Source of the DNA: Tetragonia tetragonoides
Taxonomy: Eukaryota > Streptophyta > Magnoliopsida > Caryophyllales > Aizoaceae
Length of the DNA stretch: 64,000 nucleotides
NCBI GenBank assembly: GCA_038025085.1
Contig: CM076148.1
Location: 31,850,501 to 31,914,500 of the forward strand
Direction of reading: 5' to 3'
The notes under the pieces are model-generated. The model worked only from the letters and a program-made list of their open reading frames with translations, searched no databases and was not told where the DNA came from. Position numbers and translations under genes: made by a program. Positions within the stretch are counted from its first letter, which is position 1; each line of letters opens with the position of its first letter. This document shows, piece by piece, positions 1-64,000 of this stretch.

Positions 1-371
1 TCTGAACATGATTAAAACCATTACAGAACATTAAACATTACGTTACCATATAAACAACCAGCAGATAGCATACAAATCTAGCAAAATATATCAATTCACA
101 TTGGCCTACGTCAAAAAATCACCAAATCACAATGGAAGTAGATTAACTTCAGTTTTCATCGTTCTAACATAATTTGAGTGGGAGCATATGTATTAAACCT
201 TACTAACCAAATGAGCGGCCTTACAACAACAAACGTTAAATAAATATGCTAGAAAAGCATAATACAAACCGAACCCAAATACAGAACAGACCTATCTTCC
301 CCTGATTCCTGAAAGAAGATAAAACCTAACTTTCAACAAGTCTGGGAAACATAAACAAACTGTTATTATAC
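1..371 (-). other. Intron 2 of the DUF789 gene (partial)
   Basis: The minus-strand exon above ends at 372 with a GT donor at 371-370. The remaining bases to the window edge are AT-rich and give no open frame resembling the rest of a DUF789 protein, so I read them as the start of an intron whose acceptor lies outside the window. Confidence 0.6.
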
Positions 372-1253
372 CTTGACTTAACAGGAGACTTCGATTGGTC
401 GACGTAAATTTGAATGCCAGACAAATAAGGCACATAGTATTGGACAACCGATTCACTCCCATTCAGCACCAATGGCACGCCAACACCATAAGCACTCCAT
501 TCCTTAAATGACTCCCACAAATCACTCAGCAGGAAGTACGGTTGGAACTCCACATCACAAGTCCTCCACCCCCTCATCGTCGTCTGTTACCCACCATCAC
601 CATTTCCAAATGAAACAAACAAACAACCATCCACATTCAATCAGTAAACATGTTCCATAAAATCTTACCCAAATCCCATATAACATATTAAAACATGACA
701 ACCAATGTTATCAAAATGCTTATAACATATAAAAACATGAGAGTAATCCTACTCAAATAACAGATAACATATAAAACACATGACAATAAAGCACGCCCAA
801 ATGAATATATCATACTAAAAACATGATAGATAACATATAAAGTCATAGACTGATATACATTCATCAAAAGACAAAACCCTAAAAAGAATTTCAAAATTAT
901 ACCTTGGAGAGATACTGAGCATTAACAGAAGGAGTAATGGCTTCAAGAAAACGTTCCACATTGCTCAAACCGGATTCGACCTGCTCAAAAGCGGGCAAAT
1001 TATCCGGTTTTGGTTTCTCGTCAGCCCCGTTCTCGGACTCTCGAACCCGGTCCTTAACCCCATGACCCACAGGCTTGTTCTCTTTAAATTCCCCACCACC
1101 ATTAACAATAACAACATCACTCTGAGTTCTCTGAAGTTGATTGTTATTTTTCTGATTTTGATTTTGATGATGGTAATTTCTCCTAGCTTTTACAGGATTA
1201 TAAAATCTATCCTCACCACGATTCCTATTAAACTGTAATCCAGCACCCAACAT
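372..1253 (-). CDS. DUF789 family protein, 5' part (two exons)
   Basis: Two coding exons are visible on the minus strand: 1253-903 (ATG at 1253, 117 codons) and 583-372. The intron between them (902-584) starts GT and ends AG in phase 0, so [21 protein letters not shown] joins [17 protein letters not shown]. The run [14 protein letters not shown], then VPLVLN and [15 protein letters not shown], is the diagnostic core of plant DUF789 proteins. The first exon starts [20 protein letters not shown], which resembles the usual start of these proteins, and then is low-complexity (Q/N-rich, with K/R). The second exon ends in a GT donor and the gene continues beyond the left edge, so the C-terminal half is missing. 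The molecular function of DUF789 is not known to me. No frame damage is visible; I expect a working gene. Confidence 0.85.
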
Positions 1254-1802
1254 TTTTCTTTCAACCCACTAAAACCCCCAAAAATTGGATACCCAGAAGA
1301 AGAACGAAAAAAGATACCCAATTCAAGGAAGAGTTCAAAAGTAAAAACCCTAATTGAAAATTTCCAAAACCCTTTACAAAATCAAATTGGGGTAATCAAT
1401 TCTCCGATCTAGTTAAGGCAAAATCGAATCGGTATGAAACCGAAACGATTCAAAGATCGGAAATTTACGAAACGATTGACAAACCCAAATGCTGAATTAA
1501 ACAAAAAAGGAAAAAGAAAAAAACCCAGATGAAGATTAAATTGAAGGTCAAAGGACTGAAGTTTCAAGGTTGATTCTTTTTTTCTTTTTTTTTGGTTTTT
1601 TGGGTGTTAAATTGAAGAACCCAGAAGTTTGAATTCAATTGAAAAGAGAAGAAATGAAAGAAAGAGGAGAGAGAAAATGTGGAGAATTTTTGTTCGCCCA
1701 AAATTTGAGAACACCTGATTGTAGAGAATTGGAAATGTGAAGCGATGAAGAAATGAGAAGGACAGAGAGAAGAGAGAGAGTGACTAATGAAATGATATAA
1801 AG
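1254..1802 (-). promoter_or_regulatory. 5' leader and core promoter of the DUF789 gene
   Basis: Read on the minus strand, a TATA-like CCTTTATATCATT lies at about 1791-1803. It is followed by a pyrimidine patch (CTCTCTCTCTTCTCTCTGTCC-like, 1759-1780) typical of plant transcription starts. That would place the start near 1765 and give a leader of about 500 nt, possibly with an intron. The leader is rich in T/C tracts. Exact start unknown. Confidence 0.4.
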
Positions 1803-2255
1803 GATGGGTGAGGGAGGGAGAAGAAGAAAACTAAAAAAAAAAGATTAATTTAAATTCATGTAATAAAATACCCCTTAAAAAATTAATGTAATAAGTATAA
1901 TTATTTAAATTATTTTCCATTTATGGTTTGATATTATCTCATTTGGGGGGGGTTTTGATTCTGTGTTTTCTTTTTATATTATTTTTTTTGGTTTTTGGGT
2001 GTTTTAGATTTATTTAGCCACTTTTATTTTTGGGTAAACAATTTATGAGTGAAGTTGAGTGTGGTGTGGCGAGGCGAGTGGCGACCGAGCGCCATGCCCC
2101 CACATGAATTGTGCTATTGGTTGTGGAGATTTGAGTCAATGGTCCACTATGCAAAAATATAGAGACAAAATACATTTAATATTTGAGATTGATTAAGATG
2201 TACAACTAATACTACTAGTGTGGTAGTGTGTCCGAAATAAGTAATATTTTCCTAT

Positions 2256-2297
2256 CAAAAAGAAAAAAGAAAAAAGAAAAAAGAAAAAAGAAAAAAA
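2256..2297 (+). repeat. Microsatellite (AAAAAAG)n
   Basis: Five to six near-perfect copies of the 7-mer AAAAAAG. Confidence 0.9.
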
Positions 2298-4623
2298 TGA
2301 AGCAATTAGTAGTACACTTTGATTGGAAAATGATGATATCCATTGTGATTTGTTTTTCATGTTTCACGTGGTGATAGTTTAGGTTAGAGGTCTAGATCAT
2401 AGATGTCTGATTTATTTTTACCTTGTTAATAGCAAAAATTAAAATAAACTGTAGGTGTATGTAACAAAAAAATAAAATAAATTGTAGGTGTATGTTAACG
2501 ACTTAACGTTATACTTTTACGATACTTTATATGACATGAAAAACACTTTACAGTTCAAATTATATGGCATAACTAAAAATATCTTTTACGAAAGTAGGTA
2601 TATGTGTCTATGACATTATTCTTTATACCTTAATTTAAAGTGATTTTATTTCTGATCAGTCCAAATTAATTAGTTTAGTTAAGTCCAATTCAAAAGCTTT
2701 AGAACCGATTGATGATTCAAATATACTAACAATGATGCATGTGTTGTTAAATGATTATTCAACACCTACATTAAAGTTAGCTAAATTATAAAGTGATTTT
2801 ATTGAAATTTATTAGGTAAGAATAATAATTAAACAACACCAATGAGATAAATATAGTGGATGTCAAATATTTGAGCTCGTAAAGCCTTTGTGGGATCACA
2901 TGTGATATTGAGATTGAAACCTCTATTTATTAGTCTATGTGCCCCCTTATGCAGGATGATTTTATCTAGAAATATTATAGCATTTTGTTTTGTGCAATAT
3001 GTTCATGATCCATTCTGTTAACAAAATGATTGCAAATCTATTTATTTCCTATATAAATAGACAATGCTACTATTACTATTCATCTACAAAACTTTGTTAA
3101 CATATTGCTTTATTTGAAAAAGATCATGAGCCTAGACTCGACAAGTCAATGCAAGCTACTTGTGATCTATTTAGACTCGACTAGATCAAAAGTTTCTTGA
3201 CAAGAAGGAAAAAAGAAAAGATCAAAAGTTCATGGTGTTAGATTCAAAATCTCATAAGCCTTAATGAAGTTGCCTTTTACACTTTTCTTAAGTACTTGAA
3301 GTTCATAAGCTCTATTTCCACTCAAAAAATAAAAAGTACTTAAAGTTCATGAGCCTTAATAAAGTTGTCTTTTACACTTTTCTTTAAGTATTTGAAGTTC
3401 ATAAAATGACTAACACTCTTTTGGTTATAAATTAAAAATTGTATAATTTGATTGTCGTTCTTTTTATTTATTTCTTTTTTTTTTAGGGATTGTCGTTCTT
3501 CTTCTTATTATATTTTCTTCTTGTAGATTAGTTAGTGTGTTAGTCAAAACCAATTAGCTAATGCTTTGGTAATTATTAGAATTACAAAGTTCTAATATTA
3601 TAAAAATACTATGTAATGAGGAGTGACTCGACAAGCCAATGCAAGCAATTATTGTTTTACAATATGAAACAAAATTATGTACATTACTTGAGTAACTCAT
3701 GTATAGTAAAAAAAATCATTTGTCAAAATTCGACATCTGGAAAAATAAGTGAAATTCATTTATTGTGGAAGGATGAAATTTTGTTCTTCTCAACAAAATG
3801 GAACAGTTTAACGTGACATCAAACTAGAAGCACAATACACAATGGAACATGACTTACAATGCAAATGGGATTGTTAGAATGAAACAGAAACATGAGAAAA
3901 AAAAAATAATGTAGAATGAATGCAAAGCAAAAACGAAATCAAAGGAATTGAAATATGAAAACGATGGAAAAAATAAGCCTAGATAAAATTAGCAATTACA
4001 ACTGTAAAAATGGTTATTTTTAGGGAAGAACCGACGGCACGGTCACATATCTTCTATTAATATCTCCAAATCAGATGAAATAGCTACATCAACATTACAA
4101 AAATATGACACATTTCAAAACCTAATCCCTACTTGTCATGATTGGACAGATGTTAACTCATAAGTCATAAGCTACTTTATTACCATTCTTCTTAACAACA
4201 GACCAAGACAAACTTCTAAAACGACTCAAATAATCTAAAGCATCATCTATAATCAAGAAAAAGGAGTTACTACCTCTGGACACCTTATTTAAAGCATTTT
4301 AACTGCAAAAGTGTTCGATCATATATATAAATAAGAAAAATACTACTACAATCATAGAAGATAGAATTTGGAGCCCAATTCACCATTTTTATTGTTTTTT
4401 TTTTTTTTTTGACAGGACCATTTTTATTGTTGGTCTACATAAACCAGCCATACACGTGTACCTTGCCCACGTGTTAAGATGTTGTGTTTACCATTTCTGT
4501 TGAATGATTTCAATTTCAATCCAAAACCTCTTATTTTAGCCAATCACAACTCAGCTTCACTTTAGGGACGGATCCTCCAGTATCACATTCACACATTGTA
4601 GGCTTGTAGCCCCTCGTCACTCG

Positions 4624-4720
4624 TCAACGGTAAGGTAAGGTAATTTTAGCCAATCACACAACTCAACGGTAAGGTAAGGTAATTTTAGCCAATCACACAA
4701 CTCAAGACTCAACGGTAAGG
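4624..4720 (+). repeat. 39-bp tandem repeat carrying CCAAT motifs
   Basis: Two exact 39-bp units start at 4624 and 4663 (TCAACGGTAAGG...TTTTAGCCAATCACA), and a third partial unit starts at 4709. The block TTTTAGCCAATCACA also occurs once upstream at about 4535. Each unit therefore carries a CCAAT box. No gene start is seen within 1 kb on either side. Confidence 0.85.
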
Positions 4721-6032
4721 TAATTCAAGAGAAAAGGAAAAACATTTCCTATTGTTTTCCATATTTCCTCTGAAATTAATGAAATTCTGATATGTTAATC
4801 TGTCTCTACCTGCAGTCCTGCCTTGTTTCGTTGCTTTGTTTTTTCTTTCTTCCTCTCTTGGTAAATTAGAAAAGCGGTAGCTAATAAAAAAAAACAATAC
4901 ATCAACAAACTAATAAGATAAATTTTTCACAGACAGGTTTAACAAAGAGCATAGTGGATTGGAGTTGTCATGTATGAAATTCAACCTCATAACAAATTTT
5001 ACTGTTCCTGGCGATTGAGATACCCCTCGCTACGTTATTTGCGAACTCTCGTATTCAACAACGAACATATCACACTAATTGAAAAATCAGCGCAAGACTA
5101 ACCTCGTCAACGTAGCACCAACAAGGGGCTAGTATAGACTTATAGTTCCTAGAAGCCGGATGATACAAGGTAAGGGGGGTTGGCCGGATAAAGATTAGAA
5201 CACATGATCTTACATTACCAAACCACTTAAGAGTAAGTTTGGAATTACTAAATCACCACCCCTGTTGGTTGCTAATTGTTAGCTAGTGGGCTTTTTTACC
5301 ACCACAATTCCTTGACTAGTAAACAATTCTTAGCCAAAAGTTAGTGTTAACTGTTAAGTAGTTGGTTTGACGACCTGTTTTGTAAAGCAAACAATTAATA
5401 TTGGACAAGCTACTCCCCTCTAGCCGTTTTCATTCAGATTGTTTTTTTATTACATAATGACGGTTTCATGCCACAAGTTTAGTTCAATTTCGTTTTGTTT
5501 TACATTACATTCCATTCTACTATCTATAAATGTGTTCTTTTCAACTGAATATGGTGTGCTGAAGAAAAAAAGAACCTTAGTAATTGATACTAGGTCTAAC
5601 TCCCATGGATTAAATACCAAAAATTTCAAGACTTTTCTTCAGCCATTGATATAACAAATAAATAGACTTATCTTCACTTCATCCTTGACGCACGTTGTAA
5701 AATTGTAATGTTGATGCTCCATTGTGATTGCCCTATCCCAAAAGTCAACCAATTGCTCTGTTTCAAACTGCCCCAAACACAAGGAAATCTAAGCAGATTT
5801 AGTGCCTTAAATGGATTTGGTCTAAACTTCTTACTCAAATTTGGTGGATAATGATGGTTTAGTTGTAAATGTATTCGTTCCTGGATTTATCATTTATAAT
5901 TTGTCTGTAATTAAGGACTTCCTCTTTTTTTTTTCTTTTTTTTTATTTACTTCTTATGCTCTGAAGTTTATGATTTTTTTCTTGGGCGAAGATTTTCAAG
6001 CTTTGGCTGCTTCTAAATATAGGATCATGTAA

Positions 6033-6586
6033 ATCTCTCAAATTATGTGTTGCCGCCCCCCTCCCTCCTCTTTCCTCTCTCTAAATAAACCCTAACTCTA
6101 TTTCTGTGATTTAGGGGCTGTCATCAGCGAATCGCTGATGATAAGCCCCAATCCTTCTAGTTTCTTCGTCTTGTTTAGTTTTTCAGTTTTGTTGTTGGTA
6201 ATAAAAACAGTCTCTCCTCCCGTGAGAATTAGTTTGTCCCAATTTTTGGGAATGGCTGTCTCTCCTTTTGTGAGAGTACTGTTTATTTTCTATTTTGTTA
6301 TTCATATGGCGATACTTCATATCATCTTCTTCAAGAGGCTTTCTACGATGTCAGATTTGTACATTCAACAAAGCTATGGCGACATGCCCTCCGTGAAAAG
6401 GCTGTAATATGGAAAACAACGATTGAAAGGAGACCGTTCGGACTCGTCGAATCTACCATGCTAAATAACTTTATTACTCGAATGTTATTTGATGTTTTAG
6501 AATTGCATCTTGTTGTTTCTGATTTCATTTGTAGATGCGGTATGGCTTATTATTATGAATGAATTTAATTTTCCCCTAAAAAAAAA
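6033..6586 (+). mobile_element. Poly(A)-tailed retroposon, ~550 bp, with 18-bp target duplication
   Basis: The sequence AAATATAGGATCATGTAA is present at 6015-6032 and again at 6587-6604. The interval ends in a run of A (6578-6589), as expected for LINE-machinery retroposition on the plus strand. The insert starts pyrimidine-rich (6050-6080) and contains a 10-bp inverted repeat at 6121-6141. One short frame (6138-6407, 89 codons) looks chance-like. The 3' end (GTAGATGCGGTAT, then TATGAATGA, then CCCCT and poly A) resembles the 3' end of the element at 26276-26819. No tRNA A/B boxes are obvious. It could be a SINE-like family, an internally deleted LINE or a processed transcript. Confidence 0.7.
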
Positions 6587-6779
6587 AAATATAGGATCAT
6601 GTAATGTGATATTTGTTCCTAGACATATCAAAGTATTAATTGAAACAAATAAATCCATACAAAGGCATTAAATCAACACTAACGATGCAACCTGTGATAT
6701 AAACAAAAAAAGAAAAAAGAAATAGAACATAAGAGACTGGGAGTGCCATTCTACATTAGAACATTTAAACTATATTCTC

Positions 6780-7080
6780 CTTAGTTTATTTTTTCGTTCA
6801 GTCTGATTCAGTTCAATTCAGTCCTATTCAGTTAGTTTAATTCATGTGGAAATATATCACTCAAATTATTCTTTATCTAATAAAGTAATGATGATATCTA
6901 TGTCATTGGAAAGGTTTCAACACAAACTTTCAAATGAGTCCAGCGAGTTTTAAATGTAAAAAGGTCATGTTGAAAATTGAACTTGTAAAGTTAAAATAAG
7001 TTCAGTTAAGTTCACTTCACTTCACTGCACTTCAAATAAACTCATTTCAGTACTTTTCAGGTGATAAGAATGGACCCTTA
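6780..7080 (+). repeat. Dispersed CAGTTC-rich repeat, copy 1
   Basis: Rich in TTCAGTT/TTCAATTC motifs at both ends, with a core (TTCAATTCATGTG-like, then TCATTGGAAAGG, then ACTTTCAAATGAGTCCA at 6930-6946). The core recurs in the same order at 34650-34930. I infer a non-autonomous transposon or MITE family; ends and target duplication were not resolved. Confidence 0.6.
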
Positions 7081-7513
7081 GATTTTCTTCACTCATCTCG
7101 CGTGTATCAACGACATCATCTATATTGGGGCTCCTAATTAGATGTTTTGAACTTTTTAGATGCTGAAAATGCGGGTGAGGAAGCAATATAACGGGTGATT
7201 TGAGAGGAAAAATAAGGTAAAAATACAGTAGAAGTTACTCACAATAGTTAAGTCGAACACACCTTAGTTAAATGAACGAGAGAGATGGAGCAGAAGATGG
7301 ACCGCAAATATGTTGTGCCTTCGAAGTAAAAGGATCTAAATTCTGTGCTTTTCCCTCTTCAACTACAAGGTTAGGGCAAGATCTTTTGGAATAAAAGCGG
7401 GTGAGTGAAAATTTGAACAAAATGGAGTAATTTTAAGAACTGGAGAAAACTGGGAGAAATTGGAAAAAATTGGGAGAAACTGAAAAAAACTAGGACTTTT
7501 TATTTTTGAGTAT

Positions 7514-7514
<1 letters not shown>

Positions 7515-7570
<56 letters not shown>

Positions 7571-7583
7571 GTAATAATAGTAA
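7515..7583 (+). repeat. Microsatellite (TAA)n
   Basis: More than 20 trinucleotide copies with a few interruptions at the right end. Confidence 0.95.
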
Positions 7584-7761
7584 TATTATTATAATTATTT
7601 GATAAATATGTTAAGATTTTAGGAGGGTATACTTTTTAGGATATGTGTATAATTAATTATGTTTTATGTGTAATAAAACTTCAGGATGAAAATACATGCT
7701 ATGAGAATTTAACTAGGTTTATTACATTATAATTATCTTATTTTACTCCATCCTAAGTCAT

Positions 7762-7782
7762 TGTTGTTGTTGTTGTTATTTA

Positions 7783-7856
<74 letters not shown>

Positions 7857-7857
7857 G
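7762..7857 (+). repeat. Microsatellite (GTT)n then (ATT)n
   Basis: A short GTT run passes into about 23 ATT units. It is the reverse complement of the TAA repeat 200 bp upstream, so the two could pair as a large hairpin. Both are flanked by degenerate GGAGAAAATTGG repeats. Confidence 0.95.
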
Positions 7858-8245
7858 TGATGTAAATACAAAATTAATATGTCAAAAAATAATAAAAAAA
7901 CTCCACTAGCTAGGTAAAATTGGAGTAAACTAAGAAAAATTGGAGAAAATTGGAAAATGTGTTGAAAACTAAAACAAGCATGAACTTTTACTTGAAAAAT
8001 TGGAGAAATTGAGAAAAGATGGACAAAACTAGAAAGGTCTGACAAAATCGAAAACCACTCCAAAAGAACATGCGTTGGTACTGAAATATTAGAAAAAAGG
8101 TTTTAGTGAAGGGCGATTTATGTAATGAGCGTGTGCCAAAAGCTGAAAATATCAAATCCCCATCCTTTATTGAAGAATCTTGTCCCTCTAACTTAGCAAA
8201 GAGATACGAATAGTCTTCTACATATGCTAATGTCTGCATAACCAT

Positions 8246-9009
8246 AAAACAAATAAATAATTAAAAAACCAGGAATGTTATCATGTGACCACGAGAATGT
8301 ATTTAATTAGTTGATCTTTTCAAAAACAAAACAAAGTAACATCTCAATTATAAAGAAACCAAAAGCTGTTAATTGAGTGAGCCAAAAGCATCTCATGCTT
8401 CTCTATATTTTTGTTCTGGCCTAATATACCAAGCTCCTACTTTTCACTTTGAAGGAAGCCCATACTTTTTAAGATCCTCTTATTTCTTTTTAAAAATAAA
8501 AGCTTTTTCCAACCCTAGGGTTAATATTGTTCTAAATGTTGCAAGCAGTAAAATTCCGACTAAGGACAAAAAGAAGAAAAGATCATTCGATTATTAAACC
8601 ATCTCCTCGCCTTTTTAGCTAAAAACATTATGGGTATAAAATGAAGAAATATGGAGCATTTAGAAATCATCGTCAAACATTTTCATAAAGTCGCTTAAGA
8701 CTTAAGCTTACACTTGAAGTTCAGAGATCCTCTTTTTCGCCAACGCGTTTAAGAATATTATTCCTTGCTATCATTGAAATGGATCAGTCAGAGAAAATAT
8801 TAACGTGATCCACCTGGTGTGGTTCTTATGCCATCCAATCACAAAGGTAGGTCCAGATCTAGCTATTAGTTCCAAAGCCACTTTTAGTCCATCTCATATG
8901 AGGAGTAGCTCCAACAAACACATCAAAGATTCATATGCTAAAGACATTCTGAGACTCTTATATTTTTAGAATTAGCTAGTTTGTACTCGTGTTAAATATA
9001 TATAATAAA
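8246..9009. other. Intergenic DNA, nothing recognised
   Basis: AT-rich sequence with one short plus-strand frame (8373-8597) that has no motif or codon pattern I would call a gene. Confidence 0.5.
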
Positions 9010-9335
9010 CAGGCCCTTCCTGGGCAAGTGCAACCTGTGTGACGGCACAGGGCCTTGTAAAATTAAGGCCCAATACGAGAAAGAGCAGGGCCCCAAGTAA
9101 GATAAAAAGTTTGCTTAATGGGCAATCAATAAATTAAGCGTAACTGTTGCACTGTATTTTCCTATCTTTTTCAAGTTTTCAACCCTTACCATTAAAGCGT
9201 ACAACTCCCCAGGCCCCACTTCCCCAGTTCCCAGTACGACTGCTGTAGTTCTTTCATCTCTTTCTCTCTCTTCCTTCCCAAAAAAATATTCTTTCATTCA
9301 TATCGAAATAAAAATCTTCTCATCCTCTTCAATTA

Positions 9336-9595
9336 CTCCCTCCGTTCTTTTTTACCCACTTCTTTTTGCACGGAGTTTAATGAGAGTTGCTTTTGGAACA
9401 AATATTCCTTATTTGCCCTTACTTTAACATGAGAGAGATTGTGACTTAGTAGTGGGTTGGAAACCAATGATGACAAGAAAAAGTAATGATAAATAGGTCT
9501 TTTAATACTCAAAGTATTAATAAAAGGAAAGTGGGTAGAAGAAAAAAGAATGGATGTAAAAGGAAAGTGGGTAGAAGAAAAAAGAACGGAGGGAG
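9336..9595. mobile_element. Stowaway-type MITE, 260 bp
   Basis: Terminal inverted repeats CTCCCTCCGTTCTTTT and its complement at the right end (AAAAGAACGGAGGGAG), flanked by TA on both sides (9334-9335, 9596-9597). This is the Tc1/mariner-derived Stowaway signature. The right end is present twice in tandem: AAAGGAAAGTGGGTAGAAG occurs at about 9520-9541 and again at 9559-9577. Confidence 0.9.
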
Positions 9596-9986
9596 TATTA
9601 GCTATGTGAGAATAAAAACGAATTTACTACTATGATGATTTGCTTCTACTTTTCTGATCTTCCAAGGCAGTCCAGGTTACCCACCCAACATAGGTTTTTT
9701 TTTTTTTTTTTATGTAAAAGGTCAGAGTGATCTATTACCAACTAGTGGCCAAATGAGAATATATACAAGCTAAGGGAGGGATAGGGTCTAACTTCCCCAA
9801 ATCCCAAGCCTCCACACTAACAGTGTACTGTGCTTACATTAATGAACTTACAAACATTTTATCTCTGTTGCTTAGCTTCCCTAAAACATTAAACTTCAGC
9901 CTAGTTTTAATTTCTTTGATGATGATGTTGAATATTACCTCAACAGGTTTCTATTCATTTCGAAATATCCTTGCATTCCTCTCAAT

Positions 9987-12900
9987 TCACACATGATATG
10001 TGATTGCTGCCATACATGCGCACATGATTTTCTTCTGGCTTCTACATAGGGATTTCCTGTTTTCAATCCATCTGTACCATTTATCATGATCATCGGGTAT
10101 ATTTTCTGATTTTACCCAACTACAAACTCTCCTCTTCAAATCAGCAGTCCATGGGCATGCATAGAATAAATGAGCATGATCCTCATTCACAGAGCTGCAC
10201 AGTACACATAACTTGCTCGCTTGTATCTGAAAAATCTTATTCAGTCTGTCATTTGTAAGAAGTCTACCCTTATCAGCTAGCCAGAAAACAAAACAGTGTT
10301 TTCGGACAACACACCTTCCCTAAAAATATATCTTGTTGTCCTTTGAGTGCTGGCAAGACCCCTCAAAAATTTATAACCTTCAGCCACTGTATATTTTTTC
10401 CCTAGCAATCTCCAGATGCAATTTGCAGGAAACATGGTTCTCATTTCCATAAGTTTCTTCAAGTACCAGCTGCACTCACTAGGGATAGCAGCTTGCCAGA
10501 CATCAATCCCTTTCATATAAATATTAGCCACCCATCTCACCCAAAAGGTGATCTTCTTTTTGTGCTAATGCCCATAGCAGTTTAGCCACAGCAGCTTTGT
10601 TCCAGCATTGACAGTGTTTAAAATTCAATCCACCATGTTCCCTCTCTCTGCATATATTGTCCCAACTAACCAGAGAAATTTTTCCCTTATTATCAGTAGC
10701 ACCCCACAGAAATCTCCTGCATACACCCTCAATTCTCTGTATAATGCTCTGAGGCAACAAGAAAATGGATGCCCAATATACATGGACAGATAGTAGCACA
10801 GAGTTGATCAATTGACATTTTCCCATGTAGGAAAGATGTCTTGTACTCCAACATCTCACCCTTGTTGTAATTTTTTCAACCAAAAACTCACATTCCACTT
10901 TAGTCCATTTTGTATGACTCATGGGCATTCTCAAATATCTCATTGGGAATTTACCCTCCTGGAACCCAATCATCTATAAAATCTGCTGTTTCACCTCCTT
11001 AGAGACTCCATTCATGTACACCTGTGACTTAAGTTGGTTTGCACATAGCCCTAAAGTTTTGGAAAAATGGGAAAAACCCTCCATAATTCTCTGTACAGAT
11101 TGACTATGCCCTTTGCTAAAAATCATCAAATCATCAGCAAAATATAAACTAATGAGCTTTGTGTTTTTGCATAAGGGATGAAATCTAAAGTCAGGGAGCT
11201 CACTAGCCAGTTTCAACACTCTTGTCAAATATTCCATTACAATAAAAAATATCAGAGGAGACATTGGGTCACCTTGCCTCAACCCTCTACCCCCCTTGAA
11301 GTAGCCATGTAGTCTCCTATTCAAAGCTATTGAGAAACTAGTAGTGGTGATATATTGCATGACCCAATTCCTGAACATAGTAGGAAGGCCAAAGCCCTTC
11401 AAAATTTCCTCTACAAAATCCCAGTGCACTGTGTCATAAGCCTTTCTTAGATCTACCTTGAACAAACATCTTGGAGAAACCTGAGTATTCCTATTCTAAA
11501 GCTTGATCAAGTCTTGGCTAATCAATATGTTGTGCATAATAGCCCTCCCCTTTACAAAACCCCCCTGGTTCTCATCAATGATGTCAGGCAATACCAGTGC
11601 TAATCTATTACAGATCATTTTTGAAATGCATTTATACAAAGTGTTACAACATGCTATAAGTCTAAAGTCACTAGGTCTAGCAGGATTATCTACCTTTGGG
11701 ATTAAAGATAAAACAGTCGAGTTTCAGTTGAGTGAGGAAATTACCTGACTTGAAGAAGTCTAAAATTGCATCTGAGATCTCATTGCCCACAATGCCCCAA
11801 GATGCCTTGAAAAATCCACTCCCATAGCCATCTGGACTTGGGCTTTTGCTAGGGGCTATAGAAAACATTGCCTCCTTTACTTCCCTTGTTGTGAATGGCT
11901 TTGTCAGTTTGAGTTTATGCTCTATGTTGAGCACCTGCCCTGCTCTGATCACCACATCACTTGCCTGGCATCTCTCTTTGACAGTATCACCTAGCATCTG
12001 CTTGTAGAAATTGCAAAATTCCCCAATGATCTTGTCTTGTTCATACACCCAGACCCCATGGCAGTCTTGAAGTGCAGTTACCTTGCTCTTTGTTCTCTTG
12101 GCTTTTAACACTGCATGAAAATACTTAGTGTTTTGATCACCAAGCTCTAACCATGTTACTTTGCTCTTTTACTGAAGGAAGGATTCAGCAGCCTAGAAAA
12201 GCTTCTTGAAATTCATAGTAGTTTCTTTTTCTCTCTCTTGGAAATTCTCATCCTGCAAATGTTCATGTAGTTCCTCTTGAGCTTTGTACATAGCCACCCT
12301 AGCTGCGTGAGCTTGGACTTCTATGTCATGGAACTGACTGTTATTCAGTTTTTTCAACTTGCTTTTCATCATCTTCAACATTTGCACCACCCTGAACATT
12401 CTGCACCCCTGAATCTGCATATCCCATTTGTTCTCAACAAGTGGTAGGAAATCTTCTGATTGGGTCCACATATCAAAAAACTTGAAATGTACACCTCTAT
12501 GATTATTCTCACTTTAAAATTTCACCATGGCAGGGCTATGATCCGAGATACCCTCTGGTAAAAACCAAACTTCAGTATTTTCAAACATATCAATCCAATC
12601 TTCATTACATAAAACCCCAACAAGTTTTGAGTAAACCCTTAGCGTTCCTTCTTGCTTGTTGGTCCAGGTGTATCTACACCTTTTCCAATTCATATCATGC
12701 AGATGACAATCTGTGACACATTCTTGAAAATCTACAAAATCAGCCATTACAACATCATCCCTCCAAGTCAGTCTCCTGGATGTAGCAAACTGTTGAAATC
12801 TCCTAAAAGAAGCCAAGGCTTAACTTCCAAATCTCTCATCTCCTACCAGAGCTTCATTCTCTCAGATATCCCAATAAAACCAAAGACAAAACTTATCTGG

Positions 12901-13230
12901 AATTGCCTATTACTACTCAAGTGTTTCACATGGCAATGCACCAATTGAGCAGTTAATTTCCAAATTTGTACCTGGAAAATTTCCTTTCTCCAGATCACCC
13001 ACACTCTCCCTCTTGGATTCATATCATGGTTTATAAATGAAACCTAGTCAGGGCATAAATTTGCCTCACATTGTTTAAAAATTTTCTGCTCTAATTTTTG
13101 TCTCAACAAGCTCACAAAGGCCTATTTTATTCTGCAAGAGGAAGCTTCTCATCTCTCTCTGCTTATTTGGGGCATTCAACCCCCTAATGTTCCAAGATAG
13201 AATCCTATCCACACTCCATAGGGGAGTGAA
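9987..13230 (-). pseudogene. LINE ORF2: endonuclease + reverse transcriptase, broken
   Basis: The frame begins near 13230 with ILSWNIRGLNAPNKQRE, the start of the apurinic-type endonuclease. The end of that domain at 12816-12514 has a C-terminal GISDHSPAMVKF (SDH motif). The reverse transcriptase follows: SKSPSPDGYGSGFFK (about 11840), KVDLRKAYDTVHWDFV (11460), GLRQGDPMSPLIF (11280) and catalytic FADDL (about 11120-11142). A C-terminal zf-RVT-like part lies at 10190-9987 (HLFYACPWT). Stops and shifts fall near 12500, 12190, 12150, 11690, 11500 and 10200. The order fits established L1 ORF2 architecture. The protein would nick DNA and copy the RNA at the target; it cannot be made intact here. 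Confidence 0.85.
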
Positions 13231-13399
13231 TATGCTCTACATCCATCCCTATGACCTGCTGCCCTACCACATTCTCATTTTTTTGCAGCAATTCAAATGT
13301 ATTTTCTGTGTTAACAATACTCACCTCAGCCTCTAGATGCTATTTTGCTTTCTTCTGTTTGGACACTGGCTACCAAGTACTCCCTGTCCTGAATTCTTC

Positions 13400-14650
13400 T
13401 TATCTGTTACCATTTTCCCCTCCTGCATCAGGTTGTTGAATCACTGCCTCTATAGGTTCCGCTGGCACCTCAGTTGGTACAGTTGTCTCCCCCATAGCAG
13501 ATGTTCCTGTTTCTTTTGGCCCTTCATTTGGCACCTTCTTCTGAGTGTTCTTCTTTCTACAATCAGACATCTCATGGCCAAAGCCATTACAGTAGCTACA
13601 CTTAACTGGTTTCCATTTGAAGGTGATCTTCTGGTGTACAAGGTCCCCAAATTCATCTTCAAATACAATCTGATCAGGAAGTTTCTCACCAATATCCACA
13701 TCAATTAGTATTCTCGCAAAGTTCAGTCTAGTCCTATTCTCAGTTTCTCTATCCGTCATGATCGGATGTCCAACTAGACTCGCAATCTTGCTCAGAGAAT
13801 CAATAGCCCAATATATGACATTCAGTTTGTGGAATCTGACCCAGATAGGGACATACTTGATATCCACATTTCTATATCCATTCTCAGTCCAAGGTTTAAC
13901 AATGAACGGTTTACTATCAAAATGGTGACAACCCATTTGAATCACAGCATCTCTCCCCAACAAAGTTTTAAAACACACAACAAATTTTCCATTAGGCAAC
14001 CGGACAATCTTATCAATTCCATACTTCCCCTAAACCCTTTTAATATATCCTTCCATAACAGGGGTTGGTGGATTTGATCCTAACACAAAGCAAATCACAG
14101 CATTTTCCCAATAGGTAATTTCAGAACGCACATCTTCATGATCAATTTTGCATACTAACAACCCTTCCTTCTTCACAGGTCGTACAAAATTTAATTTACG
14201 TCCCGCATTATTAAGCTTATTGACATCAAAAGTATCCCATATTCCCTCAATTTGAGACTTACTTGTTATGGAACCATGATCCTCAGATTCAGCTTCAGAG
14301 GCGGCCTCAACTTCATCTGCCCATGATTCCTTCGATTTCCCAGAGTTAGAGTGCAGCATCTCCAACCATTGTTTTAATTTCTCCTTCGCAAACTGCTTGT
14401 TACCATTAGGTTTATTCACCTCTTTTTTCAGGGCTTCAATCATGGTCTTAGTTAGGGTTTGTTCAAGGTCTTTTTCCATTGCCGAAGCTTCAAGCTCCGA
14501 ATGGAGATTACAAATCACTCGCCCACCGTTCATCTCTACATAGTCATCAGTTTCTAACGGGGATACCGCCGGTTGCTTTTTCTTCTTCGGAGGTCTGCCC
14601 TTGCCCTGTTTGGAGGGCGGTGCATGATTGGAAGGGTCACCTTCTATCAT
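13400..14650 (-). pseudogene. LINE ORF1: DUF4283 RNA-binding + CCHC zinc knuckle, one nonsense codon
   Basis: The ATG at 14650 opens a basic N-terminus (GRPPKKKKQ) and a DUF4283-like domain. The frame is interrupted by a single in-frame TAG at 14032-14030, where a tryptophan codon would fit, and then runs open in the same frame to 13400. The second half holds a CX2CX4HX4C knuckle (CSYCNGFGHEMSDC, about 13602-13558). ORF1 proteins bind the element RNA to make the ribonucleoprotein. One point mutation separates this copy from an open ORF1 of about 416 codons, so the insertion is probably not ancient. Confidence 0.85.
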
Positions 14651-15435
14651 GCGCCACGGGAGAGCTTCTCTCTATAAGAAGGTAGCATAGGTCTATAATC
14701 AACCAACATAGGTTTTGATTTTGAATAATTTTCAACTTTAATATTGTTGATTGTATTTCGTTGTAATGAGTTTCTAATTAGTTGATTGTATAATTTTGAA
14801 TTCCTTATTAATTAAGAAAAGAGGAAAGTAAATTGGTACTTTTGAGAATTTCTAATTTTGATTGAGTTTTTAAAATTTTGATGTTGTTAATTTTAATTGG
14901 TTGTATAGCTTTTGAGTTTCTAGTTAGTTGTTTGTATAATTTTTATCTTATGATAATTAAGAAAAGAGGAAAGGAAATAATTACTCTTGGAATTGTTTCA
15001 TGATTCTAGAAAATAGGAAAAAAGAAAGAGACATTATATGATAACTCTAATAATTCTAATAGAACAATTGGAGTACTTTTCATGTTGGTACTTTGCCCCA
15101 ATTTGAGTCTTGCAATTTTAGTTTTTGCTTTAGGGAGGTTAACAATATTACTCATAGATTAGTTAAATGGGTTGTTTCTAGTTTAGGCAATGACGAGTGG
15201 TGTGTTGATGACCTTGGTTGGATCTGTGATCTGATTATCTCAGATGTATATGTTCTTCCCAATTAATCAAACAACCGAGCTTTTCAGTCACAAAAAAAAA
15301 AAAAAGAATTTCATGTTGGTAACTGACGTTCAATTTAATTTTCCAAAGTAGTTTTTTTTTTCTTTTTAACATAGGGCCTATATTTAAGGTTTAGCACAGA
15401 GCCTCCCAATTTACAGGGACGACCTTGAATAAACA

Positions 15436-15898
15436 CATATGAGAAAAACATATGAGTTCTTAGCTTTCTGTTACGACAAGAGAGTATTTATTAAGCTCCA
15501 AAAATCCTTTCAAACAACTCGTTTAATTTGCTAGCAAAACTTAACCACCCTATTAGGCTTATATAAATGTATGCTTAACTAGTTGAAGATTTAGTTGTGT
15601 ATGTATTAGAACTACTATATGTCATTAAATTTAAAATGTTTAAAATAATTGGATGGTGTTTTACTTACAAGATAACTCCATTAATTCTTCTAAAATGGCT
15701 TTTTTTTTGTTTCTCACGTACACGTAAACTAAATGTCGAATACCCTAATTAGCTTTGAAAAGAGTAATTAATCAACTACGTTGATCATGTGGTTAGGTTG
15801 CAAGGTTATGCAATCAACTTCCACATGCTGATCATGTTGTTGTAATCAGGAGTTTGAATCAGTCTTAAACAACGTACCTTTACAGGGGGTCGGGGGTG
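15436..15898. other. Spacer between two hAT elements
   Basis: AT-rich, no gene. A weak tRNA-like pair of boxes (GTGGTTAGG near 15790 and GAGTTTGAATC near 15850) might be a worn SINE, but I see no poly(A) tail or target duplication. Confidence 0.4.
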
Positions 15899-15906
15899 GG
15901 TGCGTG

Positions 15907-18900
15907 CAGTGGCGGAGTTATTGGTATAGCAAGGGATTCTGGTGACCCCACAACTATTGGGCCAAAATATATTACCTTAGGGGATATTACCAAGTTGCCC
16001 ACAATTTTTACTCAAAATAACCCATACTTAAAAGGTTCCTTTAGTCATTCTTGGACTTTAGAAATTAAATTAAAAAAAGTCTAAAAGTTTATGCAAATGG
16101 GTGAGTGGGAGACAATGAGGGCCCACCTATCTCTCTTTACCCACCTGTCATCAATGTTCACATAAGGTTTTATTTTTTATTTTTTGTTTTTATTATCTTT
16201 CTGGGTTAAGTTCCTCATAGTTTACTTGAAGCAGTTTCCAACTTTTCATCTGCAAAATAGCCGCTATACTTTTTAATCTAAAAAAATATGCTAGCTCCCT
16301 TTTCACTTTTACCCTAAAAACAAACTTCTATTCTCTCACATATTCTCCATAGAATACAACAGTAGAAAACTAATCTGAGCTCTAATTCTCCAAAGTCAAA
16401 GAGTCGGTGACTAAACCTAGTTGCAGTTTGCACTTTGAATTTCCAAACTAAAAAGTAACCCTCTACAATTAGTAAATTTAAATTTTTTTTTTATTTTCTG
16501 TATAGTTTCTCCTAATCCTAAAATTTTAATATATTTAAATGATATATGATTGTATTCAGAAGATTAATAATTGTTCATTAAAAAAAACGAAGAAGAAGAT
16601 TAGTAGTTGTCATTGATTGTTCACATGTTTGTTTTTTTTTTTCGTGCAGTGATTGTTCACATGTTAAGTTTATTATTGTTTGAACTTTTGTTATTTTTTA
16701 AATTAGTGTCACAATTGAGAAAAGACTAGCATAATACAATATAATCTTATTAGTTTGACTATCGGTGTACTGTTATATTGAAAAACTATAATTAAGAAAA
16801 TTTGTCGTAGAACTAATTATCATTTTTTCTAGATATTATTTTTTTTGGGATAGCATATTGCAATGGAAAAGTATTTTTCAAGAGCTTCTTGTCAACATGG
16901 ACCTTCAGATCCTCCCAATCCAAATAATTCAACAGTTCCTCCAAATAATAACCCCCCACAAAATGTTCCTAGTTCAAGTGCTCGTCAGTTTTCAACTCGA
17001 CTTGATACAAGATCTCTCCCTGCTGACCCTGGGGAAAGAAAATCAATTTTAAGTTATCATCCTAATGACCGTGATGAAGTGCAAAGAGCATATTTACAAA
17101 ATGGCCCAACTCAACTCCGTAATCATAATTTCCCTTACACAGGTTCCTCTGGAATCAATCGTCGATTTATTCCTGAATGGTTTGATCAGCATGGAAATTG
17201 GTTGGAATATAACATTAAGATGGATGCAGCATATTGCTTTTGTTATTATTTGTTTAAGAGTGTAACAATCAGTCATGATGGGGGAGATTTTTTAGTACCA
17301 AGGGTTTTAGAGCTTGGAATAAAAAGGACCGATTACAAACACATGTGGGTGGACCTAGAAGTGCTCATAACCAAGCTGTTAAAATGTGTGAAGACTTGAT
17401 GAACGAAAAGCAATCCATTCCTAATGTTCTTAACAAGCTATCGGATAAAGTTAAGATTGAATATCGAATTCGGTTAAATGCATCAATTGATTGTGTTAAA
17501 TTTCTTTTATCTCAAGGGATGGCATTTAGGGGGCATGATGAGAGTGAGAATTTTAGAAATAGAGGAAATTTTATTGAGGTCTTGAAATGGTATGCTGATC
17601 GTGTTGATAAGGTGGCAAATGTAGTATTAGAAAATGCTCCAAAAAATGAAAAGATGACTTCACCCCAGATACAAAAGGATATTGTCAATGCATGTGCTAA
17701 AGAGACGATTAAGACCATAATTGATGACCTTGGAGATGATTATTTTGGCATTTTAGTTGATGAGAGTAAAGATGCATCTCACAAGGAGCAAATGGCTATT
17801 GCCTTGCGTTATGTTGACAAAAGAGGAATGTTAATGGAGCGATTTATTGGTCTTGTTCCTGTTAGTGATACTTCTGCTTTGTCATTGAAGAAGGCAATTG
17901 TTTCTTCACTTTATCAGCATTCTTTAAGTATTTCTAGAATACGCGGACAAGGCTACGATGCAGCTAGTAACATGCAAGGTGAAATTAATGGGCTTAAATC
18001 TTTGATTATGAGAGAAACTCCAGAAGCATATTGTATTCACTGCTTTGCTCACCAACTTCAGTTAACATTAGTAGCAATTGCTAAAAATCATGATGATGTT
18101 GCTTGGCTTTTTGACAAGATTTCTATTATGTTGAATGTTGTTGGAGCCTCTTATAAGCGAAGGGATATGCTAAGGAAAATGCAAGCAGAAAGAGTAGAAG
18201 TGGCATTACGCATGGGTGAGCTTCAAAGCGGTCGAGGTTTAAATCAAGAACTTGGACTAAAAAGACCTGGTGATAGACGTTGGGGATCCCACTATAAATC
18301 ACTTCGAAATGTGGGGAAAATGTTTTCTTCAATAATTGATGTGCTTGATGCTATTTCAACAGATGGCTCTACGGGAGAGGATAGAATGAAGGCTCTATGC
18401 CTTTTAGGTTCCTTGCAAACATTTGAGTTTTGCTTTTTGTATCACTTGATGAGGGAAATTATGGGAATCACAAATGAGCTAAATACAGCTCTACAGAGAA
18501 AATAGCAAGACATTGTCAATGCTATGTTACTAGTTGGTGTTGCTAAGGAGAGATTGCGAGGATCGAGGGATATGGAATATGAGTCTATTAAGGATGATGT
18601 TGTTTTATTTTGCCTGAAACATGATATATTGGTCCCTAATATGGATGATATGCATGTGATTCGTGGAAAGTCAAAGCGTAGAGTCTCAACAGTTACGAAT
18701 ACACATTATTATGAGTTTGATTGTTATAATGCGATCATTGATATGATGCTTCTGGAGATTAATAGTCATTTTAACGAGGTGAACACATGCTCCTTGGTGT
18801 GGCTTGTTTGAATCCATCTAACTCCTTCTTTAATTTTGACAAGAAGAGATTGATCAGATTAGCACAATTATATCCTATTGAGTTTTCAAAGGTTCAACTT

Positions 18901-19475
18901 GATGCTCTTGATATGCAACTTTCGAACTTTATTGTTGATATGCATCGAGATGAAAGATTTTTTGAGTTGAAAGGGATTGTCGATTTTTCAAGAAAAATGG
19001 TTGAAACAAAAAAAGACACTATTTATCCACAGGTAATCTAATGATTTTAGCATCTTATAGATTAAAAATTTGATCTAATTTTTGTTTATTGCAATTTTAG
19101 TATTCTGACATGTGTTTTCTTCCTCATTAGGTGTACTTACTTTTGAAGATGACGCTAATCTTACCAGTTGCTACAACTACAGTGGAAAGAGCCTTTTCTA
19201 CAATGAAGTTCATAAAAAATGATATGCGGAATCGAAAGGGTGATGAATTTTTAAATGATTGTGTGGTGAACTACATATAAAAGGATGTACTTGAGAGTAT
19301 AAGTAATGATGATATTATGCGTCATTTTCAGAACATGAAAACACGCCGAGTACAATTATATTAACGAGTTTAGTGCACTTTTTATCAATAGTAAGATGTT
19401 AATAGAGTTGGATTTTTATTTGTTTTTACTTCTTATAAGACCCCCTACCCTTAAATGTCTGGTTACGCCACTGGA
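15907..19475 (+). mobile_element. hAT transposon, 3.57 kb, transposase broken
   Basis: Terminal inverted repeats CAGTGGCGGAGTTA (left) and CAGTGGCGTAACCAG (right end, complemented). The 8-bp flanks are GGTGCGTG (15899-15906) and GATGCATG (19476-19483): 6 of 8 identical, both differences G/A transitions. That is the hAT target-duplication length. The interior encodes one hAT transposase of the TTF-type/ZMYM1-like group. About 950 bp of non-coding DNA precede the coding part. Confidence 0.88.
16863..19363 (+). pseudogene. hAT transposase (TTF-type zinc finger / ZMYM1-like), defective
   Basis: The frame starts MEKYFSRASCQHG at 16863. The N-terminal TTF-type domain is seen as INRRFIPEWFDQHGNWLEY with a broken zinc-ligand set (AYCFCYYLFK). 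After a 1-nt frameshift near 17298 the DUF4371/RNase H-like catalytic part runs 17345-18505 (DDYFGILVDESKDAS, EAYCIHCFAHQLQLTL, RRWGSHYKSL). An in-frame TAG at 18503-18505 and another frameshift near 18788 follow. An intron of about 92 nt (19040-19131, GT..AG) separates the last exon, which carries the hATC dimerisation motif PVATTTVERAFSTMK. A TAA at 19278-19280 then cuts the frame before its natural end at 19361-19363. At least four lesions make it non-functional. Domain order matches the family. Confidence 0.88.
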
Positions 19476-19622
19476 TGCATGGGAGGTGATCTGAGATAAG
19501 GTGTGGTGGCCCAAACGCATATAACAACAATGTTACCTCTATAATGAAAAAGTGAGGGCAATGAATTTATTAAACTTAAGGTTGAAGTAAAGAGCTCCCA
19601 TATTTTGCTTTAAAGCAAACTA

Positions 19623-19889
19623 CTCTCTCCATTCCAAAATCTGCTACCTCCTTCTCTTTGGCACGAAGTTTAATGGGAGTTAATTTTGTAAAAAAAGTTT
19701 CTTGTTTTCCATTTCTTTTACATGAGTGAGTGTGTGAATTAATAGTGGGTTGGAAAGTAATGATGACAAGAAAAAAATAGGATACATGGGTCTTTTAACA
19801 CCCAAAATATGACTAAAAAGGAAAGTGAGTAGAAGATCTTGGAACGGATATAAGAGAAAAGTGGATAGGAGATTTTGGAATAGAGCGAG
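19623..19889. mobile_element. Degenerate Stowaway-type MITE
   Basis: The left end CTCTCTCCATTCCAAAA and right end TTTTGGAATAGAGCGAG are imperfect inverted repeats; TA precedes the element. The internal sequence matches the MITE at 9336-9595 (GGCACGAAGTTTAATGGGAG, TAGTGGGTTGGAAA, GATGACAAG), including a second tandem copy of the right end, so the two belong to one family. Confidence 0.75.
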
Positions 19890-21255
19890 TGTAGTTGTTC
19901 TTAAGTTTTCCTATTTGGTTGTTCATCGAGGCATTATAGATATCTTTGAATTTTCTTTTTAATGTAATTGTACAATATCTATTGGGCTATCATTGGGAAC
20001 AATGGGAGTTGATAAGATGATGGAATATAAGAGAGGTAGATCACTTACACCTAAAAGTTTGGTTAATATGGGCCTAACTCACTTATGTTTCAGCTTTTGA
20101 CTTGATATGTGCCTACCTCACTTTTGTTCCGTCCTCTTGAGTTTTGACAACTCCATTTGGGAAAAAACTGGAATAAGAGTCCATGGTGTGATCTAGATGA
20201 TGATAACGCGCAGTTCATGATGTTGGTGGTGGACAATCCAAGGCCCATTGTATGCCCCAAGAGGGGACTCATCATCAAAAGATGGAGGATGTCTTGCTTT
20301 TGATCTTGTTAATCTCAAAGGGAGTCCAGCAGGTTGATGGGTGCTCATATGCTCAAGAATAGTGCGATCAATCTCGGAGTAGGTTAGGTGGTGGTGTTGG
20401 GCTTGGATTGAGTTGTTGTGCAAGTGAGCTGTGACCATTCATGTTGGAGGTTCCATGACTCTTGGAGAATACAGACTACATGACACATGGTAATTGATTA
20501 AGTTTGAGACAAGATTGTGGATTCGAGTGTGATTGCAAAGTGGGCTATTAAGTCATTGTTAAAGGACGCACATGTAAAGAGATATTAATGTGATTTCCAC
20601 CTCAATTTGGTAGTTTTACCATCTATTAGGCATCTCAAACACAAATCACCAATAAAAGGGGAACACGAAATAGGAGCAAAAGAGATCCCCTTACCTCAGC
20701 TAAATCATGAATGGATGGGAATTTCATGGTTTAAATTTTTTCGGAAATTGTCAATATATATAAGTGCATAAAAAAATAATCATGTTATAATGTTTTGGGT
20801 CATTCTAGTAAATAGACATACAATTACTGGAGAAAACGAATCAAAGTAAAATTATTATAATCCCTTACATCCCAGTACCACCATATGCAATGAACTAATA
20901 ACACTTTCCCTAATATAACCCTTCTAACTAGGAGACACCAGAAAGTTGTGCTAAGTCAATAGAATTCAGAAAATGTACATACATGTATATGATGGAAATA
21001 TTGAACATCTAACTAATAAGCTAGTAATAATCCAATATTACTCAGCGTATATTGACACAAAATAGAGAGCTGAAAGTGGGCAGCGAAAACATATATGGGG
21101 TGACCAAGTGATCAACAGAATTTACCACATTGAAGCAAATATATAGTACTATGATTTTACCAATATTCAAAACATATTGGGGCCAATTAGCTAACACATA
21201 TCATGACATAAGCGAGTATATGGAACCAAAAACAGAGCCATAAAGAGTAGAGTGG
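19890..21255. other. Intergenic DNA with an unassigned minus-strand frame
   Basis: A minus-strand frame at 20438-20193 (81 codons, contains HLTYSEIDRTILEHMSTHQP and LRLTRSKARHPP) is flanked by sequence reminiscent of an LTR or its flank (20030-20150, ACTTACACCTAAAAGTTTGG). I cannot assign it; it may be a fragment of a retrotransposon. Nothing else is recognised. Confidence 0.35.
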
Positions 21256-21563
21256 AATGTTGATACTCTCCGCAAGTGCACAAAAATATCGCTTAATATA
21301 AAAGATTATCGTGTACCAAAAGAGCGAGGGTCGATTACTAAAATTCCCTACAACAAGAAAGCTAGTCAAAGTAGGACATAAGAGTGGTTTTTGATATATT
21401 TCCTACTTCTACAAACTAATGACAATAAAATAAGTTCGATTTAAAGTAATGGATTAAAAAGAATTAGAATTGGATTTTCACTCCCTCATCAGTATGGAAT
21501 AACTAACCCCCTTAGACAATGATAGAAACTTAATGGGTCATCATCCACAAACTAACTAACTAT

Positions 21564-22366
21564 TAGCGTTGTTCATAAAAAACCGTAACTGGATAACCGT
21601 ACCGAAACCGGGCAAAACTGTAGCAAAATAAGTTACCGTACCGAGAAAAAAAATCTCAGTACAGTTACCGTACCGGTAATAAATCTCGATTTTTTTGGTA
21701 CAGTTACGGTTTACATTTTGAAAAAATGGTTAACCGAAAACCTAAAAAAACCTAGTAGCTATCCTGTCATCTTCCATCAACCTTTGCCATCAACCCCTTC
21801 TTTTTCATTCCTTTTCCTCCATACCAGCACTTTTCTCTCTCCTCCAGCCTTTTCTCAATTCTTAAAAATCAATCCTTTAGTCACCAAAATCCCCAAGACC
21901 AGGGGTTAGGGGTGTTTCTCACTCCTCCCCATATCTACCATATCTACCATGGATCTACTCCAATCTTACACATACAATACCGAAGAACTCAATGACCCAC
22001 CAACCCAAAACGAACAAAAATTAATCTCTCTCCCGATAAACCCAGCAAACTCAAAAATTGACGACATCAGTAGCCTTAACTTTAGTTGACCAAGAAATCA
22101 AAGTTCTAGCCACCCTTTCAATCCAACCTATGACCATAAATTATGAGCAGTATAATACCTTTCATCGTTATGCCAAAAAAATGAGTTTGGAAAGTGGACA
22201 TTATAAAATGAAAACTTTACTCGGTTAACCGTTAAGTCGTACCGAAATTACCGTAACTGATAATTTCGGTACAGTTAAGGTTCGATAAAAAATCGAACCA
22301 AAGATTTTGGCTACCGTACGGAAGCACATTTTTGGTACGGCTAACCTACGAACCATCACCATCTCT
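21564..22366. mobile_element. Non-autonomous hAT-like element with gene-fragment cargo
   Basis: The left 160 bp and right 160 bp are packed with ACCG / CGGT and GGTAC motifs in both orientations (AACCGTACCGAAACCG, TTACCGTACCGG, TTTCGGTACAGTTAAGG), as in hAT subterminal repeats. The ends TAGCGTTGTTCAT (left) and AGAGATGGTGATGG (right, complemented) are only loosely alike and I found no clear 8-bp duplication. The middle is not repeat-like and reads as a gene fragment (next entry). Confidence 0.6.
21760..22205 (+). pseudogene. Captured fragment of a PRP17/CDC40-like splicing factor gene
   Basis: An ATG at 21949 opens MDLLQSYTYNTEELNDPPTQ; then LPINPANSKIDD; then, after a 1-nt frameshift near 22072, ALTLVDQEIKVLATLSIQP and YEQYNTFHRYAKK. 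From memory of plant PRP17 (a WD40 protein of the second splicing step), the N-terminus is MDLLQSY..., then LPxKxxAPKVDD, xLALTV, and later FDEQYNTFHKYGY. The order and spacing suggest the first exon with an internal deletion. The pyrimidine-rich 190 bp upstream could be its 5' UTR. The WD40 repeats are absent. It is a transposon-borne fragment, not a working gene. A database comparison is needed to fix the identity. Confidence 0.55.
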
Positions 22367-22879
22367 CAAAGGCTAATAGACACCCAATATACTCACTCCT
22401 ATTTTCATGGTAATTAAGCATGTAAGATGACAATTATAAGATGATTAATAAATCACTAATTAACCCAACTACTTTCATGATGCATCAACTAGTATGATAT
22501 CAAAATTTCAATATTAAGCCACACTTCTCAAAGTAAGACTCAATAAACAAGAATCAAGACAAAATACTCTCTTAAGCATTTTATCAAACAACTAGCATAT
22601 TCAATATCAACATTGAAGTTTTCATCACAAAACTAAGGGGAAATGGTCATTCACATATCAATAGAGCATAATGGGGCTTAATCCCTAATCCTAGATAAGA
22701 AACTACTCACTAATCATGGAATTAATCATAATCAATATCATAATAACCATTAATAACCAGAAACTAATATTCAAAGTTGCAATATTGATAGAGAGAGGAG
22801 AGAGAGAAAACTTACAACCGACCAAGGTTTTTCCCTCACTAAATTATCCTCAACTCACTATTTAAGAATACTAGCAAGA

Positions 22880-25060
22880 GTCCGGGGCCAGATGCTTTTA
22901 CTTCAGGTTTTTGTAAATCTACCTGGTCTGTTGTGGGGAGGGAGGTTTGTGATGCTGTTAGAGATTTTTTCTTGTCTGGGAAGATCCTTAAGGAGATAAA
23001 TTTCACGTTTATCACCTTAATTCCAAAAATTGATATTCATGAGGATATTACTCAATTAAGGCCAATAGCGTGTTGTTCAGTGCTCTATAAAACTATCACT
23101 AAACTGATTTCTAATAGGCTTCAGAGCTGCATGGGTGAGCTGTTAGGGAGAGAGCAATCAGATTTTGTTAAAGGGCGATCCTTATTTCATAATATGATGT
23201 TGAGTCACGAGCTGGCCAATCATTATGGTAGAAAATCTTTATCTCCTAGAGTCATTATATGAAGATAGATATAAGGAAAGCATATGATACCCTGACTGGA
23301 GCTTCCTTGAAAATACATTGAGATACCTTGGCTTTCCTGAGATATTTATCAAGTGGATTTTAACTTGTATTACCACTGCTCGTTTCTCAAGCTGTGTGAA
23401 TGGTTCCCCAAGTGGTCTGTTTGAGGGGAGGAGGGGGTTGAGACAAGGAAATCCTTTATCTCCCTACTTATTTGTCCTAAGTATAGAGATGCTCTGCAGG
23501 ATTCTTAGAAAAGAGGGGGAGGAAAAAAAAAGTTTGCAATGCACCCCAAATGTGCAAAGATTGGGATAAATCATTTGTCATAAGCAGATGACTTGCTTCT
23601 CTCATCTGAAGAGATATGGATTCTGTCAAAGCTGTTGTTGCATGCCTGGAGCTGTTCTCAAGTATGCCATGTCTGGTAGCTAACCCTCAAAAATCTAATG
23701 TCTTCTTTGGTGGTGTGGGTAGAAGAACTAAAAAGAAGATCATTGAAGTAACTGGGTTTAATGAGGGAAATTTGCCTATAACATATTTAGGGCTTCCCTT
23801 GACTCTTCTAGAATTACTAGTGCAATGTGCCACTCATTGGTGGAGAACATCACTAAAAAGCTGCAGCATTGGAGTATATACCTTTTTTCTTATGCAGGGA
23901 AAATCCAGATGATAAATTCTGTGATATTTGGTATTCAGAATTTTTGGGATTCTGCCTTTCTTTTACCCCATGAGGTGCTGAAAAAAATTGAGAAGCTCTG
24001 CAGGAACTTCTTTTGGTGTAATTCAAGAGAGAAGAAGAGAATGATTCTCATGAGTTGGGAGAAAATGTGCTTAAAAAGAAAAGAAGGGGTTTTTGACATT
24101 AAGGAAGTGCTAGGGTGGAATAAAGCTCTTGCTCTCAAATGGTTGTATAAGTTGCATTATCAGCAGGACTCAGTGTGGGGGCTACAATATATTATCTGAA
24201 GCAGCAAACTGTATGGGATGTTGCAGCTAGAGGAATTGATTCCTGGGCCTAGAAACGCCTCCTTCGCTTAAGAGATGAGTTTGGGCAATCAGCTAGTAGT
24301 CAGAAGCAAGCTCAAAGACTACTTGAGTGTTGGTAGAGGGGAGGCAAGTTTAGAGTTTCTGAAACTTATGATTTCGTCAAAGGTAAGGGGATACCTAGAC
24401 ACTGGTATAGAACAATGTGGTATAAGACAGTCACTCCAAGGCATCGAGTCACTACATGTATGGCTCTTCATAAATCCCTGCCTACTTTGGATAACATCTG
24501 CAAGAAAGGAGTCCTGTTGGCCAATAGGTGTATTTTTTGTAAAAGTTTAGCTGAGACATGTAATCATTTATACTTTCAGTACCCTGTCGGCTCTGGAATT
24601 TGGCAAAGTATCCTTGCTTGGATAAGTGTACAACGCAAAGCATGCAAGTATAAATCATGAATTCAGGTGGTTCCAGAAGTGCAATGGAGGAAAACTGTGG
24701 GAAAACAGGTGAAGAAAAAGTGCTTTGCTTACTATTATATATGAAGTTTGGCAAGAACGTAACAATAGAATATTCAGCATCAGGACTAGATCCACTGAAT
24801 GGATAGTCAGAAGCATACAACCTAGTGTTTGTACTAGAATGTATATGCTCAATACAGAGCCTGAGTCTATGTACGATATCACTAGTAGGTTGTTGAATTG
24901 CAATTAGGCATGCTCAGTCCGTAAATGGTGTTTGTTGGTTGTAAGTAGGCTTATTTGAGAAACTACACATATATCTATCTAGGTGTACTCTAAGGATGCT
25001 ACATTGGCATACCTTTTGGTGAATGGAAATTTCGTACCATTATCCAAAAAAAAAAAAAGA
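22880..25060 (+). mobile_element. 5'-truncated L1-type LINE
   Basis: The insert starts inside the reverse transcriptase (KSPGPDAFTSGF at about 22876), runs through RPIACCSVLYKTITKLISNR (23063), an interrupted KIDIRKAYDT (23263), GLRQGNPLSPYLF (23440) and the catalytic ADD (23585-23593, preceded by a stop), then the C-terminal zf-RVT part (24415-24660). It ends in poly A (25046-25058). The target duplication is AGAATACTAGCAAGA (22865-22879) against AGAACTAGCAAGA (25058-25070), differing by a 2-nt indel. Several stops and frameshifts; never functional after truncation. It differs in sequence from the LINE at 9695-14702. Confidence 0.85.
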
Positions 25061-25583
25061 ACTAGCAAGAACCTTAGACAAATTAGGCTAAGATGAGATG
25101 AGGTTGAAAAAAAATGGGAAAGAGGGCTATTTATAGGCGGCCTCGTTTCATGGCCGAAAAGTCAAGAAAAAATGCCCCCCAGAAAAACGTGGTTCCCATT
25201 TTTCTGAGCAGGGGCATTTTTTTGGGCAGGCCGCGATTCTTCAAACTGATTGGTGGGTCGTTTTTGCTAAGGGAAACGCCCCTCTTGCAACACTAGGGTC
25301 ATTTTTTGCCTCTTCCTTGTTTTCTTCACTTCTTGCGGCCTCCTCGTGGTCTCTATCCTCGGGTCCTCACTTCGGATTCTCGGTTCTTGATCGGCTAGCC
25401 TTCGAATCCTTAAGTACACCTACAAAATGTTTCGAAACAGCCAAGACCAAGCAAACATAATCTAGGAATAAAATGTGAAAAAAATCTACTAAAATGTAAA
25501 CTAAATCAATGAAAGCTAATTAACTAACTAAAAATAAAGAGAATGCATCCTAATACATGCACAATTACATGTGCATCAAATGT

Positions 25584-26129
25584 CAGAGAAGAGAGTGCAC
25601 CAAGAAGAAAATGGACATCATCACCTAATTAGGTAAGAAGAAGAGTATTGTGCTTTGTGCTTACACGTAGGTGACGTTTACTATGGTCATTACCATGTAA
25701 ATATTTAATGCACCATTGAAAAATGAAGAGCGGGATAATAAAAGTGGATTGATTACACTACTTAATGCAATCATAATTGTTCAACTTTACCCCATGTAAA
25801 GATGATTACTTAGGATGTGTAAGTAATCACACAAAATTCTCCTCTCGATCTCTCATTCCTTTTTCCTTTCACCTTTACTCTATATAATGATGCATTACAT
25901 TGTAATCAATTAATCACCAATATTACCAAGTAAATGAGTCCTCAGGCCTCAATTTTGACACCACTAATTGGCGCGTTGTTGGGTCTTGAAGAGGAAAACT
26001 GAGGCAAGTTGAAAAATAAGGTAACTCATCATTTTAGTTAGGGTCGTGCACGACACTTTAGAATTTCCGACTTGACGGGGAATGAGTTAAGTTGAGACAA
26101 AAAAGGGTCATTTCATCTTTGTCCAAACA
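25584..26129. other. Intergenic DNA, nothing recognised
   Basis: AT-rich, no credible open frame. A segment near 26040-26120 (GTCGTGCACGACACTTTAG ... AAAAAAGGGTCATTTCATC) is repeated in diverged form at 26225-26275 plus 26834-26870, a local duplication now split by a retroposon. Confidence 0.5.
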
Positions 26130-26166
26130 AAAAAATAAAATAAAATAAAATAAAATAAAATAAAAT
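26130..26166 (+). repeat. Microsatellite (AAAAT)n
   Basis: About seven AAAAT units. Confidence 0.9.
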
Positions 26167-26275
26167 TGGACACTAATAATGCCAACTATACTTGGTCATA
26201 CAATAATAATCCCAAATTTGATTTTAGTTATGATCGTCCACCATACTTTAGGTTTGCCGACTTGAGGGGGGAGAA

Positions 26276-26819
26276 TTTTTTTTTTTTTTTTTTTTTGAGA
26301 GGGGAATAGGAGACTCTCATTCATAGAAAAGTTATACGGCATCTACATCGAAAATAACCCTAGAATATACTAAATCAACAGTACCAATAACAAATCTGTT
26401 AACAAAACAGTTAACTAGAATACCAGAGCGCGACTCCCAACATGCATAGTAACCATGTGCTTCCTCTGATGCTTCATCTTTAACGGAAGTGGAGATCTTC
26501 ACCGCAAGTACCGTAATTGTTTGCTCACAAAATGTTGTATGATACCATCGATCTTGTGCATATCCGGTCCCCGAATTCATATTACTTGATACTAAATCAC
26601 ACAATAGGCGAAGAGAGGATCCTACAAAGAGGAAAAATATAAAAATTCCTAATGACTTCAGGAAAGGAAGAGAAAATTTATTCCACTTAGAGAGCATAAA
26701 CTAGAAATCAATGACAAAAAGAGGTGAAAAACATGACTTTCCCGACCTGAAAATGTATCCTAGTAAAAGTTAAGGTTGAGAGAGGAAGAGGAGAAGTAAA
26801 AAAGAGAGGCTAGGGCTTT
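26276..26819 (-). mobile_element. Poly(A)-tailed retroposon, ~545 bp, second copy of a family
   Basis: The tail is a T run at 26276-26296, so the element lies on the minus strand. The flanking duplication is TTGAGGGGGGAGAA (26262-26275) against TTGAGGGGGGCGAA (26820-26833). On the minus strand its end reads GTAGATGCCGTATAACTT, then TATGAATGA, then CCCCTCTC and poly A, matching the 3' end of the element at 6033-6586. The minus-strand frame 26697-26332 (121 codons) has no domain that I know. Length, tail and target duplications match between the two copies, but the middle is diverged. Confidence 0.7.
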
Positions 26820-26897
26820 TTGAGGGGGGCGAAGTTAGGTTGAGCTAAAAAAGGGTTATTTCATCTTTAACAAATTTGTTCAAAGAAGAAAAAGTTA

Positions 26898-26979
<82 letters not shown>
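26898..26979 (+). repeat. Microsatellite (AAT)n
   Basis: About 27 perfect AAT units. Confidence 0.95.
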
Positions 26980-26981
<2 letters not shown>

Positions 26982-27303
26982 GTATTTCTACGTTAGGTCT
27001 TCTCATATTTAATTACCTCCTTCCTCCTCGACTTTATTGGATTGTCCTCTATGCCTGTCTCTTCCACAACAATTTTTTTTGACTTCTTAAACTAACGCCT
27101 TATAATCTTTCTAAGAACCCAAAAGTTTAGAGAGGTTTCTTGCAATTTACTACTTCTAGCCACTTTCCTTGGATATAATAATTAGGTATGAATTTAAGAG
27201 TAAAATAATTACTTTTATGCGTTTTGATAGAAATATATTTAAAGAACACTATTTTAACAGATGGATCTTAAATAATAATAACATGAACACCAATAATAAT
27301 ACT
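26980..27303. other. Intergenic DNA, nothing recognised
   Basis: AT-rich sequence between the microsatellite and the copia element, without open frames. Confidence 0.5.
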
Positions 27304-27308
27304 CATAA

Positions 27309-27849
27309 TGTTGGTGTATAATCTTTACAATAGCAAGTTTGGGAGAGTCCCACATTGGTGGGAAAAGAGAAATAGAACCACTTTATATGGTATAGTGTCC
27401 TTTTGTAGTTTGAATGAAATTATGGAGGGAAACTATGGACAAGTGCTAAGTATATTATAATATTTATATATTTAAGCACTTAGAATTTATTTTTACGATT
27501 TGTTTATTTAATTAAGTTAATTAAATAAATTTTCGTCATTATCCTTTTAATGACAGTTTTGGTAACTGTTGTTAACTGCCCTATTTTGGTCTATAAATAG
27601 GAATTGAGGCATTGGTTCAGATCATCCTTTTCTCTTCTTCTTCTTCCCAACCGATTATGTAACAATGGTGTTCATAGGAGAATTAGTAGGTTTGATATCT
27701 AATTTTTCTAAGTGATTAAGGGGATCCTGGGGGTAGATAAGCCACAATTCCCAACAGTAACAAAGTAATGGGGGATAATAAAACCTTAAAGGACAGTGAT
27801 TATATCACGCCTTAATTTGTCTTGCTTAATTATCGTAGTAGTTCTTACA
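27309..27849 (+). repeat. 5' LTR of the copia element
   Basis: 541 bp, starts TGTTGGTGTATA and ends TTCTTACA. A TATA box (TATAAATA) lies at 27592-27599 and would start the element RNA in the second half of the LTR. Only 17 nt separate the LTR end from the gag ATG, and no TGGTATCAGAGC-type primer-binding site is present. Confidence 0.95.
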
Positions 27850-27866
27850 ATCTTTAAGGTTTTAAT

Positions 27867-28502
27867 ATGGAATCAAACGTACACAATACTCTGAAAATGT
27901 TCGGCCAAAGCACAATTAGACTTGACCGTTTTGATGGAACCAATTTCCTTCGCTGGAAGGAGAAAATTGCGTTCTTACTTACAGCTCTGAAAATCTTTTA
28001 CATTTTGGACCCCAATCTGAAGCCCCTCCCTGAACCGAATGACAAAGATACTGAAGCAGTGATGGCTGAACGCAAGAAGCGAGAAGAAGATGGAATGCTG
28101 TGCAGAGGGTATATTCTCCAGTCCCTGTCTGATCGTCTGTATGATCTGTTCCGTAGCATAAAGACCGCAAAGGAGATGTGGGACTCTCTGGAATTCAAAT
28201 ACAATGCCAAAAAGCAAGGAGCAGATAAGTTCATAATTTTTCAGTTTTTCGAATTTAGTATGGATGATACTCAACCTATCTTAGATCAAGTTCATGAATG
28301 GCTTATCTTGGTATCTAAGTTTAAGGATTTGTGTATTGATATTCCTGAGAAACTGTTGGTTGGTGGTATTATTGCCAAGTTGCCTCGTTCCTGGTTTAAT
28401 TACCGGAAGAAACTGATGCATACTACTGAGGACCTTTTCTTGGAACAGTTACAGAAACATTTACGGATTGAGGAGGAAACTCGAATCGTGATAAGGCTAT
28501 GA
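27867..28502 (+). pseudogene. copia gag (capsid), frame lost at its end
   Basis: The ATG at 27867 gives a 211-codon frame with a UBN2-type copia capsid pattern: RLDRFDGTNFLRWKEKI near the start, then YILQSLSDRLYDLF, and LPRSWFNYRKKL. The gag protein packages the element RNA into virus-like particles. Near 28487 one nucleotide appears to be missing: the downstream frame (from 28499) is the natural continuation, with EEETR in one frame and DKAMNDAS in the other. The resulting stop at 28500-28502 separates gag from the zinc knuckle. Confidence 0.85.
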
Positions 28503-31500
28503 ATGATGCATCTACTTCTAAGGTGAATTATGTTAATGAAAATAATTCACAGAATAACTCTCAGAATAACCAGAGAGGCAAAAAGAGAAAGGGCAATAAT
28601 AACAATGATAATAATTATAACAACAAAAAGGGTAAAAGGGATTTATCTAATGTTGTTTGTTATAATTGTGACAAGAAAGGCCACATAAAACATTTCTGTA
28701 AGGCTCCTAAGATGAGACAGAACCAGAATCAAGACCAAAAGAAGGGTGAGGATAAAGCAAACGTGGTTGAGAGTGTGCATGGTAGTGACATTGTCGCTAT
28801 GGTTTCTGATTTGCATATCGGAATGATTCAAGAACTGCACATGGCATCAGTCACAACCAGTGATGATTGGTGGTATGATTCTGGAGCAACTACTCATGTT
28901 TGCAGCAACAAGTCACTCTTCAAGGATTATGCAGAATCTGCAGGAGGCCATGAAGTCCTAATGGGAGACCACCACACCGTCAAAGTTCATGGAACCGGTT
29001 CGGTGGAACTTCAGTTTACCTCTGGAAAGAAAGTTATTTTAACTAATGTACTTCATTTTCCTGAAATTAGGAAGAACTTAGTTTCTGGTTTTATGCTTTG
29101 TAAGAAGGGATTAAAGACTGTGATAGAATCAGACAAAGTGATTCTATCTAAGGTCGGGGTCTTTGTAGGGAAGGGTTATGCTTGTGATGGTATGTTCAAA
29201 CTAAGTATTAATAAAGTTGCAAATTCTGCTTATATTGTTGCGCCTTTATTAAATTCGAATTTTAGTATTGAATGCCCATCTTTTAATTTGTGGCATAATC
29301 AATCGAGACACATTAATTATAGGACAATTAAATACATGTCTAAACATGGTATTATTTCCTATAGTAATGAACATAAAGATAAATGTGAAATTTGTGTCCA
29401 AGCAAAGATGAAAACAAAGCCTTTCCCTAAGGTAGACAGAAATTCAGAAATTCTAGAACTTGTACATTCGGACATTTGTGACTTCAATGGACAATTAACT
29501 AGAGGTGGAAATAGATATTTCATTACGTTCATTGATGATTGTTCTAGATATTGCTATGTTTATTTGATGAAAACAAAAGACCAGGCTTTTGATATGTTTC
29601 AAATTTACAAAGCTGAAGTTGAGACACAAAAAGGAAGAAAAATTAAAATTTTGCGAAATGATAGAGGTGGGGAATATTTTCCTACGGAATTTTCTTCCTA
29701 TTGTGAAACTCATGGTTTCATACACCAAAAAACAGCACCATATACTCCACAACAAAATGGAGTGGCCGAAAGAAAAAATGGTATTTTGACCGACATGATT
29801 AATTCTATGTTAGTGAATGCAAAATTGCCTGACAATTTGTGGGGTGAGGCTTTACTAACATCATGTCATGTAAATAATAGAGTTCCTTCTAAAAAGGTTA
29901 AAGTTTCTCCATATGAAATCTGGAGAGGGAGAAAGCCTAACATAAATTATTTTAGAGTTTGGGGTTGTATAGCATACTATAAAGTTCCCTTACCTAAAAT
30001 GACTAAGTTAGGACCAAGGGCTTTAAATAGCATTTTTGTGGGATATGCAGAAAATTCAAAGGCTTATCGCCTATTGGATTTAGACTCTAATGTGATTGTA
30101 GAATCAAGGGATGTTGAATTTTTTGAGAATAAATTTAGACATGATTCTACAATTGATAATTCCGTGCAAACTCCACAAGTTCTCCTTCGTCCAAACGACA
30201 ATTCCAATAGCAAGAGAACTTTGGTTGAATCTACTAGTGAACCTAGGAGAAGCCAAAGAGTTAGAAAGGAGAAAATTTTGGGACCATAATTTATTAATTC
30301 TCAAGCTATTCTCTTCCTTGTGGAAGGTGATAGAGAAAATATTGTAAATAAAATACCCATAATTCTAAATGTAGAAGATGATCCAAAAACGTTTAAAAAA
30401 GCAATGGCTTCTAGAAACGCGGCATTTTGGAAGGAGGCAATTGATGACGAAATGAATTCTTTGTTATCAAATGATACATGGGAAATTTCAGTTTTGCCTC
30501 CCGGTTCTAAAGCCATTGGATGTAAATGGGTATTTAAAACAAAGTACAACACAGATGGAACCATACAAACTTTTAAAGCTAGATTGGTCATACAAGGATT
30601 TTCCCAAAGAGAAGGAATTGATTATTTTGACACCTATGCTCCTGTGGTTAGAATTACATCCATTAGAGTGCTTTCGGCCTTAGCATCGATATATAATTTG
30701 CATATGCACCAAATGGATGTAAAGACAACATTTTTAAATGGTGATTTAGATGAAGAGGTGTATATGAAACAACCCGAGGGGTTTGTTTTGCCTGGAAATG
30801 AAAGTAAAGTTTGCAAATTAAAAAAGTCTCTATATGGGTTAAAACAAGCACCAAAGCAATGACATGAGAAATTTGATTCTGTGGTGTTGTCTAGTAGTTT
30901 TACCCATAACTTTGCGGATAGATGTATTTATGCTAAGTTTACAAGAGAATATAGTGTTATTATATGCCTTTATGTTGATGACATGTTGATTATTGAAACT
31001 AACATGAAAGGCATTAATGAAACTAAGGAGTATTTAACTTCATATTTTAAAATGAAAGATTTAAATGAAGTTGATACTATCTTAGGAATTAAGATTGTGA
31101 AAAATAGTGGGGGTTTTGCCTTAAGTCAATCTCATTATGTTGAAAAGATGATTAATCAGTTTAAGCACTTGAATTTCAAAGAGGCTAACACCCCTTATGA
31201 AACATCTTGTAAACTTGAGAAAAATTCTGGAAGAGCGGTTGTTCAACTAGAATATGCAAGTGCAATAGGAAGTTTAATGTATGCAACACATTGTACTAGG
31301 CCGGATATTGCATTTGTTGTTTGCAAACTTTCAAGATTTATGAGTAGTCCTAGTGTAGAACACCGGAAGGCTATTGGAAGAATTTTTGGTTATTTACGGA
31401 GAACCAAAAATCTTGCTTTGTGTTATGATAATTTTCCTTCAGTGTTAGAGGGATACTCGGATGCTAGTTGGATAACTAATGCAAGTGATAATAAATCCAC

Positions 31501-31918
31501 TAGTGGTTGGATTTTTACACTTGGTGGTGGAGCGGTTTCTTGGGTTTTAAAGAAACAAACTTGTATAACACATTCCACCATGGAGGCTGAATTTTTAGCC
31601 TTAGCAGCGGCAGGCAAAGAAGCAGAATGGCTGAGAAATATATTATTGGATATAGAGTTGTGGCCACAACCGATGTCAGCCATATCTTTGCATTGTGATA
31701 GTGAAGCTACTTTGTCTAGAGCATATAATAAGATTTATAATGAAAAATCTAGACATATTAGTTTAAGACATGCATATATAAGACAGTTAATATCCGATGG
31801 GATAATCTCTATTGTGTATGTTAAGTCTTGTAATAATTTAGCGGATCCATTTACTAAAGGTCTTCCAAAGGACATGGTCTTTGGAACGGCAAGAGAAATG
31901 GAGTTGAGACCCATTTGA
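28499..31918 (+). pseudogene. copia pol (zinc knuckle, protease, integrase, RT, RNase H), two nonsense codons
   Basis: Residues 54-67 are a CCHC knuckle (CYNCDKKGHIKHFC), and DSGATTH at 127-133 is the aspartic protease site. The integrase zinc region reads LWHNQSRHINYR where LGH is usual. The DDE core includes HSDICDFNG, NDRGGEYFPTEF and PYTPQQNGVAERKN. An in-frame TAA at 30287-30289 cuts the frame. It resumes in the same frame with the RT (CKWVFKTKYNTDG, YAPVVRITSIR, KKSLYGLKQAP). A TGA at 30860-30862 replaces the tryptophan of the QWH motif. It then runs on with YVDDM (about 30974) and RNase H (YSDASW, STMEAEF) to the TGA at 31916-31918. All conserved blocks are present, so decay is recent. 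Confidence 0.9.
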
Positions 31919-32408
31919 TTAAGTTAACAGCAATGGAAACCCAACTTTTCTCTAGGCTTTCTCCTAGTTGAAAAGTTCAACGTGGTAGTAACAAGTTGAT
32001 GATTATCGACTTGAACATTTAGTTTACTTGCAAACTAAATGTGTAATATTATTAGGGTGAATGATATATTCTTAATGAAGTTTTCCTTGTGTGATAAAGG
32101 GTCTTCACCTATGTGGACATAAGGAGTGGTGCCGCTCCTAACAAAAGTAAGTAAGAAATTTTGTAAATGTCCATGAATCCAGGATGAGCACATGGCCATA
32201 ATGGTGCTACCGTGTCTATGAACATCTTTTATTGATAGAGAAATTTATGTGTTATTCTTCCGTTTCTAACGTTTAGGAATCATGGCTCAAATGCTGCAAG
32301 CGGCCATTGATTTCGTTAGAACTTTGAAGGGTATACACTAAATAAAGGTCCAAGTCGAAAGATACCTTTATTTATGCATAAATTTACAGGCCACTATTGT
32401 CAAAGACT

Positions 32409-32419
32409 AAGTGGGGGAT
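32409..32419 (+). promoter_or_regulatory. Polypurine tract of the copia element
   Basis: AAGTGGGGGAT lies directly before the 3' LTR, the usual position and composition for the plus-strand primer of plant copia elements. Confidence 0.85.
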
Positions 32420-32968
32420 TGTTGGTGTATAGTCTTTACAATAGCAAGTTTGGGAGAGTCCCACATTGGTGGGGAAAGAGAAATAGAACCACTTTATATG
32501 GTATAGTGTCCTTTTGTAGTTTGAATGAAATTATAGAGGGAAACTATGGACAAGTGCTAAGTATATTATAATATTTATATATTTAAGCACTTAGCACTTA
32601 GAAATTATTTTTACGATTTGTTTATTTAATTAAGTTAATTAAATAAATTTTCGTCATTATCCTTTTAATGACAGTTTTGGTAACTGTTGCTAACTGCCCT
32701 ATTTTGGTCTATAAATAGGGATTAAGGCATTGGTTAAGATTATCATTTTCTCTTCTTCTTCTTCCAAACCGATTATGTAACAATGGTGTTCATAGGAGAA
32801 TTAGTAGGTTTGCTGTCTACTTTTTCTAAGTGATTTAGGGGATCCTGGGGGTAGATCAGCCACAATTCCCAACAACAACAAAGTAGTGGGGGCTAATAAA
32901 ACCTTGAAGGACAGTGATTATATCGCGCCCTTAGTTTGTCTTGCTTAATTATCGTAGTAGTTCTAACA
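32420..32968 (+). repeat. 3' LTR of the copia element
   Basis: 549 bp. It matches the 5' LTR with about 25 substitutions, a 7-bp duplication (GCACTTAGCACTTAG against GCACTTAG) and one extra C near the end. Confidence 0.95.
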
Positions 32969-32973
32969 CATAA

Positions 32974-33610
32974 TAATACTCATAGTTTTACATAATATTC
33001 TTTCAGCTACTGTTATATTGTTACCAAAATCTTCTCATAATAAGGGAGTGCATCTATTTGAACTAATTTTCGATTTCGTCATTGATTACCAACTAGTCAA
33101 ATCAACTAATACACAAACTGGCTAATCTAACTAGTACTCAGTGCACCTCAAAAAACTTAGTACTCAGTCACCCACTATCTATTAGCCAAATAATGCCATA
33201 ATGTTGCCGTTAACATTAATCTTGAAAAATACAAAGTTGAGCATGTGACAAAACTTGAAGAGTATTACAAAAAAGAATCTCTAGAATAGTCAATTCGTTC
33301 ACATATATCCAATGACATAATCACTATTTTTAAATGAACTATCCAAAGCTTGAAAGCTATGGTTCTGATGCTTCAACTTGAGCAACCCCTTCCTTGAAAT
33401 ATAGGGAATACAATGATAAATTGATAAAAGAACTTTATGTTTTTTTTTAAAGTCTATGAACATCTAGTCAACGATATGTGTCCTACATTTACAAATGAGA
33501 ATTTTTATTTTTATTTTGATAAGAACAAAGGACTTGATTTTTCTTGTTCAACCGGACTCCTTAAAAACCCAAAAAAAATATATACAAAAACTTGTGTGGA
33601 TTTAGGTTAT
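32974..33610. other. Intergenic DNA, nothing recognised
   Basis: AT-rich; one short frame at 33437-33646 without motifs runs into the minisatellite. Confidence 0.5.
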
Positions 33611-34085
33611 GGTGGACCAATACTTCACCTGGAGTCACTCTTCTAATGGTGGAGCCACCCCATACTTTACCTGAAGCCACCTTTCTAATGGTGGAGCCGC
33701 CCCATACTTCAACTGGAGCACCCCTCTAATAGTGGAGTTACCCCCTAATTCACTAGAGCCCCCCTCTAATAGTGGAGCCACCCCCTACTTCACCTAGAGT
33801 CATCCCTCTAATTTATATTTGGCGATACCCCTCTAATAGTGGAATCACCTCTTGCTTCACTTGGAGCCACCCCTCAAATTTATACTTGGCGCCACCCCTC
33901 TAATTGTGGAGCCACCCCTCCCTCAAATTTATACTTGGCGCCACCCCTCTAATTGTGGAGCCACCCCTCAAATTTATACTTGGCGCCACCCCTCTAATTG
34001 TGGAGCCACCCCATATTTCACTTGGAGTTACCCCTTTAATAATGGAGTCACCCTCTTCTTTACATGAAATTACCCTTCAAATTTA
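33611..34085 (+). repeat. Minisatellite, ~45-bp units
   Basis: Degenerate units alternate CACCCCTCTAATNGTGGAGC and TTCACCTGGAGTCAC / TTTATACTTGGCGCC. The three best copies, at about 33876-34010, are spaced about 45-49 bp. Because 45 is a multiple of three, the array stays open (33852-34067 encodes repeats of YTWRHPSNCGATP), but I see no start context, splice sites or homology and do not call a gene. Confidence 0.85.
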
Positions 34086-34649
34086 CTTGGTCCATGGTAA
34101 ACTAAGTCCACACAAAACACGCTGGAAAAAAAACACAAAAAGTTGTTTTTTGACAGGCGGTTAAAAAAGTGGTAAAGGATTTCAGGTGATCTTTGGGCCA
34201 AAAAGTTAGGCCTCTTCAAGGCCCAATTGGGCTTGTGCAAAATGTTTTTTTACTTTTTTGTAAGTAGAAAGATTTGGAGGGAATTCAAGTTGTAAGTGCC
34301 CCACCTTCAAAATTCAGTGGTCTTCTCCTCTGTGGAGGGAGAATAATAAAGATCTCCTCTACCTTTTTTTGTAGAGAGGATCTCCTCCTCTGTTTGAACC
34401 CGTCGCCCATAAAAAATGAGTTAACTTGCCCAACACATATAATTTGCGGACTATTACATGCGTTCTTATAGCTAAGAAAAAAAAGAAAGATTTGGCAAAA
34501 ACCCCTTGAAATTTACCAAATTTTGTCAAGAGCACTGTAATAAGCAAGTTTATGCCGATTGCCTGAGTATCCCCTTTTATATCCCCTTATTCTATTCCCT
34601 GACCAACTTTTGTCTCTTATATCCCAATTTTGCCTCACCCGCAATTTAT
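34086..34649. other. Intergenic DNA, nothing recognised
   Basis: Short frames (34274-34471 plus, 34359-34547 minus) lack any motif. There is a local direct repeat of GGTCTTCTCCTCTGTGGAG- and AGGATCTCCTCCTCTG-like sequence at 34319-34400. Confidence 0.45.
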
Positions 34650-34930
34650 GTGACTATGACTCTGTTTGATTCATTTTAATTTTACTTAAATTCAGTTCAG
34701 TCCAGTTCAGTTCAGTTCAGTTCAGTTCAGTTGAGTTCAATTCATGTGTAGCATTATCACTCATATAACTTTTTATTCTGAAATAATTTCATAATGATAA
34801 TTAAGTCATCGGAAAGATCTCAAAGCATACTTTCAAATGAGTCCAATATTGACTTTGTTTGGACGAATTTTAAATGGTTAACGGTCAAGTTTGAAAAAAC
34901 AGTTCAGTTCATTTCAGTTGTTTAGTTCTA
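34650..34930 (+). repeat. Dispersed CAGTTC-rich repeat, copy 2
   Basis: Starts with a (CAGTT)n run at 34696-34730 and shares TTCAATTCATGTG, TATCACTCA, TCATCGGAAAG and ACTTTCAAATGAGTCCA in the same order with 6780-7080. Ends again in CAGTTCAGTTCATTTCAGTT. Confidence 0.65.
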
Positions 34931-35329
34931 ATTACTCTCTTACGCGGCGGCCCTATCCAATAGGGCGGAGGATATTATGTGGGTCCCTCGCGCGTGATCG
35001 CGATCCGCGTGCGATCAGCGAATTTTTTTTTCTTCCAGAATTTCATTAGCTGTGCGATAAATATAATAACAATCATGTTATTCATCAAGTGGTTTCCGTA
35101 GTTTGGTGGCAGCGCCTTTTTATTACTTCTCCCTGATCGTGAGTTCGAATTTCACTATCATTTTGTATCCCAGTTTTACCCTTTTTTTTATTTTTTTTTT
35201 TCATTCGACTTCCGCCAATGTTTGCGGTGAAGCTATTCTTATCAAACCTGCTATACATTTACTCAACAAAAATCATTTTTTAGAGTTCAAGAGAAACTTT
35301 TCTCTTACGTGTTAATTTTATTGTCACTG
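34931..35329. other. Spacer with a GC-rich patch and a tRNA-like block
   Basis: 34940-35015 is unusually GC-rich (GGCGGCCCTATCC, CCTCGCGCGTGATCGCGATC). At 35095-35165 two boxes resemble a pol III promoter (TAGTTTGGTGG and GAGTTCGAATTTC about 50 bp apart), possibly a worn SINE on the plus strand. No target duplication found. Confidence 0.35.
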
Positions 35330-35909
35330 CTGATGTCATTTTTTTTCTACAAAAATATTATTACGAAGTGTCATTTTTCCCTTAAGTTTTTTTGCTAGTG
35401 ATACTTAAAACTTGTAGTGTTAAATTATTTTGTTGTCATATCACTTTATTATATGCCTTGGGTATTGTAAAAAAAAAGACAAAAGTTGTCAAAGTGTCAA
35501 CATATTGTTTTGTGGTATGAGATTATTATGCTGTAGTATCATTGTTTCCTTGTGATACAGTTACTATGTTACATTTGTCATGCAGTGTTTGTTTATATTG
35601 CTTTAGTGTCATTTTGTTTCCTTATTTAGTGTTAGTGTTTAGAGTCCTTTTTTTCCTTTTTTTTTTCTTAGGGTTGTTGTAGTATCACTTTATTGTCTTA
35701 TGGTGTTATATTATTTTGTTGTAGTATCACTTTATTGTCTTGTGGTGTCATATTCTTTTTTTTTTTTTTTGATAGGACATATTCTTTTGTTGTAGTATCA
35801 CTTTTTTTTTTTTACCATGGTTATATTTTGGTGTAGTGTAAGAAAAAAATAAAAATAAAAAATTTAGGGTTGTCGTAGCAGTGTCATTCTATCGTCTTGT
35901 AGTGTTAGA
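35330..35909 (+). repeat. Degenerate T-rich tandem repeats, left of the Helitron
   Basis: A unit like TTTTGTTGTAGTATCACTTTATTGTCTTGTGGTGT recurs many times with variation. The same motif resumes at 38834-39060 on the other side of the Helitron, so one repeat array was split by the insertion. Confidence 0.7.
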
Positions 35910-37844
35910 CTAGATATGAAGCCCGTGCGTTGCAAGGGTTAGGTGCTAATATTTTGAAATAAATACACGTAAATGACGCTAGTAAATGATATCGATGATC
36001 AAAATATGTTGGCAATTTCACTTCGGTAATTGAGATTCGTGTTGAATATGAAGGTAATCTTGTAAGTTGTAAGTTTTAGTGAAAAGTGTACATTCAATAT
36101 TTTCAGTGGTATGCATATATGCATCAATAGAAAAACCAAAAAAAAAAATTACGACAATCTCTTTGTTTTTATTATGTATTTGTCTATTTTTTTAAAAGAC
36201 TTTTTTAGTAATATTTTTTTCTTACATGATGTTCTATGGACTATCAAACTCCGTTAAAGTTCTAAAACTTATAAGTCAAACTCTTTTTATCATGATAAAC
36301 TTTAATTACTTGTGGACTTTACATGTTAGGCACCTTGTATGCTTGGGGAGGCTAGGTAGTTCTTCATATATTGAAATTTCCTAAATTGTATTATATATGT
36401 GCTATTTTGTATATTAGTTTCATACTTGTATATTAGATTTAGTGGATTTAATTAGCATTGTATATATGCAAAGTTAATATGAATTGTTCCATTTCAATCT
36501 GCATTATTGCATCTCATTTTGTAGTTTGTTTTTTCTCACATTTTATGTCCATTATGCCATTTTGTTCCGTCATTTTTCGTGTCATTTTATTCTATTCAGT
36601 TTCGTGTTGTTTTACACCATTTTGTTAAAAAGAACAGGACCTTAGGGTTTGTTATTTTCACCTGAAAACTACTAAATACCTGATATTACAACTTAATAAC
36701 GCTAGAAAATACCTCCTTAATTTATATCTTTTAACGCAACTTATTCTTTTCATCGTTATATTATATTTTAATTATATCTTTGTTTATTTATTTAGCTTAG
36801 TGGCTCACATAGGTGGCACTTTTAATTCTAATCTTAGATAATTCGATAAGGTGTACGTGTCGGACGATTCGGTCAAATAGAATTATTGAGCATATCGATT
36901 GAAAATCATAAGTATAACTATCATATGTAAATTATTTTGTAATGTATAAATAAATATTAATATAATCATTTTAATATCATTATTGCCGTATAATAAGATT
37001 ACTATGCATTATATCTATATGGGGCACAATGAACAATTGTAACTTTTATCACCAATTTCAATTAAAAGTACATTTTTAAAATGTTTTACCATACAAACTC
37101 ACAATACCTTTTAGATGAATATAATATTTCTTTTGTAATATTCATTGGTTGATTGTCTAATTGCCAATTGTTAATTGTCTACATTATAAAATTCGTAGCC
37201 AAAATTAGAAATAACATTCCAAACTTTTCGTTTATCAGTAGCATTTTTTATCTTTTTTTATTGAGGGGGATGGTGATGGTGCATTGTGATTCTAGATGTT
37301 GAAAATAAGATTTTGCTTCCTGTTGTTTTAGGGGTAGTAGATGTTGTTTCATCTATCATTAAAATTGAACATATTTTATTTGTAAAATTGACAACTTTCC
37401 ATTAAAAATGATTGAAATGTTAGCTGAATGGGAAAAAAATGTAAACTCTATGACATTGGCTCTACATGTAAAGTAAGGAAGAAAGGACCAATTCTTGAAT
37501 GAAGAGGCGTGGGTATGACATCAATACATGATGTTGAATGTGAATTTGTGTTGAGGTTTATGAGGGAGGGGGGTTGATAAACAATTAGGAGGGGGAGTAT
37601 GATCTAGACAACCTAATTTTTACCTGTTACTATTGCACCCAAATCAATTTAACCTGTTACTATTGCATAGTAGAGAATTCAAGTTAGGCAAGCGTGGTAT
37701 TGATATGATTTATTTTATCATCATTAGCTCCTCTTCATGTGTAGAATCATATTAATTCTCTTAGAGTCAATTTCAAGTTTTCAACCCTACAAAAATCATT
37801 TGTAAAGTTGATATATAATTTGATACTGTGTAATATTTATATAC

Positions 37845-37846
<2 letters not shown>

Positions 37847-37876
<30 letters not shown>
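37847..37876 (+). repeat. Microsatellite (CA)n
   Basis: Fifteen CA units inside the Helitron. Confidence 0.95.
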
Positions 37877-37880
<4 letters not shown>

Positions 37881-38580
37881 CCTTATGTATTATTGGTTGA
37901 ACTAACACAACAAAGAACAAAAGCTACATCATTAAACACTTCAATAATGAATTGATGTATTACAAAGTACATAGAAAAAACGATACCTTCAAGTCTGCAA
38001 ATCAATAGCAATAATATATATGTATTAACATCTGAACGAAATATAATCACAACAACAATTAATCACAAAACAAAATGCTTTTCACTAAATCTAACATTTA
38101 ATTTGAGCATAAGATCCTGATACTTTAATATAGAGCTCACAATGTCTGAAATTCATGTGATGTCAAAGACCAATGTATATTAGTGATCTGAATAAATTAG
38201 TAGTACATACGCTGCTCAGTAAATATGACAATAGGCTCATTTTTATCGAAGTTGTCGTTGAATCTCCGAAAACGATATCAAAATCTAGGGTTCTTGCGAG
38301 AAGATATAACCGATAATCCTAGGATTTTCGTTGAATGGACGATATGTTGATTTGTTGATGATGCATAAGTTGGACATATTTTAAATGAGATATTGTATAT
38401 TTTGAATTTTCTTTTATTATTATTTCATGTATATGACGCTCAATATGTTCCTGTAAAATGCCAATGCATAAGATGTATGACAAACGGGTCTTGTTTTAAA
38501 GTGCGTTTCGCGCTCTTTCTATTGGTGTAAGATTTTTGAATTTTTGAAGTGTGAAACAAAAGTTATATGTTGTTTAACAT

Positions 38581-38727
38581 TTCGTTATCTCCAATGATCA
38601 ATTGCTATAGCTTTAATATTCTCACTTTCCAAACTTGAATTTATGGTTTATTATTTCGTTATCTCCAATGATTTACTGTTATAACTTTAATATTCACACT
38701 TTCCAAACTTCAATTTATGGTTTATTA
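38581..38727 (+). repeat. 74-bp tandem duplication inside the Helitron
   Basis: Two adjacent copies start TTCGTTATCTCCAATGAT at 38581 and 38655, with a few substitutions. They lie about 110-250 bp from the Helitron 5' end. Confidence 0.9.
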
Positions 38728-38833
38728 TTGTTATTATTTTTTATTTTAAAAAGTTAATTTTAAAAGGCTCGCTTAGGTGGTATCCTTAGGTGGACGCCTT
38801 CAATACTGTCAGATTATGCCTCTAATATATAGA

Positions 38834-39060
38834 TATTATGATTATGATTATTTTGCTGTAGTGTCATTTTGTTTTTTTTTGTAGTGTTAGTGTTTTTTTT
38901 AAAGGTGTGTAGTGTCACTTTGTTGTATTTTGGTGACAAATTATTTTAGTCTAGTATCACTAGCTATTTTCCCTTGTTATGTCAATTTTTGGAATGTCAA
39001 TTCACTTTCTCTATAGGTGGTGTCAATATTTTAAACTAGAGTAACATTTTCTTTTCTTAC
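38834..39060 (+). repeat. Degenerate T-rich tandem repeats, right of the Helitron
   Basis: Continuation of the array at 35330-35909 (TTTTGCTGTAGTGTCATTTTG, GTGTAGTGTCACTTTGTTG). Confidence 0.65.
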
Positions 39061-41046
39061 GGTGTTGCTTATTCAAAACCAATGCTTATTTTCTTTAACT
39101 TCAATTTTCTTGTAACAATTATAAGCAATTCTTTAAACGGTGTTATAAACTAATGCAAAAACAAATTGCAGGCCATTCTTAAAAAAGAAGTCATTTAGAA
39201 TACCTAAAAATAAAGTTGAGATTTGAGGTAAATTGAAACCTTATGTTCTGAAATTGCTAAAACTTATAATCAAGATATGACAAATATGAATCTCCATGGC
39301 CATTCTTAAATATAATGAAATGTTCTACCAATCATTGGCAATATTACCGTAATTAGAACCACATAACAACTGAACAATGTGATTACATATTGGTCTCCCA
39401 ATTATTGAGGTCCTCGCCCACGATGAGGGCGGCAGTGCAGAGATCGAATCTGGTGGTAGCTTTAAGAAGGTGAAAATGAATTTTAGAAGGCAGTGTGCAT
39501 CTTTGAAACCGGCGTTTTCGAAGCGTGGTGGACGGTTGTAGTTACAGATCTATGACTTTCCATGGATGAGATGAGAGAGAAAAGAGAAGAGAAAATGGTG
39601 GATAGAGTGGACAGTGGTTCCATCAGAGGTAGTTTTTTTGATGATGGAGCTCTGGGTTAGTTTGGCCGTCATCTGCTAGAAGGGTTAGTGGAGAGAGAAA
39701 GTGGGGTGCAAGGGGATGGGTTTGGTGGGACGGAAATAGAATGGGTGAAAGGAGGAGAGAGAAGGGGGTGGGGGTTACTAACTATCATGTTTAAAACAGT
39801 GAGGATGGAGGGAACAGGGAACGGTAAGAAAATAAGAAAGAGATCATTAGAGCGTGCGTGCGAGTAACGTGGATGAGCCGCCCTATTCGCGATTTTATTA
39901 TGAGTGATAAAAGCATTTAATAATTACAAAAAACTTCTATGGTTTTTTTCCAACTTTTGGTGAGATGGAGTTACTTTTCAATGAAACAAAGATCACTATT
40001 CAATACTTACCATTAATGATCCCTACATTTCTAAACAGTGATCCCATATTTCTATGAGTTGATTTTACACAAGACTTGTTTTTCAATAATATAGTCATAT
40101 GCACTACAGATGAGGGCGAATCAGAAAATAAGAGATGAAAACTGGCCAAAAATCCGAATCAGGGGATTAAACAAGTTAGTTTTAGGAGGTAGTCGACAAA
40201 GTTTATTTTATTAGGATGTTCACGACATAACTTAATAAACTTTAGGGAATTTTTGCAATTTTCCTTTTAATTATCTTTGATAATTAAAAATTTTCTTTTA
40301 ATAACCAAATGTTTGCGCTGTCTGAGGTTTTTTTTTCTTCTTATAAAGGGGAAGAAGAAAATGCGGTTTTTATCACTAACGAAGAAATGGTGAGAAAGTG
40401 GCCGCCTTCAATCAATAAATTTGATACTCCAACTAGTCGAATTGAAAAAGAAGGGAATTGCAAGATGGCTTAGGATAAAGATGGAAGAAATGCCCACTTG
40501 TGCCATCCACTACATGTGGATTGTATTTTTTGTGGTAGACCAGGTTGCCAGTACTTGATTTAATCTCTAATTTTCTACTAGTAGTAAAGGACTAAACCTT
40601 AGTTATATCATTACATGAGAGACATCCAAATAGATGCTCTTAAAAAGAAACCTCAATGCGAGGTTATTGGACAATGAATCTCCTCTTATTTCATGAAAGT
40701 GGCTTCTACCTCTAGTTTGATTCATCATTTATTCTTTGGATTGGGGCTAATTACTTCATTGTCAACATTTTTCATTATTCAAAGGGTTGTCTAAGTCGGC
40801 AAATTCTTAGTTACACTTAAGATCATCCATCTAACTGCAACGAATCCAAATTTAATAAGAGGTTTGTTCCGGTTTATTGGTCGAAATCCAAAAATAGTTC
40901 ACTACAATTTTTGCTTGTCAAATTGAGAGCACCCATCTCCCTAGAATCATATTCAGCCAATAACAATTGTTTCAACCTTAATGGTAAAGACCTTACTCGT
41001 ACTACTCTATCCGACCTGGTTTAAAGGCATAATATATGATAAAATT
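39061..41046. other. Intergenic DNA with a GC-richer block
   Basis: 39400-39850 is richer in G/C than its surroundings, purine-rich on the plus strand (pyrimidine-rich on the minus) and looks like a gene leader or transposon subterminal region, but no open frame follows. The rest is AT-rich without features. Confidence 0.4.
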
Positions 41047-41775
41047 GGCTTCAGAGGGTCAGTAAAACCATGAGATATAAACAAGATATGCTTGTAAAAG
41101 AGGTTTTTCTTTGTTAAAAAGAAGGCATAAATGCTAGATGTAAAAGAGTTTCTAATCGAGATTTTGGTCTAATTTTCAATGATTTCTATCACCTAATTAG
41201 CTGATATTCAGAAAACAAAGTTAAAACTGCGAATACTTGACCTGAAATTGTATCTCTTCTCCCCGAGCGAATATACTTCAATAAGTATCTAAAGAATGTC
41301 TTACGGCCTCAGAGATTATAGCGATTTCCTTCTTAATGCTCTGAGGCACGTGGACTTTAGAGGAGAAGTTGAGGGTGAGTATAGGTCTCTCTAAAGAAGT
41401 TGAGGGTGAGTTGGCTTCGGAGGGTCCATAAAACCATGAGGGATAATCGAGATATGCTTGTAAAAGAGGTTTTTCTTTGTTAAAAAGAAGGCATAAATGC
41501 CAGATGTAAAAGAGTTTTAAATCGAGATTTTGGTCTAGTCTTCAATAATTTTAGTCACCTAATTAGCTAAATATCCACAAAATAAAGTAATGTTAGAACT
41601 GAGAATACTCGTCCTGAAGTCGTATCTCCTTTCCCCGAGCGGATTTGCTTCAATAAGTATCTAAAGAATGTCTTACCCTTGGAGATTATAGCGTTTTCCT
41701 TCTTATTCTTTTAGGTTACGTGGACTTTAAAGAAGAAGTTGAGGGTGAGTATAGGTGTGTCGATTTCAGTGATTT
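41047..41775 (+). repeat. 366-bp tandem duplication
   Basis: Unit 1 starts GGCTTCAGAGGGTCAGTAAA at 41047 and unit 2 GGCTTCGGAGGGTCCATAAA at 41413. They share TATGCTTGTAAAAGAGG, AGTATCTAAAGAATGTCTTA and CACGTGGACTTTA / TACGTGGACTTTA. The short motif AGAAGTTGAGGGTGAGT appears three times (about 41364, 41396, 41729) and a variant a fourth time at 41788. No coding frame is conserved between the units. Confidence 0.9.
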
Positions 41776-42590
41776 AAAATCCAATAAGAAGTTAAGGGTG
41801 AGTATAGGTCTGCCGATTTCAGTAATACTAATTCAATATTTTGAATTTTATTTATTAGTGATTAGAACAAATATATGAAGGGTTAGCACTAGAAATTTTC
41901 ACAATTTTCTATCAGTTAGTCTTGTTGACAAAGTTTTTAGAATTAATAGAGATCAACGATACGTTAACAGATATGTAATATAGTTAGAGCTGCCAAAAGA
42001 CTCGAAAATCTGACCCTTATTATTCTTTATATTCTTATATATTGTTTTTTATATTTTTATCGACCCGAACCCATTTGTAACTTGAGAAAATGAATTAACA
42101 ATTGAATTTGATATAAAAACCAACTCTTAATTACCCCATCTAAACCCGAAATGACCCGATTCGTAACCTGCTGGGCTTGCTCGTTTGACAGGTTTAATTG
42201 AAGCCAATGAGAACTGTTTTGCATGTTTTTTCAAAATTATGTTGAGGCAAGTGAGTTGAACACTATTCAATTTTGAAAACATCAGATTATAGAGTTTGGA
42301 GTGGGTAACATGAAATCAGCGGTGCACCTCCACTTGATTCACCCTATAGTTAGGGTTCAAATCTCATTTACTAACAAAAAAATATTACTTTATAGTTTGT
42401 TTGATTTAACCGTTACCTGCTCCTAATCACACTTCAACAAATTGTCATAAAGCAAGATATAAAATCCAGCACTATCTCTCAACTTTTGGTTGCTAAAAAT
42501 AGTACACTCCATATTAGAATGTTCACTACTTTTCTTTCATCACAATCACTTTACACAGTGAATGTTACTACTATTATCAACCACCAAAAT
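41776..42590. other. Intergenic DNA upstream of the receptor-kinase cluster
   Basis: AT-rich. Near 42340-42370 a B-box-like GGTTCAAATCTC is followed by a short A run, possibly a worn SINE, but the A box is not convincing. Confidence 0.4.
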
Positions 42591-42605
42591 GGTCAAAGGT
42601 CAACC
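42591..42605 (-). promoter_or_regulatory. Paired W-box (WRKY-binding) elements
   Basis: GGTCAAAGGTCAACC on the plus strand is TTGACC twice on the minus strand, 7 bp apart, about 200 bp before the first ectodomain ATG. W-boxes with core TTGAC bind WRKY factors and are common in immune-gene promoters. Function here is inferred from sequence and position only. Confidence 0.5.
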
Positions 42606-42804
42606 ATTGGGGCTGATCAAGACACCTATAGCATGGACCCAAAAATAGAAGACTCCTAAAACCACCCAATCCCTCAAAAGTCAAGAAACAAAATAACAAC
42701 TCACAACCTTAAACCATTGATGATTTTTCAAGCTTCCTTCAATCCCAAATTTGTCTTCTCTCTCCTCTTCTTCACCTGCTCATCATTTTCATGGTGAATC
42801 CACA

Positions 42805-43528
42805 ATGAACAAGTCCACTTTATCAACTCTAACTTTGTTTCTCCAATTATATGTCTGTTTTTCATCAGACCCTTTTTACAACACCTGCCCTCCACAGAAA
42901 TGTGGCCAAATAGACATAACTTACCCTTTCTATATCCCTAACCAACAAAAATCATATTGTGGGTATCCTGGATTTGAGGTCTTTTGCAAAAATGGCACCA
43001 TTCCTAATCTTAATATATCCAGGGACAATTATGTTATTCAGCAAATTTGGTACAAGAACCAGTCTTTTGAAGTAAAAAATTCAGCTTTTGTCAACTTTAC
43101 TGGAAACAATTGTTTGGGTTCAATTCATAATCTGACATTGGAAGATGTTGTCTTTAACTTCTTTACAACAAAGAGGCATGTAATTTTGTTTCAAAATTGC
43201 CCAGATAACATTTTGCAACAATATGAGCATGATTTGTTGAAATGTGGAGCTCTGGGTTTGTTTGAAGATGACCCCAGAACAAAGGATTTGGGAGGGAAGT
43301 GTGGTGGGGTAGTTTTAGTGCCTTATGAAGGTCAGAGAGGTATAAATGTTGCCAAGGTTTTGGATGGTGGGATTGTGCTTAATTGGACTGCTAACAATTG
43401 CAGCGCTTGTACTGGCACTGGTGGGCAGTGTGGATTTGATCGCAGTACTTCTGAGTTCAAGTGTTTCTGCTCTGATAGAGCTCATTCTTATCATTGTGTT
43501 CCTATTCCTAGTATTCCTTTTAAGCCTA
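42805..43528 (+). CDS. LRK10L ectodomain first exon A (no kinase of its own)
   Basis: One open exon encodes a signal peptide (MNKSTLSTLTLFLQLYVCFS, from the ATG at 42805; an in-frame ATG at 42751 would add 18 residues) and a cysteine-rich domain. The GUB_WAK_bind part begins DPFYNTCPPQKCGQIDITYP with SYCGYPGFEVFC. The WAK_assoc part ends NNCSACTGTGGQCGFD...FKCFCSD. These domains face the cell wall in receptor-like kinases. The exon ends in phase 1 at a GTAAGT donor (43529), so it must be spliced onward. No kinase or mini-exon follows before the next ectodomain at 44503. The nearest acceptor in matching phase is the mini-exon at 48130. If unspliced, translation would read through into a Leu/Ser-rich tail and stop at 43584, giving a secreted ectodomain. 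Confidence 0.8.
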
Positions 43529-44502
43529 GTAAGTCTCTCCCTCTCTCTCTCTCTCTCCCCCTCTCTCTCTCTCTATTTATCTAACTGCATAAATTATTGT
43601 AGAAGTGATTTGGTAGATATTGTGCCCATAAAGTAGTTGAGTTATGAGATTTGTGTATTTGGTTAGAATATAAAGGGAGGCACAAAGGCCAATGCATATT
43701 AGTTGTGAAGTAGAATGCGTCAACCACAGTGATTATATCCCCGCGCTGACTTGTAGGCACCTCAAAGGGTGAGACAACTGGCTAAGGGATCGCGAAACCA
43801 ATTTAACGTACAGTTACTAGCTAAGCTAGCTGACATCCGATTAGAATATTTGATTTTGTCTCAGAGGAAGTTATAGGATGAGTACTTGAGTTATGAGGCA
43901 ATTTAATAGTTAGGGGGAGTGGTCTTGATTCTGAATTCTATGTTGCCAGTTGGGCATGAGATAAACAACATTGCATTGGACTAGGTTCCCAAATTCTATT
44001 GATTTGTCGAATCTTTATAGGATGACTAAAGTATGTAGTTTTTGTCCTTTAAGGCATACTTACACATAGTACTGTGAGAATGCCAATGCTAGTGCTAATT
44101 TGCTATAGTTTCTGCCTTGGTTTTAGATGTCTTGGTCACTGTACTCTGGAGTCAATCCTCTTTCTTCACAGTTCCCATCAGATTTGCTAGGGGACGGCTT
44201 TGCAAATCGCAATGGCAACTCCCCTAGTCAGATACTATGCATCCTTACAGCATTATTGAATGTAAGAGCAATTAGATACAGTGAACTTCTTAAGTAGCAT
44301 TGTCGAGGAGGAAAAAATCATTTTAGGATCCCAAAGGACACTGAATTTGTTGGTAAGATGACAAATCCTGTGTTGTTTATAAACAAATCTGAGCTTCTCT
44401 TATATTCTGAACGAGCTGTGATCATTACCACTAGCTCTAAACTCTATGTTTGAGCACAATCACAGAAGTCAAATACCGTGTCCTTTTCATCTACACAAAA
44501 AA
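43529..44502. other. Spacer/intron between ectodomain exons A and B
   Basis: Begins with a long CT tract (43533-43573) just inside the donor. The remainder has no kinase exon and no recognisable element. Confidence 0.6.
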
Positions 44503-45256
44503 ATGAGCCCAATTTTCATCCTAACGCTCCTCCTTTCGTTGTCACAAAATTCTCACTCTCTAGACCCATATTATGAAGCCTGCAAGCCAAGAGAGTGTGG
44601 AGGCCTAAGCATCAACTACCCTTTCTATCTTAGTCGCCTACAAGAGCCCTATTGTGGCTACCCTGACTTCCAAGTCACCTGTAACCACAATAATCACACA
44701 ATCATCAAGATATCTAATGATAACTACATCATTCAGAATATTTCTCATGATGATCAGTCATTTCGTGTTGTGAATTCTGCCTTTCTAGACCCTGTCTTTG
44801 GCTGCATTTCTTCAATCCATAATCTTATCTTAGACGATGTAAGGTTCAAGTTTGCTTCCAATCACAGCAGCTTGCTTTTGCTCCAACATTGCTCTGAAGC
44901 AGCAGCAACCGAAGACTTCAGGCAGTTCAAGGAGATGTCGTGCATTGATGAACATGAAAGTAGGAAGATATTTGCAGCATACGAGACAGAAAATGATTTG
45001 AGGAAATTGAATTTGGAAGGGATCTGTGAGAGCGTGGTTTCTGTGCCATATGAAGGTCAGAATAGCAGTGACATCGAAAATGTGCTGAGGAGAGGGATTG
45101 CCTTGAAATATACTGCTGGAAATTGTGATGCCTGCAGTAGTAGCGGAGGGAGGTGCGGGTATGATGAGGCTACCTCAGAGAACAAATGTTATTGCGCTGA
45201 TAGGCCTCATATCTATGCATGCCGTTACTTTAAACCTCCTTCTGTGTCTACTTCCA
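44503..45256 (+). CDS. LRK10L ectodomain first exon B (no kinase of its own)
   Basis: Signal peptide MSPIFILTLLLSLSQNSHS from the ATG at 44503 (an in-frame ATG at 44446 gives a longer, less signal-like start). Then GUB_WAK_bind (DPYYEACKPRECGGLSINYP, PYCGYPDFQVTC) and WAK_assoc (GNCDACSSSGGRCGYD, NKCYCADRP). The exon ends in phase 1 at GTGAGT (45257). It is closer to exon C than to exon A. Again no transmembrane or kinase exon follows before exon C. Unspliced read-through stops at 45381. Open throughout with conserved cysteines, which argues for selection on the encoded ectodomain. Confidence 0.8.
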
Positions 45257-46060
45257 GTGAGTCTTCCCCTCTCTCCTTCGCGCTCTTCTTAGGCTGTTCT
45301 AGCAAGTCATTGACCTCAGCAACTGGTTATGCTAGGAACTTTGTTTTCTTTTTTGTTTGTTTGTTTGTTATTCATTCATGAAGCATATTGCATTTTGGCT
45401 AGCTAGATGTCGGCTGCATCTGCCTTTGTGCATCATACATTCATACTCTTCTGGTTGAATAAACAGATGGTATCTTTGTTTATTCAAATTTGTGGTGCTG
45501 TTCTGTGACAGTAACTCGAAAGCAACCAGCTTGTTTTTTAATGTGTTCGTAGAACATTCAATGGGAGCATCTTTTTCTTATACTAAGTGTCAGGTGATGA
45601 ATAGCAAATCATATAATAGACCACTCATACAACTTGTTTACTTAAAGTTGTCTTATTCTAATCAAAACCTTAGTTACTATATTCACTCAAAAAAAAACCC
45701 CCTTGGTTAGTATAAATTTCATAGAGCAGGTGTACATAAATTATCCCATATACCATCTAAAATGGGATAACTATCAGCTAAATATCATGGAGATCTCTTA
45801 CAATACAGAGAATCTGAGTATTTAATATCCGTCTGATGTCAATGTTCTGTATTCTTCAATCAAGCTATTATATACAAAATAATACATCATGTAGTAGGTT
45901 TTGACCACTCAAATAATAGACTCCAAAATTGAAGACGAAGTGGAAAGTCAAAGGAACTGACTCCTCAAAGTTCTATTTGTGTAACCTTAGACCTTACTTG
46001 GTTTGTCTCTCTGTCTATTTCTCCATCCTTACTCCGTTCTCTCAATCTTTCTTTCTTCAA
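45257..46060. other. Spacer/intron between ectodomain exons B and C
   Basis: Starts with a pyrimidine-rich stretch after the donor. A W-box (TTGACC) is at about 45900 and AAAGTCAAAGG at 45942, 120-160 bp before the exon C start. No exon recognised. Confidence 0.5.
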
Positions 46061-46787
46061 ATGACTCAACTCCTCAGAGTTATAAGCCTCTCTGTGTCAG
46101 TTCTCTTCTTTCTGCCTGTTTCGTTATCCTTGGATCCATATTTTGAAGCCTGCAAGCCTAAAGAATGTGGAGGCATAGCAATTAACTACCCTTTCTATCT
46201 TCAAGGTTTAAGCAACTCGTTTTGTGGATACCCAGGATTTGTGGTTTCTTGCAGGAGCAACCGTACAATCATTAACCTATCTAATGATAATTATGTCATC
46301 CAAAAGATCTCCTACGATGATCAATCAGTTACTATGGTCAACACAGCCTTCATAGATACTGTCTTCAACTGCAGTCCTGTCACTCACAATCTCACCTTGG
46401 ATGGCACGAAATTCAAATTAGCTAGCGACCACAGTGAGGTATTTTTCTTGCAAAATTGCACTAAAGAAGCAATGGCAAGCATTAAGCAGTACAGACAAAT
46501 ATCATGCAAAGATATTGATGAAACTAGGATAGTTATTGCAGCATATGCACGAGATATGAATTCAGAAAATTTGGCTGGCAAGTGTACAAGCGTGGTTTCA
46601 GTGCCATATGAAGGCCAAGATGAAAGCGATATTGAAGGTGTGCTTAGAAGCGGACTTGTGTTGCAATGGACAGTCGGTAGTTGTAGCGAGTGTATTGGTA
46701 GTGGAGGGCGATGTGTATATAATAAGACTAGTTCACAAACACAGTGTTTCTGCTCTAACGGTCCGTCTCTTGGTAGATGTCATAACA
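46061..46787 (+). CDS. LRK10L ectodomain first exon C (nearest to the kinase module)
   Basis: The ATG at 46061 starts a signal peptide (MTQLLRVISLSVSVLFFLPV) followed by GUB_WAK_bind (DPYFEACKPKECGGIAINYP, SFCGYPGFVVSC) and WAK_assoc (SVPYEGQDESDIEGVL, GSCSECIGSGGRCVYN, QCFCSN). A longer in-frame ATG at 45929 gives a poorer signal peptide. The exon ends in phase 1 at GTGAGT (46788). Joining it to the acceptors at 48129, 48304 and 48640 gives a complete LRK10L protein of about 660 residues with all reading frames matching. This is the most parsimonious gene model for the kinase at 48130-49614. The intron would be 1342 nt and would span a dead ectodomain. Confidence 0.82.
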
Positions 46788-47380
46788 GTGAGTCTCTCTC
46801 TTTCTCCCTTTCTTTGCCTATGGCTTCCATTATCCATTGCAGTCACTATAACCTAGTTGTCAAGGTTGCTATAGCTTCTGTCTTAACTGCATTTCTCATC
46901 ATTGTCCATAAGGAAACGTAGGACTATAGCTGCCCCAAATTAACGTCAGCCAGTACCTTACTCAGCATAATGCTTACTCTGATCACACTTCATAACGTAA
47001 TTTTGTATTATCTCAGAGTAACTTCTTTTCTAATGACCTATAAATTTCCACAGCACAAAACAAGTTTTCCTAGTCAGATGCAAACTGTTCTTTGAAGATC
47101 TTTGGTGCTGCAAAATGCTTTGTGTGCTAACATAAATACGTTTTAGCTAAAGAGGTGCTGAATGGTTTTTCATATTAGGTCAGGAAACTATCCACTTATG
47201 GTACTATATACAACATACACATAATGATCAGGGGGGTGTAAGGTTTCTTAGTTTCCCGATTTTCGTTTAAATGGCTCCTGTAATTATACCCATGTTGCCA
47301 GTTTCGCTGTGTTACATGTGCGGATTGCTTTTGTTTTTCACATTTTGACAGCTTAACTTCTAGTAGCCACTTCTGTTATA
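46788..47380. other. Intron/spacer after ectodomain exon C
   Basis: CT-rich for the first 30 nt, then AT-rich without features. An in-frame read-through of exon C would add a hydrophobic tail and stop at 46921. Confidence 0.5.
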
Positions 47381-47455
47381 CATCTTGTGGTTGTGATTAT
47401 GAATCTGCCTAAACTTTTTGGTTGAAAGACTTGCAAAAATGCTTAAATGTTCTTC
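47381..47455 (+). promoter_or_regulatory. Conserved upstream block of the LRK10L genes, decayed copy
   Basis: CTTGTGGTTGTGATTATGAATCTG and AAAGACTTGCAAAAA recur upstream of the ectodomains at 50758, 55711 and about 60118. Here the block precedes a dead ectodomain, so it marks an old promoter. Confidence 0.6.
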
Positions 47456-47790
47456 ATAGCTATTCCATTCTCGCATCAAAGTGATGCTGAATATACAATT
47501 TATAACATATCTGCATGCAAATATATGAGAAACAATTTGGACCACTAAGCCTTGTGAGACTGACTATACTGCCCCAGAGCTTAATAGAAGGTTATATGAA
47601 CTCAGTAATGGCAATGGCATGCTTCTTGCCCGAGGGTTTTGAGTAGGATTACTTACTGAATTTCACAACCTGTAAGACTTGAGAATTCTGACGGCAGATG
47701 TGGATCATCAGGTGCTGCAACACCAAGTGTCATTTGTTACTGCCCAGATGGATCACAGGCATCAATGTGCCATAGATGATAGATCTGGTG
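47456..47790 (+). pseudogene. Dead ectodomain exon of the first kinase gene
   Basis: The start (CTATTCCATTCTCGCATC ... GATGCTGAATATACAATTT) matches the beginning of the mature ectodomain of the genes at 50758 and 55711. The end matches their WAK_assoc part (RRLYELSNGN, then CENSDGRCGSS, ICYCPDGSQASMCH with frameshifts). The middle of roughly 500 bp is missing, and stops (for example in GGGTTTTGAGTAG near 47640, and TAG at 47778) close every frame. So the kinase just downstream has lost the ectodomain that sits in front of kinases elsewhere in the cluster. Confidence 0.8.
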
Positions 47791-48129
47791 TAGTAAATTC
47801 TATTAAAACATACACTCCCTATATATAACTGTGTGTAAGTAGGCATGGTAATAAGTATGCGTTTGTTCTGCACTTCTGCGGTTCTGTTGCTGTATTTGTT
47901 CCATCTCAGGCGAACAATAAACTCATGCTTAACATGGTTTCTTCTGTTCCTGTTATTCTTTCTGACTCAGCTTATCTTATGCATCCGCCCTTCATAGGAA
48001 ATGGAAGAACAGATTTTCCCCTTTTATCATTCACATAATTTTTGACTCGGAGGGTTTAACTACTAGATATATGTAGCTTCCATGTATTTTGATCTATGAT
48101 ACTAACAACGATCACTTGTTTCTTTGCAG

Positions 48130-49614
48130 AAAAGAAAAAGTTGGGACTAATAATCGGATTAGGTGAGTCAATATTTTTCAATCAATCAAATTCATCTGAT
48201 TAACATACATACATTATAATGTGCCATAGTATATACCATATATATCGACGAACTAGATGCTACGCTCTGCAAATTGTCTGACTCGTGATCTTCATCTCCA
48301 CCAGGAATTTCAGGAGGTATACTTGTTATAGCAGTACTAATAGCATTCTGGTATCGCAAAAAGCTAAAATTTGGTCACTCAAAGTTTATCTCAAGGAGCC
48401 TCTCCCTTGAACATACGCCGTCAGACCTTGAAAGGGGGAGCTTATACTTTGGTGTGCCACTCTTCTCCTACAGTGAACTTCAAGAAGCCACTGACGATTT
48501 TGATCAGTCCAGAGAGCTTGGCGATGGTGGCTTTGGAACAGTTTATTACGGTAAAGCTTAAATTGACATCATTCTCAAAAGCATATCTTTCAAAATAATC
48601 ACAAATGGTAATTAATTTATATTTCTTTCCCTCATCCTAGGCAAACTACGAGATGGAAGAGAGGTAGCTGTAAAGCGCCTATTCGAGAAGAGCTACAGAA
48701 GGGTAGAACAGTTCTTAAATGAAGTTCAGATACTCACCTGTTTGCGTCACCAGAATCTCGTCTCTCTCTATGGATGCACTTCTCGTCACTGCAGAGAACT
48801 CCTCCTTGTCTACGAGTTCGTGCCCAATGGGACTGTGGCTGATCATCTGTCTGGTGACAAGGCCAAAACCGGATCACTCCCCTGGCCTGCCCGAATGCGA
48901 ATTGCCTTAGAAACAGCCAGTGCACTCTCTTATCTCCACGCTACTGACATCATTCATCGTGATGTCAAGACCAACAACATTCTTCTCGACAGCAGCTTTA
49001 GTGTCAAGGTGGCTGATTTTGGGCTTTCTAGACTCATCCCTAACGATGTCACTCATGTCTCGACTGCCCCACAAGGAACTCCTGGGTATGTAGACCCGGA
49101 GTATCACCAGTGTTATCAGTTAACAGATAAGAGCGATGTTTACAGCTTTGGGGTTGTGCTCATAGAGCTGATATCTTCACTGCCGGCAGTGGACATGGAC
49201 AGGCACAGGCAAGAGATTAATTTGTCCACCTACGCAATGAACAGGATCCAACGTTGTGCATTCGATGAGCTTGTGGACCCACAACTCGGGTTCATGTCAG
49301 ATTTCAAGGTTAAGAGGATGACTACTTCGGTGGCAGAGCTTGCGTTCCAGTGCCTGCAACAGGACAAGGAATTCAGGCCGTCAATGGATCAGGTTTTGGA
49401 GATTTTGAAGAAGATTGAGAGTACTGATTATGACAAGTTGAAGGCAGCAGAGGCAGCAAAAACTGACGGGGTGGTGAAAAGTAGCAAGCCACCACTTTCA
49501 CCTACAGAAAACGATGCTAAACTGTTGCCTATTCGTCAACCTCAGCCATCGTCGCCAAATTCTGTGATGGATAAATGGGGTAGTAGAACCACTACACCCA
49601 GTAGCAGTAATTAA
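48130..49614 (+). CDS. LRK10L kinase module (three exons), intact, fed by upstream ectodomains
   Basis: Exon 48130-48162 (33 nt, KKKKLGLIIGL), exon 48305-48550 (transmembrane GGILVIAVLIAFWYRKK, juxtamembrane, glycine loop LGDGGFGTVYYG) and exon 48641-49614 (rest of kinase and tail). All junctions are GT..AG and phase 1. The kinase has VAVK (48664-48675), HRD (48955-48963, IIHRDVKTNNILLD), DFG (49015-49023) and APQGTPGYVDPEY in the activation segment, so it looks catalytically competent. The tail ends SPNSVMDKWGSRTTTPSSSN. It is a Ser/Thr kinase domain for the inner face of the plasma membrane. It has no signal peptide or ectodomain of its own except the relic at 47456-47790. It should be expressed by splicing from exon C, B or A. 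Confidence 0.88.
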
Positions 49615-50503
49615 GGTGCATTTTTTTTCCACCTATATGAATTATTTAGTAACCAATTGTAAATTTATAGTTTTGTTTTATTTGTGAAATGGTCCATTTC
49701 TGACTACTGTGCACATAAGGATTAAAACTTCCATGGAAGATGTACAGAGAGGACATTGAACAATAAAATACTTTCTTACCCTGATCTTCAAAAGATGAAG
49801 ATCCATGTTTTGGAGAGTTCGATACGACTCACTTTAGCATCAGGAGTTTTCGAATAGAGAAAGATAGCAAGAAATAGAAAAGAAAAATTGAACAAAGTCT
49901 ATCATATACATCAGCATAATCTCAAAGCGTTCATCCACTTTGTTCATTACCATCATTCCTGCTATCAGCTATCACCAAAGAATATATTTGTCTCTTAGGC
50001 TTTTTTGGTTAGAAGCAAGATGTTTTGCTCCTCGGAAATTTTCTTTTACAAAAGTTATTCATAGCTTAACAATAAATATGAGACAGAGAGGTAAGATTTA
50101 CCTGCAATATATTTCTCTTCTCAGCAGAAATGAGTTCTTTCGCTAACCATGAAGGGGAAGGTTGTCTTCTTAAACAGTTTCCGCTACTCTTTCACATAAG
50201 CAACCAACAGAAATGGAAAAGGAAACTCTACCTACAAAGCAAAGCCTTTAAAATGGCAGAACCTGCAGAGGTAAGTTCTCGGACCAGACGAGACATAACT
50301 TCAATTACGGGGCATAGAAGAATCTGTAATCAAGTCTCAGTCAAGAACTGAGAAAGCATAATTATTAACTGAAAAATTATTTTGCTAAACAGGGCCTTAG
50401 AGTTTTAAGGGGTACCACCTCTCTTTCCCTCTTGGGTGTAATCTCTAATATGACCACATAATTCTAACCTCGTCAACTGGGAAAGGTCTTTGGCATGTTA
50501 CGT
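49615..50503. other. 3' UTR and spacer
   Basis: The first 200 bp (AGGTGCATTTTTTTTCC, GGTCCATTTCTGACTAC) recur after the stop codons at 53668 and 58104 and are the shared 3' UTR. The rest has only short chance frames. Confidence 0.6.
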
Positions 50504-50600
50504 ATCTTGTGGTTATGAATCTGGTTAAAGTTTTTGGCTAGAAAGACTTGCAAAAAGCAAGTCAAGTGTCTCAGCTGCTAGCCTGTGAGGTTGGTCCCCT
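50504..50600 (+). promoter_or_regulatory. Conserved upstream block of the LRK10L gene at 50758
   Basis: Contains CTTGTGGTTATGAATCTGG, AGAAAGACTTGCAAAAAGC, AAGTCAAGTGTCTCAG (W-box-like GTCAA) and TTGGTCCCCTT, shared with the blocks at 55473 and 59916. It lies about 160-250 bp before the ATG. Confidence 0.6.
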
Positions 50601-50757
50601 TCCTTTGACTCTTCTTTCCCCCTTGATTTGCACATTACAATAGTGTACTTAGCAAAACAATGAACAGAACATTCTCAGTTCATAAGCATATCATGCACAG
50701 AAAAACCATAGATAGATGTCCATGAAACACAACTTCCCTCGACATAATACACAAGAA

Positions 50758-53668
50758 ATGGTTGCCAGTTTCTTTACCATACATGTCATCATCGCAACTT
50801 CCATAATCTTCATAGTTATTCCATCCTCAAATGGAATTGATGCGCAATATACAATCTGCTCTCCTCAGTATCCGTGTGGGGTGGTAAAAAATATCAGTTA
50901 CCCATTCTGGGGAGGCGATAGGCCTCAGTTCTGTGGCCGTCCAGAGTTCCAGCTCGACTGTCTTAGTATCAGTGATTACCCTTCTATCACCTTTAATACT
51001 ACTGGAGAACACCCTGAGAATGCAAAAGTACTTAGTATCAATACATCCACTCATAAAATGGCCATAGCCTTAGATCGTTTCCTGAAAAGCATTCCTATTT
51101 GCCCCCAAAAGTCGAACATCACATTAAATTTGTCAGCAGTGTACAAGAACAGCTCAAGCGTTGCAGACCTTCGCTTATTCTATGGTTGTCCCAGTTCATT
51201 CTCAAAATATCAGCACAACTCTTTTAATTGCTCATACTACAATCAAACCGAAGAACCTGCTTTCTTTTTTTCGGAAACATCAGGAAATAGAGCAGCGATT
51301 GAGTCTTGCAAGAATAACTTTGCTATCCCAGTGTTTCGGAGAGGGTTAAATGAGCTATATAATGGAACTGCCACGCTTCTGAGTGTCTTGAAGAAAGGGT
51401 TTGAGATGGATTACATATTTAATTTCACGATCTGTACAACATGTGAGAGTTCTGGCGGCAGATGTGGATCATCAGATACTGATTCATCAAAGTTTGTATG
51501 TTACTGCCCAGACGGACCTCAGCAATCAATTTGTCCTAAATCAGGTGAGTACTAGACATTTGTTTTGCATTCTTTACCTTTGTTCTGTCTCAAGGTGGTT
51601 TCTGCAGTTCATTTTCTTTATTCTTACATAAATCATCCTTAGGCATCTTCACTTCGTAGGAAGCGGAAGAACATATTTTTCCTTTGCATCGCATGGCTTA
51701 GATTTTCCCCCTCCCTTAATGCTCTATCATACAGAGTCGTGCAGCTAACTCACACAACATCTTTTGATTCTCCCTCCCCTATGGCCCAAAACGCTGTCCT
51801 TTTCTTTTCAAGTGGTATCGAATTTCTTTTTATACCATGATACACCAACTGTATTCAAAACTGGACATATGTAGAGCACATGTATTATCTAATACAAACT
51901 CTGATCTCTCAATTATTTTCTTTGCAGAACAGGAAAAGGCAAGAATGATAGCTGGATTAAGTAAGTATATTTCAATAAATCAAATTCATGTGATTACGAT
52001 ACTTCCATCATAGTGGTTCATCCCCCGAACAGAAAGTTTCATTATCCACTAATACTGTCAACTAATTGTTTTGTAGAAAAGGAATACGTAGGACTAATAA
52101 GCGGACTGGGTAAGCAACTATTTTTTCTGACCCTCTCATATCCATTTGATGAAGATACATACATCATAAAGTCACATAATACCCTTGTGCTTCAAAATTT
52201 TTAATTTGTTCTTGTGTTTCCTGTGTTCCCCTCTTAAATAATTAATGAAAAAGAAAACACACACTTTTTATACCTAAACAAAGGCTCTGCAACTTAGCAG
52301 ACACATGACCTTCATCATCTATTAGCCATTTCAGGAGGTGTATTTGTGGTTATAGTACTCATAGCATTCAGGCATCGGAAGAAGCTAAAGCTTGGTCACT
52401 CCAAATTAGTCTCACGGAGCGTCTCCCTTGAACACACCCCATCAGACCTCGAAAGAGGCAGCAGGTACTTTGGCCTGCCACTCTTCTCTTACAGCGAGCT
52501 TGAAGAAGCAACTGACAATTTTGATAAGTCCAGAGAGCTTGGCATTGGTGGTTTTGGAACAGTTTACCATGGTAAGAAAAACTCAAATTTACATCAGTCT
52601 TGAAAGCATACCTATCCCCAGATTATTCGAAAAAAAGTAACAGATGACAAAGGTTTGCTTTTTATTTTCCTTTCCCTCTTTTCCATCCTAGGCAAACTAA
52701 GAGATGGAAGAGAAGTGGCGGTAAAGCACCTGTTTGAGAAGAGCTATAAAAGGGTGGAACAGTTTCTGAATGAAGTTCAAATCCTCACCTGCTTGAGCCA
52801 CCAGAACCTCGTATCCCTCTATGGTTGCACTTCTCACCACTGCAGGGAACTCCTCCTTGTCTACGAGTATGTGCCTAATGGGACAGTGGCTGATCATCTG
52901 TATGGAGACAAGGCCAAAATCGGATCACTTCTCTGGCCAGTCCGTATGAGAATTGCTTTAGAAACAGCCGGTGCACTCTCTTATCTCCACGCTTCTGACA
53001 TCATACACTGTGATGTCAAGACCAACAACATTCTGCTTGACAACAGCTTCAGTGTCAAGGTAGCTGATTTTGGGCTATCTAGAGTACTTCCTAACAATGT
53101 CACTCATGTCTCCACAGCCCCACAGGGAACTCCAGGGTATCTAGACCCACTGTATCACCTGTGTTACCGGCTGACAGATAAGAGCGATGTTTACAGCTTT
53201 GGGGTTGTGCTTATCGAGCTCATATCTTCCTTGCCTGCGGTGGACATGGACAGGCACATGGACGAGATTAACTTATCCAACTATGCTATGAACAGGATCC
53301 AACGGTGTGCATTCGATGAGCTGGTAGATCCAGGACTGGGATTCATGTCGGATTTCAAGGTTAGGAGGATGACTATTTCAGTGGCAGAACTTGCGTTCCA
53401 GTGCTTGCAACATGATAAGGAATTCAGGCCGTCAATGGATGAGGTTTTTGGGGCTTTGAAAAGGATCGACAGTGCTGATTATGAAGCGTTGAAGGCATCA
53501 GAGGTGGCAAGAAACGATGTGGTGGTGAAAAGTAGCAAGCCACCACCTTCACCCACAGAAAATAATGATGCTAAACTATTCCCAAATCGTCCACAAAAAC
53601 TATCCTCGCCAAATTCTGTGATGGATAAGTGGGGTAGTAGGTCCTTTACACCCAGCAGCAGCAAGTAA
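50758..53668 (+). CDS. LRK10L receptor-like kinase with duplicated mini-exon and HCD motif
   Basis: Exons: 50758-51544, 51928-51960, 52077-52109, 52326-52571, 52692-53668; all junctions phase 1. The start at 50758 (MVASFFTIHVIIATSIIF signal peptide) matches the neighbour at 55711; an in-frame ATG at 50716 exists. Ectodomain: GUB_WAK_bind (YTICSPQYPCGVVKNISYPF, QFCGRPEFQLDC) and WAK_assoc (CTTCESSGGRCGSS, FVCYCPDGP), with many N-glycosylation sites. Two 33-nt mini-exons (EQEKARMIAGL, KKEYVGLISGL) stand where the other genes have one. Transmembrane GGVFVVIVLIAF; kinase with LGIGGFGTVYHG, VAVK and DFG. The catalytic loop reads IIHCDVKTNN: Cys (TGT, 53009-53011) replaces the Arg of HRD. About 690-705 residues. 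Confidence 0.9.
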
Positions 53669-55067
53669 GGTGCACTTTTTTTCACTTATATGAAGTAATA
53701 AACCAAGTGTAAATTATTTCTCTTTTTACTGGAAAGAAGGTCCATTTCTGACTACAATGTGTATAGAGATTTCAAGTTTTATCGAAGACGTACACAGAGA
53801 AGGTCAAGTCATAGTTTACATTCTTGTCATAATCTTCAAAACATGAAGATCTATGTTGGATAGTTTGGTTTCAGGAGTGTCATAACCTGCTTTGAAGCAA
53901 TTTGGTCACACGCTCTTCTATATCTACCATGATGAGCAACAACAGTTCTTCCAAAGATCTTGGTAGATCAGTTATCAACTCTAGTTCAGCCTCAGTATCA
54001 TATTACAAAGATCAACTCCGTCCCGCCAGTGGCCATCACGTTAATCATCTACATCAAGACCTTCCACGCCTTAGCCTAATGAGGCGTTTTTTTGACCAAA
54101 TAGGGCGTTTTAAAATGCCCCCTTTGGACTGAAATGTTGTAGTGCACGCTTTCTGCTCGGACAACTCCCTTTGCAATCGGCTACTCCTCCTATAACCCTT
54201 TCAGATCCTGCCATCTCTCATTGACAAAACTCAACCAACACCAATACTCGACCAAGTTTCCTACAACTCAAATGAATTGTTGCTCAACAACTCGAATTCG
54301 GTGAAAACCAGCATCATTCTAAAAACCAGTACCAGCAATCCTTGGGCCGAAATTGTCCAATGGACACATTCAGGCATCAACATCCCATCCTAACTACCAC
54401 AGTCCTAGCATCGGCCATGGCAACCTGTTATTCTTTCTAATTTCCTCCAAAACGACCACCAAAATGTAAGCATGACATTGCTAGATAGACCTGCTTCACT
54501 CAATCAAACGAAAACACTCGTGTGTGAAACTGCAAACTCAATCTTATCATACCAATCCTAATATCCCGATACACCACATTCGCCATTGTATTTGGCTAGA
54601 GCATAACTGTCCAAAACAACACCCTAAATCTCAGATCTAACTGAGTTATCTACTGATTTACTCAACAGAATTGTCAGATGCACAATGTTCTGTGCTAATG
54701 CTTAAGAAGTGTTGAGTGACTTCTACTCCCTTTAAAACAGAGGAAATAGATAGTTGTTCGTTGTAGCCATTACATATTAGATGGGGTTGATTCTCTTTCT
54801 GACGAAGTTTAATGCTTCCCATCTTCTATCCACCTGATGTAGTCAATGGTTCCTTGATTTGATTGTTATCAGCTAGCATGTATTTGGTACTTCTGATTGC
54901 TTCTATTTATGACTAATTCGTTCTTACTATAACCAATTCTCACCGTTGTGCAATTCTTCAAGCTCGTCTAACACGTAAACCATGTTTCATTTCACATGCT
55001 ACCTGAAATTATTTCTAGCTTATCGTCTTCTAAGTTTTCTACCTGATAGCTTGGTGTCTGGAGGAGA
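53669..55067. other. 3' UTR and a C-rich spacer
   Basis: The shared 3' UTR runs to about 53880. A 76-codon frame at 53902-54132 (Ser-rich, no domain) and a perfect hairpin GGGCGTTTTAAAATGCCCC (54103-54121) follow. From 54140 to 54640 the strand is poor in G and rich in A and C, unlike the rest of the cluster; origin unknown. Confidence 0.4.
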
Positions 55068-55078
55068 TTGTATGATTT

Positions 55079-55191
55079 TTTTTTGGCCAGTACAATATAT
55101 AAATATACACGGGAAAGGGGAGATTCGAACCTAAGACCTGACGTACCAAGCACGGAAGCACATCAGTCCTAACCACTAGGCCAAGACATCC
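55079..55191 (-). mobile_element. tRNA-derived SINE, 113 bp
   Basis: On the minus strand: GGATGTCTTGGCCTAGTGGT (A box TGGCCTAGTGG), then a B box GGTTCGAATCTCC, then a short body and a poly(A) tail (T at 55074-55084). The target duplication TTGTATGATTT is at 55068-55078 and 55192-55202. This is the hallmark of a pol III-transcribed SINE mobilised by LINE enzymes. Confidence 0.85.
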
Positions 55192-55472
55192 TTGTATGAT
55201 TTAATATGTGGCAGAAACTGTACAAGAAAGTTCCCGGGGCAGATGAGACGTAACGTTAATAACGGGGCTTACATAGAAGAATCTAAAACGAACTCTCATT
55301 AATTATAAATATCAAAGTCTTACGTCGAAAAAGGTGCAATTAATTTACCTGGAAAAGATTTTCCATCACAAACAGGCCATAGATCAAGAGTATGTACTAC
55401 CTCTTATCCATCTTGGCTGTATACATGACCATGGATTTTCTGTACTCATCAATTTGGCAGTGTTATATGACT

Positions 55473-55548
55473 TTTGGTTGTCGGCTAGAAAGACTGGCAA
55501 AAGTTAAGAGAAGTCTCTAAATTGCTAATATTTGAGGTTGGTCCCCCT
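55473..55548 (+). promoter_or_regulatory. Conserved upstream block of the LRK10L gene at 55711
   Basis: Shares GGCTAGAAAGACTGGCAAAA, AAGTCTCTAAATTGCTA and GAGGTTGGTCCCCC with the block at 50504, at the same distance (about 160 bp) from the ATG. It lacks the GGTTATGAATCTG part in clean form. Confidence 0.55.
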
Positions 55549-55710
55549 TGATGACTTTTCTTTCCCCTTCAGTTTTCACATTCAATAGAGTACTAAGAAC
55601 AATAAAGAACAGAAAATTCTCTGTTTTTATTAGGAAAATTAAGGTATCAAACATAGAAAAACTATTCATAGATGTCTTTGAAACACAAACTTCATTGACA
55701 TACACAAAAC

Positions 55711-58104
55711 ATGGTGGCAAGTATCTTTACCGTACACTTTGTAATCACAACGTTTATCATCTTCTTAACTATTCCATTCCTGGATGGAAAAGATGCAGAT
55801 TATTCAGCCTGCTCGTCTACGAACTCGTGTGGGTTGATTCAAAATCTCAGTTATCCATTCTGGGGAGGCGACAGGCCCGAGTTCTGTGGCCATCCGGAGT
55901 TCCAGCTCAATTGTCATAATACCAGTGAGCACCCTTATATCTCATTTGATGGTATTATGGAACACCTTGCTCAAAGGGCAAGGGTGCTTAGTCTCAATAC
56001 AACCACTAAGAAAATGGTTGTTGCCTTAGCATATTTCTATTATCCTACGCGTCTTTGTGTTCCTACTGATTACAAGTTCGATGCGATAAATTTGTCAACA
56101 TCCTACAAACTCAGCCAGAGTGTGCAGAAACTTGACCTTTTCTATGGTTGTCCTAATTCATCTCAGGCCAAATCATTTCCATGCGGATACAACAATGGTT
56201 CCAATGGATCTATTTTATACTATGCCGAAACATCAGACATAATTGAAAGGGAGATTAAATCTTGCAAGATTAACTATACTATCCCGGTGTATAAGAGAGG
56301 GTTTAATGAGCTCAGTAATGGAAAGGCATCCCTTCTGAGTGTTTTGAAGGAGGGATTTGAGATGGAGTATATAGTGAACTCCAAAGCCTGTATGATATGT
56401 GAGAACTCCGGTGGCAGATGTGGATCACCAAAAGAAGCATCATCACATTCATCCAAGTTTATGTGTTACTGCCCACATGGACCAGAGCCATCAATGTGTC
56501 ATAAATCAGGTGCAGTAATCTTCTACAAAAAACAATCAGCATGAACAGTAGCCATAAACATAGAGTAACAAAACATGCTTAACAAGGTTATATATACGCT
56601 GACACTTTCTTTCTTTTTTGTTTTTTTTTTTTTTTCAGAAAAGAGTAATGTGGGACTAACAATATTAGGTAAGTAGATACTTTTCACTCACTCAAATGTG
56701 AAATGAATCCATGATCAAACTATATGGTGCAATATTATTTCTATGTGCTTCAAAATCTTTTCTTTTTTTTTTTTTTTCTCGTCTTTCCTCATTCATCAGG
56801 CAGCTCAGGAGGTATAATATTGCTTTCAGTACTACTCCTTGTAATCTGGTATTGCCAGAAGCGAAATTTTGGTCACTCAAAATTTGTCTCAAGGAGCAGC
56901 TCGTGTGAACGCACCCCATCAGACCTAGAAAGGGATAACAAATACTTTGGCCTGCCACTCTTCTCCTACAGCGAACTTAAGGAAGCCACTGACAATTTTG
57001 ATCAGTCCAGAGAACTTGGCATTGGTGGCTTTGGAACAGTTTACAATGGTAAGGCTTAGGTTAAGTCACTCTCAAAGGCATAAATACCTTCTGAGTAAGA
57101 AAAAAAGGGTTTAGCTAACTATAAACGTTTTCTCTTGCTTTGTTTTTCCCATCTTAGCCAATCTAACAGATGGAAGAAAAGTGGCAGTGAAGCGGCTGTT
57201 TGGGAAGAGCTACAAATGGGTAGAACAGTTCGTAAATGAAGTTCAAATCCTCACCCTTTTACGCCACCAGAACCTTGTCTCACTCTATGGCTGCACTTCT
57301 CGTTACTCCAGGGAACTTCTCCTTGTCTATGAGTATGTGCCTAATGGAACGGTGGCTGATCATCTGTACGGCAACAGAAGCAAAACAGGGTCACTCACCT
57401 GGCCTGTCCGTATGAGAATTGCCTTAGAAACAGCTAGTGCACTCGCTTATCTCCATGCTAGTGACATCATTCATCGCGATGTCAAGACCAATAACATCTT
57501 GCTCGACAGCAGCTTCAGTGTCAAAGTGGCTGATTTTGGGCTTTCTAGACTCTTCCCTAACGATGTCACTCATGTCTCGACAGCCCCACAGGGTACTCCA
57601 GGATATCTAGACCCGCTATATCACCAGTGTTACCGGCTGACAGATAAGAGTGATGTTTACAGCTTTGGAGTTGTGCTCATAGAGCTCATATCTTCTTTGC
57701 CTGCAGTGGACATGAACAGGCGCATGCAGGAAATCAACTTGTCCAACTACGCAATGAATAGGATCCAACGAGGTGCATTCAATGAGCTGGTGGATCCACA
57801 ACTTGGTTTCAAGTCAGATTTTAAGGTTAAGAAGATGACTATTTCGGTGGCAGAGCTCGCGTTCCAATGCTTGCAACACGACAAGGAATTTAGGCCATCA
57901 ATGGATGAGGTCTTGGATTGTTTGAAGCAAATAGATAGTGCTGATTATGAAGTATTGAAGGCAACAGAGTTGGCAAGAAACAATGGGGTGATAGAAAGTA
58001 ATGGTGCTAAACTATTACCTAATGGTCAGCCTCACCCATATTCTCCAAACTCTGTGATGGATACATGGGGTAGTAGGTCTACTGCACCCAACACTAGTAA
58101 GTAA
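55711..58104 (+). CDS. LRK10L receptor-like kinase, intact
   Basis: Exons 55711-56509, 56639-56668 (30 nt, one codon shorter than in the paralogues), 56800-57048 and 57158-58104; all phase 1 with GT..AG. Signal peptide MVASIFTVHFVITTFIIFL. GUB_WAK_bind (YSACSSTNSCGLIQNLSYPF, EFCGHPEFQLNC) and WAK_assoc (CMICENSGGRCGSP, FMCYCPHGP). Transmembrane GGIILLSVLLLVIWYCQKR. Kinase: LGIGGFGTVYNG, VAVKRLFG, IIHRDVKTNNILLD, VADFGLSR, APQGTPGYLDP and SDVYSFGVVL, all canonical. About 674 residues, normal for LRK10-like type 1 proteins. The last exon starts ANLTDG where relatives have GKLRDG. Likely role: plasma-membrane receptor kinase sensing wall or apoplastic cues; ligand unknown. Confidence 0.92.
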
Positions 58105-59915
58105 GGTGAGACATTTTTCGACATCTACGAAGTAGTAAACAACTGTAAATTGATAATTTGTTTGAACCTTGTATTGCATTTCTGACAACTATGCATATAA
58201 GGATGTCAAGTCTTATTAAAGATGTACAGAGAGGAGATTCAGCATTAGTTACATTCTTACCTTATATCAAAGTGTTCAAAACATGACGATCCATTTTCGA
58301 GAGTTCGATTTTACTTTAGCTCCAGGAGTTTTTCAAAAAGACTCCCAACTTCTGCCAGAAGAAATGGCTTGATTGTTGCAGAATTTGTTTTTCTGCAACA
58401 TCTGATCAGCTGAAAAATTATACATAACACAACATCAAAGTCTGAAATTAATACCAAATTAATACATCATGAAAACATAGATTTTTCTAAGGTGAACTCT
58501 ATTTATACAATGTTAATCATGGTGCCCGCAAATGGCACCTTGAAAGACAGTCACACAATATGCTAGCTAGTCACTCTATGATTGCCGATGCTATTTGTTC
58601 TTAGATACTACATGTTAACATGTAGTTATTCATAAGAACATGATTTGAATATATGAAAAACTTTTTAAATGGTGAAGCAAGTGTATTCAATTTAATGCCC
58701 CTATTAAGGAATTTATAAGGAGAAGTTCTAAAACAGTATGTAATAAGGTATATTATTAGCATGGCAAAGCACCATTTACATTCAAAAACCATATCTGTTC
58801 TACCGTGTACAATACTCCTTCCATTTCTAAGTATTTATCACCTTAGCTTTTCGAGATAAACTTTGACTTTAATTTGAGAAAACAAATGCAACTAACAAAT
58901 GAAAAACACTGAAATATTCATATCGCATAAAAAAAACTTCCATAATATTATCAAGCTTTGTCAAGCAATATTGCTGCAAAGAGGCAACCTTAACTGTCTA
59001 GAATTTTCAACCGAAAGGAAGGTCAAGCAATCTCTTTGAATATTTCATCATCAACCCTTTCAATTTTGAGCCAAAAGATATTTCAATGAAGATGCTCAAA
59101 ATTAGAATATTACTCGTATTACCTTTCAAAACAAAATATGTATATTTTCTATAGCACGAGTAGCCACGTTCAATAGTGGAGCCCGATAATAGTTGACCCA
59201 ACTCGAAAATACTGAGAGGAACCTCAAAGTAACCAGACTTGGAATGAAATGACCATATTCTAATGTTTATAAAAGTCATTTTCTATCATTTCACATTTAT
59301 TTTTGATGTGTTGGACCACTAACCCGAAATTGAACTCAAACCAACCTCTTAATCCATCACAAATAAAAAGACCTAAATCCGAACATATGAATACTTAATT
59401 TAGCAACTCCCGCGAGAAGGGTGTACTAACTCTCACCGCTTTAACTCTTAAAGATCATATACTTACTGTTGTTGATACTTCTAGTAAGAATAGCACAAAC
59501 AATAGAAGTCGCTTACAAATGTGCTATCTTACTTTATGTTTCTCTCGCGGTATTGGCAAGTCATTTTCTCAGCATGAGGACACTTTTTTTCCTCTTAAAG
59601 AGTTGTTCATACAATAAATCTGACTACATAAAAGGACAGGAAAACAATTTCAGTGTAACAAAGCCTTAATATGTGGTAGAAATTTCACAAGAGTCCCAGG
59701 GGCAAAGGAAAAGCAACGTAATAGACAGGGCACAGAATCGAACTTACTAATGTGAATCAGAAAATAAGTGTCATCCAAAAAAATCAAAGTCAAGTTGACT
59801 TGGAAAATCGACGTGATGGACAGCGCACAGAATCGAACTTACTTATGTGTAAACAGAGCAAATATCACCTGCAAAATAATTTCCATCAGTATACACGCTC
59901 ATTGTAGACTACTAT
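58105..59915. other. 3' UTR and spacer
   Basis: The first 200 bp are the shared 3' UTR. At 58817-58870 a fragment (ACTCCTTCCATTTCTAAGTA) resembles the left end of a Stowaway MITE, but no right end was found. No gene. Confidence 0.5.
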
Positions 59916-60012
59916 GCCCTGTGGTTATGAATCTGCTTGAAGTTTTCGGCTACGAAGACTTTGCAACAAGCAAGTCAAGTGAAGTGTCTCATCTGTTAGC
60001 CTGTAAGGTTTA
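59916..60012 (+). promoter_or_regulatory. Conserved upstream block of the broken LRK10L gene
   Basis: Contains CTGTGGTTATGAATCTGCTT, GAAGACTTTGCAACAAGC, AAGTCAAGTG and GTGTCTCATCTGTTAGCCTG, close to the block at 50504, so the promoter was duplicated together with the gene. Confidence 0.6.
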
Positions 60013-61141
60013 GCTTCCTTCGTCCTTCGATGACTTTTCTTTCCCTTATAATCTACACATACTTACTTAGCAGAATAAAGAGCAGAACATTCTTTCCTAC
60101 ATGTATGCTTGTATCCCATGAAACACAAACACAAATTCGAAAGCCATACACAAACATTGCAACCAAAGTATTTGCCATACACTTTGTCATCATAACTTCC
60201 TCATCTTTATACATATTCCGTTCTCGAATGGAGATGATGCAGATTATACAGTCTGTAGCTCGTCTCTGTACTCTTGCGGGCCAATCAAAAACATCGGTTA
60301 TCCATTTTGGGGCGGAAACAGGCCAAAATTCTGTGGCCGTCCGGAGTTCCTACTCCCCTGTTTCAATATCAGTGATCAACCTACTATCAAAATTGATACT
60401 ACTACTACTCCTAAAATGGAAAAAGTGTTTAGTATCAATACATCCACCCATAACATAGCCGTTGCCTTAGGATATTTCTTTCGTGATCCTCGTTTTTGTC
60501 ACTATGATAAAAAAGAAACCCTGAATTTGTCAGCTACCTTCAAGCTGAACCCGAGTGTTCAGAACCTAAGCTTATTCTATGGTTGTCCTAGTTCAGTCCC
60601 AAAAAATCACTCCAAATCGTTTGCATGCAAGGACATTAATGGTACCACTGAATCCGCATTTTACTTTGCAGATACATCAGAAACATATAAAAGGGGGACT
60701 AAGTCTTGCAATAGTAGCTATACTATCCCGGTTGCTAAGAGAGGGTTATATGATCTCAATAATGAAAATGCCACGCTTCTCAGTGTCTTGCGCAAGGGAT
60801 TTGAGTTGGAGTACGAAGCGAACTTCACCGCCTGTACGGCATGTGAGAATTCTGGTGGCACTTGTGGGTCACGAGATGATCCATCGTCAACTTTTTTATG
60901 TTACTGCCCACATGGACGACAGCCATTAATGTGTCAAAAATCAGGTACAATTAGCGGGCTATCAATTTAACAGAGTAACTCTAAAACAGAATTATTGTAA
61001 GAAGTTAATCAAACATAGAAATCAGATGCTGTGAGCCTGTGACCACAGTAGACTATAGCACAGTTTATGGTTATGTTACTGTCTTTACCCCATCTCAGGG
61101 AAACTAACAGAAAAGATATATATAATAACTCATATATGGTA

Positions 61142-61394
61142 CTTAATCTGTTTCACCTGATGTTTACACTTCATTTTTCAAGGTCAAAGTTCACAAACTT
61201 TGACCATGAATTAGTGAAAAAATACAAATATTTATATGTAAAAAAGGTATTGTTAGATTCATTTTAAAGAACACTTTTGGAAAATCATAATTTTATAATC
61301 TATATATGCATATAATTACAATTATCTATGGTCGAAGTGGTGCATTGGAGACCGTGAAAAAACAAATGTAAATATCTTCATGAAAGGAAGGGAG
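61142..61394. mobile_element. Probable Stowaway-like MITE in an intron of the broken gene
   Basis: TA precedes and follows the interval (61140-61141, 61395-61396). The right end GAAAGGAAGGGAG is typical of Stowaway; the left end is worn. The inverted pair GGTCAAAGTTCACAAACTTTGACC at 61182-61205 is the internal motif often found in this MITE group. Confidence 0.5.
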
Positions 61395-61530
61395 TATGAT
61401 GTATCTTCGCTTCATAGGTAATTTTGGCTTAGGTTAGCACCATACAGCAGCGTCATGTTATGTACTTGTGTCTAGCTGCAGATTTACATAATTGTCTGTT
61501 ATGCAGCTAACTCAGGGCATGTCTCTGTAG

Positions 61531-61571
61531 CCCCCCGCCCCCCCTCCCCCCCCAAAACACACACACACAAG
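61531..61571 (+). repeat. C-rich tract followed by (AC)n
   Basis: Runs CCCCCC, CCCCCCC and CCCCCCCC are separated by single bases and followed by about eight AC units. The complementary strand could fold as a G-quadruplex. It lies 46 bp before a mini-exon acceptor. Confidence 0.8.
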
Positions 61572-63170
61572 TGTTTTCTATGATACTAACACTGAGCATT
61601 GAATTGTTCATTCGCAGAAAAGAAAATTGTGGAATTAATAATCGGATCAGGTAAGTACATCCAGTATTTTAATTTCATTCAATCAAATCTGTGTGATCAA
61701 GATACATAGCTATCTACATCATGTTGGCTTTCTCGTCTTTCCCGTGTTCTTGTTCTCCCAAAACAAAGAAAAAGAAAATAACTACATATGTACCTTATTT
61801 AACAAGATGCTAGAATCTGCAAAAGGACTGACTTATGACCTTTTATCAACCAGCATGCATCTCAAGAGGTGTAATTACAGTTATAGTAGTACTCGTGGCA
61901 TGCTGGTACCGCAAGAAACACAAATTTGGTCACTCAGAATTAGTCTCAAAGAGCGGTTCCCATGAAGGCACACCATCAGATATACTTTGGCCTGCCACTC
62001 TTCTCCTACAGCGAACTTGAAGAAGCCACTAACAATTTCGATCATTCCAGAGAACTTGGGGCTGGTGGCTTTGGAAGAGTTTATCACGGTAAAGCTAAAG
62101 TTACATTACACTAAGCATATATCTCCGAAGTAATAATAAGAGGTAACAGTAAATGGTTTTTCTTACGCATTTTTCCTCATCGGTCCTAGGCAAGCTCAGA
62201 GATGGAAGAGAAGTCGCAGTAAAACGCCTGTTTGAGAAAAGCTACAAAAGGGTGGAACAGTTCATTAATGAAGTTGAAATCCTCACCTGTTTTGCGCCAC
62301 CAGAACCTTGTATCTCTCTATGGCTGTACTTCTCACCACTGCAGGGAACTCCTCCTTGTCTATGAGTACGTGCCTAATGGTACAGTAGCTGATCATCTGT
62401 ATGACGACAAGGCAAAAACTGGATCACTCAGCTGGCCTGTCCGTATGAGAATTGCCTTAGAAACAGCCAGTGCACTTTCTTATCTCCATGCCTCTGACAT
62501 CATACATCGTGATGTTAAGACCAACAACATTCTTCTTGACAACAGCTTCAGTGTCAAGGTAGCTGATTTTGGGCTTTCTAGACTCTTCCCTAACAATGTT
62601 ACTCATATCTCCACAGCTCCACAAGGAACTCCTGGGTATCTAGACCCGCTATATCACCAATGTTACCAGCTGACAGATAAGAGCGATGTTTACAGCTTCG
62701 GGATTGTGCTCATGGAGCTCATATCTACTTTGCCTGCTGTAGACATGAACAGGCACACGGACGAGATCAACTTGTCCAACTACTCAATGAACAGGATCAC
62801 ACAGGGTGCATTTGATGAGCTGGTGGACCCACAACTGGGGTTCATGTCTTATTTCAAGGTTAGGAGGATGACTATCTCGGTTGCAGAGCTCGCATTTCAG
62901 TGCTTGCAACACAACAAGGAATTCAGGCCATCAATGGATGAGGTTTTGGATGTTTTGAAGAGAATTGAGAGTGCTGATTATGAATCACTGAGGGCAGAAG
63001 AAATGACAGAAATTGATGGGGAGGTGTTGAGTAGCAAGCAGCCACCACCTTCACCTACAGAGGATGATGCTGCTAAACTATTGCCTAATCGTCAACCTCC
63101 ACTGTCTTCGCCAAATTCTGTGGTTGATAAATGGGGTAGTAAGTCCACTACATCTAACAGTAGCAAGTAA

Positions 63171-64000
63171 TATGGCACTTGTATACACTTATGTGAAGTA
63201 GTAAGCAATTGTGAACTGATGGATTGTTGCACCTTGTAAACTGATCCGGGCTATGGCTACAAGGCTTCCTTAATCTTCAAAGCATGAAGGTCCATTTTGG
63301 AGAGTTTGTATTCACCTTAGCTTCAGGAGTTTGTTAGAAAGATCTTTCAACTACTATGACAAAAAATTCCTGTTAGTCGTTTTGTCATGCAACTTCAGAT
63401 CAACTGTAATCTTAAGCATAATACAAAATCCAAAACAAACATTGCTCATACGAACGATGTCTTGTCAGATTCTTTTGCAGGTCATCTGAATGGAAACAAT
63501 TGTTAAGCACTTATTAAGCCCTAGTCACCTGGACTGTAGCGCGCCATCAGAAACACGGTGACTTGACTCATTCACATAATAATTGCTGTTTGAAGAGTCC
63601 CATCAATATCCTAATCACTCTTAAGACAAACCTGATGATATATGTTATTCGCGTAAGCATTACATACAAATGCACCATGTTATGGCCCATAAAAGCACCA
63701 TTTCCTTTCCAAAAGGACTTTAAACATGTGAAGAAGCTATATAATCTCAGTCCCACTTTGAAAAAGGTTTGCTTTCTTAGTTAAAGAAACTTCTTTCACT
63801 AAATAGCTTTAATAGGCGCGCACACTGTACATTCAAAAGCCAGACAAAGTCTAGGTTTATACAAGGAAAGCTCTGTCTCTAAGGAAGAATACATAACTCA
63901 GTCTCAAACTTAATTGGTTTATTTTCTACAAACCTTTCACTCTAAGGAAGAATATACATAATTCAGACAATAGCCTCAAAGAACCAACTGTAAGTGCTTA
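63171..64000. other. 3' flank, nothing recognised
   Basis: The beginning resembles the shared 3' UTR of the cluster. The short frames 63563-63784 (plus) and 63568-63756 (minus) overlap and have no motif. The cluster may continue beyond the right edge. Confidence 0.45.

Follow-up and report, generated by a model that had tools for sequence, protein, structure and literature searches.

A probable LRK10L-1 receptor kinase gene of Tetragonia tetragonoides with three alternative ectodomain first exons and a dead fourth

Alternative extracellular parts on a common kinase have been described in Arabidopsis, where the published account of LRK10L3 includes peptide support for an alternative first exon, with distinct extracellular parts and identical transmembrane (TM) and kinase parts, and where the authors propose that diverse signals feed one core (PMC13136898). 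For AT1G18390, two isoforms arising from alternative start sites have been described (PMC10337256). As far as these published descriptions go, the locus reported here resembles the Arabidopsis genes in having an alternative first exon or start site, but differs from the two isoforms described there in possessing three live exons, a dead fourth by the kinase, and a duplicate from which one of the three is missing. Tandem variable first exons which encode the recognition part of a protein and are spliced to shared 3' exons are also familiar from the mammalian UGT1A and clustered protocadherin genes. The locus shares with these the recognition-encoding tandem first exons and the common 3' module, although the proteins are unrelated, and the plant locus specifies one kinase receptor and has just three live exons. 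The design is thus already known in Arabidopsis, and the present locus appears to be a larger variant in which the kinase-adjacent sensor is dead; a search of a limited literature collection found no description of a locus with three live exons, or with a dead exon adjoining the kinase.

The window, by which we mean the whole stretch of 64,000 nucleotides that was analysed (C10:31850501-31914500, in a 752-Mb genome), probably contains one LRK10L-1 receptor-kinase gene, in which three live alternative first exons feed one kinase and a fourth exon is dead (Table 1). The core of this interpretation, a cassette of alternative ectodomains for a single kinase, had been proposed in the initial annotation and is upheld by comparison with a duplicate locus on C8 and with Chenopodium and spinach, but the dead fourth exon and the C8 copy had gone unnoticed.

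Table 1. Coordinates of the exons of the locus, in positions of the window
Feature	Position	Strand	Description
Exon A	42805-43528	+	Signal peptide, GUB_WAK_bind, WAK_assoc; ATG start, open; phase-1 donor GTAAGT at 43529
Exon B	44503-45256	+	Ectodomain first exon; ATG start, open; phase-1 donor GTGAGT at 45257
Exon C	46061-46787	+	Ectodomain first exon; ATG start, open; phase-1 donor GTGAGT at 46788
Dead D-type ectodomain exon	~47447-47777	+	Weak signal-peptide-like start, middle gone, in-frame stops, 3' end recognisable
Mini-exon, 33 nt, first of kinase module	48130-48162	+	Phase-1 acceptor, AG at 48129
Putative TM and juxtamembrane part, kinase start	48305-48550	+	In frame with each ectodomain exon; splice sites conserved in C8
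Kinase exon, including the stop codon	48641-49614	+	Pkinase match; C8 counterpart 98% identical, stop-free

Reading of the sequence and Pfam matches together confirm that the three exons are open and have phase-1 donors, with GUB_WAK_bind and WAK_assoc over the curated cut-offs in A, B and C, and that they are followed by one three-exon kinase module with a phase-1 acceptor (48130-49614; Pkinase at 48643-49611). The donor positions originally quoted refer to the G of GT, and the exons end one base earlier. As A, B and C each end one base into a codon, directly before the donor, any of them can be joined in frame, as had been claimed, giving uninterrupted products of 658 (A), 668 (B) and 659 (C) residues in which the sole stop is the terminal one. 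The locus thus combines at least two open ectodomain exons of matching donor phase with a single kinase acceptor 3' of them. Between ectodomain and kinase, a hydrophobic stretch in 48130-48550, judged by eye, represents a putative single TM. Kinases named LRK10L-1.1/1.2 occur both among the search hits and beside this kinase in the tree, which places the gene in the LRK10L-1 (WAK_LRK10L-1) grouping, and all three ectodomains have the GUB_WAK_bind and WAK_assoc composition of that grouping.

According to our interpretation, transcription would begin upstream of A, B or C, and the phase-1 donor of the chosen exon would be joined to the single acceptor, over an intron of 4601 (A), 2873 (B) or 1342 (C) bases. 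B or C, when contained within a longer transcript, would be skipped, since first exons lack an acceptor. Consistent with this, a crude scan found no acceptor-like sites in the stretches surrounding the ATG of exon B (44300-44560) and of exon C (45850-46130), as expected for first exons, while such sites are present elsewhere, including one at 44633 inside B. Each product would carry a signal peptide and a galacturonan-binding-type ectodomain on the common TM and kinase. We infer separate promoters, a choice according to tissue, the use of all three exons, and distinct ligands. The final exon base at all three live donors is A rather than G, and pyrimidine-rich stretches lie directly 3' of each (43529-43590, 45257-45285 and 46788-46820); a role of these features in splicing control is possible.

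That no TM or kinase exon lies between A, B and C was likewise confirmed, as tblastn with the locus's own TM and kinase as query gave no match in the A-B, B-C or C-kinase gap at E-values up to 10, and TM or kinase remnants among the ectodomain exons were ruled out on this basis. A decayed D-type ectodomain exon in the C-kinase interval had been overlooked in the initial annotation. The name refers to gene D, which together with genes E and F lies downstream of the kinase module; these are ordinary genes with one ectodomain and one kinase each. The 3' end of the relic matches residues 244-273 of D (57%) and 235-269 of E (51%), with in-frame stops just upstream of the matching part and most of the middle lost, while the match at its 5' end is faint for the window copy (E-value 0.05-0.1) and clearer in C8 (E-value 1e-4). 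It is also dead in C8 (89% nucleotide identity across 47447-47860), and occupies the position held by a live ectodomain in D, E and F.

Positions 40162-59800 of the window are colinear with the duplicate at C8:~12161100-12197400, where A, B, the relic and the kinase occur in unchanged order, with protein identities of 88% for A, 94% for B and 98% for the kinase. The frame of A is open and its donor present, B is open with an identical donor, the kinase is free of stops, and the splice sites of the kinase module are conserved, including the mini-exon acceptor and GT donor. Since order and splice sites are repeated in this way, chance offers no sensible explanation of the layout. Exon C is missing: the alignment covers just the first 17 nt of C before it restarts at 46962, the two ends lying no more than four bases apart in C8, which fits a deletion of C in C8. 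The counterparts of D and E (C8:12179568-12186933) are interrupted by stops or broken frames in the ectodomain or the kinase, the D ectodomain stopping after 189 of 279 residues, with a broken kinase frame, and that of E after 159 of 281. The C8 counterpart resembling F appears to be open (a 306-aa ectodomain frame and a kinase match without stops), so that two of the three neighbour genes have decayed while the unit of A, B and kinase is intact. Only A and B are seen as ectodomains upstream of the C8 kinase, and with C deleted, the relic dead and the kinase retained, a remote ectodomain is the sole visible one for that kinase, which very probably uses it, as judged from the sequence. That only exon C joins 48130, originally put forward as a condition speaking against the cassette, is impossible for the C8 copy, which is without C.

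Nonsynonymous and synonymous changes between the C10 and C8 copies were compared by Fisher test, with site counts taken from the window copy. Constraint is strong on exon B (Ks 0.173, omega 0.14, p 5e-9) and on the kinase exon (Ks 0.089, omega 0.08, p 1.2e-8), and weak on exon A (Ks 0.145, omega 0.42, p 0.0047), with fewer nonsynonymous than synonymous changes per site in all three. In the interrupted copies of D and E, omega up to the first stop codon was 0.57 and 0.65, little above that of A, and the nucleotide identity of A to C8 (~93%) does not exceed that of its flanks.

The weak constraint on A is one of the observations that would be expected if only the nearest live exon were used (C in C10, B in C8), with A, and in C10 also B, being either solo genes for secreted ectodomains or remnants of tandem duplication in the course of decay. 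A lone copy of exon A with its flanks, 97% identical to window positions 42481-44101, does occur on the minus strand at C10:4352712-4353419 and has no LRK10L-1 kinase nearby, only other-kinase-like fragments at least 6 kb downstream. On C11 there is a broken ectodomain exon with a 149-aa frame, and the two cases together indicate that orphan ectodomain exons do arise as leftovers in this genome. AATAAA-like motifs occur in the gaps between the exons, although these are not diagnostic. We nevertheless regard this explanation as unlikely, as A and B have remained open, with donors, at two loci ever since the duplication, B is strongly constrained, and several related plants have an A-type ectodomain joined to a kinase of this type.

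Relatives in other plants were collected by a protein search with C and the kinase as query, from which the best 120 of 7975 candidates scored were taken, the set reaching 130 proteins with further searches; the kinase start was located in 113 of these 130. Kinase identity was at least 97% in 59 pairs, and in four of the 59 the ectodomains were less than 40% identical. The Chenopodium LRK10L-1.2 gene models X1 and X2 (P0008 and P0002), which come from contigs of equal length, have kinase segments that are 100% identical and ectodomains that are 38% identical. In spinach, the kinase segments of P0018 and P0004 are 100% and the ectodomains 30% identical, but these gene models stem from two different annotations, such that a single locus is not established for the pair. 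Two Camellia pairs were discounted, as both involve P0010, an unusual 833-aa entry without an ectodomain match, paired with entries of other listings; isoform series from other plants gave no support, the ectodomains of Populus alba X2, X4, X5 and X6 being 97-100% identical.

In the ectodomain tree (54 rows), A groups with Chenopodium X1 and spinach P0018 (14 rows, support 100/99), and B and C share a group of 5 rows (100/98) with the X2 entries of Chenopodium and spinach, to which C is nearer than B (94/85). The named plants beside A, B and C in this tree are Caryophyllales, the order to which T. tetragonoides belongs. The Chenopodium and spinach junctions, as judged by eye, lie at the start of the segment matching the mini-exon, which is the place of 48130. 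These gene models therefore resemble the window locus in carrying A- and C-type ectodomains on identical kinases, joined where the TM-side segment begins, and differ in having no B-type isoform: no B-specific foreign isoform was matched, and a protein search with the B region returned two proteins, neither of them an isoform partner. Two short contigs, P0006 with 2505 bases and P0007 with 2663 bases, each combine an A-type ectodomain and a kinase in one open frame, of 651 aa and 679 aa respectively, which fits spliced transcripts of related plants.

Fusions of A- and C-type ectodomains to kinases in other plants also argue against each ectodomain exon being a separate gene for a receptor-like protein, either soluble or anchored by a hydrophobic tail from a retained intron. 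When B and C are read on past their donors (45257-45378 and 46788-46918), the frames do end in hydrophobic tails, that of B being only partly kept in C8, and the lone A copy exists, but the tails of A and B are poorly kept in C8 and the kinase would be left without a live ectodomain, against its omega of 0.08, so that we consider this very improbable. Hardly credible at all is that the three exons formerly had kinases of their own, since lost, and that the kinase 3' of them is now a truncated protein acting independently of ligand, for although its own D-type exon is dead and its nearest relatives in the array are the kinases of D, E and F, the gaps hold no kinase remnant, all splice sites are conserved and the same isoform design exists in Chenopodium.

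The trees also bear on the history of the kinase. In the kinase tree, from which P0006 was left out because the motif overlooked it, the kinase of the locus groups with those of D, E and F (8 rows, support 100/99), with Amaranthaceae and Caryophyllaceae kinases adjoining, and comparison of the two trees shows that the ectodomain types diverge much more deeply than the kinases. The grouping, the deep ectodomain split and the D-type relic suggest one of two histories: an ancestral locus may have possessed A, B/C and D-type exons with one kinase, and been partly copied later to give D, E and F, or a D-type kinase may have been captured by the upstream exons.

A second locus of what looks like similar design is found elsewhere in the genome. 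The interval C3:46405001-46415000 contains three ectodomain frames, all open (290, 385 and 305 aa), which lie 5' of one LRK10L-1 kinase (62% identical), without a kinase match between the three frames, and the same order is repeated at C16:6932001-6942000, where, however, the ectodomain closest to the kinase is interrupted, leaving two frames of 129 and 143 aa. Between C3 and C16, omega is 0.73 for the farthest ectodomain (p 0.38), which may be an unrelated exon, 0.40 for the middle one (p 0.010), 0.31 for part of the nearest (p 0.026, 118 codons), and 0.10 for the kinase; the C16 kinase is thus likewise constrained beside a broken nearest ectodomain. As 150 of 205 genome candidates were scored in one search and 124 of 2224 in another, the loci named here are at least those present.

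A wider interpretation, towards which we lean with rather less assurance, is that of an obligate shared-kinase cluster, in which the kinase's own adjacent ectodomain is dead and the kinase would owe its survival entirely to a series of alternative ectodomains at a distance, as in UGT1A. This arrangement would recur in the genome (C10/C8 and C3/C16), its ectodomain exons being acquired, lost or relocated as modules. Were this so, a single signalling enzyme could be coupled to several cell-wall sensors via promoter choice alone, and the sensors could evolve as exchangeable exons. Duplicated loci with and without C, and with a nearly constant kinase, would permit a direct test of the contribution of each ectodomain. 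Annotation can also easily go astray at such loci, either leaving ectodomains as orphans or merging two of them into one protein, the latter illustrated by Rhododendron P0027, with two full ectodomains within a single predicted protein.

An A-type exon with a phase-1 donor also lies 5' of a kinase of another subfamily at C14:7344207-7346923 and C2:7696381-7699598 (75% and 73% identical to A). These downstream kinases are only 31-34% identical to that of the window, and an ectodomain swap between kinase subfamilies is possible on the sequence evidence. Within the window, cross-matches to C8 revealed two diverged copies of ~350 bases upstream of A (41045-41761), and at 28472-31918 long frames split by stops resemble, by eye, a Copia-type retrotransposon polyprotein.
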